64,000 nucleotides of DNA from Allacma fusca (taxonomy: Eukaryota; Arthropoda; Collembola; Symphypleona; Sminthuridae): assembly GCA_947179485.1 (NCBI GenBank), contig OX359249.1, forward strand, positions 50,045,402-50,109,401, read 5' to 3'. A model generated the notes under the pieces. It searched no databases and was not told the DNA's origin. It saw only the letters and a list, made by a program, of their open reading frames with translations. This document shows, one piece after another, positions 1 through 64,000 of this stretch (its first letter is position 1; each line of letters begins with the position of its first letter). The translations under genes and the position numbers were made by a program.

Positions 1-773
1 GGGCCCACTTGTCTGACAGAATTTTCAGATCGGCACACCACGTTGAATTTGGAAGCCCAACTTGAACTTTACGTCTCTGGAATTTCCGCCGAATTGGCTT
101 GTGTATAGAGTAACTTTCAATTTTTTGCAATTTATTCTCCACTGCTTGTTTATCAATCCTCTTTTTACGCTGGGTCAAAAATCCATTCAAGCCTGAAAAT
201 GATCCTGACAAGCGCTGATTCACATAGCTTCGTCTAACCTCTCCCGGGTTCATGTCACTACTAGATGCGATGACAGCATCAATTTTTTAAATGAACTCGC
301 AATCTCGTGGATATTGAATAAGGTAGAAAAGCAAATTTCGCAAGTCTAATCCTGTCCAACAGTGCAAACTCGTATATTGGAATTCCTTTACAAAATTCCT
401 TGTAGTCGCTAAATGTGTCGAGGTGAAACTGCCTCTCCACAATTTCTTCTTCCAAACTGTCAGATTTGCAAAAATCACACTTGTAATTTCAAAATGAAGT
501 GTATGTTTTTATCCACAACCCTCTGTCAAAGATCTTTTCTAATTTTGACAATACATTACTCTCCGTAGTCGTTGCCGTCGCCTGACTACTACTGTTATTC
601 AAATTACCAGAGCTTTCAATTTTACAAATAGTTTTTCTCGTCAAGTAAATAACTGCACAACGTTTGCAAAACCTTTTGGAATCGTGTACTTGTAGTTTAA
701 TCGTACTTGTAGATTTACTTCTGTATAGGTGGCCGAAACGGCATGAATGACACTGTAGTTCCTTAACTTTCAT
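1..773 (-). mobile_element. Broken integrase-like fragment of a virus-like or transposon element, cut by window edge
   Basis: The first ~280 bases read on the minus strand as a basic segment (KPIRRKFQRRKVQVG) followed by STWCADL. This resembles the run into the catalytic core of integrases of Polinton/Maverick and related elements, where W-x-A-D-L precedes the first acidic residue. Upstream on the same strand (489-773) lies a Cys-rich piece with C-H-S-C and F-C-K-R-C pairs, probably metal-binding. The copy is broken in several places and runs off the left edge, so family assignment is tentative; a Ginger-like or other integrase-bearing DNA element is also possible. I call it a fossil. Confidence 0.45.
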
Positions 774-1258
774 TTTAGTTTTTTTTACTGTCTTATGTTA
801 ACTAAATGCAACCAAACACACAGGAGCTACTTTGCTTCAACTACTTTACACGACTGGCAGAGCAAGATGTTACTTTTTAAAAATAATGTATGTTGATTGG
901 GTTTTGTCGTTTTTAAACACTTATTTAACAACAATTTTGTAAATTCAACAAAATATTTACTGTAGCACCAATACATTATCTAATCTAAATACTATAATTT
1001 GAAGATGATGAGGGAAGAGGGGCATTTTTAAATCTTCGCTCCCTCCTCAGCGCGCTTTTTAGGCTTGCGAGTACACAATGCCATAAAGCGCTTTTGCTAT
1101 AAGTAATGCAATGTACAAGCACACGCTTTGGCTTTAGCTAGAATTGCCGCTCCGCGTCCTCTCCCCTTACATGAAATAGCATACTTCCACCGACGCAGGC
1201 GGTGGCTATGCTGCTCGTAATTTATAAAATACAAACAGATTACTGAGACCATCAAAAA
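774..1258. other. No gene recognised
   Basis: Between two minus-strand coding segments. It contains a locally GC-richer patch (about 1020-1210), rich in arginine and lysine codons on the minus strand, but with no frame I can defend. Confidence 0.4.
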
Positions 1259-2605
1259 TTAAAGCACAAGGAGTTGGCACGGTTCATAGAAGAAACAATT
1301 CAACAAATAAATAAACAAAACATTGACTCGCAAAGAACTGCCGCAACCGAACAATTGCAACATCTTTACATTTCGTCTGGGGTTGCGACGAACGTCTAGG
1401 GGTGGAGCTTGATCTCCATCCACTCCAATGACAGGACCTGGTTCTTCACTCTTCATCAAGTCCATCTCTATTTGAAAGGCAATCTCCTCATTCCCATCAC
1501 GGTCGTCCAAGTGCAATAATGCAGGTTCCCCATCATGGTCCAAGGGGTCAAAATTATTTCCTGCGTGTAGTAGAGGGTTAGGAAGGACATGCACTTGGTT
1601 GGGTTGGGGTGGCAAATGTTCGATGGCATTGACGTCATGAAGCATGACTAGTGCTTCATTTGCTTTGATGGCAGCTTCACCTCCAGCTCGAAGTTGAATG
1701 AGGACTGGAAAAACGATATGACATTGTACCAATTACATAAATTACTTGAATTATTTTTACATTCGTGTATTCAAATCAATCAAAATTATTATTAAACTAT
1801 AACAATAATATTACCTGCTTGTCCCAGAGCGACATCCTCAGTGTCTCCTTCCTGACGCATTAGTTCGTCCAACCAAGCATCGACAACACGACGACGACCA
1901 TACCTCACGACTGCAGGGACGAAAACTTCCGGCTCATTAGGTAGTGGCTGGTTTGGCCAGTAGCGTCGTTGAAGGGTCCAAAACGCTGCGTACCCAATTG
2001 CTCCCAGAAACACAGAACCGACAACGCTCAGCAAGCCTGGAACATTAACTATAAGAATTAAAACCATTGACGTAAATGATAATGGCTCAACACTAATTTG
2101 AGAGCATGCTCAACAATGCTCAACAATAATTTGAGAGCATGCTCAATAATGCTCAACAATAATTTGAGAGCATGCTCAAAAATGCTCAACAATGCTCAAT
2201 GCTCAAAAATGCTCAACAATGCTCAACACTAATTTGAGAGCATGCTCAAAAATGCTCAATAATTATTTTAGAGCATGCTCAACAATAATTTGAGAGCATG
2301 CTCAAGAATGCTGAACAGTTATTAGAGAGCATGCTCGAGAATGCTGAACAATTATTTGAGAGCATGCTCGAGAATGCTGAACAATTATTTGAGAGCATTA
2401 AATATTAGCACGTATGATTAGCTCTAAATAAATTGTAACAAAAACAAATATGATTTGAAATGAATTTACCTGAGACGGACCAGTCGATGGTAGCAACCGT
2501 CCGAACAAGTGTTGTGGCACAGCGTGGGTCACTACAATCCACTGTAGGTCTTGCAACGCTAAGAACTTTCTCTCCCAGTTGTGCAATGTCCTGCACACAC
2601 TGTCC
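1259..2605 (-). CDS. Unrecognised three-exon gene, single-pass membrane protein-like
   Basis: Three segments join with matching phase. Exon a is about 2605-2470 (5' limit uncertain; acceptor-like T-tract then AG near 2605). Exon b is 2036-1815 and exon c 1704-1259, ending in TAA. Both junctions are CAG|GT donors with the codon split after its first base, and both acceptors restore the frame. Exon a encodes a Cys-bearing region (CVQDI, VDCSDPRC). Exon b begins with about 20 hydrophobic residues (LLSVVGSVFLGAIGYAAFW) followed by basic residues, as expected for a transmembrane helix with a cytoplasmic stop-transfer. Exon c is acidic and proline-rich. I do not recognise the family. It may be a host gene or cargo of the integrase-bearing element to its left. 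Kept phase at both introns argues it was translated. Confidence 0.5.
2083..2398. repeat. Tandem minisatellite, AATTTGAGAGCATGCTCAA unit
   Basis: About ten imperfect units of 25-36 bp containing GAGAGCATGCTC, itself a dyad, alternating with one to several copies of the shorter AATGCTCAAC. It lies wholly inside the first intron of the three-exon gene at 1259-2605. Confidence 0.9.
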
Positions 2606-2659
2606 TGCTCGTTGGAAAAAAATCCCCCAATTACAATCCGGGTTGAGGACAAAATCCCG

Positions 2660-3320
2660 TCACGAGCTCAATAGTGAGCACACTATAAATAAAAATATAA
2701 AACTTAAATGCACAACACGGACACAATTAATATTAATGCCTAAATTAATGCACACCTATGGATTAACAATTATTCATTTTGCTATCTATAAACAAGCGAA
2801 TAGACAAAAGAATAAAGAAAACTCGAATTATTTAACGGAAAAAAGAATCTAGTCGAGAACAAAAAACTAAACGTGTTGACAACTCGGGAAAAAAATCAGA
2901 AGGAACACTTACAGTACGTTTAAGAAATTACCTGCACATAATTATTGCGTTGAAATTCTGAAAAGGAAAAATTGTAACAAATTACGAGGGCTTGCCTTTG
3001 CAGCTGTGAACTGCACACAACCCCTTCCCGACGACCCTCCATCGCGGCTGTAATTTTGTTATGCTAATGTTACCTCTCCGTGTATGTGGTGTGTAAACGT
3101 GTAAATATTTTTACACACAGACTTAATCAAACTTTTGAAAGATGCTATATTTAAACTGAACGTTTTAATTTAACATTTTAGGTTTGAGGTTAATAATAAT
3201 TAATTTGAAACTTCGAGCCATAGTTTCTTATGTGCAACCTATAGCCAAAGTACTATATTTTACATTATCACCACAAAGGTTTCGCGGGGGAAAAGTAGCT
3301 TTAAAACAGCCTTTACCTAT
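2660..3320. other. No gene recognised
   Basis: AT-rich stretch with no frame I can support on either strand. It separates the three-exon gene from the next minus-strand coding segment. Confidence 0.4.
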
Positions 3321-3323
3321 CTT

Positions 3324-3710
3324 CTATTCCCCATGCAATGGACACTTCTGCACTTCCTGAAGTTTGTTTAAAACGGGATTCAACGGGAAAATACCATTAA
3401 AGTCCTCATGACCTTTCAGATCTAAGAATTCTAAAGGATTCTTCTTCATGACTTCACCGACCCATGTTATTCTTGCATTCGTAAACTTGCCAAGTTCCAC
3501 AAGGTTTACTGACTCAATAACAGCATCACTGACTGAGCAATCATTGTTTTTGCAGCTGTCCAAAAAACGTCTAAAACCTAAATTTTTGTCATAATAAACT
3601 GAAAGATCAACCGACCTGATCTCAATCTTGGTTTCCTGAATCGAATTGCCCTGATCAAGCGTCAATGGAATGCTGAAAAAACTTAACTGTTGTCTAGGTT
3701 CTACAGACAA
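3324..3710 (-). CDS. Unrecognised coding segment, probable exon
   Basis: An open minus-strand segment of about 125 residues preceded at 3704-3711 by an acceptor-like sequence (TTTTTTGTCTGTAG) and ending in a stop just before a GTAAAG. It has no low complexity and looks protein-like: mixed acidic and hydrophobic residues and three cysteines (C-K-N-N-D-C and a final C-P-L). No family recognised. It probably forms the last exon of a gene whose upstream part is at 3720-4350, but the phase of that join could not be confirmed. Confidence 0.35.
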   Translation of the reverse strand: MSVEPRQQLSFFSIPLTLDQGNSIQETKIEIRSVDLSVYYDKNLGFRRFLDSCKNNDCSVSDAVIESVNLVELGKFTNARITWVGEVMKKNPLEFLDLKGHEDFNGIFPLNPVLNKLQEVQKCPLHGE

Positions 3711-3719
3711 AAAACATTC

Positions 3720-4350
3720 AATCAGAGATACAAAGAAGCGGAAAACACATAAAGAAAACTAACAAATGAATGACTACGTTGAATCGATTGTTCCCACCCA
3801 TCAGCAAATCTGGCCTGTGGCAGACCCAGACAACGTGGGCAGCGCCAATAAGAATCAGTAGCGGCAGAAGTGAAATCTGTGTTGATGCAGACTGCATCAA
3901 CAACCCATTGCATGTAATCAAGGAATCGCGGCATTATAAAGTTTCTGGCAAACGCAATACTTCTGCTGCTTAGGCCGTGGGATTGATTTGGCTAGAGCTG
4001 TCACCGGTTCGAATAAAACAGAATCTACTTGCTCACGAAACAATCCCTGCAAAAATGAAATTCGCTGAAATGAAACATCTATCAAACTAACACAAAACAC
4101 TCGCTGACCGTAGATGTACCTGCACATTCCTCCTATTATCAACGAAAATTGTTCGAAGCCATGTTCGGTCGCATTTATCAATACGCCGACGAGGCCACAC
4201 GGACTGCGCCAGGTCGTCCCAAAGTGAAGTGGACTTGTCATTGCGATCGGTCAACCAACGTTCCGCACGCTGGAAAACGCCAGTCATAGCTGCAGCAATT
4301 CCATCCGGCGGAAGATTTTTCCACCGAGTCTCAACACGCTCAACCATTCT
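3720..4350 (-). CDS. Unrecognised gene with at least one intron
   Basis: A segment starting near 4347 (MVERVETRWKNLPP) runs to a CAG|GTACAT donor at 4120. A TTTTTGCAG acceptor at 4047 restores phase 0 and leads into FREQVDSVLFEP. This gives a 72-74 bp intron typical of arthropods. Further along is a protein-like stretch with C-V-C and W-R-C-P-R-C pairs, suggestive of a small metal-binding module, but in a different frame, so either another intron or decay separates them. No family recognised. Same strand as the neighbours at 3324 and 1259, so the 4.4 kb may be one locus or one element. Confidence 0.35.
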
Positions 4351-5039
4351 TTAAGTGAATATACCATAATGTGAATAATATCCGACCACAAGCTCAAAAG
4401 TTATGACACAACATAGTATAGGTCTCTCATCGGTCCCAGAAATTATTCAAACTTTTTAAAAAAATCCAAAATTCAAAATTTCGGCAAGGTGAGTGGTTGT
4501 CGGAGTGGAGTTTCAGTTGCTCTTTCAGAATCAGAACTCAGAAATAAAATCGGTCGACAAGCTCAAAAGTTATGACACAACATAGGTCTCTTTCTGCTTC
4601 TAAAATTCTTCTCTGCTCTTCTAAAATTCCATGCTAAAAATTAAATGTATTTTAATTTCAGAAGGAACAGCATTAAATTCAACTCTGAATCCAGATGGTA
4701 GTACACAAAACCTTACAACCTAGTGGGAGGAACTAGCTCAAGCTACTGTGAAATCCGGAATTCCCCACAATGTATTATAAAACGAAACTATAGATGACGT
4801 GGATTAACAAATATGCAAACAATTGTCAGCGTCTGGTTTGACAGAAAACACTCAAGGTTTAGAAAATATCGATCTGATTGAAACTAAGGACATTTGCAAG
4901 TAAAACTTTCATTTATATTTAAAACAGTTGCCATTATCCATTTTTATAAAATTCATGTCTTATATCAAAATTCCGAAACTAAATATTTGCGTGACTTAGC
5001 AATTTATTAATAAACAGTATTTCAAACTAATATCTTGAA
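4351..5039. other. Non-coding; short local duplication
   Basis: A phrase AGCTCAAAAGTTATGACACA occurs twice, near 4391 and 4561, about 170 bp apart, followed both times by AACATAG. Otherwise AT-rich with no supported gene; the right part approaches the hAT transposase relic. Confidence 0.5.
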
Positions 5040-5300
5040 TTGCATAGAAACAAGGACATTCATGGTTATTGACGAGACGACGGATGCAATGGCCCGGAAA
5101 GTTCTGAACATATTGGTTCAACCTTTGGAACTTAAAACAAGGTTTAGGCTTCTGTCCACAAATTTTTAGACAAAGTTGATTCCTCTGTTATAGAACAGGT
5201 AGCTATCGGAGCTACACTGGACCGACCTCTCGATAATCTAGTCGTCTTTATATCCGACAACGCCCGTTATATGATTCCAATATCGTGTTATGTCTAGTAA
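5040..5300 (+). pseudogene. hAT-like transposase relic
   Basis: Plus-strand translation gives IDETTDAMARKVLNILV followed, after a stop and small shifts, by DKVDSSVIEQ and DNLVVFISDNARYM. The D-E-T-T-D box and the later S-D-x-A-x-Y-M block are characteristic of the RNase H-like core of hAT-superfamily transposases, which cut and paste DNA. Only part of the catalytic core remains and it carries in-frame stops, so it is dead. No terminal repeats of its own were located. Confidence 0.65.
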
Positions 5301-6830
5301 TTCCAAAATTGATGTACGACACTTGAGCATCTACAGCGGGGCTTTTTACAACAAAAAATTGTAGAGGCCCCAGTTTGTTGGGTTAAATATTATCCTAAAG
5401 AATACCACTCCTGTTTAACTCTGGAAGTTGTGGAAGCCGAAAATTCCTTTGGCTTGTTTTTATGATTTGCAGTTCTGTAGGATCCCCAAAATATAGCGAG
5501 CTCGTCCGTGGACCATCACATGAAGGTATTCAGAGTTGAAAGCCGGCCACGATTGCTAAAATCCGCTGCTTCGACATACGGAAGCAGTAGGAAATAATAA
5601 GCGGTGAGTTACCGTAAAATCAATATTCGAGCTCGACCAACTGCTAATGTTATGTAGTGCCAATGTAAAATTCGCGTGCTATCAATCGACGACCGAAGAT
5701 GGCAGTTCTATATTAACCAGCAAAATGCTTATAGTCGTTCTATAACAACAACACGACAGCGTGATGTGTAACAACCATACAAATCGTATCAAATGGCGTG
5801 TTATTGTTGGAATGTAAACATTTTCCTCAATCATTTCGGTACATACAACATAAAAAATGGGCATTCGCCGACTCAAAACGTTTTCACTGCCCTTGGACAT
5901 TTTTAAGTATATTTCAGAAAACTCTGAAAATCTTGTCAAATATTTACTAGCTGCAGCGTACACTCAAAGTACACTACTACAATGGGCCAACAATTCCAAG
6001 ATTGAAAAGTCACGCGTTCCATTAAGCGTGTACTATGTAAACAAGCGATTGATATTTCAGGTGCAGTTCTTAAGCGGATTGGAAAGAAACGTGCGAGAAA
6101 GGGAACATACGCGGGAACATATTGCAATTAGTTTTTAAGGGAGTATATTTCGGACGATAGCATTGCTGGAAAGTGGAAATTTCTCTGGTCATCAGAAGAA
6201 TCAAATTATAAAAACGAATAGAAAATAAAGTGAGCGCACTAATTTAAATTTGTTCAATGTGAATATTAACTAGCAATAAGAATTGTGTATCTGTGACTAA
6301 ATTAAATAAAGAATTTGAACTAACTTCGGTTAAAGAAATTTGAACTGACATATATGTATGTAGTAACCAACATAGGCGAGTATCATAAAAGGATAAAAAC
6401 ATAACTTTCGAGGAGACACCTAAATCGTACAATAAATACTGAGGTCTCTAAAGTTAAAGCATTTTGGGTATTGTAAATAATGGTGAGACAGCTAATGATA
6501 ATACAAGAGTTTTAATTTCTGAGAGCTTAGAATCACCTCAACCCAGCGATTCACACAATTACAGATCAGGAGCCTGAAGGTAATCAAATAAATGAAGTTG
6601 CAATTGCATCTAGTTCCAAATTATCAACCAACAAGGATCTCACGAATTCCTTCAATGAATGTAGGCTCGGAATTATCAAATTCGAGTCTCACTTATAACA
6701 CATACTTCACTCTTTGCATTATCAAAGATTTTGAAGAAGCATAAATGCTTTGTGATTATTCCGGTTTATTCAATAACATGTCTAAAAACTTGTGCATCAA
6801 CAAAAATTGAATTGGCAGGGGCCGATATGC
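5301..6830. other. Decayed, no supported gene
   Basis: Scattered short open frames on both strands, none with a recognised motif. It probably consists of transposon debris lying between the two transposase relics. Confidence 0.4.
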
Positions 6831-8320
6831 TCATCTTGGCATGACTCATAGAACTGAAGATGCAATTCATCAGACAAATCTGGAACACATTGCTATTTTA
6901 ATTAACGTTGTAGGCATCCCGTTAAGCAAGTTCAGTTCTCGTAGCCTATGGCCAATACAGATTCAAATCTTTGAGCTACGCGACAAATGTCCAATAGTTA
7001 TTGGAATTTGGGAAGGTACTTCAAACCCAACTGATTTCAACTACTTTTTAGAGCAGTTTGTTACCGAGCTACAGCAAACTTGGGTTAATGGCATTAGTTA
7101 CGAGATTAACAATGTACCTTCCACTGTTTGTGCGTTTATATGCGACTCACCTGCAAGAAGTTCATTACTAGCCACGAAAGCCACAGTAGATATTATGGTT
7201 GTTCTAAATGTACCCAAAAGGTCCTAGTATTCTAGGCCGAGTCACGTTTTCTAATAAGTGTAAGAAAAGAACGGATTAAGATTTTAAAAATAATAGGTAG
7301 CTGGATGAAATAATAGTAACCATATTAAACATTCCCAATTTTGATGTACCGGAAACATGTAGACAATACCTATACTTGTTATTGCTACCCAGAACATTAT
7401 GTCGGAGAAACAATTCTCGCTTAATTAAATGTGAGCCTAGTGACCACATTTTAAGTCGAATAACAGCACTTCGTTTGCCTTGCTGTCATTCGAAAGTTGT
7501 TGCGGATGTGGTGTAAAGAGAAACGTTCTGAGTACAAACTTTTTAAGAGTTCATTGAAATTGGCTTCCTTAAGACTCGTCGCTTAAGACTTCCAAAATAA
7601 TTTCCCCACCAAGCGCGAGCTCTTGCTGAACTACATCGCTGGAAGACGACTGAATTTCATTAATTTCTTCTGCAAACCGGGCCCTTTGTCCTACAAAATG
7701 TTTTAAAGCTGGATTAATATAAGCATTTTTTTATTGAAACAAGTTGTAAATTTCTATACTGGTTAATTCTAAAAATTATGCGACTTTTTACGCTTTTGCA
7801 AGTCAGTGTCTGAACAAGTTTGTGCCGGAATTTCCATTACTCTACGGAGATCATACACTTTCGTACAATGTACACAATCTACTTCACATATGTAAGGATA
7901 CAAAAGTTGGAATGCCTAGACTCATGGTCAACATTCCTATTTGAAAATAGTCTGCAGATGATGCAGGATGTTATCAGAGCATTTATTCACCCGCTTCAGC
8001 AAATCTGTAGACGGGTGGCCGAAATAGAGACCATTCCGTGTGCAAGAAAGGTCGAAGAAATCAATGTTTTCAGCATTATACATGTCCTAGTGTTGGAGCT
8101 ACCCAATACAAAAAACCAACAACTCGAGAATTTCAATATTGCCTGGATGGGGTCAACGATATTGCAGTCAATCGAAGCACCAATTTGGTTTGCATAGTTA
8201 ATATACTCAGAACTAAAGATTTTAAAATCAAGATTTCAACTGAAAAAGAGCAGAAATGGACCAGAAGAGAAAAGGCTGTGAAAGAAAACTGGTAAAAGCT
8301 CAATGAACTCAGCGATGAAT
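6830..8320 (+). pseudogene. Degenerate 'transposase domain' protein relic (KDZ/CACTA-like)
   Basis: The plus strand reads a chain of blocks seen in a large family of insect transposase-domain proteins: PLSKFSSRSLWPIQ, then CPIVIGIWEGTSNPTDFNYF, then AFICDSPARS, then a Cys pair YYGCSKCTQK, and farther on FRTMYTIYFTYV, a SWSTFLFENSL block and HPLQQICRRV. The order matches the usual one: target-site ICD-A box, zinc Cys cluster, then the FSAFPFEN-like block. Several stops and frameshifts separate the blocks (for example after the Cys cluster near 7230). Fossil DNA transposon; family name from memory of motif order, not a database search. Confidence 0.55.
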
Positions 8321-8339
8321 GCAATGAACTGGACTATTC

Positions 8340-9770
8340 TGCGTGTATATGGTTGGGTTTTATTTAGGAGCACTTAGGAGTTGTTGGAGGTACTAGAGCT
8401 ATGACACAGAGTATCCTAGACAGCCACGTGCTACCTTTTATAGGTACTCTCTATATATTTTATAGGTTTTAGCATAGGTAAAGCGGAAGTAAGATGTAAG
8501 TTATGAGAGAGAAGAGTAATTCTCTTGGGTTACCACTCTTAAAATTAGCAATATATTTTACCGATGCAACTGTATGCTTTGATGCAATTAGGCAAGAACG
8601 TCTAAGTTGAAGGTGAGACATATAAGTATAGCGTAATATGATAAAATAATACTAAGAATAAAAAGGAAGATAAGATAAGGAGCGAGTGACCTTTAGAAAA
8701 TGACGGCACGAGCGAGATATTGAGGAAGCGTCAGTAGAGGATAGAGAGCCACGCTAGAGAGACAGGATTGAGTATATAGGTCAGGGAATCGGAAGTGAGT
8801 GAGGAAGGAAGGAAGTCTGGCGTTGGTAGAAAAATAGGGCACGGATTGATAAAGATTAGAAAGATAGTGCTTATAATTAGAATAAATATCAGAAATAACT
8901 AGAGAATTAATTGGAGTTGTAATCCTGGTTGAATTCGGAATAAAAGGCCTAAAATCATTATTAAAGTATAATTAGAAAAGTGTGCTCGGAAGGAATCATT
9001 TTGGGAAAACTATAAGTGCATCTTGGAAGTAACCCTCTCCCACCGTAGGACTCCTCGGAGTCAACCTCTCATTGCTGAGAGCGAGTGCTCACTCTAATTA
9101 ATACTGGCTCATAATTATTATTGTTACAGATTAAAGTGCATCATTAACGCAGAACAATTAAAGGACAAAAACCTAATCCGTTTCAAAGGGAAATGTGAGG
9201 ATGACAAAATACTTCAATTAAAAATCAGGGTTGTTGTTTTGAGAGTAGCTGAGAAGAGTGTTCGAATCAAGATAATCTTTGTATTTTAAAGCACTAGAGT
9301 AGTATTTGCAGTAATTATTATTGTTACCACTAATTTAAACATTCCATAAATAGATCAATTGCTGCAGGTGTGAATTGACAGTTAGAAGTAGCGCCTAATT
9401 TCTTATCGCTAAAGGTAATGAAGTCACTGGTGGTCAAATATAATTAGAAATGAAAATGGGACATTAACACATACAGGGTTACATACATATTTTTTTCTGG
9501 GTATATCATAAAATGTGGTACCGATCATCCCGTCTTTATAGAATGTTTTCGAAAACAGGCAGCAAATGAAGCGAATATGTTGGAAATTATTTAATGCATC
9601 CAGTAAGATCTAGCAGATGTATATATGGACTTCAAAATGAGATTTCTACCATAATTTTACTGATTGTGAGCTGCGGAATAAAAATAGTCCAGCCTGTTCT
9701 TTGAATTTTAATCTGGTCTGGTCTATGCGCAGGATCATGAAACATGGTCCAACTGTGACATGAATAATTA
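8340..9770. other. Non-coding stretch, purine-rich with TATA-like and AATAAA signals
   Basis: From 8373 to about 9127 the plus strand is GA-rich, contains GAGTATATAGG and two AATAAA-like motifs, begins TGTTGGAGG and ends TTGTTACA. That looks like a decayed LTR, but the flanking bases GAGT and GATT do not match exactly. No gene seen. Confidence 0.3.
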
Positions 9771-10329
9771 TATAGGGTTCCTAGACGTCCCGGAATGCCC
9801 GGGACAGTCCCGGAATGACAGTCGCTGTCCTGTGTCCCGCAAGGGTGTATTCCGGGACACGTAAATGTCCCGGAAACGTCGAGCTCAAAAGGTTGTGGAA
9901 GTTATTAGAGTTTTTAAGATAAAAATAAAATATTTTGTTCAAGAGGAGCTCGATTCAAACGAGAGCTTCATGTGCCATCTACATAAAACTAATAAAATCG
10001 TAAAAATGTGATTACAAGAGTAACAACATCACTTAATAATCAGGTAATAATTAAAAAGGCCTAGGTTATACAATTCTATGTGCGAAGAGGTTGTCAATTC
10101 AAAAAATTGGTTACGTTGAAATGGCAAAGATAACCAGACCCCTGCTAGGATTTTATTGTGTAAAGTGACTCTCTGTGAAACATGAAGAATTTTGGTATGT
10201 TAAATCTCACATGTAAAGTTCCTAAAAACCTAGAGAAAGCAGGTGCTGAAACTAAAAAAGTTTAGATTTTTTAAACCGAAAAATCTGTAGACGATTAAAA
10301 AATCAACATATTTGCTGTTACAGTGCAAA

Positions 10330-10590
10330 CAATGCGACCGTAAATTATGGTCGCCAAAATTATGTGTTTTAGAAATTCCAGGAAGAAAATCCGTCAATTG
10401 TTGCTGCTAATTGCAAATATCACATTTTACACAACGCTGTAAAAATGCATGCAATAAATTATCAATGGATGTTGAAGACTTAGTTTTAAAGGTTTTTAGC
10501 GAATCTAGCTCGTCTGCGCAGAGACTGGACTCTTTAAAACAGTTTTGGGAATTTGTGGATGTGGCTTTCCTTACTTCCAACCAAAGATGG
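10330..10590 (+). pseudogene. hAT transposase, first half
   Basis: Encodes SANNATVNYG, then NPSIVAANCKYHILHNA, then after a frame change CNKLSMDVEDLVLKVFSE and SSSAQRLDSLKQFWEFVDV. These are the blocks on both sides of the second catalytic region in the hAT family often seen in arthropods (N-A-x-V-N-Y-G, then N-C-K-C-H, then F-S-x-S-x-x-R). A frameshift lies near 10436. The reading breaks off at the inserted GCCTA-rich element and resumes near 16155. Confidence 0.65.
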
Positions 10591-10602
10591 TAAACTGATT
10601 TT

Positions 10603-10735
10603 GCCTATCCTGCATCCTCCCTAAACATCCAGTTTAGGAGGGGCCTTCCTTCTTGCCTATTTGTGCAATTGCTAGGCCTATATCCTTGCCTACAAGTAGG
10701 CATTTGACGCTGCCTACATTTCTGCCTATATAGGG
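10603..10735. repeat. Left subterminal GCCTAT cluster
   Basis: Six or more GCCTA(T/C) motifs in 130 bp, including the dyad GCCTACAAGTAGGC at 10688. Counterpart of the right cluster at 16000-16152. Confidence 0.6.
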
Positions 10736-11568
10736 TAACGGAAAGTGTTGGCCCCTTCCTACATGGGACCCTATACTGTAGAATTAAATTATATTTTTAT
10801 TAAAATTAATAATTACATTTTGCTGTTTTTATTTTAACAAATTTATTTTGGACATATAGCATTAGTTTAGAAAAAAATTAGGCTATCCCTCATATGCAAA
10901 AATTATTCAGCAAACACTCACAATTGTTTGTTACTATCATATGTATCATATTTTTAAACAAACTGATTGTGAGTACTTCTTCAGAATTAACGTTACTCAT
11001 GCATTGTGTGAAAACTCGTATTCATTTGTCGTATTGCACGTTACAGTAAGTATATAAGCCATTGAGCAATCACATACAATATATGTACTTATATGTACTT
11101 AATTATGTATGGATATTATTTTGAATGGGAAATCTCAGATGTCCCTTCATGTGATATTCCAACATAGCCAACGTTCAAAAATCGTTTTGGTTAGCATTGT
11201 AATGTAATGTAAAGGCTTTATTGTCAAGTTTACACAGTGCAAGCACTGCTTTTCAGAAACAGACATAAGATAAATATTTATATAACATATGGTTTTTTTT
11301 ATTACAATTCATCATACCGTCACATATCAGTTTGTAATAATTACATATTTTCCATTTTTACAATATCTCTTGTTTATGATCCATCTGCACAATTCAAATT
11401 GAAAATCTTTCATATTAAATTTCGAATGAACCATAAGTGGAATCATATTCTATATTTTAGCACATCTGTACTGGTAAGACGAGTGATAAAATGAAGAGGA
11501 AAGGGTTATTTGGAGGAAATGGTTGTCTGGAATTTCTCTCTGATTCAGGTTTTAGTATTTCTACGAGA

Positions 11569-12137
11569 TAAGGCTTCCATCCGACCGGATAAATCGAATA
11601 TCCGATCCGAATCCGATCCGAACCGAAATTTTCGGATAAATTTTCTTATCATCCGATCCGACCGTTACGGATCGGATAAAAATTGTATTCATCCGTATCC
11701 GGTCCGAAAATTTCGGATCGGATAAGTGCTGCTATCCGATCCGATCCGCGGATATCCGAAATTATCCAAATTGATACCATTGGATGATAATGGAAAAAAA
11801 TATTAGGAATTTTCACTAAAAAAAAGCGTCAGCTTTTTACTACATCAAAATATTAATCATTTTGCATACATTACAAACTGAATGAAAATATTACAAACAC
11901 AGCTGTAAAGAAGCACGGAATTAATGAGAAAACAAGTAAAAAGCCGCACAGTTACTCGTTGGACAAATTGTTGCCGTACATTTCGTTCTTATTGGTCGCT
12001 CGACCGCGCTAAAAATTTGATTTTCGGATATCCGTCGGATTATCCTATATTTATTATTTGTGATCCGAACCGATCGGATAAAGTCGTTTCCAAATCCGAT
12101 CCGAATCCGCGGATCATCCGATCGGATGGAAACCTTA
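11569..12137. mobile_element. hAT-type MITE, 569 bp, with exact 8-bp target duplication
   Basis: Ends are inverted: TAAGGCTTCCATCCGACC at 11569 and, on the other strand, TAAGGTTTCCATCCGATC at 12137, matching over about 22 bp with two differences. The flanks carry an exact CTACGAGA duplication (11561-11568 and 12138-12145). Both subterminal regions are packed with GGATCCGA-like and GATCGGAT motifs. No coding capacity. It sits in the 3' part of the LINE and is therefore younger than it. Confidence 0.9.
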
Positions 12138-12602
12138 CTACGAGACAGTCCAGTTTTTCAGGTTGGTTAAGAAGTGTTTTTGTCATTGACGCTGTAATGT
12201 AGGTATAGCGTTCAAAGACAGTTAATAAGCTAAATGTTTCATACATGAGGTATCTATTAGTATCAGTATTAGTCTTTCTAGTTTTACATTTTAATAATGG
12301 CCGAGTTGGAAAACCGTAGTGAAAACTGTAACCTTTACACAATAAGCATTTTAAGAAGTGATCAATCGTATTTTGACATTTCTGTAACAATATGTCAGAT
12401 ACAGCTCCCCATACAGGTAGTCCATAGTCAATGTGTGAAAACACAAGCGATTTGAATACAATATTCATAAGCTTTTCATTTATGAAACGTTTGTACTTAA
12501 CAAGTTGAGAGCATTTAAATGTAATTTTCTTGTTGACATTTGTGTAGTGTTTGTCAAAAGCGAGATTGCTATCAATATAAATTCCAAGGTATTTGAATAA
12601 TG

Positions 12603-13568
12603 CTACTTTCTCAACCTTTTGGTTGTTACAATTAATATGAGCAATATTTGCTCTACGTCTAGATCTTTTTTAAAGAATTCCATGAAATAAGTTTTAGAAA
12701 AATTGACTTCCATAGAATTAGTTTCACACCAGTCATTAATAATAGATAAATTACTTTCGAGAGCAGACTGTAAGGCCACAGGAGTAACCCCAGAGCATAC
12801 GGATCCTATGTCATCAGCATAGATTGCAGAATTATCCAATATTTTGCTGAGATCATTAAAAAATATTATGAACAAAATCGGGCCTAAAACACTACCTTGT
12901 GGTACTCCTCCATTTAGCTTATAAGGTTTGGAGATAAATGATCCCAATTTAATACAAAATTCACGTTCACTCAAGTAATTGCAGAACATTTGTATTAGAT
13001 AACCTGGTAAGTTGTATGTATGTATAAGTTTATGAATCAGTTTGCTGTATATAACACTGTCAAAAGCCTTTCTCAGATCAACGAATATAGCCGCAACATA
13101 CTTGTTATTCTCAAGAGCGCTATATATTTTGGTTTTTAGCTCTATCAGTGCATGCAAAGTCGATTTTAGTTTACGAAACCCAAACTGGTTTTTTGAAAGT
13201 AGATTATTCAGCTCCATAAACTTAATAATGCGCTTTGCAATAAGTGACTCAAATACTTTGGACAAGAACGGTAACACTGAAATAGGTCTATAGGAATTCG
13301 GGGCATGTTTTTTACAGTTAGGTTTTAGTAACGGTGTAACAATAGCACACTTCCATTCCTTAGGGTATATACCAGTTGTTAAGGCATTGTTATATATAGT
13401 GCATAAGATGGGAGCAAAAATGTCTGGATAAGCTTTAAATATTCTAGTTGGAACTCTCTTTAGACCTGCACACGAACTTCCTTTGGTTTTCCTAATAGTG
13501 GTAACAATTTCATCAATACCTATAGCCTCATACATATGTATTTGAGAGAACACCGTCTTCATTGCCAT
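12603..13568 (-). pseudogene. LINE reverse transcriptase
   Basis: Open over 321 residues. Recognised blocks: SYRPISVLPFLSKVFE (about 92-107), FVDLRKAFDSV (162-172, first catalytic aspartate), GGVPQGSVLGPILF (220-233) and YADDI (250-254, catalytic aspartate pair). These define a LINE reverse transcriptase, which copies the element RNA at the nicked target. The tail continues in another frame from about 12600 to 12138 (SHIDYGLPVWGAV), where the MITE interrupts it. Confidence 0.88.
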
Positions 13569-13971
13569 GGTCTAACACAAAAGCTTTTGCCAGTTCATCA
13601 GCTATAGTTTCATTATCACTAACAAGAGTATTATTTAACTTTAGCTCAGTAATGTTAGTGGAAGCAATTTTTGTTCCAATGAGCGATTTGAAAGTATCCC
13701 ATGACTCTTTTGATGTATTACATTTCTTAAACTTATTTTCATAATATTTAATTTTAGTGGCACGAATTAATTGGGTTACAATATTTCTATATTTCTTATA
13801 GTCAATCCATGCAGCAGGTGTCTTGAATTTACAAGCAATTTTCTTTAAATGATTCTTGCGATGAATTAACTTTTTAATTTCAGCAGTAATCCATTCATTT
13901 GGTCTGGTTGTAATACGTCTTTTTACAATGGGAGCAACGTTGTCCAATATACTTAATGTTAAGTTTTCCAT
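13528..13971 (-). pseudogene. LINE linker between endonuclease and reverse transcriptase
   Basis: 147 lysine-rich residues including WITAEIKKLIHRKNHLKK and the W-x-x-Y-K-x-x-R-N block common to LINE ORF2 between the nuclease and polymerase. A frame change near 13550 leads into the reverse transcriptase. Confidence 0.7.
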
Positions 13972-14073
13972 TACTGCAAGTTGTTCACAAGCATCATGAA
14001 AGTCTTCTATAATACACCATTTAGTATTGCTAAGCTCTGTTCTTAACTCTTCAACATCAATTATAATTTCTTG

Positions 14074-14849
14074 TCATAATGGTAACGGGGCAAAATGGAA
14101 TTTAGGTTTCTTTCTTATGACATACACAACATCATGATCAGATAGCCCACACTGAATTACACCCGAATCACATACATATTGCCTATTATTGCTATAAATA
14201 TGATCGATAAGTGTGCGCGAAGATAGTGTAATACGAATAGGGCTAGTAATTACTTGTACCATATTCAGTCTATTCATACAGTGAGAGAGATAAGAGGTGG
14301 AATTGCAGTTCTTAAGCAGGTCAATATTCAAATCGCAAGCTACGATAATCTCATTATACTGTGTGTACAAAGCATTTATAAGTTTAGTTATTTCAACTAG
14401 AAAATTATCTTCATAAACCAAATGACCAGGGGGTCGGTAAACATTAATAAGCACAAACGGTTTGCTACAAGGCAATTTCACTAATATGGTAATATTTTCA
14501 GCTGAGATCGTATCAATGGAAAGCACTTCAATAACAAAGTTAAGTTTAATGTATACATAAGAACTCCGCCACCATTCTTGGCACCTCTGTCTTTTCTGAT
14601 AAAACTATAACCAGGAATAGCTATTTCTCCATCAAGAGTGTTTTCATTCAACCAGCTTTCAGTGATACACATAATATCTACATTGTAATCATTCATTAGC
14701 ACACTAAGTTCCTCAACTTTTAATCTGAGGCTACATATGTTTAAGTGCATAATGACAAACCCCTTTTGGAAGTATTTGAAATTCGTACGATTGTAAATTC
14801 TTACAAAAGGTAGTGTTGAATTCAAAGAAGGAGTCATTGTTATTAGCAA
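14074..14849 (-). pseudogene. LINE APE-like endonuclease
   Basis: Two overlapping open segments. The first has MHLNICSLRLKVEELS, the N-x-C-S-L start of these nucleases, then DIMCITESWLNE with the catalytic T-E. The second has VLINVYRPPG, IVACDLNID with the D-x-N pair, and CGLSDHDVV near the end with the S-D-H active-site triad. The enzyme nicks target DNA to prime reverse transcription. A frameshift near 14520 separates the halves and a TGA at 14074 separates it from the following linker. Confidence 0.8.
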
Positions 14850-14869
14850 TGTCTTTTAGAAATGCAGAC

Positions 14870-15075
14870 AAGGCAGGAGTAGGAGTATCTTCATCACTTC
14901 TATTTGAACAGTTGGGACATTTCCATTTCCCTGTATCAGCAAGGGCTTTAAACTTCTTATTGTCTTGGAATAGTTTTAAGCATCCTGTATTATGATAGAC
15001 TGCATTACAAGAGCTACAGTGAATTGCTAATTTCGTACGATTTGCTTTTTTGCATATAATACAAATTTCACCAGT
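14870..15075 (-). pseudogene. LINE PHD-like zinc finger segment
   Basis: Minus-strand reading: C-I-I-C-K-K, then HCSSCNAVYHNTGC, then WKCPNC. The spacing C-x2-C ... H-C-x2-C ... H-x4-C ... W-x-C-x2-C matches a PHD finger. A stop lies just upstream, so the true start of the ORF is not visible. It runs on in one frame towards the endonuclease, which continues in the next frame from about 14760. Confidence 0.7.
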
Positions 15076-15603
15076 CCCTGCTTTTTAGTACATTCCTCCC
15101 TGACTTTTAGTCTAACGACTGACTTAGGTTTACTCAAAATTGAATTAAAGAAAGAAAATAGATAAACTTAGATTTTTAAATTAAATTAATTACAAATTTA
15201 AAGACTTGACTTATTGTCATCACTTACAAAGTTAAAGTAGCGTGTATATATGTAAGTATTCAGTTTTAAGAACTAGAGATCGGCTGGTTTCAGAACGAGA
15301 TGTTGAATGAAGGTAGTAGAGTCCACGACTGGAAAAGGCTGCATGGTTATATGTATTACCAGGTCATCCAAGGGGTTGAGGCCCAGATGTCAAGGTTCAC
15401 CGAACCTAGCAACCGTTACAGCTGGATGAATTCCAATTCACCGTGGCTTAAGGATCGCCAGAAACTACTTTAACTGTTGTGCACAGAGTGCATGGCTTAG
15501 GACCCAGAGAGCTTAGTGACCATTCTGCTCAGCAGTCAGAGTGGAAGTAAATATTGAGATAAGACTTATTCCGTAATGTGAAAATAGTTATGTTTATATG
15601 TAC

Positions 15604-15955
15604 TGTAACGTAGTTACTTTTCCCTGGCTACTAGTAGATTAAGATGATTGGTGTAAATAACTTAAATAATTGTTAAATCACTTTCCTAAATTGTGATTAT
15701 CATTAAATTAATTTAATCCACCAATCAGTATGTGTTTCCAAAAGTATAAAAGGGAGAGTTCTACGGTTTTTAGATTAGTCTCTCCTGAGAGTTGGAGTTG
15801 TCTCCGACTGTATTGAGAGCTGACTAAAGATGGGGATTCCCTGTCAAGTCTAATTAGAATTGATGTAATAGTGTTTCAATTATGAATAAAGAGTTGGAAA
15901 GTATATGAAGAGTGGCATTGAATGTATATTGAGCCATATAACTATTCATGCTACA
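15604..15955 (+). mobile_element. Probable solo LTR, 352 bp
   Basis: Begins TGTAACG and ends GCTACA, with an exact 4-bp GTAC repeat on both sides (15600-15603 and 15956-15959). Inside are a TATAAAAGGGAG promoter-like box near 15744 and ATGAATAAAG near 15881, placed as in a retroviral-type LTR on the plus strand. No internal coding part remains; a gypsy-type origin is likely from the 4-bp duplication. Fossil. Confidence 0.6.
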
Positions 15956-15999
15956 GTACATCCTATTTATTTGCCTTCATACAAGTGTGTTCTCGTGCT

Positions 16000-16152
16000 G
16001 CCTACCTATATGCCTATAAGACGGCGTGTATGCAGGCGTGCATTTCCTATTTTATAGGCATTTTTTCTGCAAAACCAATGCACCCTATTTTGCCTATAAT
16101 TTTTTCTGCAAAAAGCTTGCACCCTATAAATAGGCCTACATATAGGATAGGC
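16000..16152. repeat. Right subterminal GCCTAT/ATAGGC cluster
   Basis: Mirror of the left cluster: GCCTACCTATATGCCTAT, two TTTTTCTGCAAAA phrases each preceded by an ATAGGC or GCCTAT motif, and the terminal GGATAGGC. Confidence 0.6.
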
Positions 16153-16154
16153 TA

Positions 16155-16870
16155 GCATCTTTGCTTGTTGGAGTGTAATGATTGTACCTCTACGGAAGTT
16201 TACTCCATAGCGAAATCTCTTCTGGAAAGTTCTGTAAACCGATACGATAAATTTTACGGAAGCAGCGCTAATGCAATTCTGAAACATTTACCCCAGTAAC
16301 AAAACAAGAGCGCTTTGAATAGGATGGTTTGGATTTTTTTGAAATCCCTGCAGACCTATTTTAGCAGACATTTTAATTTCAGTGGTACTAATTTTTTTTT
16401 GAAAATGGAACTACTAAATTTGAAATCAGAGGAATTCTTAGTATCTATGGCTTATTTACTAAATATTGCCATTGCACTACGTATTAAATTAAACGAGGAC
16501 CAACTGTACAATGAATTTTGCTTACTTCGTCAAACTTAAATTTTTCATTGTGATCGGTGATCGTGAGATCAGTCGGTGCAAAGTGGGCTGAGTTTTGAAG
16601 ATATATCAATGTCCTGAACTATTCAAGCTTCTATCGTTCGTGCTATTAATTCCATTTAGCAACGATTTCGCAGAAAGTTATTTCAGCCTAATGAAGAAAG
16701 TTTGGACAGCTGAGAGAAACTTATGTCAACAAAACTTGTGAAGGCAGAGCATCAAGTCAGGCTTAATGTGCCCTTTTCATGTTGTGAATTGGTTTCTTTT
16801 TTGAACAAACCGGAAAACAAAAAAAATGTTATTCGATGCCAAAAAGGCTGAAAAATAGAATTATTAATCG
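16155..16870 (+). pseudogene. hAT transposase, C-terminal half
   Basis: Resumes the hAT reading: KSLLESSVNRYDKFYGSS, then LKSEEFLVSMAYLLNIAI, and near the end STKLVKAEHQVRLNV and CCEFVSFLN, which are the C-terminal dimerisation-type blocks of this family. Several stops and frame changes. The right end of the hAT element follows at 16936. Confidence 0.6.
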
Positions 16871-17017
16871 TGTATACGTAAACAAAATTTAAAATTATTT
16901 TGTCCCGGAATGACGTTTCAAAAAAGTGGGAACCCTAATAATTAACCAAACGTCAGGGTAGTGTAACTGCACAGGTAAATGCACCGTGGAGCTTCCCTTG
17001 CCGATAACAGTTATGAC

Positions 17018-17437
17018 CAGACCTGAGCAACTGCTGGCAGGATTGAGCCTCATTGACGTCCCGAGATGAAGGGAGGTGGTACGCCTCAGACTATTTCTTA
17101 AATACGGGCTTTAGAGGCTCGGAATTGTTGCAAACTTGTTCACTGGCATATTAGCTTAAATTAATTTTTTTAAACCGATCGGGTAACATGATACCAGACC
17201 TGGTTTTGGCCGCTTAGAAATGCATTACTAGAGTTGTTGTATGCCGATATGTACCAAATAAAATGCGTTTGTGCTTAAAATCAAATCGAATTTTGGTAAC
17301 TAATGTTTCACCCCGGCATCCAAAACGGGCACCACGATGCCCGGAATGACCAAGCGGTTAAAATTTGTACCAAATTAACGCATTTATTTATTTTGGAGCA
17401 CGATTTTAATATAAATATGTTATTATTCCTGTGTCGC
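17018..17437 (+). repeat. Left arm of foldback element
   Basis: About 420 bp; tip CAGACCTGAGC. Nearly collinear, inverted, with 24380-24740 and 17793-17861. Confidence 0.88.
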
Positions 17438-17861
17438 CATCAAAAATCTTCAGTAAATTAAAAAAAAGGGAATTTGGATCACCAAGAGCTCCAAAAATGT
17501 TTCAATTCCTCACAATCCCAAACACATACAGCCTCATTGTACAGACATTATATACACTGTATATACACTGTACATACATTGTACACACAAAACTTTGTCA
17601 ATAGAATGTAACTGTAAACTTGTTTCAACTTTCAAATCATCTAATTTATGTAATGTTGTACTTCATGTAACAACGCTTCAAGACTTTAGAAGTTCATTTA
17701 CTGCGGAGTTACAACTTCCTTTTTTTAATTTACTGAAGATTTTTGATGTTTTTTTCAAGGTCCGGGTATCATGCCACCCGGGTACAGACATAGCGACACA
17801 GGAATAATAACATATTTATATTAAAATCGTGCTCCAAAATAAATAAATGCGTTAATTTGGT

Positions 17862-18210
17862 CGTGACATGCCCCTTTCGGGGGAATTATGGTATGTGCAC
17901 ATATGAGCCTGTGTGTCAATAATTAAGTATGTACGTAGATCAGGGAGCTACGAGAGGGGAAATCCGTAATAAGTGATATTTTATGCAGGGTAGTTTATGA
18001 TGTAAGTATTTATTATGTAACACTTGAGAGTTGATGTTTACACTAGAGCAAGGACACACAGACTCAGGATTCAGCTGTGAGCTGGGTTTATATACCCAGT
18101 GTGTTACCTACGAGGAGCGGGTAGCGAGGGAGTAAGATTATGAGGTGGCGAGTAACAATAAGCAGGTTATTATATACACTTAGTAAACTAGGGATTACAT
18201 GTATGCCACA
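17862..18210 (-). repeat. Downstream LTR (349 bp)
   Basis: Direct repeat of 24029-24375 at about 97% identity. Bordered on its inner side by a C-run that is a polypurine tract on the minus strand. Confidence 0.92.
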
Positions 18211-18634
18211 CCCCCACACTTACATAATACTCACGTCCTCGTGAGATAATTAATAAGTATGAAATATAACATTTATAATATAGCGTTAAATATTTATAAA
18301 CTCTATTGAGCAGGTATAATCTAATTTTAACAAATATTACTATTGAGTAAGTTTATAAGTAAATAAATTCAATGTATTTTAAGTATAATTAAGTAATAAT
18401 TCATTAGCTGGAAGAATACATCAGCGAGATAATATGAATGAGTAATGTTAAAGTAAATCTATATTTCTAAAATTCTAAAGTTCTAAAGCGAGATAATTAA
18501 TGTCGAGTCAATTGGGATTAATTAATTATATCGGGTCATAAGTTAACAAGAAAAAGAGCAAATCACTTTACTCACGTACAAAATACTAATTAATTTTAGC
18601 GGCGTTTCGGGTAAGGGCAATGATTCTTCATGTG

Positions 18635-19282
18635 TTATCGGCTTCCACAGTTGTAGCAACGGCGACCCTCAGAGTTGCTGGCCATATGTCCAACGTGAGT
18701 TAGATCGAGCCGGCACCGAATTGGTCTCGGTTGTACTGATTCTATGAGCGAGGTGTGTAATACTGGGACATCTGGAATGTCATAGTCGGATTCAAAATAA
18801 TCACGGGCTGCTGAATTTTCATAGACGAAATTTTGTAGTCGTAGCAAAGCATTTGCAATGCCAAATTGAGTTCCATGGAAATGGACTAGGCGTTCGTGAT
18901 GGCGGGGTTCGGACATGATTCCATCTATGTGAATTTGAACGTGGTACTCACTTTGAGCAGTTTGGACGTTGCAGCCTTGGTATCCTTCCAAGGGTCCAAC
19001 TAGCGGGGATGGAATTTTGAAGTTGACCCAGATTACCATGTTGTCATCGAGGGTCATGCAATAAGAATTTTCAAAGACTGGCAATGTTCTTCCGGAGTGG
19101 GATAAATAGGTGCGTTGCACGAATGTTGGGTTTTGATATGATGGTCCAGGTCTCGGCGGCTGAACAGGTGAGTGTCGGCTGGACTGAGAACCTGTAGATA
19201 ATGTCGGGGAATGAGCGGGTGGTTCCAGATCTTGTAAAGCAGGTAATTGCACAATAGAGATTGAAGTAGTGGTGGTCGTCAC
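18635..19282 (-). CDS. KH-domain protein with start of a zinc knuckle (LTR element)
   Basis: 215 residues. Residues 1-70 are Ser/Thr/Pro-rich. Residues 82-156 look like a KH RNA-binding domain: hydrophobic strand VIWVNFKIPSPLVG, the GxxG loop as G-Y-Q-G at 100-103, helix NVQTAQSEY, strand VQIHID, then ERLVHFHGTQFGIANALLRL, the closing strand and helix. At 209-212 is C-Y-N-C, the first half of a CCHC knuckle as in Gag nucleocapsid. Such a protein would plausibly bind element RNA. It is the last ORF before the polypurine tract. KH assignment is by motif order only. Confidence 0.7.
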   Translation of the reverse strand: MTTTTTSISIVQLPALQDLEPPAHSPTLSTGSQSSRHSPVQPPRPGPSYQNPTFVQRTYLSHSGRTLPVFENSYCMTLDDNMVIWVNFKIPSPLVGPLEGYQGCNVQTAQSEYHVQIHIDGIMSEPRHHERLVHFHGTQFGIANALLRLQNFVYENSAARDYFESDYDIPDVPVLHTSLIESVQPRPIRCRLDLTHVGHMASNSEGRRCYNCGSR

Positions 19283-20019
19283 TCGAGGAGCGGGCTTGTA
19301 ACGAGTTTAGTATCCAATGGTTCCATAACTACTCGAGGATTAGGAGTAGGCGGGCTTTTGCACGGTTGTTTAGCGGGTTTGTTTACCGTCGCTGATACAG
19401 TTGAAGTACGCTTCTGAGTCGTCGCTCTTGTTGTAGGCGGGGGTAACTTCGAAGTCTGTGCTTTCCCAGACGTGCCATTGGATTTACGGGTCATTCCGTT
19501 ATCCTTTGGTCGAGCTACAACCGGCTTGCTTTCCGTCTCATCAGATTTAGTTGATGGCGGGGGTGTTAAAATCACCGGAACTGCCGGGGCAGTTGAAGTT
19601 GTCGTAGGCGCTGTAGTTGTGACAGCGGAAGCCGTTGTAGGAGCAGGTATTGCTGGCGGGGTTGGATTGAAAAGATCAGACCGAGGTGTAATTACGGTTG
19701 ATACGGAAGACCTTGAGGAGTTGGACAAACGATCACTTATTCTGTGGTAGATGTCTGAAGCAATTCTGGTGGCGATGTTACTGCGATCTGGTATGTTGTA
19801 ACTAGATTCAAGTAACATGTTGGCCATGTTATACATGTCGAGCATTTCTTCAGCCCAGCGAGTGATTCGGATGGCGATTTGAGCGATGTCATTGATCTCT
19901 GTGGTGAACAGCAGGATGAGTAGGAGTTCGGCAAATCGGCTGGTAAATTCACTGAGCTTCTGTAGAAAGTTTTCTCTGGGGTCCGACACTTTGAATTTAA
20001 AACATTCAATTTTAAGCAA
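19279..20019 (-). CDS. Helical N-terminus plus Thr/Pro-rich tail ORF (LTR element)
   Basis: 246 residues. The first 90 are helical with hydrophobic heptads (LQKLSEFTSRFAELLLILLF, then RWAEEMLDMYNMANMLLES), which could be a Gag-like or oligomerising region. The rest is low-complexity Thr/Pro/Ala. Its stop overlaps the start of the next ORF by four bases, an arrangement consistent with linked translation. No family recognised. Confidence 0.5.
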   Translation of the reverse strand: MLKIECFKFKVSDPRENFLQKLSEFTSRFAELLLILLFTTEINDIAQIAIRITRWAEEMLDMYNMANMLLESSYNIPDRSNIATRIASDIYHRISDRLSNSSRSSVSTVITPRSDLFNPTPPAIPAPTTASAVTTTAPTTTSTAPAVPVILTPPPSTKSDETESKPVVARPKDNGMTRKSNGTSGKAQTSKLPPPTTRATTQKRTSTVSATVNKPAKQPCKSPPTPNPRVVMEPLDTKLVTSPLLE

Positions 20020-20130
20020 ATATAGGTAATTTTTGTAGGTGTGATAGTGAGCTCTGGCAAGATAATATAATTTATGGAAACAGGGGTTGACTGACTTTAG
20101 TTATCTGGCTAAATTATTTAAATTAAGTGA

Positions 20131-20418
20131 CTATTCTATGACTACTGTAGGACATTTAAGCTTAAACCTATCAAGTAGTTCTAAAAATAAACTAAGGCGA
20201 GTTTTCAGGACATTGACTTTTCCTTCATAAATTAACTCTAAAAATAGCGAGAAAATATTCTGGAGAGTGTATTCTGGAAAGGCGAGGTCAGTGCTCGGGA
20301 CTTGAAGAATTTCGTGGAAATAGTTCGATGCCGCGGCAAGGACGCATCTGTCTGCCTTGGTGGACCCATCTTGAAGATGAATCCGTACATTTCCAAAACG
20401 TAACTTTGAATAATACAT
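20131..20418 (-). CDS. BTB/POZ domain protein of the LTR element
   Basis: 95 residues making almost exactly one BTB domain: VRIHLQDGSTKADRCVLAAA (positions 11-30), SNYFHEIL (31-38), then LAFPEYTLQNIFSLFLELIY (45-64), EGKVNVLK and LSLFLELLDRFKLKC. This follows the BTB plan of a beta strand with buried Ala-x-x-x-Val-Leu-Ala, Tyr-Phe, a Leu-x-x-Ile-Tyr-x-Gly hinge and a final helix. BTB domains form homo- or heterodimers and recruit partners such as Cullin 3. Finding one between LTRs is unusual; capture from a host gene is the simplest explanation. Confidence 0.75.
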   Translation of the reverse strand: MYYSKLRFGNVRIHLQDGSTKADRCVLAAASNYFHEILQVPSTDLAFPEYTLQNIFSLFLELIYEGKVNVLKTRLSLFLELLDRFKLKCPTVVIE

Positions 20419-20840
20419 GGAATGTACTGAAATAATGCGGGTAAAAAAATGAAATAAAAAGTGTAAAATCTCTAAAGTAGGCTAACTATAGACAGGAATT
20501 AATATTAGCGTGTGATATATAAACAAAAATAAAGGTAAGTAACTATAATTTGAGGAGTAGGGTTAGCAAGGAACTAAGTAATTAAATATCAAAAGGAATA
20601 TATAAAAAAAATATTATTTACTTATATACATAGCTACGATCCTTAAAATTAAGAAATAATGTACTTACTATTGTATCAGGTTCGGCACTACAGTTAAGCG
20701 AGAATACCTTAATTACCACTAGGAATTATTTAAGCGAGTTAACTACAGCGAGTTAAACTACTAATGTAAGCAAATATAAATCAAAAATTCTACAAAATTT
20801 AACAAAAACCTTTTGGCAGGCTTCGTGAAGTCAGTTTTCA

Positions 20841-21410
20841 CTATTCTTGGTCACTGTCAGTGGAAGAATGACCGGTGATAAATTCCGGCTCAGTTGCACT
20901 GAAGGTTCGGCTTTGCCGTCTTAGCAGGGAAGCGTGCATCTGGGCGGAGAGTCTGCGAGTACTTCTGGGAGCTTCTTCTGGTGTATCTTCTCCATGTTCT
21001 GGAGAAAAAATAGTGGCTTCTGTGTCCATGAACTCTTCGGGTGGGACAGAAGGGGAAGCTTCTGTTGAGCTGGACTCCATTGGCTGGTCAGGAGGGGACA
21101 CTTGACGTGACCCAACTGTGAAGAGGGGTTCATCCACACATTGCTGTGGAGTGTGCTCCATGGGCTGTATAGCTAACCAGGGCTTTGGAGTTGGAGTGGG
21201 TATAGAAAACACTGCAGGAGGAAGATGTATTTCCTTTAACAAGGTTTGGGGTTTTGCAGGTATAACTTTCGGCAGTGTGAAGGCTTTCGGGGGGACTACT
21301 GAGTAGTCCTGGAATTGCATAGACAGGGCATCTCCAACGGGCCATGTGACTATCTCCAGTTCATTATCCTTTGATGGCTTGACTTTGTATTGGTAGCGTT
21401 CATAAGTCAC
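20841..21410 (-). CDS. Proline-rich ORF of the LTR element
   Basis: 189 residues: a short structured-looking start (YERYQYKVKPSKDNELEI), then Pro-, Ser- and Glu-rich sequence ending in an acidic tail. Mostly disordered by composition. No recognised family; it starts about 12 bp after the preceding ORF stops. Confidence 0.45.
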   Translation of the reverse strand: MTYERYQYKVKPSKDNELEIVTWPVGDALSMQFQDYSVVPPKAFTLPKVIPAKPQTLLKEIHLPPAVFSIPTPTPKPWLAIQPMEHTPQQCVDEPLFTVGSRQVSPPDQPMESSSTEASPSVPPEEFMDTEATIFSPEHGEDTPEEAPRSTRRLSAQMHASLLRRQSRTFSATEPEFITGHSSTDSDQE

Positions 21411-21422
21411 GGCGGGACGTCA

Positions 21423-21815
21423 CTACCGTGGAGCGGGTTTTGATGTTGCGGGTAATGTCTTTTTGGCGGGTAATTTACTTTCGGTAGTTTTGACCGGCGC
21501 TGCTGTTTTTACTGTAGCACTTGTTGATGGTTGTGTACTATCAGTAGGAAATTCACTAATAGTAGATTTTAACTTTTTCTGTTTAGCAGGTAAATGACTG
21601 TCTGCAGGTTGTTTTATTTGTCTTTTGCGGGTTTCGAAAAATTGTTTATAGTCTTTTCGAATTTCACCTCTAGGGCGAAGTCTACTTCTGATGGGAGTGG
21701 ATCTGGCGGGTGTCTTTTTAGCTGAATAAGTTTGAATATTAGAAAAATTTGCACTAATATTTGGCTGTGTTAATAGCGTGGACTCTACCGGAGGTAGTAC
21801 ACTTTCTGTAGCCAT
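21423..21815 (-). CDS. Basic Ser/Thr-rich ORF of the LTR element
   Basis: 130 residues rich in Lys, Thr, Pro and Ala with a basic patch (RSRLRPRGEIRKDYKQF). Probably an RNA- or DNA-binding or disordered region. No family recognised. It follows the integrase by about 55 bp on the same strand. Confidence 0.45.
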   Translation of the reverse strand: MATESVLPPVESTLLTQPNISANFSNIQTYSAKKTPARSTPIRSRLRPRGEIRKDYKQFFETRKRQIKQPADSHLPAKQKKLKSTISEFPTDSTQPSTSATVKTAAPVKTTESKLPAKKTLPATSKPAPR

Positions 21816-21869
21816 CTCCTCCTCCTTGGGAATGTTAGGCGGGTTAGGATCGGAGACTGGAGGTTGTAC

Positions 21870-24028
21870 TTAAATTTCGGGTGCCTCCGGGGAGAGCATT
21901 TCATGGTCTCTAGCAGGACCTATGGGAGATTCAAAAGGGGGAATTGAGTCATTATAAGGGGCACTGGGAGACGCACCTTCTGGAGTCGTAACCAGTGTAG
22001 ACTCAAAATCTAGGGTATCTTGGGAGATATCTTTTCTAGGTGAGCGGGATTCTGCAGAGCTCGGGGAATCGAGTAATGCAGAGATGCTGTCGATGATATT
22101 TTCAGCAAATAAATCAGGTGAAGGGATTTTCTCAGGAACTGTTCGTTTCTCGGGTTGTGAGGTAGCTAACATTAAACAGTCGGGGCAGGTATGGTGGTCT
22201 TTGGAATGAATTTTGTCCATCAAACGATTTGCTAATGTCTCCGTGTACATTATTGCTTGTTGACGGTGTTTTCGCATGTCGGTATTATCGGGGTGAATGG
22301 ATATTTTGTCCAAACTTATCTGGATTTGACCCAACATAGCATTGATGTTCCTAAATGCTTGGGTGATGTGTACATCAGAATATTCTTGTACAAGGGTGTC
22401 CATGGTTTGAATTTCTTTCATCAGCGGGGCAATATTTGACATTATTGCATAGTTCTCTGAATTTTTCCATTCAGTGATAGCAGGTTCTTTATAATAATGA
22501 CAAAATGGGTGAAATAAGCCTAGGCAGGCACATCTTGGGACTTGACAATATACAGTTGTTGATGTGCCAGGGCGATTTCTAATAAATTCGCGGAAGAAGT
22601 TCCATTCCCATTCTGTTGCTCGGGATATTCTGGCTTCCACAAAATCTTTTGGTGAACATTCGGGTTCCTCCAACTCTCGTGGAAGTCCATTTTGCGGGTC
22701 ATATATAAAGCAGTGAGGGTGCATGTATCCTTCGCAGTCCTCATCTGTGCAACGGTAAGTTTCAATTTTGTCATAAGGGAATTTATACATTTCCGTACAA
22801 TTGTGTACGAAAGTATCAAGTTCTTCTTCGAGGACCCAGTCACCAATTTGATACGAGTAGCTAGTTCGTTTCTGGTTGAAGGCTGCATCCCTCTGGAGCT
22901 GCTTCTTTCGGGAGAGTTCCGCTGCAATTTTAAGGGCTTCGTTAATTGCATCTTGATTGTCCTCTGGAGATTTAGGAAGTATTGGGTTGGCGACTGGAGA
23001 AATTAAGTCAGCCTTAAGGACAGGTTGTCTTCCGTGCACCAAATAATATGGTGAATAACGGGTAGCCTCATGTATTTTGATGTTATGCGAGAAAGCTGCG
23101 TGGTGAGCGAGTGAGTCCCAAATATAGTGTTTACTCGGGACATCGAGGAATTTTCTCACGTAGGTCTTGATGTCGCGGTTACTGCGCTCTACTATTCCGT
23201 TGGATTGAGGGGAATGGGGCATCACCACGACATGTGGAATGCCATGTTCTTTTAAGCTGGCCTTGAATGAGGCACCTGCAAAATGGGTACCTCCGTCCGT
23301 AACTATTTTTCGGGGCCATCCGTGGTTGTAAAGGACGTGTTCTTGGAGAAGTTCCCAAGAGTTCATAGCGGTGGCTGTCTTAGTGGGTATTATAATCAAG
23401 TAGCGGGACGCGTAATCAATAATGACTAGTGCGTATTGATTACCTCGGGGAGTTTTAAATAGCGGGCCAATATAATCCATAGCTATAGTGTCAAATAGCT
23501 TGGTGGGTGTTGGAATTGTTTGGCGTTTGCCCAGCGGGAATTTATTGCGGGCATTTTCACGCTGGCAAATGTCACAGCATTTTGTATATTTAAAAATATC
23601 ATCACTCATGCGAGGCCAATAGTATCTTGTTCGGATGAGCGAGCAGGTCTTATAAAAGCCTCCGTGACCTGCAGCGGGGTCGTCGTGCATAAGTTTCAGA
23701 ATTTCACGGCGTAAAGGCAAAGGTACCACAAGCTTGTATGGAGAGGCGCTCATGTTTGCATCAATACGATATAATAAACCATGTAGTAGGCAGTAATTAG
23801 TTCCGAAAATATGCGGGTGTTCTGACGTATCTCCGTTTTTGTGCAGGTCTTGAATTATTTTGAGTAGTTTCGGGTCTTGTTTCTGTTTATCAGCGAATAG
23901 CGAGATGTTACCACCAACTGTATGCTGTATTAGTTGGTCCTCTTTCCCAATGTCTTCTGGAGAGGAGCGGGCTATTGCATACCTTAGTTGTAAAAAAGTT
24001 GCTAAAAAATACCCGGCGCCTCCACCAA
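21870..24028 (-). CDS. Integrase with C-terminal paired Cys/His modules (LTR element)
   Basis: Residue numbers count from an ATG inside the LTR. An H-H-C-C zinc domain is formed by H134, H141, C171 and C174. The catalytic core has D204 (AMDYIGPL), D264 (IVTDGGTHF) and E300 (NGIVERSN), a D-D-35-E arrangement of Ty3/gypsy integrases that inserts element DNA into chromosomes. After it come two similar small modules, YRCTDEDCEGYMHPHC and YCQVPRCACLGLFHPFC, each C-x4-C then H-P-x-C, which I do not know from gypsy integrases; they may bind zinc. The last 150 residues are acidic and Ser/Pro-rich. It lies directly behind the LTR, an unusual place for integrase. Confidence 0.85.
24011..24027 (-). other. 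tRNA primer-binding site
   Basis: The plus strand reads ACCCGGCGCCTCCACCA, which looks like a tRNA 3' acceptor end with its CCA. The element's minus-strand RNA would therefore pair with that tRNA to prime minus-strand DNA. It lies one base inside the LTR, as expected. The tRNA identity was not determined. Confidence 0.8.
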
Positions 24029-24375
24029 TGTGACATGCCACTTTCGGGGGTATTATGGTATGTGCACATATGAGCCTGTGTGTCAATAATTAAGTATGTA
24101 CGTAGATCAGGGAGCTACGAGAGGGGAAATCCGTAATAAGTGATATCTTATGCAGAGTAGTTTATGATGTTAGTATTTATTATGTAACACTTGAGAGTTG
24201 ATATTTACACTAGGGCGAGGACACAGACTGAGGATTCAGCTGTGAGCTGGGTTTATATACCCAGTGTGTTACCTACGAGGAGCGGGTAGCGAGGGAGTAA
24301 GATTATGAGGTGGCGAGTAACAATAAGCAGGTTATTATATACACTTAGTAAACTAGGGATTATATGTATGCCACA
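24029..24375 (-). repeat. Upstream LTR (347 bp)
   Basis: Begins TGTGACATGCC and ends TATGCCACA on the plus strand. Contains a TATATACCC box. Direct repeat of 17862-18210. Confidence 0.92.
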
Positions 24376-24379
24376 TGGT

Positions 24380-24740
24380 ACAAATTTTAACCGCTTGGTC
24401 ATTCCGGGCATCGTGGTGCCCGTTTTGGATGCCGGGGTGAAACATTAGTTACCAAAATTCGATTTGGGATTTGATTTTAAGCACAAACGCATTTTATTTG
24501 GTACAAATCGGCATAAAACAACTCTAGTAATGCATTTCTAAGCGGCCAAAACCAGGTCTGGTATCATGTTACCCGATCGGTTTAAAAAAATTATTTTAAG
24601 CTCCTAATATGCCAGTGAACAAGTTTGCAACAATTCCGAGCCTCTAAAGCCCGTATTTAAGAAATAGCCTGGGGCGTACCACCTCCCTTCATCTCGGGAC
24701 GTCAATGGGGCTCAATCCTGCCAGCAGTTGCTCAGGTCTG
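24380..24740 (-). repeat. Outer part of right arm of foldback element
   Basis: Inverted match to 17018-17375; separated from its inner part (17793-17861) by the LTR element. Confidence 0.88.
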
Positions 24741-24748
24741 GTTATGAC

Positions 24749-26724
24749 AAAGTTTGACTAAAAGTCACAATGACAATGGTTGCACAATGTTGGATGTCAA
24801 AACTTCTTGCGTTTGCTGGTTTGTTAGAACATGAACCTTGTTGCACAAAAATATTTACTGAAGAGTGAGTCGTTGGTTCATGGAAAATAGGCTACAGTAA
24901 TCTTTTACAGATATGTAACTCCATCTCACAGGTCCTACCTACGTCTATTATTTTTTATGCCAAATTTTATGTCAACCGACATAATTCCTGCAAGGTCCAA
25001 AGACCAAACAGAGAAAATTAATCTATGTTGCCCTAGCGCTGGAAAGAATGTATATAGTATTGCGTTGGGGTGGGATACCAAGTAGTTTTGATTTACTAGG
25101 CAATGTACACCGTTCTATCCATACCTTGCAAAAAAACTTGCAGTTTTGAGAGTATTTTATTTTGTATTATTAATGTCACACAATTGTTTGTTTTTTTTTG
25201 GATAACGACAATGACCATGATCTCACAACCTCTCTCCGTTTATAGAGATAGATTTCTTGGATGGAAAGGAAGATGAATGAAAAATGAGAACATAACTTGT
25301 GTGAATAAAAAATTGTTTATTTATTTCACATTGGGAACAAAAAGTTTCTAGAAGTGGCATAGAGAATTTTAAAAAATACGTATGTTATGCGTTATCCACA
25401 TCTTTGAATTACGTGGAGAATAAATTGATAAGCTTTATCAATTTGCAAGCTTTCGACAGCTAACAGTCTGGCATCTTCAGGCACAAAAAGCAAGTGATAG
25501 CAGTATACTTTTCTAAAATAAATTATTCTTTTCGTGATAATCGAATTTTCTTACATGATATTATAAATTAAAATCTTATTATAGAAATAAGAGGTTTCCA
25601 AGATTCATTTAATAATAAACTTTGTTGACGTTCATTAATATCTCGCTCGTTTGTGAATGATTACTGTCGAGGTATTCATTAAACCGCATAAAGTTTAGTA
25701 AATTAACTCCAGGTGTTCCTACAATTCATGTGAATTTACAAATAGTTACTGCAGGGCAGATTCTACACATGTATGCATAGCAATTTGTAATCCTAACTTA
25801 ATCATTACGAACAAGTCATCTCAGTCTACGTTTATAGAAACAGAACAACTGCTATCAATAATTCCACGAATTTTTTATTCCCTTGTAGTGCACAATGAGT
25901 TCTCCGACGGCATGGCGAAGTCACCCTTGGGGAAGCCCTAATTACTAACAAAGCGAGTTTAGTAAATGCGTCGACAGTAACCAAACTTTATATTAGAACC
26001 ATAGTTTGTTTTTAACTGAAGCTTTAATTATTATTCATATACTTTGTTATATAGACATTACAATTTAAAACTTGTTTCAATGGAGAGGATGTTAGCACAT
26101 TGGTCCATACAACAGACTGACAATAATAGTTTAAAAGCAAAAATAGTACGATGTATTACAAAACATTACACGTTCATACGTGCTTACAATATATTAAACA
26201 TTACATACAGACAAGGCACTCCGAAAAGGGATCATCTCTGGCATCCAGGAAATAGCAGGTCTTGTTTTGGAAATTCGTTCAAGTTAAAAGTTCGTGAAAT
26301 AAATGCCTCCAGAAAACGTAACAATCATATAATATTTTAACAAAACTGGAGCAAAACCGAGTAATTATAATCGTCTGCAACTTTTTCAGTGTGTGTGTTG
26401 CTGCACAAGTTTAAGTTTGTTGTAAGAATTTTGATTTTATATGCACACATACATATATATGTACGTACCGTACGCGTAAGCAACTCCACAAGAGTACTCT
26501 TCTAAATGTAAGTTGAAAAAATTAAATAATCTTTTTAACCAATATACTCCCCGAATACTGTGAAATTCCAGAGCGCCCGACTACAATTTAAGTATCTAGG
26601 CATTCCAATCAAGAAAATAATTAGATACTAGAAATCAAGTAGCATGAAAGCAAGATTCAGTATTCGGAACTACTAATATTAGTAGCAGTGAGAAAGGGCA
26701 TGGATACATTTTGGAGAGCCCTGA
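24749..26724. other. Non-coding; downstream of the harmonin-like gene
   Basis: Contains the probable 3' untranslated region of the minus-strand harmonin-like gene, whose end could not be fixed. A plus-strand open stretch at 26044-26340 has no supporting features and is probably chance. Confidence 0.5.
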
Positions 26725-27150
26725 TTAAAATTCCCCAAAAGAGATAGTTTTTTGGGGCATGTTACCAACCGAGTGATCGTTTACATTACAGTTTCCGTTC
26801 GCCATCTTCAGAATGCCTCCATTGGCTTTGACACCTCTGGAACTATGACTGCTCGGAGTGTTGATCGAACCCACGTTATATATATGATTTGGATCACCCA
26901 CAATAATTGTTACTTTCCCGTTCCCACTTGTTGTAATTTCACTATCCTTATTATTTGACATGCTATCCCGCTTCGACATATTGTTTTTATGTGGATGCTC
27001 TTTGGATGATGAGGTATGAAATTTATTTCCGTGCATGATTTCTTTTTGCTGCTGCTGTTGACGCTGCAAGGCATTTGCAGTTGGAGGAAAGCCAAATTTA
27101 GTTGGTCCGTTACGATTATACATTTTCCCATTTGCGGAAACTCGCTCTTC
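26725..27150 (-). CDS. USH1C: Harmonin exon 13: C-terminal exon
   Basis: 141 residues and TAA. Contains a Gln run, a His/Lys/Ser-rich stretch, GKVTIIVGDPNHIY and the C-terminus KTISFGEF. Low complexity suggests disorder apart from the VTIIVGDP segment. Confidence 0.85.
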   Translation of the reverse strand, partial: EERVSANGKMYNRNGPTKFGFPPTANALQRQQQQQKEIMHGNKFHTSSSKEHPHKNNMSKRDSMSNNKDSEITTSGNGKVTIIVGDPNHIYNVGSINTPSSHSSRGVKANGGILKMANGNCNVNDHSVGNMPQKTISFGEF

Positions 27151-30100
27151 CTGTTGACACAATTACATGTAAAAAATTCACAACATATTGGCTGATTTAA
27201 TACGTTTCAAGTTTGTTAGTGTTACACTGTTACAAGAAAAGAAAGTGCGAATGAAGTACCCAATGATTCTCTCCAGTAGGGGTAGGGCTAGGACTATTGG
27301 AATAGTCTGGCGAAGGACTATCAGGAATGTCTAGCTCTTCCTTTTGTTGAATTTTGACAGCGTTTGAAGCTTTCTTATTGGTACCCTGCGATGAATGTAC
27401 TCCATTTGTTGCCTGACTTGCATCTGCTTTTGACGAGTTGTCATTGATCTGAACCGGTAAAACTCCATTGCCAGAAGGAAGCTATACGCATTCAAGTATT
27501 TATTTTTTAACAAACCGAGTTTCGTGTAATTTACACTAGTGACAAAAATCCAAAAACATGTTTAGGTTTCTTAAATGGTCCACATGTCTTTGAACTTGTC
27601 CGCTTAATATAAATAAGATTTACAGTATCGACAGATTACAGGAAGGGGTAAACAACATGACAGATCATGTCGTCTTTTAATACAGACTAAAAACTTTAAT
27701 AGATACAGATGTACGAATATAACAGACAGAAACTGAAGAGAATTTTACAAAGTTGTAAAAATAATGCTCTATGATGTTATGAATTATTTCTATTGTACTG
27801 TTTTCCTGTTCAAAAGATCATAAGTATTAAATTCTATACCAATCAATATTGTTACTGTCAGTCCGCATGCTAAAGTAAAAGGATCAAGGGGTATTAGTAA
27901 AGTTATGAAAAAGAACAGGAAATTCAAATGGAAGCTTGCCTTGATACTGAGGGTAGTCCATTTTGAAGAACCAGCTGACGTTTTAGCTTCTACGGCGTTT
28001 ACCTTTATGTACAATTAAGGCGGAACAAAAAACGAAACCAATACCAAAATCAACGTAAATACAACTAAACGTAGGCTATAAATTCCGAATAAAACAACTC
28101 AACTACATTAGGCTATTAAAAAAATTAATTCGATGGTATATAAAATTTACAAAAAAAAACTTAAAAATTACAAATGTACATATAATCAACAAGGCAGCTG
28201 TTAACAAAATACAAAAAAGCAAAGGAAAGAGAAAACAAGAATTTAATGAAAGTCATTTCAAATTTAAATTGCAATGTACATGAGGAACATAATAAATTGA
28301 AATTTACTGGAGGAGGCGGTGGAGGAGATTTAGTTGACCTCAAGACAGTCTTCTTATGAACCACTTCTCTCTCAGTCTCTTGACACTCCTGATGTTGTCG
28401 CTCAATCCGGAGCTGACGTTGACGTACTATTCCTTGAACTTGCTGCTGCACCATTTTTCTTTCGTGCTCCGTTTCCTTCTGAATTCTTTTAGCTCCGTAC
28501 GATTTACTAGTACCCTAAAATTACAGTCACTCCAAAATGAAAATATTGAGACAAGAAAGCACAACTGTAATATTTCTTCAAATTATTCAAGATGGCAAGT
28601 AACACTTTTAGCAGTCGACGCACTAATTTATTTATCATTGAAGCTAATTCAGCAGTCACGGAGTAGATACTTTCGTAATTAAATGAAGTGTAAACAAACC
28701 TGATTGGTTTCTTCTCCAACTACTTCTATTTGTTCTAACGAGTGAGCGAACATTTTCCGATGCGCACGTTTGAATTCCTTGATGAGCTAATTAGAGAAAA
28801 AATAGTCAAACAGAGTTACTATCATTCCACCTGAATGATATAATTAAGTACAGGGAGCAGGGGTGGATTAATAAAATAATTTTACCCTGGCCCCAACCAT
28901 GAAAATATATTTATGGGCCTTTACACATGATATCTGCAATCTGAGGGCCTTAGTCAACCTTTTTTTTACCCTGGCCGGGCCAGGGTGAGCCACCCCGTAA
29001 ATCCACCCCTGAGCTTTGTAAAGTGCCGTCCATGAAGCCCATGAAGGGGCAGTGGTAAAAAGTAATTACTTGAATCTCTCCCATTCTGTAGAAAGTTTTC
29101 TTCGCGATTTTTCAAAATCTGTTCTATCCCGTAACTTAAAAAATACTCTCGACAAAGCGTTCAAGAAAGTGGATCAAAGTCAAGATTTTTTTGAAAAACT
29201 GAAATTGTGAAAGTTTTATATTATGTATTCAAATTTAACAAAAATTTGATGCTTGTTTGTTCCAGATTGAAAGGACTTTCAAACAAACGCAACATAAGAT
29301 CCCGATGTTGAATATTTTGTACACAGGCCACAAGGTAAGCTCAAGTTTCAAGCTTACTCGTGTTCAAACTTAAATTTCAAGTCGCACTGAGTTTCAAGTT
29401 AAAAAGGTATAAGTTCAAAATTTAAGTTTCAGATTGCAACTCGAATGTGAGCTTAAATGCAGGTTTAAATTAGACTGTTAAATTCACATTCGAAATTAAA
29501 GTTTCTTTTGTTAAATTTGAGTATTACAAAATACAAACTTTCACAGTTTCTGTTTTTCAAAAAAAATCCGGACCCTTAAACGTTTTTTTAAGTTAGGGGA
29601 GGAACAGATTTTAAAAAATCGGGAAGAAAATTTCCTACAAAATGGGGGAATGAAGTACTTTTTACCTCTGTCCCATCCATGGGCTAAGTAAGGAATATTT
29701 TGAGGCCACCGTACAAAGGATTCCATAATCTCATAGGATTGTAATAATTATTAATGTTGTAGCAAATTTGCACCTTCTCGTGGCAATTTTAACTGAATTT
29801 GCATCATAATAAAAGAATTTTTGTTATGAATTTTGGAAAAGTTAAAAAAGCTTTGCAGCATGTAAATGTTTTTCCGTAAGATGCTCAATATGTGTGGTTA
29901 TTTCTTTCCGTAAGAAAACGGCAAGGTTACGACGAAACAATTATTATGCAAGTGCAAAATATGTAGTTGCATATTTGACAACGTAAAACATACACGTGTT
30001 ACTACGCTTGGCTGCAAATAATTCAGATACTTCACAATTTTGATACCGTTTATAATACAAAAAACAACACCTGGGAAGGAATGGACTAGGACAATCTTAA

Positions 30101-33100
30101 ATCACGGTGAGAGTAATCTGCTGCAAAATCAGATTATTTGCTACAGATTAAGTTATTCTGCTACGGATTCAGTTATTCTGTTACAGATTCAGATATTATG
30201 CTTCAAGAATTTATAATTTTGCTAAAAGAAAATTTGCTGTGAAAACAGATTGGTATTGTTGCAACATTAATATTTTCCCAATCTAATCTCATACATTCTC
30301 TCAAAACATATTGAGCATTACTTGTTCATGTTGTTGCCTCTTTTCAACATCCGCAGTATTGGCGAATAAACTTATCTTCTGATCAACCGTTCCTGGTTTT
30401 GGTTTCTCATCCTCAGATTTTTCCGGACCTCCACCATTCTCACGACGCTACAATCAGGGATAATTCACCATACATTTATTCATAACCACAAATCACAACA
30501 TTCATTCACAGCACGGATCACATATTAATTAAATATTTTTTGAGTGCAAAAGCTGTTTTTCACCTCAACTCTTTTTAAAATCTCTTTATGTAATGCCCCA
30601 GCCAATGTATTCATAGGATTGTGGGTAATCTCGGGGGCAGGTGGCTCGGATGTCGACTTCTCAGTTATCGTCACAGGTTTCAAACTGGTTTTCAGCATTT
30701 CTAGTTGTCGCTTCTCAGCCTAAAAGATTATTATATTGTTTTAACGATTGATTTGTTGTAATGCATAGACTAGAACTCATTAGATGCTGTGATAGCAGAC
30801 CTGTAGCAGTGACCACCTATGCAAACAAAAATTCTAAGCAGAATTATTTGGGGGGGGGGGTTATTGCCATAAACAAATAGAAATTGATTTAAATGAAATT
30901 ACTTGAAAACGCCTCTTCTCTTCCTCGAACTTAACAGCTTCCTCGAGAAGACGACGTTGGTCGTTTAACAATTTCTTTCGCTCCTCCAAAAGCCTCTTCT
31001 CTTCTTGGTTTTCTGCGATCCGACTTGAGGAAACAATGGTATTGGATTTTACAGTCTCTTCTTCCGCTCGGATCTGAATTACAAGTCTTTCATTTTCGGC
31101 TTCTTTCCAGGATTCTTCAACTTCATTCCATTCAATATGACGGTCGAGGACAATGCCGTCTCCATCGCTATTGATGGACCTGAGTATTTAAAAAAAATCC
31201 CGTACATGATACAAGGGCACATTTTATACGAAAATACCCTAAATATCCACTGTAATTCAATCTCATAGTCGTCAAATAAGTTTTATGTGTATACTCTTTG
31301 GATGACGGACGTCTTTCTTCAGATACCAAAGGGAGACGGCCTTGTCGGTGATCTTCCTCTCCGTTAATTTCTATGGGATTATTAGAACTAGAAGAGATGC
31401 TGGACACCGAAATATGCGTATCTCCATTCAGACTGCTAGCTGAACTGTTGTAACCACTAGATTCACCCGGGAAAAGGTCAGATGCGGCTCCCTTGATCAC
31501 CACCAAATCCAGATGCTTGCTTACTTTCAAATGATACACGGCCTGCAATAAAATTTCAGAAAATATTTTCCCTGTGACCAAAAATTTGTGATGCCGACAA
31601 TCCTCAAAAAATCTCGACTTTGCTTCACGTTCTGGAGGATTGTGACCTCATTTTTTGACCTATGACTATAAAACAAATTTGGAAAAATCTAGACAAGAAT
31701 TTGCTTCAAAATTGGGGGAATGGAATCCCATATTTTATGTTGTTGTCCGTTATGGAATAGCGGGGGATGGGTGGCGGGGGAAGAAAAAGGGTATGAGACA
31801 CCCTGTAGATTGTTGGGGATTCCTCCACATAATTCCCATCTCAAACAGACTTCAAAGAGTGGAGATATGGCTGGGAAATGTCCACTGAAAATACCCTGAA
31901 ATTTTTTCCCGCTCAGCTGAAAATGCCTGCTCAGCTTACTTGCCCAATGTTATCACAGCTTTTGAAAATGCCCTGTCTTTGGGCATTCTGGGCAGCACAA
32001 GCTGGACATTTAGGAAATTATCATGGTTCAAATTCTTTTTAATAGATAATGAAAAACATTACTCTGAGCACAGAAATTGAATTAATAGCTTAATTCAGCA
32101 TATTCAATCAAATGTGTAGGGGAGCAGGGAAGGAAAAGAAGCAAATGTGAAAGTCCGGTTCCCTACTTATGTTCGTTAATATGTTATAACTGCGGAAACA
32201 ATGGCTGACTATTAAATTTTTTCTCAATGACAGGGGGTACGAGATAATTTATTACCTTCGTGAAAATTAATCTCTGTAAATATGCAATATATTCATAGGT
32301 TTATATGCATATGTACAGAATGGAGGAATTACGTCGTCTATAGTTTGAAAAAAAATCTAGAATTTAATTAATTGCGTTGTCATATCACACAAACGTGTAC
32401 AAGTTTAACAAAATGTAATGTTCAATAGGAGTTGCGCAAGCAAAGCATATTTCCTCTAAACGACTGAATTAACTTGCATTCGACAACATCGTGAATCGTG
32501 ACATACACAAACTTTAAAAATTATTAAATAATGCAGAATTTCGTAAACTGTTTTCATACCTCGATTCATATCACTAATTATTAGCTCCAAACTCGGTGAT
32601 GATTTTAAATTTACAATTAGAATCAATGAAAATGAAGACTTCAAAATAACTGTTATGAATGACACTGCGACATAAATCGGAAATAATATCGCTCAGCAAT
32701 GAAAATGACTGCCATGGATTTTCCGAAGGTTTGTCCTCTAAAAGTACCAATCCATTTTTTCAAATTGACTGTGAAACTACATAAATTATTCTATTCGATT
32801 CTACGATTATTCCCTAAAATGCTCTCGACTGAAACTGTTCAAAATGTGCTATTTTGCCTTGAATGTCCAAAATGCATTTTCATATCGACATACCCCAGAT
32901 ATACCCGCGGCCGACACTCTACCTTAGCTTACCCCAAATGGGGATATTTACAGGGGAATTTTATATTGGATTTCCAGGGACCTCTCAGCTGTGTAATATC
33001 TTCAAGAAAAATTGAAAGCTTCGCCATTATTCAAACATGCAAAGTCGTTGTCTAATCTACTTTTATGAACCCACGTGAAGCATTTAGCCCCCTGTGACAG

Positions 33101-36100
33101 CGTTACTATTTTCTATAGAATATGTACATGTATACACATGGTTTTCATATTTTTATATTAATTAATCTCTTAATATAAATTTTAGGGACTCATGGGCGCC
33201 GGCACGGGAAAAATCATATATTTTGCCGGGTTACCACTGGGAAACTGAACAATTAATGTAATCATGACAGCTACCTCAAGAAAATCTTCAACAAAGTAAG
33301 CAATGGGTTATTCTCTCAGGCTGTACTCACATAAAGATTGTTCCGCCCATAAGCATAAATTTGCTGCCCGTTACGGAAGAACCAATCACTATAAACCCCT
33401 TCTTACAGAAGAAAATTTCCAGCCGCCAATCACTTTAATTTTATTAAATTCGAGAAAAAATTCTTCCGGATCAGGGATTTTATTTATGATTTGACGGAAA
33501 GGACGATTCATGTGAGTACACCCTGCTGAGGGCTCCTGAGGAATGAGGAGGGGTCGCCCAGTCTTTTGGTATTCATGTGTACATAAATTTTAAAAGCGCT
33601 AGACGTTGTTTAGCCTCTGACTTTAATGGCTCCCGTATGCACTGATAAGCCCTCTTTAAAGTACTACTTCATAGTTTTAAAATCCTGGGGTATCGATCAT
33701 GAAATGAGTTGAGTTGTAACTCGTTACTAATTCTTCGTAAAAATGGAATGAAAACAACCAAATCAAGACAAAGTGAGTTTTCATTATTTAACGAACTCTG
33801 AAAATTGTAATGACTTAATGATCTAGTAACAATTTGGCTAAAGGTCAAAATTCCAAGCGGCGTATGTAGTTTGTTCCTACAGATTACACGTTAGCATCTG
33901 TACGGTTATTTTTTCAGGCCTTCAATTTGTTTCAAACCCTAAAAGGCCCATGTGATAAAAGTAATTAAAAATGAGGAAGATAAAAACAGAGCAAATCAAT
34001 TGTAAGAATTATAACCAGTAGCGGAACAAGTTACATGTGGGAGCCAACATTAGAAAAAAAATTAGTTTTTCCCTGATAATTATTATTGTGAAGACCAGTG
34101 TTTTCACGAGGCGTGACGGCATGTTTTTGCAGAGGAAGAAGAGATGCGGAAAACAATGAAATCTTACATTCATTCATGGGCATGCCCTTAAGAGTAGTTG
34201 AATGCAAAGGGTAGCAAATATATACATGAGAAATAGCTGAATGAAAAAATATATCTTACTTCGGCAAACGGAATATTTAGAAATGAATGACCGTTGCACT
34301 GAATGATTTGATCTCCAGGTCGAAGGCCAGCTTCTCGAGCTACCCCGTTAGATTTGGTTGACTGGACAAATATTCCTGGGCGCTCAGGAGGTCCTTTACA
34401 AATACTGCAATCAAATTTAAAGAATCGTTTAGCATGCCAGCATATATTCGGATTTACAATTTATAATATGAACTTTTACTAAATGGAAAAGCAAAACTCA
34501 GAATCAGGCCTTAAAAAGCATGAAGGTATTTTCGATGAGAAAAACAAATAATGAGGAAGGAGGAAGCAAAAGCTGTTTGATTGATAGCCACGCTGTGTGG
34601 AGATCATCCATCATATCATCTTCTGGGTCAATTACTTTACAATGAATCTAACCTATAATGCCATACCAATTAAAAGATGTTCCCTTTACCCTTATTAACG
34701 CAATGCCTAATTAACACAACGTTGATTTTTACAGTGTTCCTCATTTTATCATCCTTGTACAAGTAAGAATTAAAACGTGTAAATAGGTACCTGACATTCT
34801 TTTATAAGGTTGAAAAATGCAGAGAGTAATTGTCTTGACAACTCCTTGCCTTCTTACTTATGCACACGCAGTGGAGATTGGAGATGCTTTTGTAAGACAT
34901 TGTAAATACAAAGCGCTCCTCAACCTTATGCCACTAGTTCCAGCTTAATTATAGCATCCGAGTAAATTTTATTTTGAATACAACTTTGTAAGTAGATTAT
35001 GATTTGTTGTGGAGTGGACAATTTTAAGGGAAGCAGATACAATAACTATTGAATAATTTAATTAAGTGTTAGGGTAATTCTCGTCAACACTCTCCACAAT
35101 TAAAATATATGACACAGATAACTACTTACATATGCTGATGTACTGCTACATGACTGAATAAAAAATTGTTTAAAGTCGAAAATCCCTGCAATCAATTATT
35201 CAAGTGCGTGAGAATTGATTTCACCTAGAAGGGCACCATGAAATATTAATTGAAGCTCATAAAAATGCGTAGGCAGATCCCAAGCTCACAAATACACAGA
35301 ATTTTTCTATTTCACTAAAAAATAAAACTCCTTTTCTATTCCTTCAAATCCCACTAGTAATCAGAGCATCGATTGAGTATTAGGGTCATTATTGAGCGAG
35401 CCAGTCCATGAGTCTTTGAAATGAATTTGTTCTTTTTATATCAATAATATATTTGAACTTATTACAAGTTCAAAGGATATCCTGCACCAAGTGCCACAAT
35501 TAAAGCCCACACCTGAATTTGACTCTTCAGCTATTGTACATACAACTAAGAAGATGACAAGATGTCTTAATTATGTATTGTTAGAAAGTTAATCAGCCAT
35601 TTAATTCAAATTATATTAATATATCATGCTGCTAACATTCTCATAGTACGTACATATTGCAATGAGGGGGTTGTGTGTACAGGGTTTCCTACATCCCTTT
35701 CCTTCCCCTAGCCCATATAATCCCATATAGGGGCTATAACAGCACAAAATATATGAGACCCCCATTTCGAAGCAAATTCTTTTCCAGATTTTGCAATTCA
35801 GCTTTCCAAGACTTCCCTACGTTGAGAATTGTGAACTTGACCCTCAAGAATAGAGAGCAAGGTTGTGGAAATTCATCTTCAAGAGCAAAAATGCGGAAAA
35901 GGTGTTTCTGATCTCATCATATTTTCACAGACGGTCTGTCGAACGTAAAAACATTTCAAGAAGCTGAATTTGCAGTAAATTTGATGGGGATTCAGACTGA
36001 GGCAAGATTTAAAGTTTATGAATTAGTTTAAAACGTTGCCATAAAAATAAGCTTTTTTCTTTCCTTCAATCTTTCCTCATATTGTTACGTCCTGAGACAT

Positions 36101-39100
36101 TAATTTTTAACTTATTAGTGATACTGGCCTCAAATGAATCCCCATTAAATTTATTACAAATTCAGTGTTCGGAAATACAGTATTTTTAGAATCGACAAAC
36201 CATCAATGAAAAAATGACAAGACAGAAACTTCTTTTCCACATCTTTGCTTCTCAAGATCTTACTTCCCATTTCCCCAACCTTGCTCTCTGTTTTTATGGG
36301 TCGTGTCCATAATTTTCAACGTAGGGATGTCTTGGATAGCTCCACGGAAAGCTTATAAAGTTCCTACAAAAGAATATCAAAAGAAATTTCAGAAAATATT
36401 TGGCCACCACATATCTCATCACCATATCTCACGAACCAAAAATCCTTAAAAAATCTTGACTTTGCTTCACGTACTTGAAGATTGTGACCGCAATTGTTGA
36501 CTTAGGTCAATGGAATACATGAAAAATCTAGAAAGGAATTGGCTTCAAAATTGGGGAATCACGTGTTTTGTCATTGTCCCGTATATGTGATATAGGGAGG
36601 AGAAAAGGAATATGGGACATCCTGTACTTGCACTATAGCTTTACAACGATTTGCAAGTAAACAATAAGGACATAATTACACGTATGTACGTATATAGGTA
36701 GAGTACTAGCACATTGTTTTGGTAAAGTTTTCAACTATTTGTAAATGACAGCCCAATCTCTGGAATGCAAACAAGTTAATTACAATTGCCAGTCAAATGT
36801 TTCACCAGTTACAGTTAGTACCATTATGTACAGTATTCCGTGTACCAGAGAAGTTAAAATGTTTCAAAAACTGTCAATGGGAATATCAATATCTATGGCC
36901 AAATTGTAAATAAGTACTTTCGCAAAACCCAACAAGAGTCAAACATACTGTAGACGAACAGGTTGGTTTCTCAATTTGATTTTGAAACACATGATTCCCA
37001 AAATTGCCTATTGTTTAGAGAAATATCTGACCCCTTTTGACATTTATTGTGTCCGCTTATTTCCAGGGTAGCTGTAAACATGAGTGATGGGTGCAATTGT
37101 TAAGCACTGAGCATCTCATTAAAGCTTCTCCATTGTCGTTTTGTACAGTAATTTCTATTATTTCAAGTCGTGTCGTGAGTAACGTCAAGGATTTGGTTAA
37201 TTATTTATTCGTAGCAACTAATTGTAAGAATAACCTCTTGATTAAATCATTATATCGACACAACTGTCGGGCAATCGTGCGATGGCCAATGCTAGAGGCT
37301 ATTTTTAATATAAGTACATACATATGTATGTAGGTACATGTTCCCAAGTTATACCCAAATGTTCTTTGATTCTCTATCTCGAATATTCGTTTATATCTTC
37401 CGTCATCCACTGGATTACTTACAAAAATCCTCGCTAATAATTATTGTAAGTATCGTAAAAGTGAAAGTTAATGAGAAGTAAATACTGTTGAAAAATTTAT
37501 GGTGTGACTCGTGCCGTTGTGAATCATTTCCAATTTTCCAAGTCATCAACTCATACACTACACTAGACCAGACAAAAAGCCAAGAAATACACTACAAGTT
37601 CAGAGTGTAGACCCAATGCTAAAAATACGTGAAGATGGCACGAGCCAAGGCTAATGTAAACATTAGATTTTGCAATCATGTCACAAAACCATTAATGGAA
37701 CCTTTAATGCTCTCCGAATCGACCAATTATTTATTGACCCAGACTCATGTAGATGATTACAGGACTTGGAATAACATTAAGATTAATACCAAACGTTGAT
37801 GATTACTACAAACGAAACGCCATGAAATAGACATTGGTATGGGCCCTGGGCGTTGCTCGAAAACGATAAAAAGATGAAACCAGTCACATTAAGTACTTAC
37901 AGTAGATACAAGATTTGATCATTATGAATTACTACTTTTTGCTGACATCATGACTGACGACAAGTTTTACAGGTAGTTCCCCACGAGATGCAAAAGAGAG
38001 CTCATTTATGTGACATTCAAAAAAAAAGACATTACGCCTCCCTTACTGTTATCTATAATGCTATATATTTCAAATAATACTTGCTTTCTTCGGATTCCTA
38101 CGTCACTATGAAGTTAATTCATGTCTTGCTCTCGTACATCTGGTACTATATGTAATTACTCCCGTGTATTTAACGCCGCAAGCGTAAGTTAATTTTAAGC
38201 ATGCTTATATTTGATATTCACATATGTATGTATCTAGATAAGTTAAGAATTCTCATTATTTTGCAACCATATGTAGGCAGTGTCCGTATGGATGGATCCG
38301 AGAATAAACTCTAAAGATCTCTGAGGTAAGAAAACTATGAAGAAATCGACAGTTCGAGGTTTGACAGAATAAAAGGGAACAACTTCCGAAAGAACTGGAC
38401 GTGTTTGTTATTCGTACATTGAAGAGCAGACGGGCACTGCCTAACGATCAGATTAACTTTGTGTAGTTTTACAACTCGTGACTCCCCCATTCATGCCGTT
38501 ATGCATTAAATAATAGGTGGTGCCTCACGGTTTCTCCCATGCTCATACATATACACGTCTGCCGTAATGTGCTTGAAGCGAATAAATTGGAACACATTTT
38601 CTAACCAAAATGATGGACTGACAAAATGAAGACCAAAATGATGGTTATTAAAAATACCTGTAAACACACATCCGGTATCCTAATGTCAACCCTTCTCAAT
38701 GCCAACAACCGCTCAAACGTGCCAAATGACAAGATGAACTAGCACATGTCACCGTTGATTGTGAGTGGCTGGTAATTATAAATACTTTGAACTTGTGTGT
38801 GTGTGAGTTACGACTAGACGGTAGGAACAGGATGCTACTTCATCAGACGTGCTATTAACAGCAGGTACATATATGAATCACACTACGCTTACTACGTACT
38901 GACAAAATATTTAATCAACCAAGTCACAGTAGAGAGTTAAACATCATCTCGTGCATATAGTTTTGGCATGGAGCATGAAAATAAATGAATGTCGGAATTC
39001 TGCTGTAGATCTATTTTCAATGTGTGAAGTGTACGGGCTTCAATAATAAACAAATGTTACAAACGTTTAGCACCATAAAAGTTGATACATTAGATAAGGA

Positions 39101-42100
39101 ACTGCCCAATACGATCGTTATTCCTTGGCCGAAAATCTATTATATATGTGTAATCATCTAAAAGGAAACTATTCCATCCCCACAGTATTCCATAACATCA
39201 ACCAGATGATAAATCAATGAAATACTGGCAAAGTCGCCAAGGGGACAAAGTGAAGCGACATCTGAGTGTCGATATTGTTAAGTCTATAAGCGTTTTGTCC
39301 AGGGACCTTTTTTGTATCTGGGAGAACGTCTCTCTTGGAGATGTGCGTATTAGCATGTATTTCAATGTGACTTGTTTTTATTTTCTGAAGTCAATTGGAT
39401 GGTCCCTTATTCTCCAAAATCAATAGGATTCTGACTCATTGGGTAACGTGTGACTGTAAAAAGTTAGAATTGTGTGGTGACATTGGTTCGACAGTTGTCG
39501 TGAAGACGGACAAGCTGACAACCAGACAACCAAATATCAAAAAGATAACAACAGGGAACTTCGTTTCACTTTGCCCTTACAAATTAAAACCATTAGAATA
39601 AAGCCACTTACCAGCAGCCCAATCCAGCATGACCACTGATGTCAATGAAAACCTTGCTTTCATTTCCGTGTGCTTCCAGTAATCGGGAGTCAAGATGCGA
39701 TGAGGAGTCAGAGCCAGAATGTTTGGAGTGACCGAAATGTGATGACTTTCCCTGATTTCGGCTTCGGTGAGGGTTCCCTCCTACTTCTTCTATGGGAAGT
39801 AAAGGAGGCTCTTCCACCAGTTTCCAAGTTAGAGGATCGCCAGTTTTCCTACAGAAGGTGCATTTCAGAAATGATCTACAGGGTCATCAAAGTCAAACCT
39901 TCCTCCCAGGGGCTCATATTAAAGGCAACGGTAAATATTATTCCGTTCTCCCAGTTTGTAGTAAATTCTCTTCAAGATTTCTAAAATTTGTTCTATTCTT
40001 GTAACTCAAAAACTCTGGATACAGCCACCAATGAAACGGAGTCAAGTTAGGATTATTTCGGAAAAACTAACACTTTCAAAGTTTTAAATTATTTACTCCA
40101 AATTCATTTGTTTCCCCAAATATATATTTGAACACGGTGCTGTAAATTTCATTGGATTTCCGGGGAGTCATCACACAGTTCTTTAGGTTGAGAATTGTGG
40201 GCATGCCCCTTTAAGACGAAAGATCAAGTTGGGTAAATTCATTTTCTGGAGCAAAGATCGGACAATCCGAGTTTCTGATCTTTCCATTTTTTATATCAAC
40301 CACCTTGGGGTAAAAAATTTTTCAAAGCGTTGCTTCTGTAGCAAATTTTATATGGACTATTTTGAGTCCAATAACATCACATTTTTTCATCAATCAGCAT
40401 ATGCGCCCGTGAGAACGAGGAGCGTCAGATAAGATGGGAAATAAGAAAACAAAATATTTTTAGTTTAAAATACTTTAAACAAAATCCTGACACTGCTTGA
40501 CTTCCTTCACCGCTATATTCAGAGGTTTCGAGCCACAAGAATGAAACGAAGTTTAAAAAATCAGGAATAACATTTGCTACAAACCGGGAGGTGCAACAAA
40601 TCGAATAATATTTACATTGTATGGTCTGGGGAAGGTTCTATGGTACATTATACAAGACGCATGTGACATACTCAAAAATGTTCCAACATTAAATACTTAC
40701 TCTCGGACAGGAATCATGCCGACGCCTGTAAAAAACAAATAAAGAATTAGTTTGTAATAGTCAGAGTAGTTGGAAGTACATGTTTAATTTAATGCAACGA
40801 AGACGTATTCTGATCCTGTATCATCATCTGTATACTCATTAGTGTTGTAGTATTTTTCTGTATGTGCTAATTTGTTCCCCTGTATTAACGCAACACCACC
40901 AAATGAGGGGGTTGGGACGGCTTTCTCACCTTTCCCCATCCAGGTATGTATGTAAATATGTTTTCATGTTGGTAACTTTGACATTGTGCTACAAACTGTA
41001 GAGCCCATGTCATGGTTGTAGTTGTAGCCTTTACGAGCATTTTTCACTAATTGCAAGGAACGTCGAATTTTGAAAACGCTTCGTCTCTTCAGTCTTCAGG
41101 GACTGTACAGTAGCTAGTCATTAAAGTTAATGAGACGTTTGATTAGAACAGTTATTACTGCAATCTGCGATGATTCGTTTGACTTGATTTACTTCCAGAG
41201 GAATAAAGAGACTCTCTAGAGAATAATACTTAGATTTGGGGGAAAACTATTTACTCAGAACGGTATAGTAAGTTTAAGTGTTAAGTGTATACAGTCATCA
41301 CGGAAAAATATCCTGGGACTATACACAACACGTTGTTTTGATTAAACAGCTACATACATAGTATTCACTGAGTAATTGTGAATTAGCTAGGTTGATGGCC
41401 ACTAGGACGTGAAGAGGTTTTGGTTACTCAAAAAGTACCAGCAAACAGAATATTTTACCTCTCTTTCACTGCAACTGTACTCTTCTATCGTCAGCATTCC
41501 TTCACTCACTTAAGTCATAGGTACGTTTGTTCTATTATCAAGGTTGGGCATTGCATCGCCCGTCGTATGGACTCTTTGGTGACACAAAAAATGTGCCTTC
41601 ACCCACTGTCCTTCATACAATTTACCTGGTATTTACGCATACTCATTGGTCCTTTGGCATAAGAACTCAATTACTAAAATTTGCAATGCTACAATAATTA
41701 TTGTTCATCCAAGCTGTTTGTAGTAAATTTCACAGGGATTCGTTTGCATCAAAGTTCAAAATTATGGTTGTAGTAGCCACGATTTCACATAAGTTTATTG
41801 ATTAGGGGAAAATCATAATTTTTAAATAAATCCGCAATACCAAAATCAATGATCCGAACTAGAATCTGACCTGACAATGATTGATTTTAAAAAGTACCAG
41901 CACATCTTGTGCAACCAGTACGTATGTACATCTAAACGTGGCTAAATCTTGCCTAAGATGTTTAGGAACTTCTATGGACTGAGGGGGGAAAGGAGAAAAA
42001 AGATATGTGATTCCCTGCACCACTCATTTAACCGCGCGCGAGCGAGCCAGAAAAGCGTCAGTTCTGCTAAAAATTTTTTTAGCTGTAAACAATACTACCA

Positions 42101-45100
42101 GTGTTATGACATTACTCAAATCCATACAACCATTTCTGTGTTGTGGGTGGGGTATTGATGGAAGCTACGTTGGCCTAGGCAGCTTGCTGATGTATTGCGT
42201 CCGTACTCTTGCACAAAATTCGGTCCTGGACTCTAGTCAACCTACGTGTTTCTGTCTGCATCTATCCCCTAAGGTATGTGATTGAATGAGACTGGGACGT
42301 CGCTGATGAAGAGGCAAAACGATCTAAGTGCTGTACAAAGGGACGCGCACGTAAACCATTATGCATCTTCAGCGGCGTGGGAGGTATGTTGCACTATCTT
42401 GAAGTGTCAATAGTGGTAGTGCGAGGCGTATATGCTAACAGTGATTCCTCAGTTAGATGAGTCCGTATATGTATACTACAACTATTGGAATTTGAATATG
42501 AATGCGCCGTGGCGTAAAAGCCCTTATCTCCTTATCTCGGGCATCTACATATCCTTTTTCCTCTCTATCTGTTAGCTTCACATTGTTCACATTTCTGTTT
42601 CTACCTGTAGCTAATGCTATGTATATGCGTCCGTGTTTATTATACAGACTACTGTGTAACTATATCGGATATTTACTTGAAAACTGTATGAGCTCAAACG
42701 GCGGACTGCAAACATACCTCGGCCATTCGCCATGCATTGGCAAGTTGGCAAACAGGCCTGTAGTTGAGTGAGTGTAGAATGAAGAGCAGTCCCACTACGC
42801 AATACGCAGCTTCAGGGCCAGAATGGTCCCAAGTTGTGAATAAAGAAAGGAAATAAAGAAGATAAGGAAACCCTACAAGGCCAAAAAGAAAAATCGGAAT
42901 ATAAACCCCAATTAATTATATTTTTATTTACATACAAGACTTACTGTTAGTACGGACTCTCGGCTGATTGTGAGAGCATAAATTATTATGTACATATAAT
43001 TCGTGAAGAGACAAAATGATTACGTGCAATTTCGACTAAAAGTAAAATGAACTGCATCTAGATGTCCTAAGAGAGATAGATCCTAGATACCCTTAAGCTT
43101 TACTTTAAATTTAATATGACTTGCTAATAGTTTTATTTAACCAGGCATATTTACTCCATTCTAGTAATTTAAATCACGTCACATCTCAACATGACGTGCA
43201 TATTAGCCTACTGCCCCGAAGTAAGTAACTGTCCTTATGAAACAGGGCTTTCTACTAGTAAGTTAAGGTAAGGACTTTTCCTTAGAATAGTTGTAATTCG
43301 ATGCTCATTTATACATAGTGTCAAAATTATTTATGCTACGTTATAACATTAGTTTATTTGCATAAAATAGAAAATATTCGACCTTGTATATACATACATT
43401 CTGGATGACACCGTGATGTTCACACCTTTACGGCCCGCCTACATTCTTAACTCACCACTTTTCACCGGGTTTTATTTGTGAAAGACTAGATGACATTATT
43501 TTCTTTCCTAATTGCCCTTCGTTTTTATCACATATAAGTATTTTAGTGCTCTGTAACCCCAGGCCCCACGTACTACCTTGACAGGGTAACTTATATATTA
43601 CTTATTAATATTCTATTTACTGGTGGTGAATGTGGCACTTGGTTAAAAATGATACACGAAAGAGCTTTTTATAATTATATAAAGTATAACCATTTGAAAT
43701 AACCACCACGTGCAAAATTATAATTTCCAATAAAAACTACAAGAGCATGTGACACTTCTAACATTACAATGAAGAGTGCTAAACAAAACAAATAAAGTTT
43801 AGTTAGCACTAGTGTCAGATGTTTCAAATATCATGTTTAATGTAACTTGGTGGATATGTAGGTAGTTGGTACGCTGTAGGTAGGTGATGTTCCATTTTTA
43901 AAACATTCCTTGTGACAATAACACGCTTAGGTTTTGAATAATGATTTCAAGTCACTAATGAACTGGAATTTGTTTTTTTTTCTTGAAAAAGTCTAGAAGT
44001 AAAAAGTAAATAGAAGTCTTCATACGATCGTACATACAAGTTTTGTTCCTCACAACCATCAAAGGTTTCTTCGTAATGAGCATACTTTCAAAGAAGGATG
44101 CACAAATGGATTTCTCGACGCATGAATGACTTGCTAATAAGAGTTTTTGAGCGCATCAGCATGCCGTAGTAATATTATATTGTACGGGAGTTCGTGAAAT
44201 TATACAGTATTCACCGCGTCTCGGTATTCTGTATGTACAGGGTGGTACAGAACATGTCTTACACAATTTTTCCATAACAATCGAAATAATGCCAAAAACA
44301 AGCATTGGGTCGGCATGGTATGTATATTGTGCAAACACTGTAGAAGAAGGGGCTTCAACTGACCTCAAAACCAAGGCAATCAATGCAATACAAGCGTCTC
44401 ATTCTCTTATCCAAAATTAGAGAGGATTACTTTTTCCAATAAGTGAGCTCATTGGAGAACTAAATTCCTTAAAAATGAGAAACATTCTAGAAACAACTAA
44501 GTACAATAATTTAAATGGAACAAATGTACTGCACTGAATGTCTATAGTAGTGACTGATGAATGGCCTCTCCTGAACCATATTATGCATCAATTTATAAGA
44601 GATAATTCACAGATGACCGAGTTCTAGGGAATGAACTTTTTTGGACTGGAGTTAAACCCAGGGTTTTTTTAACGGGGAAGGGACGGTTACAATTTGTCCG
44701 TTTTGAACATGCAATCTGAAGTAAAATTTACCAAAATATTTTGTATTAAAAACGACTAATATCCGATTTTCAGGAAATTAACAATGAGCGGTAATCTTTC
44801 AAAAGCCAAAATTCCAGACCAAATTCTCAAAGTATAACAAAGTAGCACGCACTAGTTCAGCCTTAAATATTTTGGTCAAACATATGTATTTTTAATTTCC
44901 CCCTCGGTACACACTTTTTGCCTAACAACTACTAGAAATCGTTTTGAGACGTTTTACCAAATATAATTACATGTAACGGCTAAAGCAGATGAGGTGCGAG
45001 TACGAGCACAATCAATGATCACATTACATTGTATACCGTTGAAAAAAAACTTTTATCGGCCTCTTTGATTCTGCGATTGATGCTGTTATTGAAATCCGAT

Positions 45101-48100
45101 CAAATACTTGAAGATTAAAATTCTAATGGATTCTAGAGATGTGTAATAAAATAGCATTGAGGAAGAAATAAGTTTCCTCACGTTATTGGTTTGAGCAGGG
45201 CAATAGGATATAAGTCACCCTGTAGGCACAGACACAGGTGGTAGTAGGGAAGGAAAACTCACAACTTGCATTGACTACCTAGTAAGAGATGCAATAATAA
45301 GAAATAATCACGCATATTAATGAGCCATCACATAGATGACCATTAACGCACGTTTCATTATAGCCCTCAACGTTTTGAGCAGATGAGAAGCAATCTTGTT
45401 TCGCTTACTGCTTCAGTGAGTGAAATTTTTCCACAGTTCTGAGTTCTGACGGACTGCCATCATCCAGGCTTGTGACCGTTAAGTACTGGTGCATCAACTA
45501 CACTTAATACTACACGATGAGGATAAACAACGCCTTGTTGGGAGATGGAAGTTGAGGTGGAGAGTACACACATCGCAATATGTAACTTCAGACTCAGAAT
45601 CGTATCTATAGGTATAGATATAATTTCATATGTATGTACATATGTAATGTACACACTACTGATGATGAGGTGATTTCTTCATAAACTCTCCCTCAGCTGT
45701 TACTGCACTATGAGTGGATTCATGTACTTTCCCGAAAGCCTGGCAAAATAAAAATATATCTACTGATGGGCACTTGTTCATAAAGCCCGAGACTATCACC
45801 CACCTTCGTTCAAGTTAATTACACGGAGTCAAAACCAAGTATGCGTAAAATCTACGATTTATATCAGTTCCATGTGTACTGTACTCTGTAAATTGCTTAA
45901 CGGAACTCTTTCAAAATCAACCAGAACCAGATGGGTTTAGAATCGTGAGTAATGGGGTATATGCACTATGTACTAAATCTACAGACTTCAGTTCCTACCA
46001 GTAGCCATCTTTACCCATTTCATTTTTTATTTCCTAATTTACCAGCGCACATCATTGGTTCATAGATTCCAAATCACAATTCCCTTGTCTATTTCTGTAA
46101 GAACTTGTGTGTGAATCCCTTGTATGTACATAAGTATATATATATATATATATATATACATGCGTAATGGAACATTACATGAGGGATGAATAGGAAGACA
46201 GCCTTTCTTTGTTCTCATGGGGGGACTGAATTTCATACTTGATTGAACTTTTCTCACGCGTATTATTATACAGATATACAAGAAATCTACTTTCCTGTAT
46301 TTTCCATGCAAAAATGTAAATCTACGCGCCTTGCCAATCGTTTCAATGTAATTATGGACTGGACTGATGATATAATTTATGTTGAAACTGAAAACCACAT
46401 CATTTCAAGGAAATTTTCACATGCACAAAATGTCAGAAAATTATCGCCTATCTCCTCACAGAATCTTAGAACGGTTGTAAACAGAGAAACTATTCCCCAA
46501 TCGTCGTTCCTATGACTTCTTAGCATTATAATACAGTGTACAAAGGTATGATGAAACTCTAATCTATCCCAAAGAGTAAAGCAAACTCGCATATGTGACT
46601 GTAGGATGACAGTGAGAAAAAGCGTCAGGACTAATTTTTACATTACTGCATTATTTCTAATAATTACACACTTGTACTTCTCGTGTTTTCTAATATCGTC
46701 ACAGAATTATGCTCGAATATGTGGTTATATTATATATGTAGATACACATGTACTTACAACGTGAACGACAATACATTCATAATTTTTTGATTTCACTCTG
46801 TTTACATAAGCATACTCATTCTAGATAGCTTTCATCCCCTGATACTTCTGAAAGTGTTTGCTCCTACAGATATTGTGTATATATTACTTTTATGCCAACT
46901 GTGTTCAATGGAACTAAAAGGAAGCAAATGTTGTGAATGATGATGAAAACCCCAAGACATGTCCTCAATGATTCTTTCATACTTGAAAGTTAAGTAAGGA
47001 GGAAAAGTTACACGATAGTAGCACAAGTATCTACACTTTCAGCATATACACTGTAAATAGAAATTTAATTGCCCGTGGATTCCCCACAAGTAACTTTAGA
47101 AACTTGCATAATGAAAAGATATATTTACTTTACTGTTGAAGAATGACTGCGATGTAAACCACAGAATTATTTTTGCGTATTTACCTTGAAACATAAGCAT
47201 TAAGCAGAAAATAATCCCAGCTGAAGGGACCGCTACCGTTACATATATTCGTTTGTCAATTCTAATGTTTCTATAGTTGATATTTATAAATTACAACAAA
47301 CTTGAGAACATTAAAAAAACAGGCTGCAATATAAAAACAACAGTTCAAGAATAATTCAAGTCGAACTCTCTCATTAAGATCAGAAGTGTGTATCGCGTGG
47401 GTAAGTTTACATGTACAAATACTTACTATACAATCAATAGTGTGATGTCCCAGAGCTTGATGTAATTATTCATGTAAACAGTTGCTTTTAATTGAGCAAT
47501 CATCAGCCGCACTGTTACTCACTAATACTCAGAGCACCTACGGGTACGATACCAGCTTGTGTCTGTCTTAGCCCAATACTGGTTCATAACTACAGTAACT
47601 ACATATCAAATGGAGAGATACGGATCAGAATTCCATCGGAAAATGTTTTTACAAATGTTGCAAGTTACTATGAATTAAAACAATAATATTATTATTAAAT
47701 GTAATTATATATAAATAACTAAATTAAATATTTACTTACTTCTAACTTTTAATCGAAGGCTTGTACGAAATCTCATGAGGGCCAAGCACTCATTGTGAAC
47801 AGCCGCAGAAACAGGAAAACCATTGAGGCGGAGTATTTGATCACCCACCTGAAATAATGTGTGTGCATTTCATATCAAATTACAGATTAATATGCTTATA
47901 AATACTGATTTAAAATCAAAGAGTTGAGGAAGGAAATGCCAGCGAAACAATACGCAAAGAACATAATATTAGATATATTTACCTTCAACCTGGCTTTATG
48001 AGCCCAAGACCTTGGCTCTACATGCGAGACGAAAATTCCAGTTCCATGCTCATGTCCTCCTCGAACGGAAAAACCAAAGGGCTCTTCGGGGATTTCTCTT

Positions 48101-48138
48101 TTAAGCTTGACGGAACGGATCCGACTGTAACTTTCCAT
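26725..48138 (-). CDS. USH1C: Harmonin-like PDZ scaffold protein (USH1C / fly CG5921 family), 13 exons
   Basis: Exons on the minus strand: 48138-47983, 47848-47740, 40725-40701, 39848-39612, 34404-34260, 31542-31295, 31179-30903, 30719-30564, 30447-30322, 28786-28700, 28514-28308, 27481-27260, 27150-26725. All have GT-AG borders, phases agree, and the sum is 2421 nt, 806 residues plus stop. PDZ1 is about 8-89 with F-G-F-S loop; the harmonin-typical VGMIPVRE ... DPLTWKLVEE linker follows; PDZ2 is about 162-242 with G-L-G-C loop. Then a charged coiled coil (about 350-400), Gln/Arg/Glu-rich helices, a six-proline run (586-591) and a low-complexity tail. Harmonin anchors cadherins and myosin VII to actin in stereocilia and microvilli. 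The N-terminal harmonin domain and third PDZ of vertebrate forms were not found. Confidence 0.93.
27260..27481 (-). CDS. USH1C: Harmonin exon 12: Ser/Pro-rich segment
   Basis: 74 residues beginning LPSGNGVLPVQIND and ending SPSPTPTGENHW, with repeated S-P and T-P sites that could be phosphorylated. Phase 0 both ends. Confidence 0.83.
28308..28514 (-). CDS. USH1C: Harmonin exon 11: Gln/Arg helix and proline run
   Basis: 69 residues; basic Gln/Glu/Arg helix (KMVQQQVQGIVRQRQLRIER) and TKSPPPPPP at the end, a likely SH3 or profilin ligand. Donor CCA|GTAAAT. Confidence 0.83.
28700..28786 (-). CDS. USH1C: Harmonin exon 10
   Basis: 29 residues LIKEFKRAHRKMFAHSLEQ and following. Acceptor TCTAATTAG, donor CAG|GTTTGT. 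Phase 0 on both sides. Confidence 0.8.
28858..29011. mobile_element. 154-bp MITE in harmonin intron 9
   Basis: Ends CAGGGGTGGATTA at 28858 and, inverted, TAAATCCACCCCTG at 29011. Interior has a second dyad (CTGGCCGGGCCAG). hAT-like tips; no matching target duplication seen. Confidence 0.75.
29019..29713. mobile_element. Copy A of the GGGTGxCCC foldback MITE family
   Basis: Intron 9, directly right of the 154-bp MITE. Left and right thirds are inverted copies of each other (GTAAAAAGTAATTACT against AAGTACTTTTTAC, and shared CTACAAAATGGGGGAATGAA-type sequence). TA at both ends. Confidence 0.7.
30322..30447 (-). CDS. USH1C: Harmonin exon 9
   Basis: 42 residues, charged (RRENGGGPEKSEDEKPKPG ... 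EKRQQHEQ). Phase 0 at both ends, so it could be skipped without changing frame. Confidence 0.82.
30564..30719 (-). CDS. USH1C: Harmonin exon 8
   Basis: 52 residues, AEKRQLEMLKTSLKPVT then PEITHNPMNTLAG, ending KEILKRVE. Phase 0 at both ends; introns of 183 and 116 bp. Confidence 0.87.
30903..31179 (-). CDS. USH1C: Harmonin exon 7: acidic segment and coiled coil
   Basis: IEWNEVEESWKEAENER, then a heptad-rich run EEKRLLEERKKLLNDQRRLL. Corresponds to the coiled coil between PDZ2 and the C-terminal part of harmonin. Confidence 0.9.
31295..31542 (-). CDS. USH1C: Harmonin exon 6: end of PDZ2 and Ser-rich linker
   Basis: AVYHLKVSKHLDLVVIKG closes PDZ2; a Ser/Asn-rich stretch and a basic-acidic tail follow. 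Its acceptor (TTTTATTGCAG) sits within about 10 bases of MITE-derived sequence. Confidence 0.9.
31548..31807. mobile_element. Copy B (truncated) of the same MITE family
   Basis: Intron 5, next to the acceptor of exon 6. Shares AAATTTCAGAAAATATTT and GACTTTGCTTCACGT with copy C; right end GACACCCTGTA. Left half missing. Confidence 0.75.
33317..33525. mobile_element. 209-bp MITE in harmonin intron 5
   Basis: Ends CAGGCTGTACTCACAT and, inverted, CAGGGTGTACTCACAT, continuing imperfectly to about 30 bp. No coding capacity. Confidence 0.7.
34260..34404 (-). CDS. USH1C: Harmonin exon 5: core of PDZ2
   Basis: ICKGPPERPGIFVQ, then REAGLRPGDQIIQCNGHSF and IPFAE, the strands and first helix of PDZ2. 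The G-D-Q-I and N-G signature is complete. Confidence 0.93.
35678..36626. mobile_element. Copy C, longest copy of the GGGTGxCCC MITE family
   Basis: 949 bp in intron 4. Ends TACAGGGTTTCC and, inverted, TACAGGATGTCCC, with TA at each border. Both halves carry ACGTTGAGAATTGTG-like sequence in opposite orientation. Confidence 0.75.
39612..39848 (-). CDS. USH1C: Harmonin exon 4: linker and start of PDZ2
   Basis: DPLTWKLVEE, then a Ser/His-rich linker, then KVFIDISGHAGLGC beginning PDZ2. Same DPLTW phrase as vertebrate harmonin. Donor GTAAGT at 39611. Confidence 0.92.
39877..40645. mobile_element. Copy D of the MITE family, filling intron 3
   Basis: 769 bp; left end TACAGGGTCATC, right end a decayed inverted counterpart. 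The host intron is 852 bp, so only about 83 bp is not MITE. Confidence 0.7.
40701..40725 (-). CDS. USH1C: Harmonin exon 3: 25-nt microexon
   Basis: Encodes VGMIPVRE with split codons at both ends. Preceded by TTTTTTACAG and followed by GTAAGT. Matches the GLIPV segment of human harmonin just after PDZ1. It lies after a 7.0-kb intron and before an 852-bp one. Confidence 0.88.
44236..45224. mobile_element. Possible TIR element (CAGGGTG tips) in intron 2
   Basis: Begins TACAGGGTGG and ends CACCCTGTA with TA borders. Interior was not matched to the other copies, so it may be a relative or a coincidence of short ends. Confidence 0.35.
46134..46157. repeat. (TA)n microsatellite
   Basis: About eleven TA units ending in TACATG. 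Confidence 0.9.
47740..47848 (-). CDS. USH1C: Harmonin exon 2: second half of PDZ1
   Basis: VGDQILRLNGFPVSAAVHNE and RLKVR, the end of PDZ1. The intron before it is 134 bp; the donor GTAAGT leaves one base for the next codon. Confidence 0.93.
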
Positions 48139-48152
48139 GTTTTTTGTTAAAT
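47983..48152 (-). CDS. USH1C: Harmonin exon 1: start codon and first half of PDZ1
   Basis: ATG at 48138 opens MESYSRIRSVKLKRE, then FGFSVRGG (carboxylate-binding loop) and GIFVSHVEP. An acceptor (ATATTACAG) at 48153 means at least one upstream exon. The 14 bases before the ATG are open in frame, so coding could begin farther upstream, but no harmonin N-terminal domain exon was found to the right. Confidence 0.92.
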
Positions 48153-48819
48153 CTGTAATATAACATTTTCTTGCATCAGTTACAAAATATCAACTTATTT
48201 TGTAAAGTATAACAATTATTATTATTATAGAAACTATTAGGCGAGAAAAGGGGTCATGTTATGATAAACAGACTGTGCATGCTGGATTTGGTGTAGACGT
48301 AGACGATGAGCATTTAAAAATAAATACTGCCATGAATAGACACGTTTGGGTCTTAGGATACACGTCATGGAAGCAGCAGGAAGACCCACATCAGGTCAGA
48401 CCAGACATTTTAGCATATTATTCTGCATTGGATCGTTTGGATGGGAAACTAATTATTAGATTTTGTAACGAACAAAAGCCAAGGGATGTTTAAAACTTTA
48501 AAAGGTATATGAGGGGAGAATAAGAGCCACCGGACGGAAATGAAATCACACACCGTAACATATAGTCATCCAGATGAGTTGAGCTGGAAACTCTCGTCAG
48601 TGAGCATGGATTTCATAATATATGAATGCTGCAGATCTCAACAATCCTTTCAATATTCCACTTCCGAGTTGAGTACATTACGAAAAACTGTGACTACTGT
48701 AAGTTGATACAGGTAGACGCATGTTGAGGCTTTTGTATACCGTGGCCTCTCCTGCAGCCTATTATTTTCAACTGCTCTGTAACCCACTTTTTACACTGTT
48801 TTTACTTGACATTTCAAGT

Positions 48820-49310
48820 GAAGGGTGGCACAAACCGACTCCCATCCCCCTCTAGCCCACACAAGAGAATCAATATTATAAAAATGTTTGATTCCCCAGC
48901 TTACAGCAAATTCTTTTCCGGATTGTCCAAAATTCGTTTCATAGACCTCGCTCAATATTTCCGATAACAGGGGTTCAAAACTGCTCATGTCAACAATTCT
49001 TAACGTAGAGAGTTATGTACTACAAAGCTCCCTGGGAAGCTCATCAAATTTCATAGAAACGAATGATCTGAAAATGAAATCGTGAAAAACTTGTGTTGAA
49101 ATAAGCAATTATTACTGAATTCCAATTCCGTAAAAAAATTCCCTTCACGTTTGGGACGACCCCTGTGACGGCAAAGATGGACCGAGGTCATTGAATTTTA
49201 GAAAATCTGGAAAAGATTTTCCTACAAACAGGAGGAATGAAATACTTTCTGAGTTACAGATCTCTTATATGAGCTAGAGGGGGATGACAGTCCTTCTGGG
49301 CCACCCTGAG
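48820..49310. mobile_element. Copy E of the GGGTGxCCC MITE family
   Basis: About 490 bp upstream of harmonin exon 1. Left end AGGGTGGCAC, right end GGGCCACCCT; the ends are mutually inverted over about 100 bp (CCCTCTAGCC against GAGCTAGAGGGGGATG). Confidence 0.75.
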
Positions 49311-50379
49311 CATTCCACGCAAATGTATTATCAAGAGTATGCATATTATATGTACATACATATATACCATACACGTAGATACTTATGTATGTATCCCTGA
49401 AAACCATGTTGGCATTAAAGTTTAAGCAACACTATATGGCTATGCATCCAAAATTATATTAATAGTGTATTAACCAATGCCCAAGACCATTAAAATGTGT
49501 ACTATGCTGCACGAAAGCTTTAGTAATCCTAATAGTAGGATTTAACTCCGTTTAGTTAATCCGAAGAACGTTACAATCAAATCCTGTAAGCCATGGATTG
49601 AGATTGAATTTTAATGCCTGAGGTCTGAGGTATGATGATGAAACATTGACTCAATGGGAGAGACTTGTATGTAAACAACGGAAAAAGTCTGACAACCCTG
49701 GTCCTGTACTGTACCACAGAATGTACAACAAAAAGAACATGGGAAGTACGCTTCAGTGACTTCATTTACTTACTTGGCATGCACAACTCCGCACAACCCC
49801 ATCACCATTGCTTGGGGTTATTTCACAGGCAACCTTCGACTGTGAGCGAAGCACCATTACGTCAGAGAAGTCAGACTATTAAGTATACTACAACCGTAGT
49901 ATATATCCATTATGTAGATGTGGGTGTGGGTGGATGTGTTACATAAATATCATATAATAATTATATATGTACAGTCATAGTCACTGCATAAATGTTTTTT
50001 TACGTACTACCATGTAGCATAGGATGTATTTATGTATGTGCACATAAAGGGGGTTCAATAATCGTTATTTCAACTCAACAATCCAATCTTCAATGAAATT
50101 ATTTCTGATTGTGAACTTTATTTTTTTCGCATACAATATGTATGTAGTATGTAATGTCTTTTACTTTAGCTTGTAATTGAAATACAATTTTTCACATTTC
50201 CGAAAAACTAATTTCTCAATTTACACAATCACTTTCAAAAAGTAAATAATAAAACAAGGACCAGTTTATGTCCTGTGTAGTTTCATAAACTTTATATGGT
50301 ACGAGAGGATAAAAGAGGAAAAATATAAAACGATTACGCATACAAAATATTTACTTTTATTGGGACAGAATTTGGATTT

Positions 50380-50592
50380 GTCCAATATCTTCGAAAAATC
50401 TTCGTTTTGTTTCACGTTTTTGATGATAGTGGCTATAATAATTCTTAACCTAGGTCAGGTGAACTAAATTTTGAAAAATGTGGTAAAGAATTTTCTCGAA
50501 AAAGGGGGATCACATATCTGTATTTTACGTCCTCGACCCATTTATGGACCAGGGGGAGGAGACAAAGGATCTAAAATATCCTCTACATTTAT
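50380..50592. mobile_element. Copy F (partial) of the MITE family
   Basis: Right-hand part only: TCTTCGTTTTGTTTCACG, TAACCTAGGTCA and GGGGGAGGAGACAAAGGA in the same order as copies B and C. Confidence 0.65.
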
Positions 50593-50872
50593 AATTTAAA
50601 CATTTCCCTATACTTAATTATAGCTAATAACAATACCCCCTCCCAGCCGAGAATAAAAATGTTTTATTGGGGTTCCCTTCCTTCTTTTAGCAAAATACAT
50701 CAGAGGGTTCCCTTACCAGGAAAAAACCATGTTTTTAGTAGGGGACCCTTTGAAATTCAAAACCTCGTAGCATTTTTAAAAGAATCCCTTTTTCTATCTA
50801 AACAACTGGGGGACCCATCGTTGTTTTAACTGCGGACCCATCCTTTCCAAAAGAAGAAATAGTGGGGTCCTT

Positions 50873-50901
50873 GACCCCCTGAAAAATTTCTTCAGGGGGT
50901 C
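50873..50901. other. Perfect 11-bp hairpin
   Basis: GACCCCCTGAA and its inverse around a 7-base loop, inside a stretch (50640-50910) with several GGGGACCC-like phrases. No obvious RNA role; may be the core of a small element. Confidence 0.5.
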
Positions 50902-52233
50902 CTAGACAGACTAAAAAGTTTATAATTTGGTGCTATGTCGGACAGTGATTTTTATCAGCAGCCGTGAGGGATTCCAATAGGCGGGAATGTTTTGTATGTC
51001 ACTGCAGTATGGAACGACCATCATGAGTGAGCACTTGAGCAGTCAACCCCGTCTCAACAACACAGTTTGAATTTGCTTGATTACAGAGGAGTTTACATCT
51101 AGCATTAATGATATTCTTTAATTACACTGCTCATTCGCAGGTTAGTGAATGTAAACGTCGTGTCTCTATTCCATCTGACAGAACGTATAAAACTAGGCTA
51201 AAGTAAACGGCAGAGCGCAAGAAAATAAAATACACTGTTGAAAAAGGAGTGATGGAAGATGAAATTGACTGAAGAGTTTGGATTGTGTATTCGTTGATAA
51301 AATAAAAATGATAGCCGAGAGCAGTCGTATAATAATTGGTGGAATCAGTTATATTTTAGGCTTTTTAAAAAAATGTACAATCATTTTGCAGCAATCGGTT
51401 TCTTTGTATGTTGATGCCGAACGAGTTAGCAATAATTAGCATTTAAATTCTTATTCTTGATAATATGAGTCCATAGGAAGTATAACAATAAGGAAAACAA
51501 GTTTCCAGTCACTCATACCATGATACTGCAGACATGAAAAACGTAAGTCACAGAAATCTTTGTCTTAATTTTGTCCGACAGCTACGAATAATAAACTATG
51601 TACTTAACCACAGATCCAGTCATGAAAGAAGCTGATGTGAATTCCACAGAGAAAGCTTGGTTTCGCAACGCTACGGCTAAAAAGTGAAGTGAAAACAAAT
51701 TACTTACTATGTAAGCTACCGCATCGGATTTCTTACTTATATACAGATTTCACTCCCTGAATTTTTACCTTTTATGCTAGAAATGTTTGAGAGTACAAAC
51801 ATAATTTGATGTAGTGTTTGGTTTTATAAAACACTGTTTATCTTGTATTTTTATCTAAAAGTCGTTAAAAATATTTACTCCAATGACATGGACCACTATT
51901 TGGACCAAAAATGTGAAGACAATTTTTTAGATTTCAAAATTTCCGACAATTTCCAGGGACAAATAATACAAGCTGAAAACCTAATTTTGGTTTTCAAGAT
52001 ATCTGGGTTGTATGTCACACCAAGATATCCCTTCGAAACCAATGACACCAGGCAATTGGATTTTTTTAAACTGGTAGATTAGGTAAAAAGTAAGAGGCTT
52101 AAGATGTTTAAGGAGATGGGGTCTGGGGTATACCTTTCGACCTCAAAAAACTAAATGAGGTCACGTACAAAGATAATCAAAAGCATTGTATTCCGAGACT
52201 GGACGGTAAAACTTGGGCCATTATATGTATATT

Positions 52234-52541
52234 AGGGAGTTTGTACAAACTTCTGCGCTCCAAACTTATAAAACTTATACGCACATTTATAAGTTTAACT
52301 CCATAATTTCTACTCGATGCGTGTAAGAGTTAGCGCCAAATATACGTCCAGGCAGACTTTAAACATTGGAGGGACTCACTCCGCACGAAGTGGCTGAAAC
52401 TTATAGAGCAAGCTTATAAGTTTTATACGTGAGGCAAAGTGACGTAGCTGTCACGTGACCAGCGAAATTGACGTCACTTTGATGCTATAAGTTACATAAG
52501 TTCTATAAGTATTGGCGCGGCAATTGTTGTACAAACTCCCT
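52234..52541. mobile_element. 308-bp MITE with perfect 16-bp inverted ends
   Basis: AGGGAGTTTGTACAA at the left and its exact inverse at the right. Flanked by ATT on both sides, or by TA if the tip is one base shorter. The interior repeats CTTATAAGTTTTATA and its inverse, plus GACGT dyads. Non-coding. Confidence 0.88.
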
Positions 52542-52544
52542 ATT

Positions 52545-55500
52545 GTCTTTTCCGTCAAACTGTGTATGGGTTTTCCAGTAAGTTTACTTCATTAGTATCC
52601 CCATGAAGAACTGAGGTAAAATTAGACAGAAAAGGTAGGAAGAACTTCAACCTCAGCAAAAAAAACGTTGAGGATGCACAGGGGCAGTGAATATCTGATT
52701 ATGCATTTTTTTAATCCAAGACATGGTCGTTATAAAAATGTCAAAAAATTGCATGAATTTGTACCAAATATGGGGAATCATTCATACTGTCTAAATAAAG
52801 GGGACATATTGCTCTTGATGACAATTTTTTGAACTTACCTTCCATCCGATTTTGGCCTCTTGCGGCTACAATACGGAAGGCTATGAATTATTAAAAGGGT
52901 GTCGACAAATGATTATGATCACCTGTATACTGTAGTGGTTGGTGGTCATAAGTCAAGTCTTGCAGAGTGTAACATAAAAGTAATCATAAAGATAGATAAT
53001 TTATTGGTGGATTTGGCCTTAGCTCTTACCTCCTGTCAAAAGGAGTAATGTCAAAGGGAGAAACAATAATAATAATTCACTGAGAAAATCCATCATTTTT
53101 TAAATCACTGTAAATTATCATCATATAATTAGCATGAGTTATTAGTAAACTATTAACAGCAGGAAGGAATTAAAAGTTCCTTGGCCTTGCTTGAATAATT
53201 TCGTTGTTACATCTACGTACACATAAACGGGAAAGTAATTTTTCGAGTTGAATCCGATAGAGGACATTAAAATGTTTACGCACGCACAAAATAAAATAAA
53301 GCACTACTTGAACAAAGTTTTTTTAAAGGGCCAGTTGTTATTGTAGTCATTATCTTTAAACATGGTTGATTGTAAAAGCCAAACAAGAAAAGCAACACTG
53401 AAGATGTGTGAGGCTTTAATGAAGAAAATACAATAATAATATTTTCTGCCTGAGCTTGTCTTGGCGTCATAATAACTTGTGGAGATTTGCCACGTTTCTG
53501 GTAGTAGAAAAATGGGACACTCAACTCACATATTTCCCCAGAAGTAAGCCAAACATGAAAATGAAAAATTAAGAGAATGTCTGTTCTTTTCCTTGTTGTT
53601 AGACATAAGTTTTAACCCCATAAACTTGTTTTCTCAACTATTATACGATTTACCTGCAGAATTTATTATGGTTCCAAAAGGAAAACATCCCATGATGAGG
53701 AAAAACGTTTTCTTAATTTAATTTGTAGTATTTCAATGAATGAAAGAGCATGAAAGATCCACGTTCTGTTCTCCCAACTGACAAGGAGGGGCTGCTTCAG
53801 AGATGCCGACTATCGGGAATATAAGACATTAGCCCAATATCCAAACACCCACAAAACTTCTTTCCAGTAATTACTCTTGGCCAAACTTGAATTTCCAAAA
53901 AAATTGAAAGCAGCTGTCATTCCCAAACCAAAAAAAATTGATTTGAGCAAGCGATTGACGTTTAGAAAATAAATGATATTTTTTATAAAGATGGGCTTAC
54001 TCTCATTAGCAACTCACAATCCGCATTTTTAAGCTGACTCTTTTTACGGATCATAATTCTAAACGTACATATGTAGGTACCTTTCGGATGCCCTTCCCCC
54101 TTGGAAAGCCCATACAAGTTTGAGCAGACAGGTGATCAAATAGACATATTTTACTAAAATTTAACTGGAAAAACAAATGTCATGTGTTTAAAATCCTCAA
54201 CAAACGACTTTGCTTCATGGTTTTGACGACCAACTGTGACCACAAAAATCTTTTCCCCTTATCTTTGTCGGCTTTGCTTCTGAGGATTTTCTTAATTTAG
54301 AGACCTTGTGATGGCTCGCTGGAAAACCCTTAGAATTTCCCACAAAATGATATTTGAGACAAATGTTGTGTCGTTGGTTCGGAAACTATCGTGTTGAAGG
54401 AATAAACAGATGAAATAACGTTCACAATAGTGTAACTTGGACTCAAGCCATCCATAATAGCAAACATGATGACATCCACAATAGGGACTTTCGCTTCTCT
54501 TCACCCAAAAAAACCTCTCCTTGTTAAATGGGCGTAGGAAAAGCTGCCTGTGAAAAATTGAGTATCCATTGCTCATTACAGACAGACGGAAGCCATGATT
54601 GCAAAATTAAGGTAAATAACAGAAACTATAGTTTGTGACAGTAACTATTGCTTGAAGAAGTCGATTGATGAGAGGATGAGGGGGGAAATGGAGAATCTCA
54701 TATAATCTGTAGAATTTGATAAAGAATCTGTGATCTCTGCCTGCGATATATGTACATACATATGGATAGGACAATGAAATAAACAATGGAACTTCAATGA
54801 TTTCGTAACAACAAGTATTTTCCATCAGAGAAGAGTTTGTGCCGCTCAACACTCGCTCAACGAGGATTTCAATGGGGATGAAGATGAGGCTCATGAATAA
54901 TGTAGTGAGTTAAAGCTCCATTTCATCGAAATCAAGGAAACTGATAATCATTCCCCGTGGCGTCCTATACAATAACGAGTAACTTTCTAATGTTTCAGTT
55001 AGATGAGCTTCAATGGCATTTTTAATGTCATTAAGCACAACAAGGATAAAATTGAAATTGGAACGGTCATAAAACGATAGAATCAAAGAGATTCTGTATT
55101 CAAAAGTTCGTTTCATCCCTTGTATATGTGAAAACTTTGTAGGACAGATACCAGGCTCCGAAGCTCATTTAATAGCTAAGATTTGTTTCATTAAGATTCA
55201 AAAAGTAACTTCCTAATAGGATTACAAATTGCAAACTTAAACAAACAATGATACACACAGACAATAGTTTTCCTACATATTGTATGTGAAAATGTCGAAT
55301 ACTACTACTGCAGATATAGTACATACCTTTTGCACTATGTATATGTCTGCAATACGCTACCCAACAGTTTCCCAAAAAGGATACACGACGAACACCAGGA
55401 AGCTCATTCAAAACAGAAGTAACTTACTACACGCACAATAGAATTCGTAGGTTACGATTTTTCTTATTCCCCCACGCCAAGTAACTTACGAATCGTAGCA

Positions 55501-57584
55501 AAATCATGTACAATCACCTACAATCAGAGACCAAACCGAGATTAAGTCACTAGAAGCATATCGTACAAGTATAGTACAAGTATGGAGTCAAATTTTAAGG
55601 CTCAAAAATTCCTGTAGTTTTTGCACATCTTCGTGAGAATATTCAACGTCTTTGGAATGAATGAAATGCCATCCGTGCTCAGTCAGGCATCATCAATAAT
55701 TAATATTGTTACGTAATATTAAATAATATTAATTAATTCCTGTCATTGAAGACAATTGAGTTTAAATTAAACAACAATAATAAATTATTATTATTATAAA
55801 AAACAATGAACATTTTTCATAAAGATTAGTAAATGTTATTACGACTCTTTGTCGCATTACTATAAACTAATAGTTACTGTCAGTAGTGACTATAGTTTAA
55901 ATCATTATTATTAAAAGTAGTGACAGTGCCTATGAGCTCAAACTAAATACTTCTTGTATCAATTCTTACCACATTATATGTACAACTCTAATCCTGAGAG
56001 AGTGTAGGGATTCACTTTCCTCCGTATGCTACCTACGAGACTGGTCTTTTACTTTGCTCAGTTTTTAATTTAAAAAAAATACATTTTTGCTATCAAAATT
56101 GAATTTCCTATATAGTCTAAAAAGGTTCAAAAGGTAAATGTGGCCCGAGCTTACTTTACGTATGTATGTGCTGAAAAAATCCCCGCAGCTTCCTTTTCTC
56201 CAAGCTAGAGCAATTAGCACACTCAAGTGAAACTTGTTTTAGTTGCACATTCAAGTTCGATATCACATTCTTTAACTATACTGGTCATATTTCACACATT
56301 TTACCACCCCCATGTCATACAAAGGGAAAACAGATATGCACAGGGAAAATATAAACGAGAGAGTTGTTATTTCTAAAAAATTATGTTGAACAAAATAGTA
56401 TTCACAAACATTGAAAGGTAACTGTGGAACAAGTGGTTGGAATTCTGGAAATGACAGTTCCTGGAAAAAACCGTTATTATTTGTTTTTTTTTTTGTAACA
56501 GCGAACTAATTGTCACCCCTCGGGAGTGTATGTAAGGAGCATTCACTTCTTCTGAGAATGCAGTTCAGCCAATGATGGTATAGACAAGGTATATTATAAT
56601 ACAAAGTTGCCTTTCCGAGCCTCACAAAAAACAAGTCACCTTTTTCCATCCCCCTTGAACGCTGATACTACTCACACGAAGGTCTTCGCCCAACTAAAGC
56701 CTTACTTGAAAAATGTGTTGCTTGGACCCACTACGTGTTCACTAGGACGTAAAACAGCGCTTGGTTGCTCGAGTGGTAGCTCGGACTTTAGGAATATATT
56801 TTTTCTCTGCCCTGCACTCATATTACCCCCCCCCCCCTTCAATCCGTTCATTTGCTTGTAACTTATGTTTGTGTTTAATAGGACGCTCGAGCTGCTGTGT
56901 GTAGCCCACAACTCTATGTCAACTCATGAATCAAACTCAACGTCCACAGTAACACTGCCGGCTACCCTTTCTCCCTTCTATTTTGTCTTGAATGCTTTTA
57001 ACAACTACTCAATCCTAGCACCAATGAAACCCACCAAGGGACCTGACAATCTTTGAAACGTCATTTTACACGAACAATTCACACAATTACATTTCCAATT
57101 CAATATCTGGAAGAAAATGTGCTATAGACCAGGGGAACTGAATATTTTTTTACCGTTATTTATTTGTATATATACTTATTTTGGCTAATGGGGGAATCAT
57201 TACGCGTTTACCTGTTTATCAGATTAATCCCCTAGGTTAATTATCTAACACAATTACGCTATTGCTTTGAATCTCCTGTGCTTTCCAGAAAGCCATGTAA
57301 TTTCTTTACAATCTAATTTATTATAATATTTTATTTTGAAATTTGGGTAGAAAATAATTAATATTCAAATTTTACAACGCATTCCCAATATCCCTCACAT
57401 CATTGTCCACTGCTTAAAAACATTTCGAGCAAAATTGTTTAATTTAATTTTTGTAAATTTTAATATAGAGCGCAAGCAAATTTCTGGAAATAAGTGACAT
57501 TGCATATTTTTAGTGAAATTCTCGATTTCAGCTACAGGATACAAATGAAAGACCAAACTGTGGTGGTTCCTAATTTCTATCACT
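52545..57584. other. Non-coding, no supported gene
   Basis: AT-rich. Only weak signals: possible decayed pieces of the MITE family near 53790-53880 and 54090-54250, a palindrome-rich patch at 55700-55930, and a C11 run near 56826. Confidence 0.5.
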
Positions 57585-57845
57585 ATCACACACGAGTGTA
57601 CCGACAACCCACAATATCACACATTAGCACACACGAGTGATCCGAACACCCACAATATCACACACTTATAACACGCGAGTGAGCCGACAACCCACAATAC
57701 CATACACTATCACACAGGAGTGACCGACAACCCACAATATCACACACGAGTGAGCCGACAACCCAAAATTTCACACGAGAACGACAACAAACAATATCAC
57801 ACGAGTGAGCCGACAGCCACAATATCACACACAAATGAGGTTGCA
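57585..57845. repeat. Minisatellite, CGACAACCCACAATATCACAC unit
   Basis: About six imperfect units of 35-50 bp, built from GAGTGAGCCGACAACCCA and CAATATCACAC phrases. Confidence 0.85.
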
Positions 57846-57849
57846 ATTC

Positions 57850-59800
57850 AAGCACAATCAAGCATGCTTAATGTATGTCTAAATCTGGCACTCTGGTGTT
57901 AAGATTAGCGCGATAAACTCAAAGTCAAAATTAAGAGTTGTTTATTACCGCTGAGCAAGGTGACTTCCTGGGAAAAGGCGTAAAGTACTTTCCCGAAATT
58001 GTTGCATTCGCACTCAAAGCTTAAGTACCCTCATAACATTCTCGCACGACTGAATGAGTACTATGACTTAATAGCTGGATTATATAATTAAAGCAATTTT
58101 GGTTGTTAAGCTATACTTAATATCAAAACAACGTGGTCAGTCGGTGAGTACGCAAGGTCATTACAGATTGATTGACTTGACTTTGTACGACATTTTGGAA
58201 AATATACTAGTCATCTTACCCGATTGCAGAATGCCACATTCTGCGCTAATAAAGTTGAGAGCATGACAGTCACATTGGCACTCACTGGTAATTTTTAATA
58301 CAGAGAGCAAAGCACGATGGTAGCTAGTGCGACCAGATATGGACATAAGCTCCTTCCCTTCGCGCCAAGTATGGACATTCTTCTATTAGTACTACAAGTA
58401 ATTCAACATGAATGCGAGCTTCCGCCACCTTTTGGCCAGTATTCGAGTTTAAACGTTTCGGTTTACTTCATTCTAGTATAAAGCAACCTCGTACGCACAA
58501 CATTTTGAAGCACATGCCTATGCAGTTTCCATTTGTCGTTGCACTTTTAAAATGAAAAAAATAAAATAACTAGGATGTTTATGAGACAAAATCTTCCTGG
58601 AAATAACCCTCTCATATGTATCAAAGTAAGTGCACAGAAATGATAAATATAACCCACTTAACCTAAGTTAAAGCAGCAGCGTAAAAAATCCCCATGTCAA
58701 TGTAAAATGCCTGTAAAATGCCTGTAAAAGGTGTCAATTGCATCTAAGCCGAGCGTACTATAAGTGGCTAAGTATTTTTTTCCCGTTCCCATTAATTCAA
58801 AAATATAGTTACTACAGACCAAGGATCCAACAGTACAAAAATTCGGGCTGACGTATATTATATGCACCGCATGACCCGTACATAAAAATTGCATGTGTGC
58901 CCTGAATGTTGTTTAGCGCGCAAAACCTCTCAAAACATGCGCTACAATTTAATAGATACGCCAGATTAATATATTAATGAAGGTTTTTTATCTCACCTGT
59001 ATCATTGAAGCAAACTCGAATAAGGAAACATTTCACAAGTGTCATTGGTATCGTAACTAATTTTTGCTTCAAGAATAATACAATCTTCAGTTAGAGGTGA
59101 ATAATGATTTTCTGTGGCAAACATTTAAGCTTATACTTTTAATTGAATAATTACGTCATGGTTATGCTGGAGGTATCCATGCTAATTTCCCCATGTTAAC
59201 CAATTAAAGTACACGAGTAGATACCCATGCTAAAAAATTGTTCATGTTAATTATATGGCAGTAGATGCTCATGTAAGTTTCAGCATCTCCTACGTCAGTG
59301 ATTGTTTATTATGCACAATTATTTAAACTTGTGGCAACTCAGCATCTCAACACATGCACACACATACAATTAAATGATCGTGAATTGCTCGTGTTAATAA
59401 TTGGGCAGGAGCTGCTCGAGTTAATAACACTGTTCCACACAGCAATGTTATACACAGTTGAAATCGTGTAGCATATGTGACGCAAATAGGAGAGACCTTA
59501 CGGTTATAGCATACAGAGAGACCTTACGACTTGAAAAGCAAGGGAAAAATCTGGTCAAAGAGAACAGCTTCATCTAGTGCCAACACGCTCTCTGCACGCT
59601 CTCTGCCAACTACCCAAAGGAACTCGTAAGCCCCACTAAAAACCCACAAAGCTGACACATGAATTGTACTAATGCCCTTCGGTAATACTTAAACCTGTGA
59701 ACATACTTTGAATAATCCCACGAACCTACATTGTACCTAATTACCTGTAGTTAACTAGTTTATTTATTTAAAACATTAAAAATCGAGAAATATACGTGAA
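57850..59800. other. Non-coding, no supported gene
   Basis: Holds weakly repeated phrases (CATGCTAA, CATGTTAA, GCTCGTGTTAATAATTGGGCAG near 59160-59420) but no clear unit. No gene. Confidence 0.5.
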
Positions 59801-60440
59801 CTCACGTGTACCTGCTCTTCAGGAGTATGAACTGGACAAATTTTTTGAGCGTAGTAAACTCACCGAGAGACTCACCTGACTTGACGAAGACGAACCAAAC
59901 TGAAGCGTCAAGCGTAAACTCAGCCACCCGGGAAGCAAGTCACTTTGATGAAGCTAGCAACAGAAAGAGGCAATATCAAGGAGACGAGGAAATAGATCGA
60001 GAAAGTCAAAAGATATGTACGCCCCAATAGTAAGTACAAGCATGGACGCAGTTACTAAGAGAACCTTAATTGCTCAAACACTCGCCGATAACATCACGGA
60101 CATCAAAGAATATCTACAAAATATAAACGACAAAGTAGACCAAATTGCAGACACCACACCGAAAGTCAACGTGTTGGAAGCGAAATGTCATGTACTCTAA
60201 GAAAAGGTATATAGATTGGAGAACGAGAACGAGAACCTAAAAAATGATACGCAGAAACAACTCACTGATCTCAGGAATACATGATGATCCAAAAGAGAAC
60301 CTAGAAAATCTGAAAGAGACAGTAAATGGAATACTCTGTGAAGAATCTCCAGATAGTTTGCCTAGAAAAACACATGCTCTATGTGTAAGAATCTTTTTGC
60401 GTAGCGCTTGTATTAATCACAACATACCCATGTAGTTTTG
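59800..60440 (+). pseudogene. LINE ORF1-like relic
   Basis: Plus-strand blocks: DAVTKRTLIAQTLADNITDI, NINDKVDQIADT, then a coiled coil (YRLENENENLKND) and RRNNSLISGIHDDPKENLENL. A coiled coil followed by R-R-N-N-x-L-I-x-G-I-x-x-x-P-x-E-N is typical of ORF1 of L1-like and other LINEs. A frame change separates the coil from the RRNN block and a stop interrupts the coil. No reverse transcriptase follows, so this is a 5' fragment. Confidence 0.55.
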
Positions 60441-61900
60441 AAGTTGAATTTTGTTATGAAGATTCCAAAACTTCATCCTCATTCCCAAAATTTATTTGTC
60501 TTCCCAAAATGTTAATAAGGGTTGAATCTTTGACAAACTTAAATCATGTATGTATTTTGCGTTTCTTGTTAGCACTGTGGCTCTTTTTGGTAGAAATTCT
60601 TAAGAATTATTAGAATCAAATATATAAACATATTACGTTGATGGCTTTCATGGCATAGGCATTCTACCTTTCCTCTCATTATTGATTCGGTCATCAATTC
60701 ATCAATTATTACAAGTATTGGAAATGTGCTCCCTTCACCCAAATCATATTCTTGTACACGGACAAACTCGATTTTATTGTTTGAATTACTTTCCATTTCT
60801 CCGAATAAAGCCGGTTGGTATTCGGAATAACAGTGCATTATTCTTTCGACCTTTAAATGGTATATTTGATTTCGTCTTTTAATTATTTGTGAGACTAGGA
60901 CTGATTATCCAAATTACGAAGGTCCGGCAAAAATTAAATTTACCGTCGCATTTAGCTTATAATCAAACTCGTTGCCACGTACCAATTCAGTGATTTAGTG
61001 TCTTTTTACATTTAAATTTTACACCTACAATTATCTCAGCAACAATAGCAACATGTTACCACATTAGGACCTTCAAAATACAACAGAATTATTAGTAATA
61101 GAGAATTGAAGTATTTACAGTATTGCTATATTTCTATGTTATGGAGTGCATTAAACATAGACGTATCCTTATGGCCAAAGGACACTATTGTATTTACTTA
61201 TACAATATTCCTTGGAATCAAAGCTACTTAACGATGTCTTATTTAGTACAATTCTGTTTAATTCATGTTTAAAACTACGTGTAGATGTCATTGGAATACC
61301 CCAAACTGACCCCTCTTCTAGACATCGCATAGTTCAACCTATTTCAAGATTTTAGAGGATTTACACGGAAATGGTTATTACTGGTGTCCCTTATAGAGTT
61401 CGTTTGGATTATTTCTTTCATCAGATCATATGCAAGTTTTAATGTCAATTTTAGGAAGGTTTTCGAATGTATGAAATAATGAATACAAAATTTTATAAGT
61501 TTGTTTAATTTTACTTTACCTAGTACCATTGAAGAATCTGCCGACACGAGGATCGTTAGATTTGCGGACAGATTCACAGGCAAAGACGGGTAGGGTTATT
61601 TCAGTTTGCGTTCTCGTGTTGCGTGTTCTCGTTTCGTCCACTACCACATCATGGTACGCCGCAATGATCCCGACTAGCTTTGTTTAATCATTACCTGGCA
61701 TGAAACAAATCGTAATGACTTTTGGTTAAAATTGCTTAATCATGAGCATATTGCATTGAATTAATCAATAAAATGATGTAGTTTCGAACTATTATTAATC
61801 AAAACGTTTAATTAGTTGTCATATGTTATGCATTTAATACTTTTATATATATAATTTATGGGCTTCCTAAATTTAATCGTGATTAACATTAATAATCCAT
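60441..61900. other. Non-coding, no supported gene
   Basis: AT-rich, with only short chance-like open frames. One donor-like site (CTAG|GTAAAG, minus strand, near 61520) follows a 30-residue open stretch. Confidence 0.45.
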
Positions 61901-61906
61901 AATTAC

Positions 61907-61994
61907 TTGCACATGCACCCTCCCGAAACTCAGGAAACACTGGTCTAGCAATTTCCTGCAATTTGTTGAGTCGAAACTTCTCGCTCATTGCCAT
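61907..61994 (-). CDS. Possible small first exon, unrecognised
   Basis: ATG opens MAMSEKFRLNKLQEIARP, a helical charged N-terminus, up to a donor-like GTAATT near 61908. Length and composition look coding but no partner exon could be joined with confidence. Confidence 0.2.
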
Positions 61995-61999
61995 AAATA

Positions 62000-63500
62000 T
62001 GCAATAAGTAGTTATGATTAATTTTGGCGATAGATTGGATAAATGTGACTCCTCAATTCGAATTTGTTAGTAGAACTAATATTACTAGATTCAATTAAAA
62101 CTCAATTGCAATTAACTTGGTTATTAATAGTTTTATAAATTCAGCTGTAAGTCTAATACACGAATGTACTTAAGACAAAGCATCCCCTGTAAATTTATAA
62201 AGACTTATTTGGAAAGGATGTGATTATCACTGTACTGGTCAACAATGGCTACCCATTGCTGGCCGCGCGCAGGAAACATTTAAAGCAGTGGCACATTGTC
62301 CGTGCGATTAAATTGAATCTGTTGATAAAACATTCCCAAGTTACCAGTCAGGTGCCGTGATCGTGGAATATCATGTGAATACTCTATTCAGATACTGGAG
62401 CAGTGATTGAAGCCCGTGGGAGAAGTTGTTTGTCTGGTTCAAGCAAATACTTTCCACACTACCTTCCGGTACAGTTAGACTCCTCATTGGAGCTGGAAGG
62501 TATATTGTGAAAGATCTTAGCGAGCGACATACACTATGATCATGAGAAATTGGTCTTCACACTGTTTACACCAGGTACATATGTCGACATGATTGAAGTC
62601 CTGGTGGTGGACATGAGATCAATGACGTTAAATTACTGCGGCCCAGTCTAATTTATGACGTCAAAGCCCAGTCTCAGACTTCGTTGGCTTCCTAAGACCA
62701 ATTCAAGTTAGGAGTCTGGTTGCTTATCTCGCACATGTGGTTTACGATTTCCAGGATCGAAATTATTCCGAGTGTGTAATTTTTATATTTGAGTGATTGT
62801 GAAAATTGTGGTGCGAATGGATCACTACCTAAACTAATTACTTGCCTAATTCTGCTTTTGCAGGCTGGTGGAACACGGTGGATGTTTAGCTGGCTACTTT
62901 TTGTACCAACATTTGAGGTATGAGATCAAATGCATTCCTAGCAGCTCAAGAATGATTTGCAAGCTTTTATAGGGCTGGTGGAACTTCAGACCTCTTTCCA
63001 GGATCTGAACGACTTGAACCAATGAAAGCACTGGAAGATCTTCTAGGAGGATCAATTTGTATTTGGCAGTTTTGTTTTATTTTTATAAATGGAAGGAGGG
63101 AGACAAATATCTTTTCCCTTTAAAACAAATATTTTAATTCAAATTTGTCGTGTATTTTGCAACACCTGTGACGTTGGAGTAACGTCAGCGAGGAAGCTGG
63201 AAATGCAGGAGCTGTTCTATTTAACATCTACGGTCATACAACAGCTTGTTTATTAGAATAAGTATTTACCGGCATAAAATTAACGTGGACAATATTGTAG
63301 TGATCCAAATCCAACCCCAATTCCAGATGTCTCAAGCCGCGCTCACTCTGGTGAGGCGACAACTTCCCTTCCCCATTCCTTTATTAAATAACCTAGAGAC
63401 CTTAGATTCCTTGATTAGACTACCCCTCCCTTCCATGCCAGAATTTTAATATTCTTAAATTATCCTTCAGTAATATCGTGAGAATTCAAAATTCCAGTAC
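62000..63500. other. Non-coding, no supported gene
   Basis: Less AT-rich than the surroundings at 62230-63050, possibly an old coding or transposon remnant on the plus strand, but no frame or motif could be supported. Confidence 0.35.
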
Positions 63501-63508
63501 CTACCTGA

Positions 63509-63665
63509 TACGTACATATTAGCGTAGAAATAAGTATTTCATACGTACATATTAGCGTGGAGATAAGTATTTCATACGTACATATTAGCGTGGAGATAAG
63601 TATTTCATACGTACATATTAGCGTGGAGATAAGTATTTGGTACGTATATATTAGCGGAGGAGTTA
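63509..63665. repeat. 33-bp tandem repeat, five units
   Basis: Units start at 63509, 63542, 63575, 63608 and 63641, each TACGTACATATTAGCG then GAGATAAGTATTTCA; the last is diverged. The 33-bp period keeps a minus-strand frame open by chance. Confidence 0.92.
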
Positions 63666-64000
63666 AGGTAATGCTAAGGTCTAAAAATAAGAGGTAAGGG
63701 AGCGGACACAAATGATGTCATGTGTTGAGGCAGTCAGTCAGTTACTGAATTACATGACGCAGAATGACAGACTGAGTCAGTCTTGTTACGGCAAACTGAC
63801 GTCATTCATTTTAGCGCCTTATTTACGTCCTCACATTAATCTTACTCTCAGACACCTATGTAGTTTCATTTTAAATAATAAATATGGCTTTAATACTTAA
63901 AACTACCATATACTTTAAATACTAGCCAACGACGGAGCATAAAATCGTAAACGATTAAATTTTTTGGATGTCGCCAACTTCGTCTTACCTAACATTACAT
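63666..64000. other. Non-coding, no supported gene
   Basis: Right edge of the window, no recognised feature; one short plus-strand open frame (63712-63900) without support. Confidence 0.4.

Follow-up and report, generated by a model that had tools for sequence, protein, structure and literature searches.

A doubly deleted gypsy-type LTR element in Allacma fusca and a sense-strand word that may mark its RNA for packaging

How LTR elements select their own RNA, and avoid packaging the RNA of their relatives, is poorly understood. Single-stranded RNA viruses select their own RNA through dispersed packaging signals, in which many weak sites along the genome form stem-loops read by the capsid. Among LTR elements, the plant aORF elements reportedly combine gag-pol with additional ORFs. 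Bdelloid rotifer LTR families are described as gag-pol plus an ORF3 (PMC5408684), and Gmr1-like gypsy elements as having the integrase upstream of the reverse transcriptase (RT) (PMC3587641). The motifs described for Sireviruses are found in the LTRs, upstream of env and close to the 3′ LTR; their core is either a symmetric CGG-CCG or like a polypurine tract (PMC2829016). For VANDAL/VANC, the account given is of element-specific targets that differ between relatives and co-evolve with their readers; the targets are often tandem, and the protein is found on non-coding regions (PMC5735166).

The window, a stretch of 64,000 nucleotides of Allacma fusca DNA, contains an LTR element on the minus strand at 17862..24375. 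Its lineage resembles the rotifer and plant elements in carrying gag-pol with added 3′ ORFs. It is unlike them in having a BTB gene, a helical-KH-knuckle gene, a Cys/His-rich Pol extension at least about 1000 residues long, and a short word, CYCGC, dispersed on the sense strand. As in Gmr1-like elements, the integrase seems to come first in the window copy, whereas RT precedes the integrase in L039, a full-length copy. A short motif repeated many times within an LTR element is also seen in Sireviruses, but their motifs are restricted in place and symmetric or polypurine-like in the core, and the present word runs along the whole element in sense only. The words differ between related elements, as the VANDAL/VANC targets do; they depart from that pattern in being oriented on a single strand, dispersed, and present in coding sequence in all phases. 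With the packaging signals of RNA viruses the locus shares many dispersed sites and would share a selection of self RNA. Those signals are stem-loops for a capsid, whereas the LTR element has a word that is linear.

The window copy and its full-length relatives

The 3′ LTR (349 nt, 17862..18210) and the 5′ LTR (347 nt, 24029..24375) of the window copy differ by 11 substitutions and one 2-nt gap. The polypurine tract (PPT) is located at 18211..18223, and the portion of the primer binding site (PBS) common to other copies at 24018..24027. All of these are on the minus strand; the LTRs, PBS and PPT had been noticed in the earlier note. A target site duplication (TSD), TGGT, can be added at 17858..17861 and 24376..24379. 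The empty insertion site is preserved in an inverted-repeat arm within the window (reverse complement of 17010-17440) and shows the 4-bp TSD.

Six ORFs are read on the minus strand. ORF1 (21870..24089) encodes a stub of the RNase H-integrase linker, the integrase, and the beginning of the Pol extension. Pfam matches within it are Integrase_H2C2 (23550..23726, 4.2e-22) and rve, the integrase core (23208..23483, 8.2e-9), and the DD35E spacing is read directly from the sequence. The Pol extension continues in the frame of ORF1 through ORF2 (21423..21869), after one stop, and ORF3 (20841..21419), after two stops. The BTB ORF follows at 20131..20481, with the domain at about 20152-20397. ORF5 (19279..20100) is the helical and Pro/Thr-rich part of the KH gene; after a frame change, ORF6 (18635..19306) supplies the KH domain (about 18833-19021) and the start of a zinc knuckle. 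The CCHC knuckle (18620..18661) is real and has intact versions in other copies, but a stop codon lies inside it in the window copy. A Pfam scan of the six ORFs found no RT, RNase H or protease, in agreement with the earlier observation that no polymerase was recognised. The two larger stretches free of long ORFs, about 360 and 420 nt, are too short to hold an RT. The window copy thus has no RT, and its movement would be possible only with help.

Six full copies of 11.2–12.4 kb were fetched from the same genome. Their LTR pairs show 0/347 substitutions in all six, one pair having a 2-nt gap, which indicates that the lineage has been recently active. The window copy is 88–92% identical to them in the LTRs, integrase, Pol extension and 3′ end. 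All six contain gag and pol ORFs. The Pfam domain order was scanned in one of them, L039, where the integrase is preceded by RVT_1 and RNase H and the gag and protease matches fall below their cut-offs. The other five, which are 92–98% alike in the gag-pol part, were judged by their colinear ORFs.

Comparison with these copies reveals two deletions. The first removed about 4.6 kb comprising gag, protease, RT and RNase H, and left a junction filler at 23992..24017 (minus strand) that by eye is in part an inverted copy of the leader. This junction brings the integrase next to the PBS, and among 40 copies scored of 52 candidates only the one in the window spans it. The second, at 22829..22830 (minus strand), removed about 1.3 kb behind the integrase, including a stretch that weakly matches MLVIN_C in L039.

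The integrase-first order is therefore a product of the 4.6-kb deletion seen only in the window copy. The earlier note had taken that order as a feature of the element and had suggested an affinity to the Gmr1-like lineage. The order as read in the window copy does fit a Gmr1-like or other lineage with the integrase truly first. However, RVT_1 and RNase H stand upstream of the integrase in L039, and the junction is specific to one copy; a Gmr1-like order is rejected for the family, and we give it practically no credence. The earlier note had also said that its reading would be refuted if other copies had the ordinary gag-pol order and were free of BTB and KH: the ordinary order is indeed found, and copies both without and with BTB and KH exist.

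LTRs, PBS, PPT and a short TSD are present in the window copy, and the order gag followed by PR-RT-RH-IN is present in L039 and the five other copies but lost from the window copy through deletion. The lineage is assigned to the Ty3/gypsy type by its domain order and integrase matches only. On these comparisons the window element is judged to be a decayed, internally doubly deleted copy of a Ty3/gypsy-type lineage with ordinary gene order. No env-like gene appears among the Pfam matches to the 3′ ORFs of another copy, L040. A literature search found no described element with BTB plus KH, and the lineage may be undescribed, as judged from literature descriptions.

Outside the genome, a search with ORF1 matched eight proteins. 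Five were fetched and two compared, and both of these have the integrase in their C-terminal part. A protein search with the KH ORF found no relative outside the genome, and none was confirmed in viral contigs scanned with ORF1, ORF6 and two ORF1-related proteins, or in prokaryote genomes scanned with ORF1.

The BTB and KH genes

The BTB and helical-KH-knuckle ORFs sit between pol and the 3′ LTR as conserved ORFs outside gag-pol. That both domains are real and non-standard for gypsy elements, as the earlier note held, is borne out, with unequal scores in profile searches of the separate ORFs. The BTB domain is above its cut-off (2.2e-9 and 37.9 bits in the window copy, 49.3 bits elsewhere; Pfam cut-off 20.5). 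KH_1 straddles its cut-off of 21.5 bits and is a borderline call: the whole ORF6 scores slightly below it (2.5e-4, 21.2 bits), the fragment 18638-19051 above it (1e-4, 22.4 bits), and L040 reaches 16.7 bits. In a PDB search the BTB domain resembles animal BTB zinc-finger proteins. The nearest match of the KH domain among solved KH domains, a weak one, is hnRNP K, a protein that reads C-rich RNA. Structures modelled from the single sequences, with four helices and a pLDDT of 46 for ORF5 and a pLDDT of 38 for ORF6, were not good enough to be used for a structure search. For a possible splicing of BTB from a subgenomic RNA, approximate matrices rank a candidate donor in the leader 3rd of 271 GT and a candidate acceptor before BTB only 21st of 342 AG.

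In five of the six full copies little of BTB and almost none of the KH gene is present; their BTB remnant is 77–79% identical to the window copy. Between the window copy and L040, dN/dS is 0.43 for BTB, 0.23 for ORF5 and 0.13 for ORF6. Over 369 codons, L025 and L040 differ by nine synonymous changes and one nonsynonymous change, and five full-length uninterrupted KH ORFs occur among 24 matched stretches. The dN/dS values indicate that the BTB and KH genes are kept under purifying selection.

The earlier note had considered a non-autonomous element with captured host domains. The lack of RT in the window copy agrees with its first half, and the likeness of the BTB domain to animal BTB zinc-finger proteins might suggest that BTB and KH exons were taken up from the host not long ago. 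But a distant relative, 42% identical in the Pol extension, carries BTB (36%) and KH (26–54%) in unchanged order. Two of the three distant relatives fetched have the extension and KH, one of them also BTB, in the same order. The accessory genes are under purifying selection, and CYCGC is as dense in the BTB and KH-gene frames of the window copy (7.5–11.4 per kb) as overall (7.6). Recent host capture is thus rejected, on the genes and order shared with distant relatives, and we consider it highly improbable. By sequence comparison, BTB and KH are instead an old gene set of this gypsy-type lineage. An LTR lineage with selected BTB and KH-knuckle genes enlarges the known range of accessory functions.

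A word confined to the sense strand

The window element (17862..24375, minus strand) contains 50 CYCGC on its sense strand, 29 CCCGC and 21 CTCGC, and no reverse complement. These words are absent from the observations of the earlier note. The six full copies together have 518 CYCGC against three reverse complements, where shuffles give about 6–10 per piece. The density is about one word per 85–130 nt in sense orientation. Words are found in every reading frame, in the LTRs and in untranslated stretches; they are evenly spread over LTR, ORFs and gaps (chi-square p 0.73 for nine segments) and show no regular spacing.

Such words could be double-stranded DNA sites for a DNA-binding protein of the element or the host, given that the targets described for VANDAL/VANC also differ between related elements (PMC5735166). 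Sites of that kind have no need of one-way orientation, here 518 against 3, nor does their account fit words that run through coding sequence with no regular spacing. We regard this explanation as improbable.

Mutational or editing bias without selection is another conceivable source, as the sense strand has more C than G and some enriched words (CCCGC, CCTGC, CCCGA) are one step apart. Shuffles, however, fall short of the count. In the window copy, 47 CYCGC compare with 8.5 expected and none of 500 dinucleotide shuffles reaches the count; under synonymous shuffles, 39 compare with 15.0 (0/300). Even the very tight dinucleotide-plus-synonymous shuffle gives 31.1 against 39 (0/200), while for CTCGC alone it gives 9.1 against 11, with 38/200 reaching the count. 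In each of six full-copy pieces tested, of 12 in total, 0/200 shuffles match the CYCGC count. The one-base neighbours of CYCGC are not enriched, save CCTGC and CYCGA, and most are at or mildly below expectation, so that no single mutation class explains the gain of CYCGC.

Word bases at four-fold sites also change more slowly, at 0.53 times the rate of matched sites (bootstrap 0.37–0.74), the median of 82 words being 0.97. CTCGC ranks 10th and CCCGC 11th in synonymous slowness among these 82, so that neither comes first. This test used five of the six 3′ pieces, L036 being left out for its broken frame there. It supersedes a differently weighted version, with column-weighted values against row-weighted class means, which gave no effect (+0.007). 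The slower synonymous change, and a word that differs among lineages within one genome, leave mutational bias very improbable, slightly more so than the double-stranded sites.

Weighing against a role of the word, exact words common to all copies are not significantly more frequent for CYCGC (39/85) than for its anagrams (148/393; p 0.18). Predicted accessibility of the word sites is 0.225 against 0.161 with shuffled flanks, with 26/50 sites higher; for control words it is 0.181 against 0.244. In control windows ATCCG reaches z 9.5–10, mostly from a clustered array near 11.6–12.1 kb.

Sister lineages and the putative reader

Among related elements, L049, L050 and L052 retain CYCGC, and 11/26 aligned positions are shared with L052. 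Of the distant KH-bearing relatives, L046 and L048 are not enriched and L047 only weakly so (12 against 7.2; 10/200 shuffles reach the count). In L051 CYCGC is at background level (2 against 2.9 expected), and another word, CCAG[AC], occurs 54 times against 12.2 expected with one reverse complement, a result repeated in L060. The whole L051-type element has 129 CCAG[AC] against one reverse complement in three pieces. This sister lineage shares about 70% DNA identity with the CYCGC lineage, and the Pol core of lineages with different words is about 77% alike. The split between CYCGC and CCAG[AC] persists under synonymous shuffles. Where L039 has CCCGC, the aligned sequence is CCAG[AC] in 8/18 cases, compared with 9/86 for control sites (p 0.0017). 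The CCAG[AC] lineage has no word in the 340 nt of its LTR, two in the leader and nine in 1.2 kb of 3′ untranslated stretch; with the LTR wordless and the leader holding two, the word is mainly an interior feature there.

The reading that we hold to be narrowly probable is that of a deleted gypsy-type copy with an RNA word, read by the element's own protein, that marks its own RNA for packaging. The word would be read on RNA, or on the single-stranded minus cDNA, by a protein engaging many sites at once, and would direct the element's RNA into its own particles; a changed specificity of the reader would have driven the change of word between sister lineages. The Gag nucleocapsid knuckle would be the likeliest reader, because a word is also found in copies and lineages that have no KH and BTB. 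The KH-knuckle protein, where present, may read the word as well or assist the reader. The word is borne by the five full copies with little of BTB and almost none of the KH gene, so the KH protein appears dispensable in cis, which weakens it as a reader there. The Gag capsid was rejected as reader since its type does not track the word: capsid types A and B form one close pair and A′ and C another, yet A′ uses CYCGC. The Gag knuckle differs between A and B, which have the same word.

Alternatively, the words might be read by a host RNA-binding factor that serves the export or stability of the RNA, suppresses its splicing or lets it evade silencing, with different factors for the sister lineages. 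The strand bias implies RNA or a single strand and not specifically an element-encoded reader, and no examined element protein tracks the word cleanly. Unspliced retroelement RNA, moreover, requires protection from splicing. On the other hand, three other gypsy elements of the same genome show no CYCGC enrichment, with their own top words reaching only z 4.0–5.2, and the words of the sister lineages are mutually exclusive. A host reader seems to us rather unlikely, less so than the other alternatives above.

For the element's own protein as reader, a broader form may be offered tentatively, as somewhat short of probable: sister LTR retrotransposons would use orthogonal sense-only RNA codes dispersed along the transcript, each read by a co-evolving protein of the element, which would thereby distinguish its RNA from that of its relatives, and each switchable at a Pol core similarity of about 77%. 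If true, a word visible in the raw sequence and its swapped sister word would make self-recognition testable with short oligonucleotides, and would provide a sequence-only handle on the co-evolution of element and reader. Another lineage perhaps uses a third word, [AT]CTCC.

Anatomy and origin of the window copy

The LTR element, of Ty3/gypsy type, lies on the minus strand and occupies 24375 to 17862; its LTRs, 347 and 349 nt long, are distinguished by 11 substitutions and one 2-nt gap. It sits within a foldback (inverted-repeat) element of about 1.2 kb (17010-17861 and 24376-24748). Because the inverted-repeat arm of this host element (reverse complement of 17010-17440) retains the empty site, the target duplication can be read as TGGT, 4 bp. 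By Pfam, ORF1 has Integrase_H2C2 and rve, a 116-residue ORF has BTB, and ORF6 has KH_1 at about cut-off, which bears out the earlier note in combining BTB and KH modules with an integrase. ORF1, ORF2 and ORF3 are a single frame split by stops, a frame change divides ORF5 from ORF6, and the zinc knuckle has an internal stop. Among solved sequences, those closest to the BTB domain are a BTB zinc-finger protein (1.1e-4) and Kaiso (1.1e-3); KH is closest, weakly, to hnRNP K (0.034), and the integrase has a match to that of PFV (3.1e-23).

The same note had placed the integrase first. Such an order, with integrase before RT, is described for Gmr1 (PMC3587641). The full copies show otherwise. The genome (393-Mb assembly, 91 contigs) was searched with the LTR, and 40 of 69 candidates were scored; among these, matches were frequently paired, 10.8 or 12.1 kb apart. 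Six LTR pairs were taken as full copies, each fetched in halves, and in all six there are no substitutions in 347 between the LTRs. Every one of them has a leader and two overlapping ORFs, gag (470-475 residues) and pol, and this part is 92-98% alike among them. In the copy made up of L039 and L040, gag has a CCHC knuckle, read from the translation, and a weak Retrotrans_gag match below cut-off (2.9e-4). Its pol shows a weak protease match below cut-off (0.011), RVT_1 (1.9e-27) and RNase H (5.5e-36), then H2C2 and rve. The gene order is thus the ordinary gag-pol one.

Between the PBS and the RNase H-integrase linker, about 4.6 kb are missing from the window copy, and about 26 nt of filler, partly an inverted leader copy, stand in their place. 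A second gap of about 1.3 kb lies behind the integrase, and the part lost there includes a stretch weakly like MLVIN_C. A search with the first deletion junction scored 40 of 52 candidates. The window copy alone spans it from end to end; of the other 39 matches, 31 lie on the integrase side and 8 on the LTR side, and all end at or near it. The LTRs nearest to those of the window copy include L003 (96%), L004 (95%) and L005 (91%). In BLAST with the window element, the sequence next to these three matched the element on neither its PBS nor its PPT side, as expected of solo LTRs.

A dispersed word, and another word in a sister lineage

The sense strand of the window element holds 29 CCCGC and 21 CTCGC, and the reverse complement is absent. 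With one LTR dropped, CYCGC occurs 47 times, where dinucleotide shuffles give 8.5 (none of 500 has as many), and the ORFs hold 39, where synonymous codon shuffles give 15.0 (none of 300 has as many). One-base neighbours are at, below or not clearly above expectation, with three exceptions: CCTGC (17 vs 5.7), CCCGA (19 vs 6.8) and, weakly, CTCGA (10 vs 4.4). The word is found in all three phases, in the LTR and in untranslated gaps; it is spread evenly over nine segments (chi-square p 0.73), and no regular spacing was found in the element. In the 57.5 kb of the window outside the element, the two strands have 22 and 27. A separate array of ATCCG/CGGAT words, on both strands, lies at 11570-12125.

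The six full copies hold 83-91 CYCGC apiece; over their 68,263 bases the word totals 518 and its reverse complement 3, and in all six pieces tested, of twelve, the count exceeds all 200 shuffles. Three other gypsy elements of the genome, two of them 66% alike and so not fully independent, have 3, 3 and 5 per 2.6 kb, compared with 18 and 17 over the same length in the window family. At four-fold sites of gag and pol, CYCGC bases change at 0.53 times the rate of control sites alike in gene, base and CpG state (bootstrap 0.37-0.74). Over the 82 words compared the median is 0.97, with CTCGC 10th and CCCGC 11th; of the words close to these two or lower in rank, a good share overlap CYCGC or its variants. 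The exact word is retained in all copies at 39 of 85 places, against 116/435 for other NNCGN words (p 7e-4) and 496/1547 for G+C-rich words (p 0.012), but against 148/393 for anagrams (p 0.18).

The deletion-junction search also gave relatives at 69-83% on the integrase side, and words were counted in 4-kb pieces of these. L049 and L050 (80% to the window family) have 31 and 32 CYCGC against 5.7 expected, and L052 (about 70%) has 28 against 4.9. The word recurs in L056-L059, near-copies of L052, and in L061, near L049. With 11 of 26 aligned positions common to L052 and L039, the number of words is steady although their places turn over. In L055 the word runs at 5-11 per kb over 5 kb and then falls to 0 in 2 kb.

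L051, as distant as L052, has 2 CYCGC (2.9 expected) and instead 54 CCAG[AC] against 12.2, with one reverse complement. Neighbours of CCAGC are near expectation there, ACAGC being slightly higher (9 vs 4.6). L060, 95.6% like L051, has 36 CCAG[AC], none on the other strand, and 1 CYCGC. Synonymous shuffles of pol gave the same division: in L051, CCAG[AC] 48 vs 18.8 and CYCGC 1 vs 3.8; in L039, L049 and L052, CYCGC 25-30 vs 7.6-10.8, with CCAG[AC] near expectation (L049: 16 vs 11.0, 9/200). Of 18 CCCGC sites of L039, 8 align to CCAG[AC] of L051, compared with 9 of 86 sites of other words a single change away from CCAG[AC] (p 0.0017); L049 (7/17) and L052 (6/15) are similar.

The L051 element is flanked by identical LTRs of 340 nt. 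CCAG[AC] occurs 0 times in the LTR, twice in the leader, 9 times in the first 1 kb of gag, 55 times in a 3.5-kb extension ORF and 9 times in the 1.2 kb behind; 2 lie outside the element in the 2.9 kb fetched. So this word spares the LTR, unlike CYCGC, of which one LTR of L031 has 5. A decayed distant relative, L047 (C1:34027000-34032000), has dispersed sense-strand ACTCC (26 vs 7.4 expected, reverse complement 3) and raised TCTCC (20 vs 9.7), perhaps a third word of another lineage, seen in one copy.

Among the matches listed from a limited literature collection, none describes an LTR element with BTB and KH or a dispersed sense-strand word. The nearest ideas are the VANDAL/VANC system (PMC5735166), the repeated motifs of Sirevirus (PMC2829016) and the 3' ORFs of rotifer elements (PMC5408684).

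Candidate readers of the word

Four groups can be named: A (the window family), A' (L049/L050/L061), B (L052/L056-L059) and C (L051/L060). One Gag capsid type is common to A and B and another to A' and C, with likeness over the capsid region of 0.83-0.90 for A-B and 0.71-0.78 for A'-C. Pol places A with A', and the word sets A, A' and B against C. Because these groupings disagree, the capsid is an unlikely reader. At the start of the Gag knuckle, A, A' and B have C-Q-Y-C and C has C-L-Y-C, a difference that follows the word, in what would be a single switch only. Between A and either B or C, the Pol extension, a long Cys/His-rich stretch behind the integrase, is about 50% alike; it could conceivably be the reader.

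Capsid types are shuffled against Pol types among the four families (L039, L063, L062, L053), as if by recombination between subfamilies. Paired C-x4-C...H-P-x-C motifs occur in the Pol extension, in ORF1 at about 22446-22784 and in L040 polC; this region gave weak matches below cut-off to YdjO (0.0015) and PHD_NSD (0.0066), and the extension also has a weak BAG-like stretch.

Accessory BTB and KH genes

Of the six full copies, L039/L040 (12.4 kb) alone has the BTB ORF (6.5e-13). With it comes a 480-residue ORF free of interruptions, made up of helical, Pro/Thr-rich, KH (0.0063) and CCHC (9.4e-4) parts, the KH and CCHC matches both below cut-off. In the other five, BTB is mostly missing and the KH ORF almost wholly so, with a remnant of the BTB end persisting (translation of L032). 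Since copies without these genes look as young by their substitution-free LTR pairs, not every copy needs the genes in cis. L054 and L055 gave no BTB or KH match.

A genome search with the 480-residue protein matched 24 stretches, five of them uninterrupted full-length ORFs; the rest are broken copies, that of the window among them, and distant relatives at 26-52% identity. Three distant KH-bearing loci were fetched. L046 has the Pol extension (42%), BTB (36%) and KH (26-54%) in the same order as the window family, L047 has the extension (34%) and KH (36%) with no BTB match, and in L048 only KH was found within the 4.3 kb fetched. The dN/dS values, each a single pairwise figure from one decayed and one open copy, are 0.43 for BTB, 0.23 for ORF5 and 0.13 for ORF6 (window vs L040), and 0.07 for the integrase (window vs L039). 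From the distant relatives and the low dN/dS, therefore, the accessory genes are old in this lineage and under selection.

At L046 (C10:63831800-63837800, minus sense) an ORF runs into the Pol extension and BTB and KH genes of the present lineage follow. We take the part ahead of the extension to resemble a Copia-type Gag; perhaps the 3' module passed from one class of element to another. Two KH loci of the L046 type lie 14 kb apart.

Elsewhere in the window, as judged by eye, a non-LTR retrotransposon at 12040-15084 (minus) has RT-like and endonuclease-like ORFs and a Cys-rich PHD-like ORF. Exon-like ORFs lie at 30861-34460 and 47896-48189 (minus); presumably their sequence is PDZ-like, perhaps from a harmonin-like host gene.
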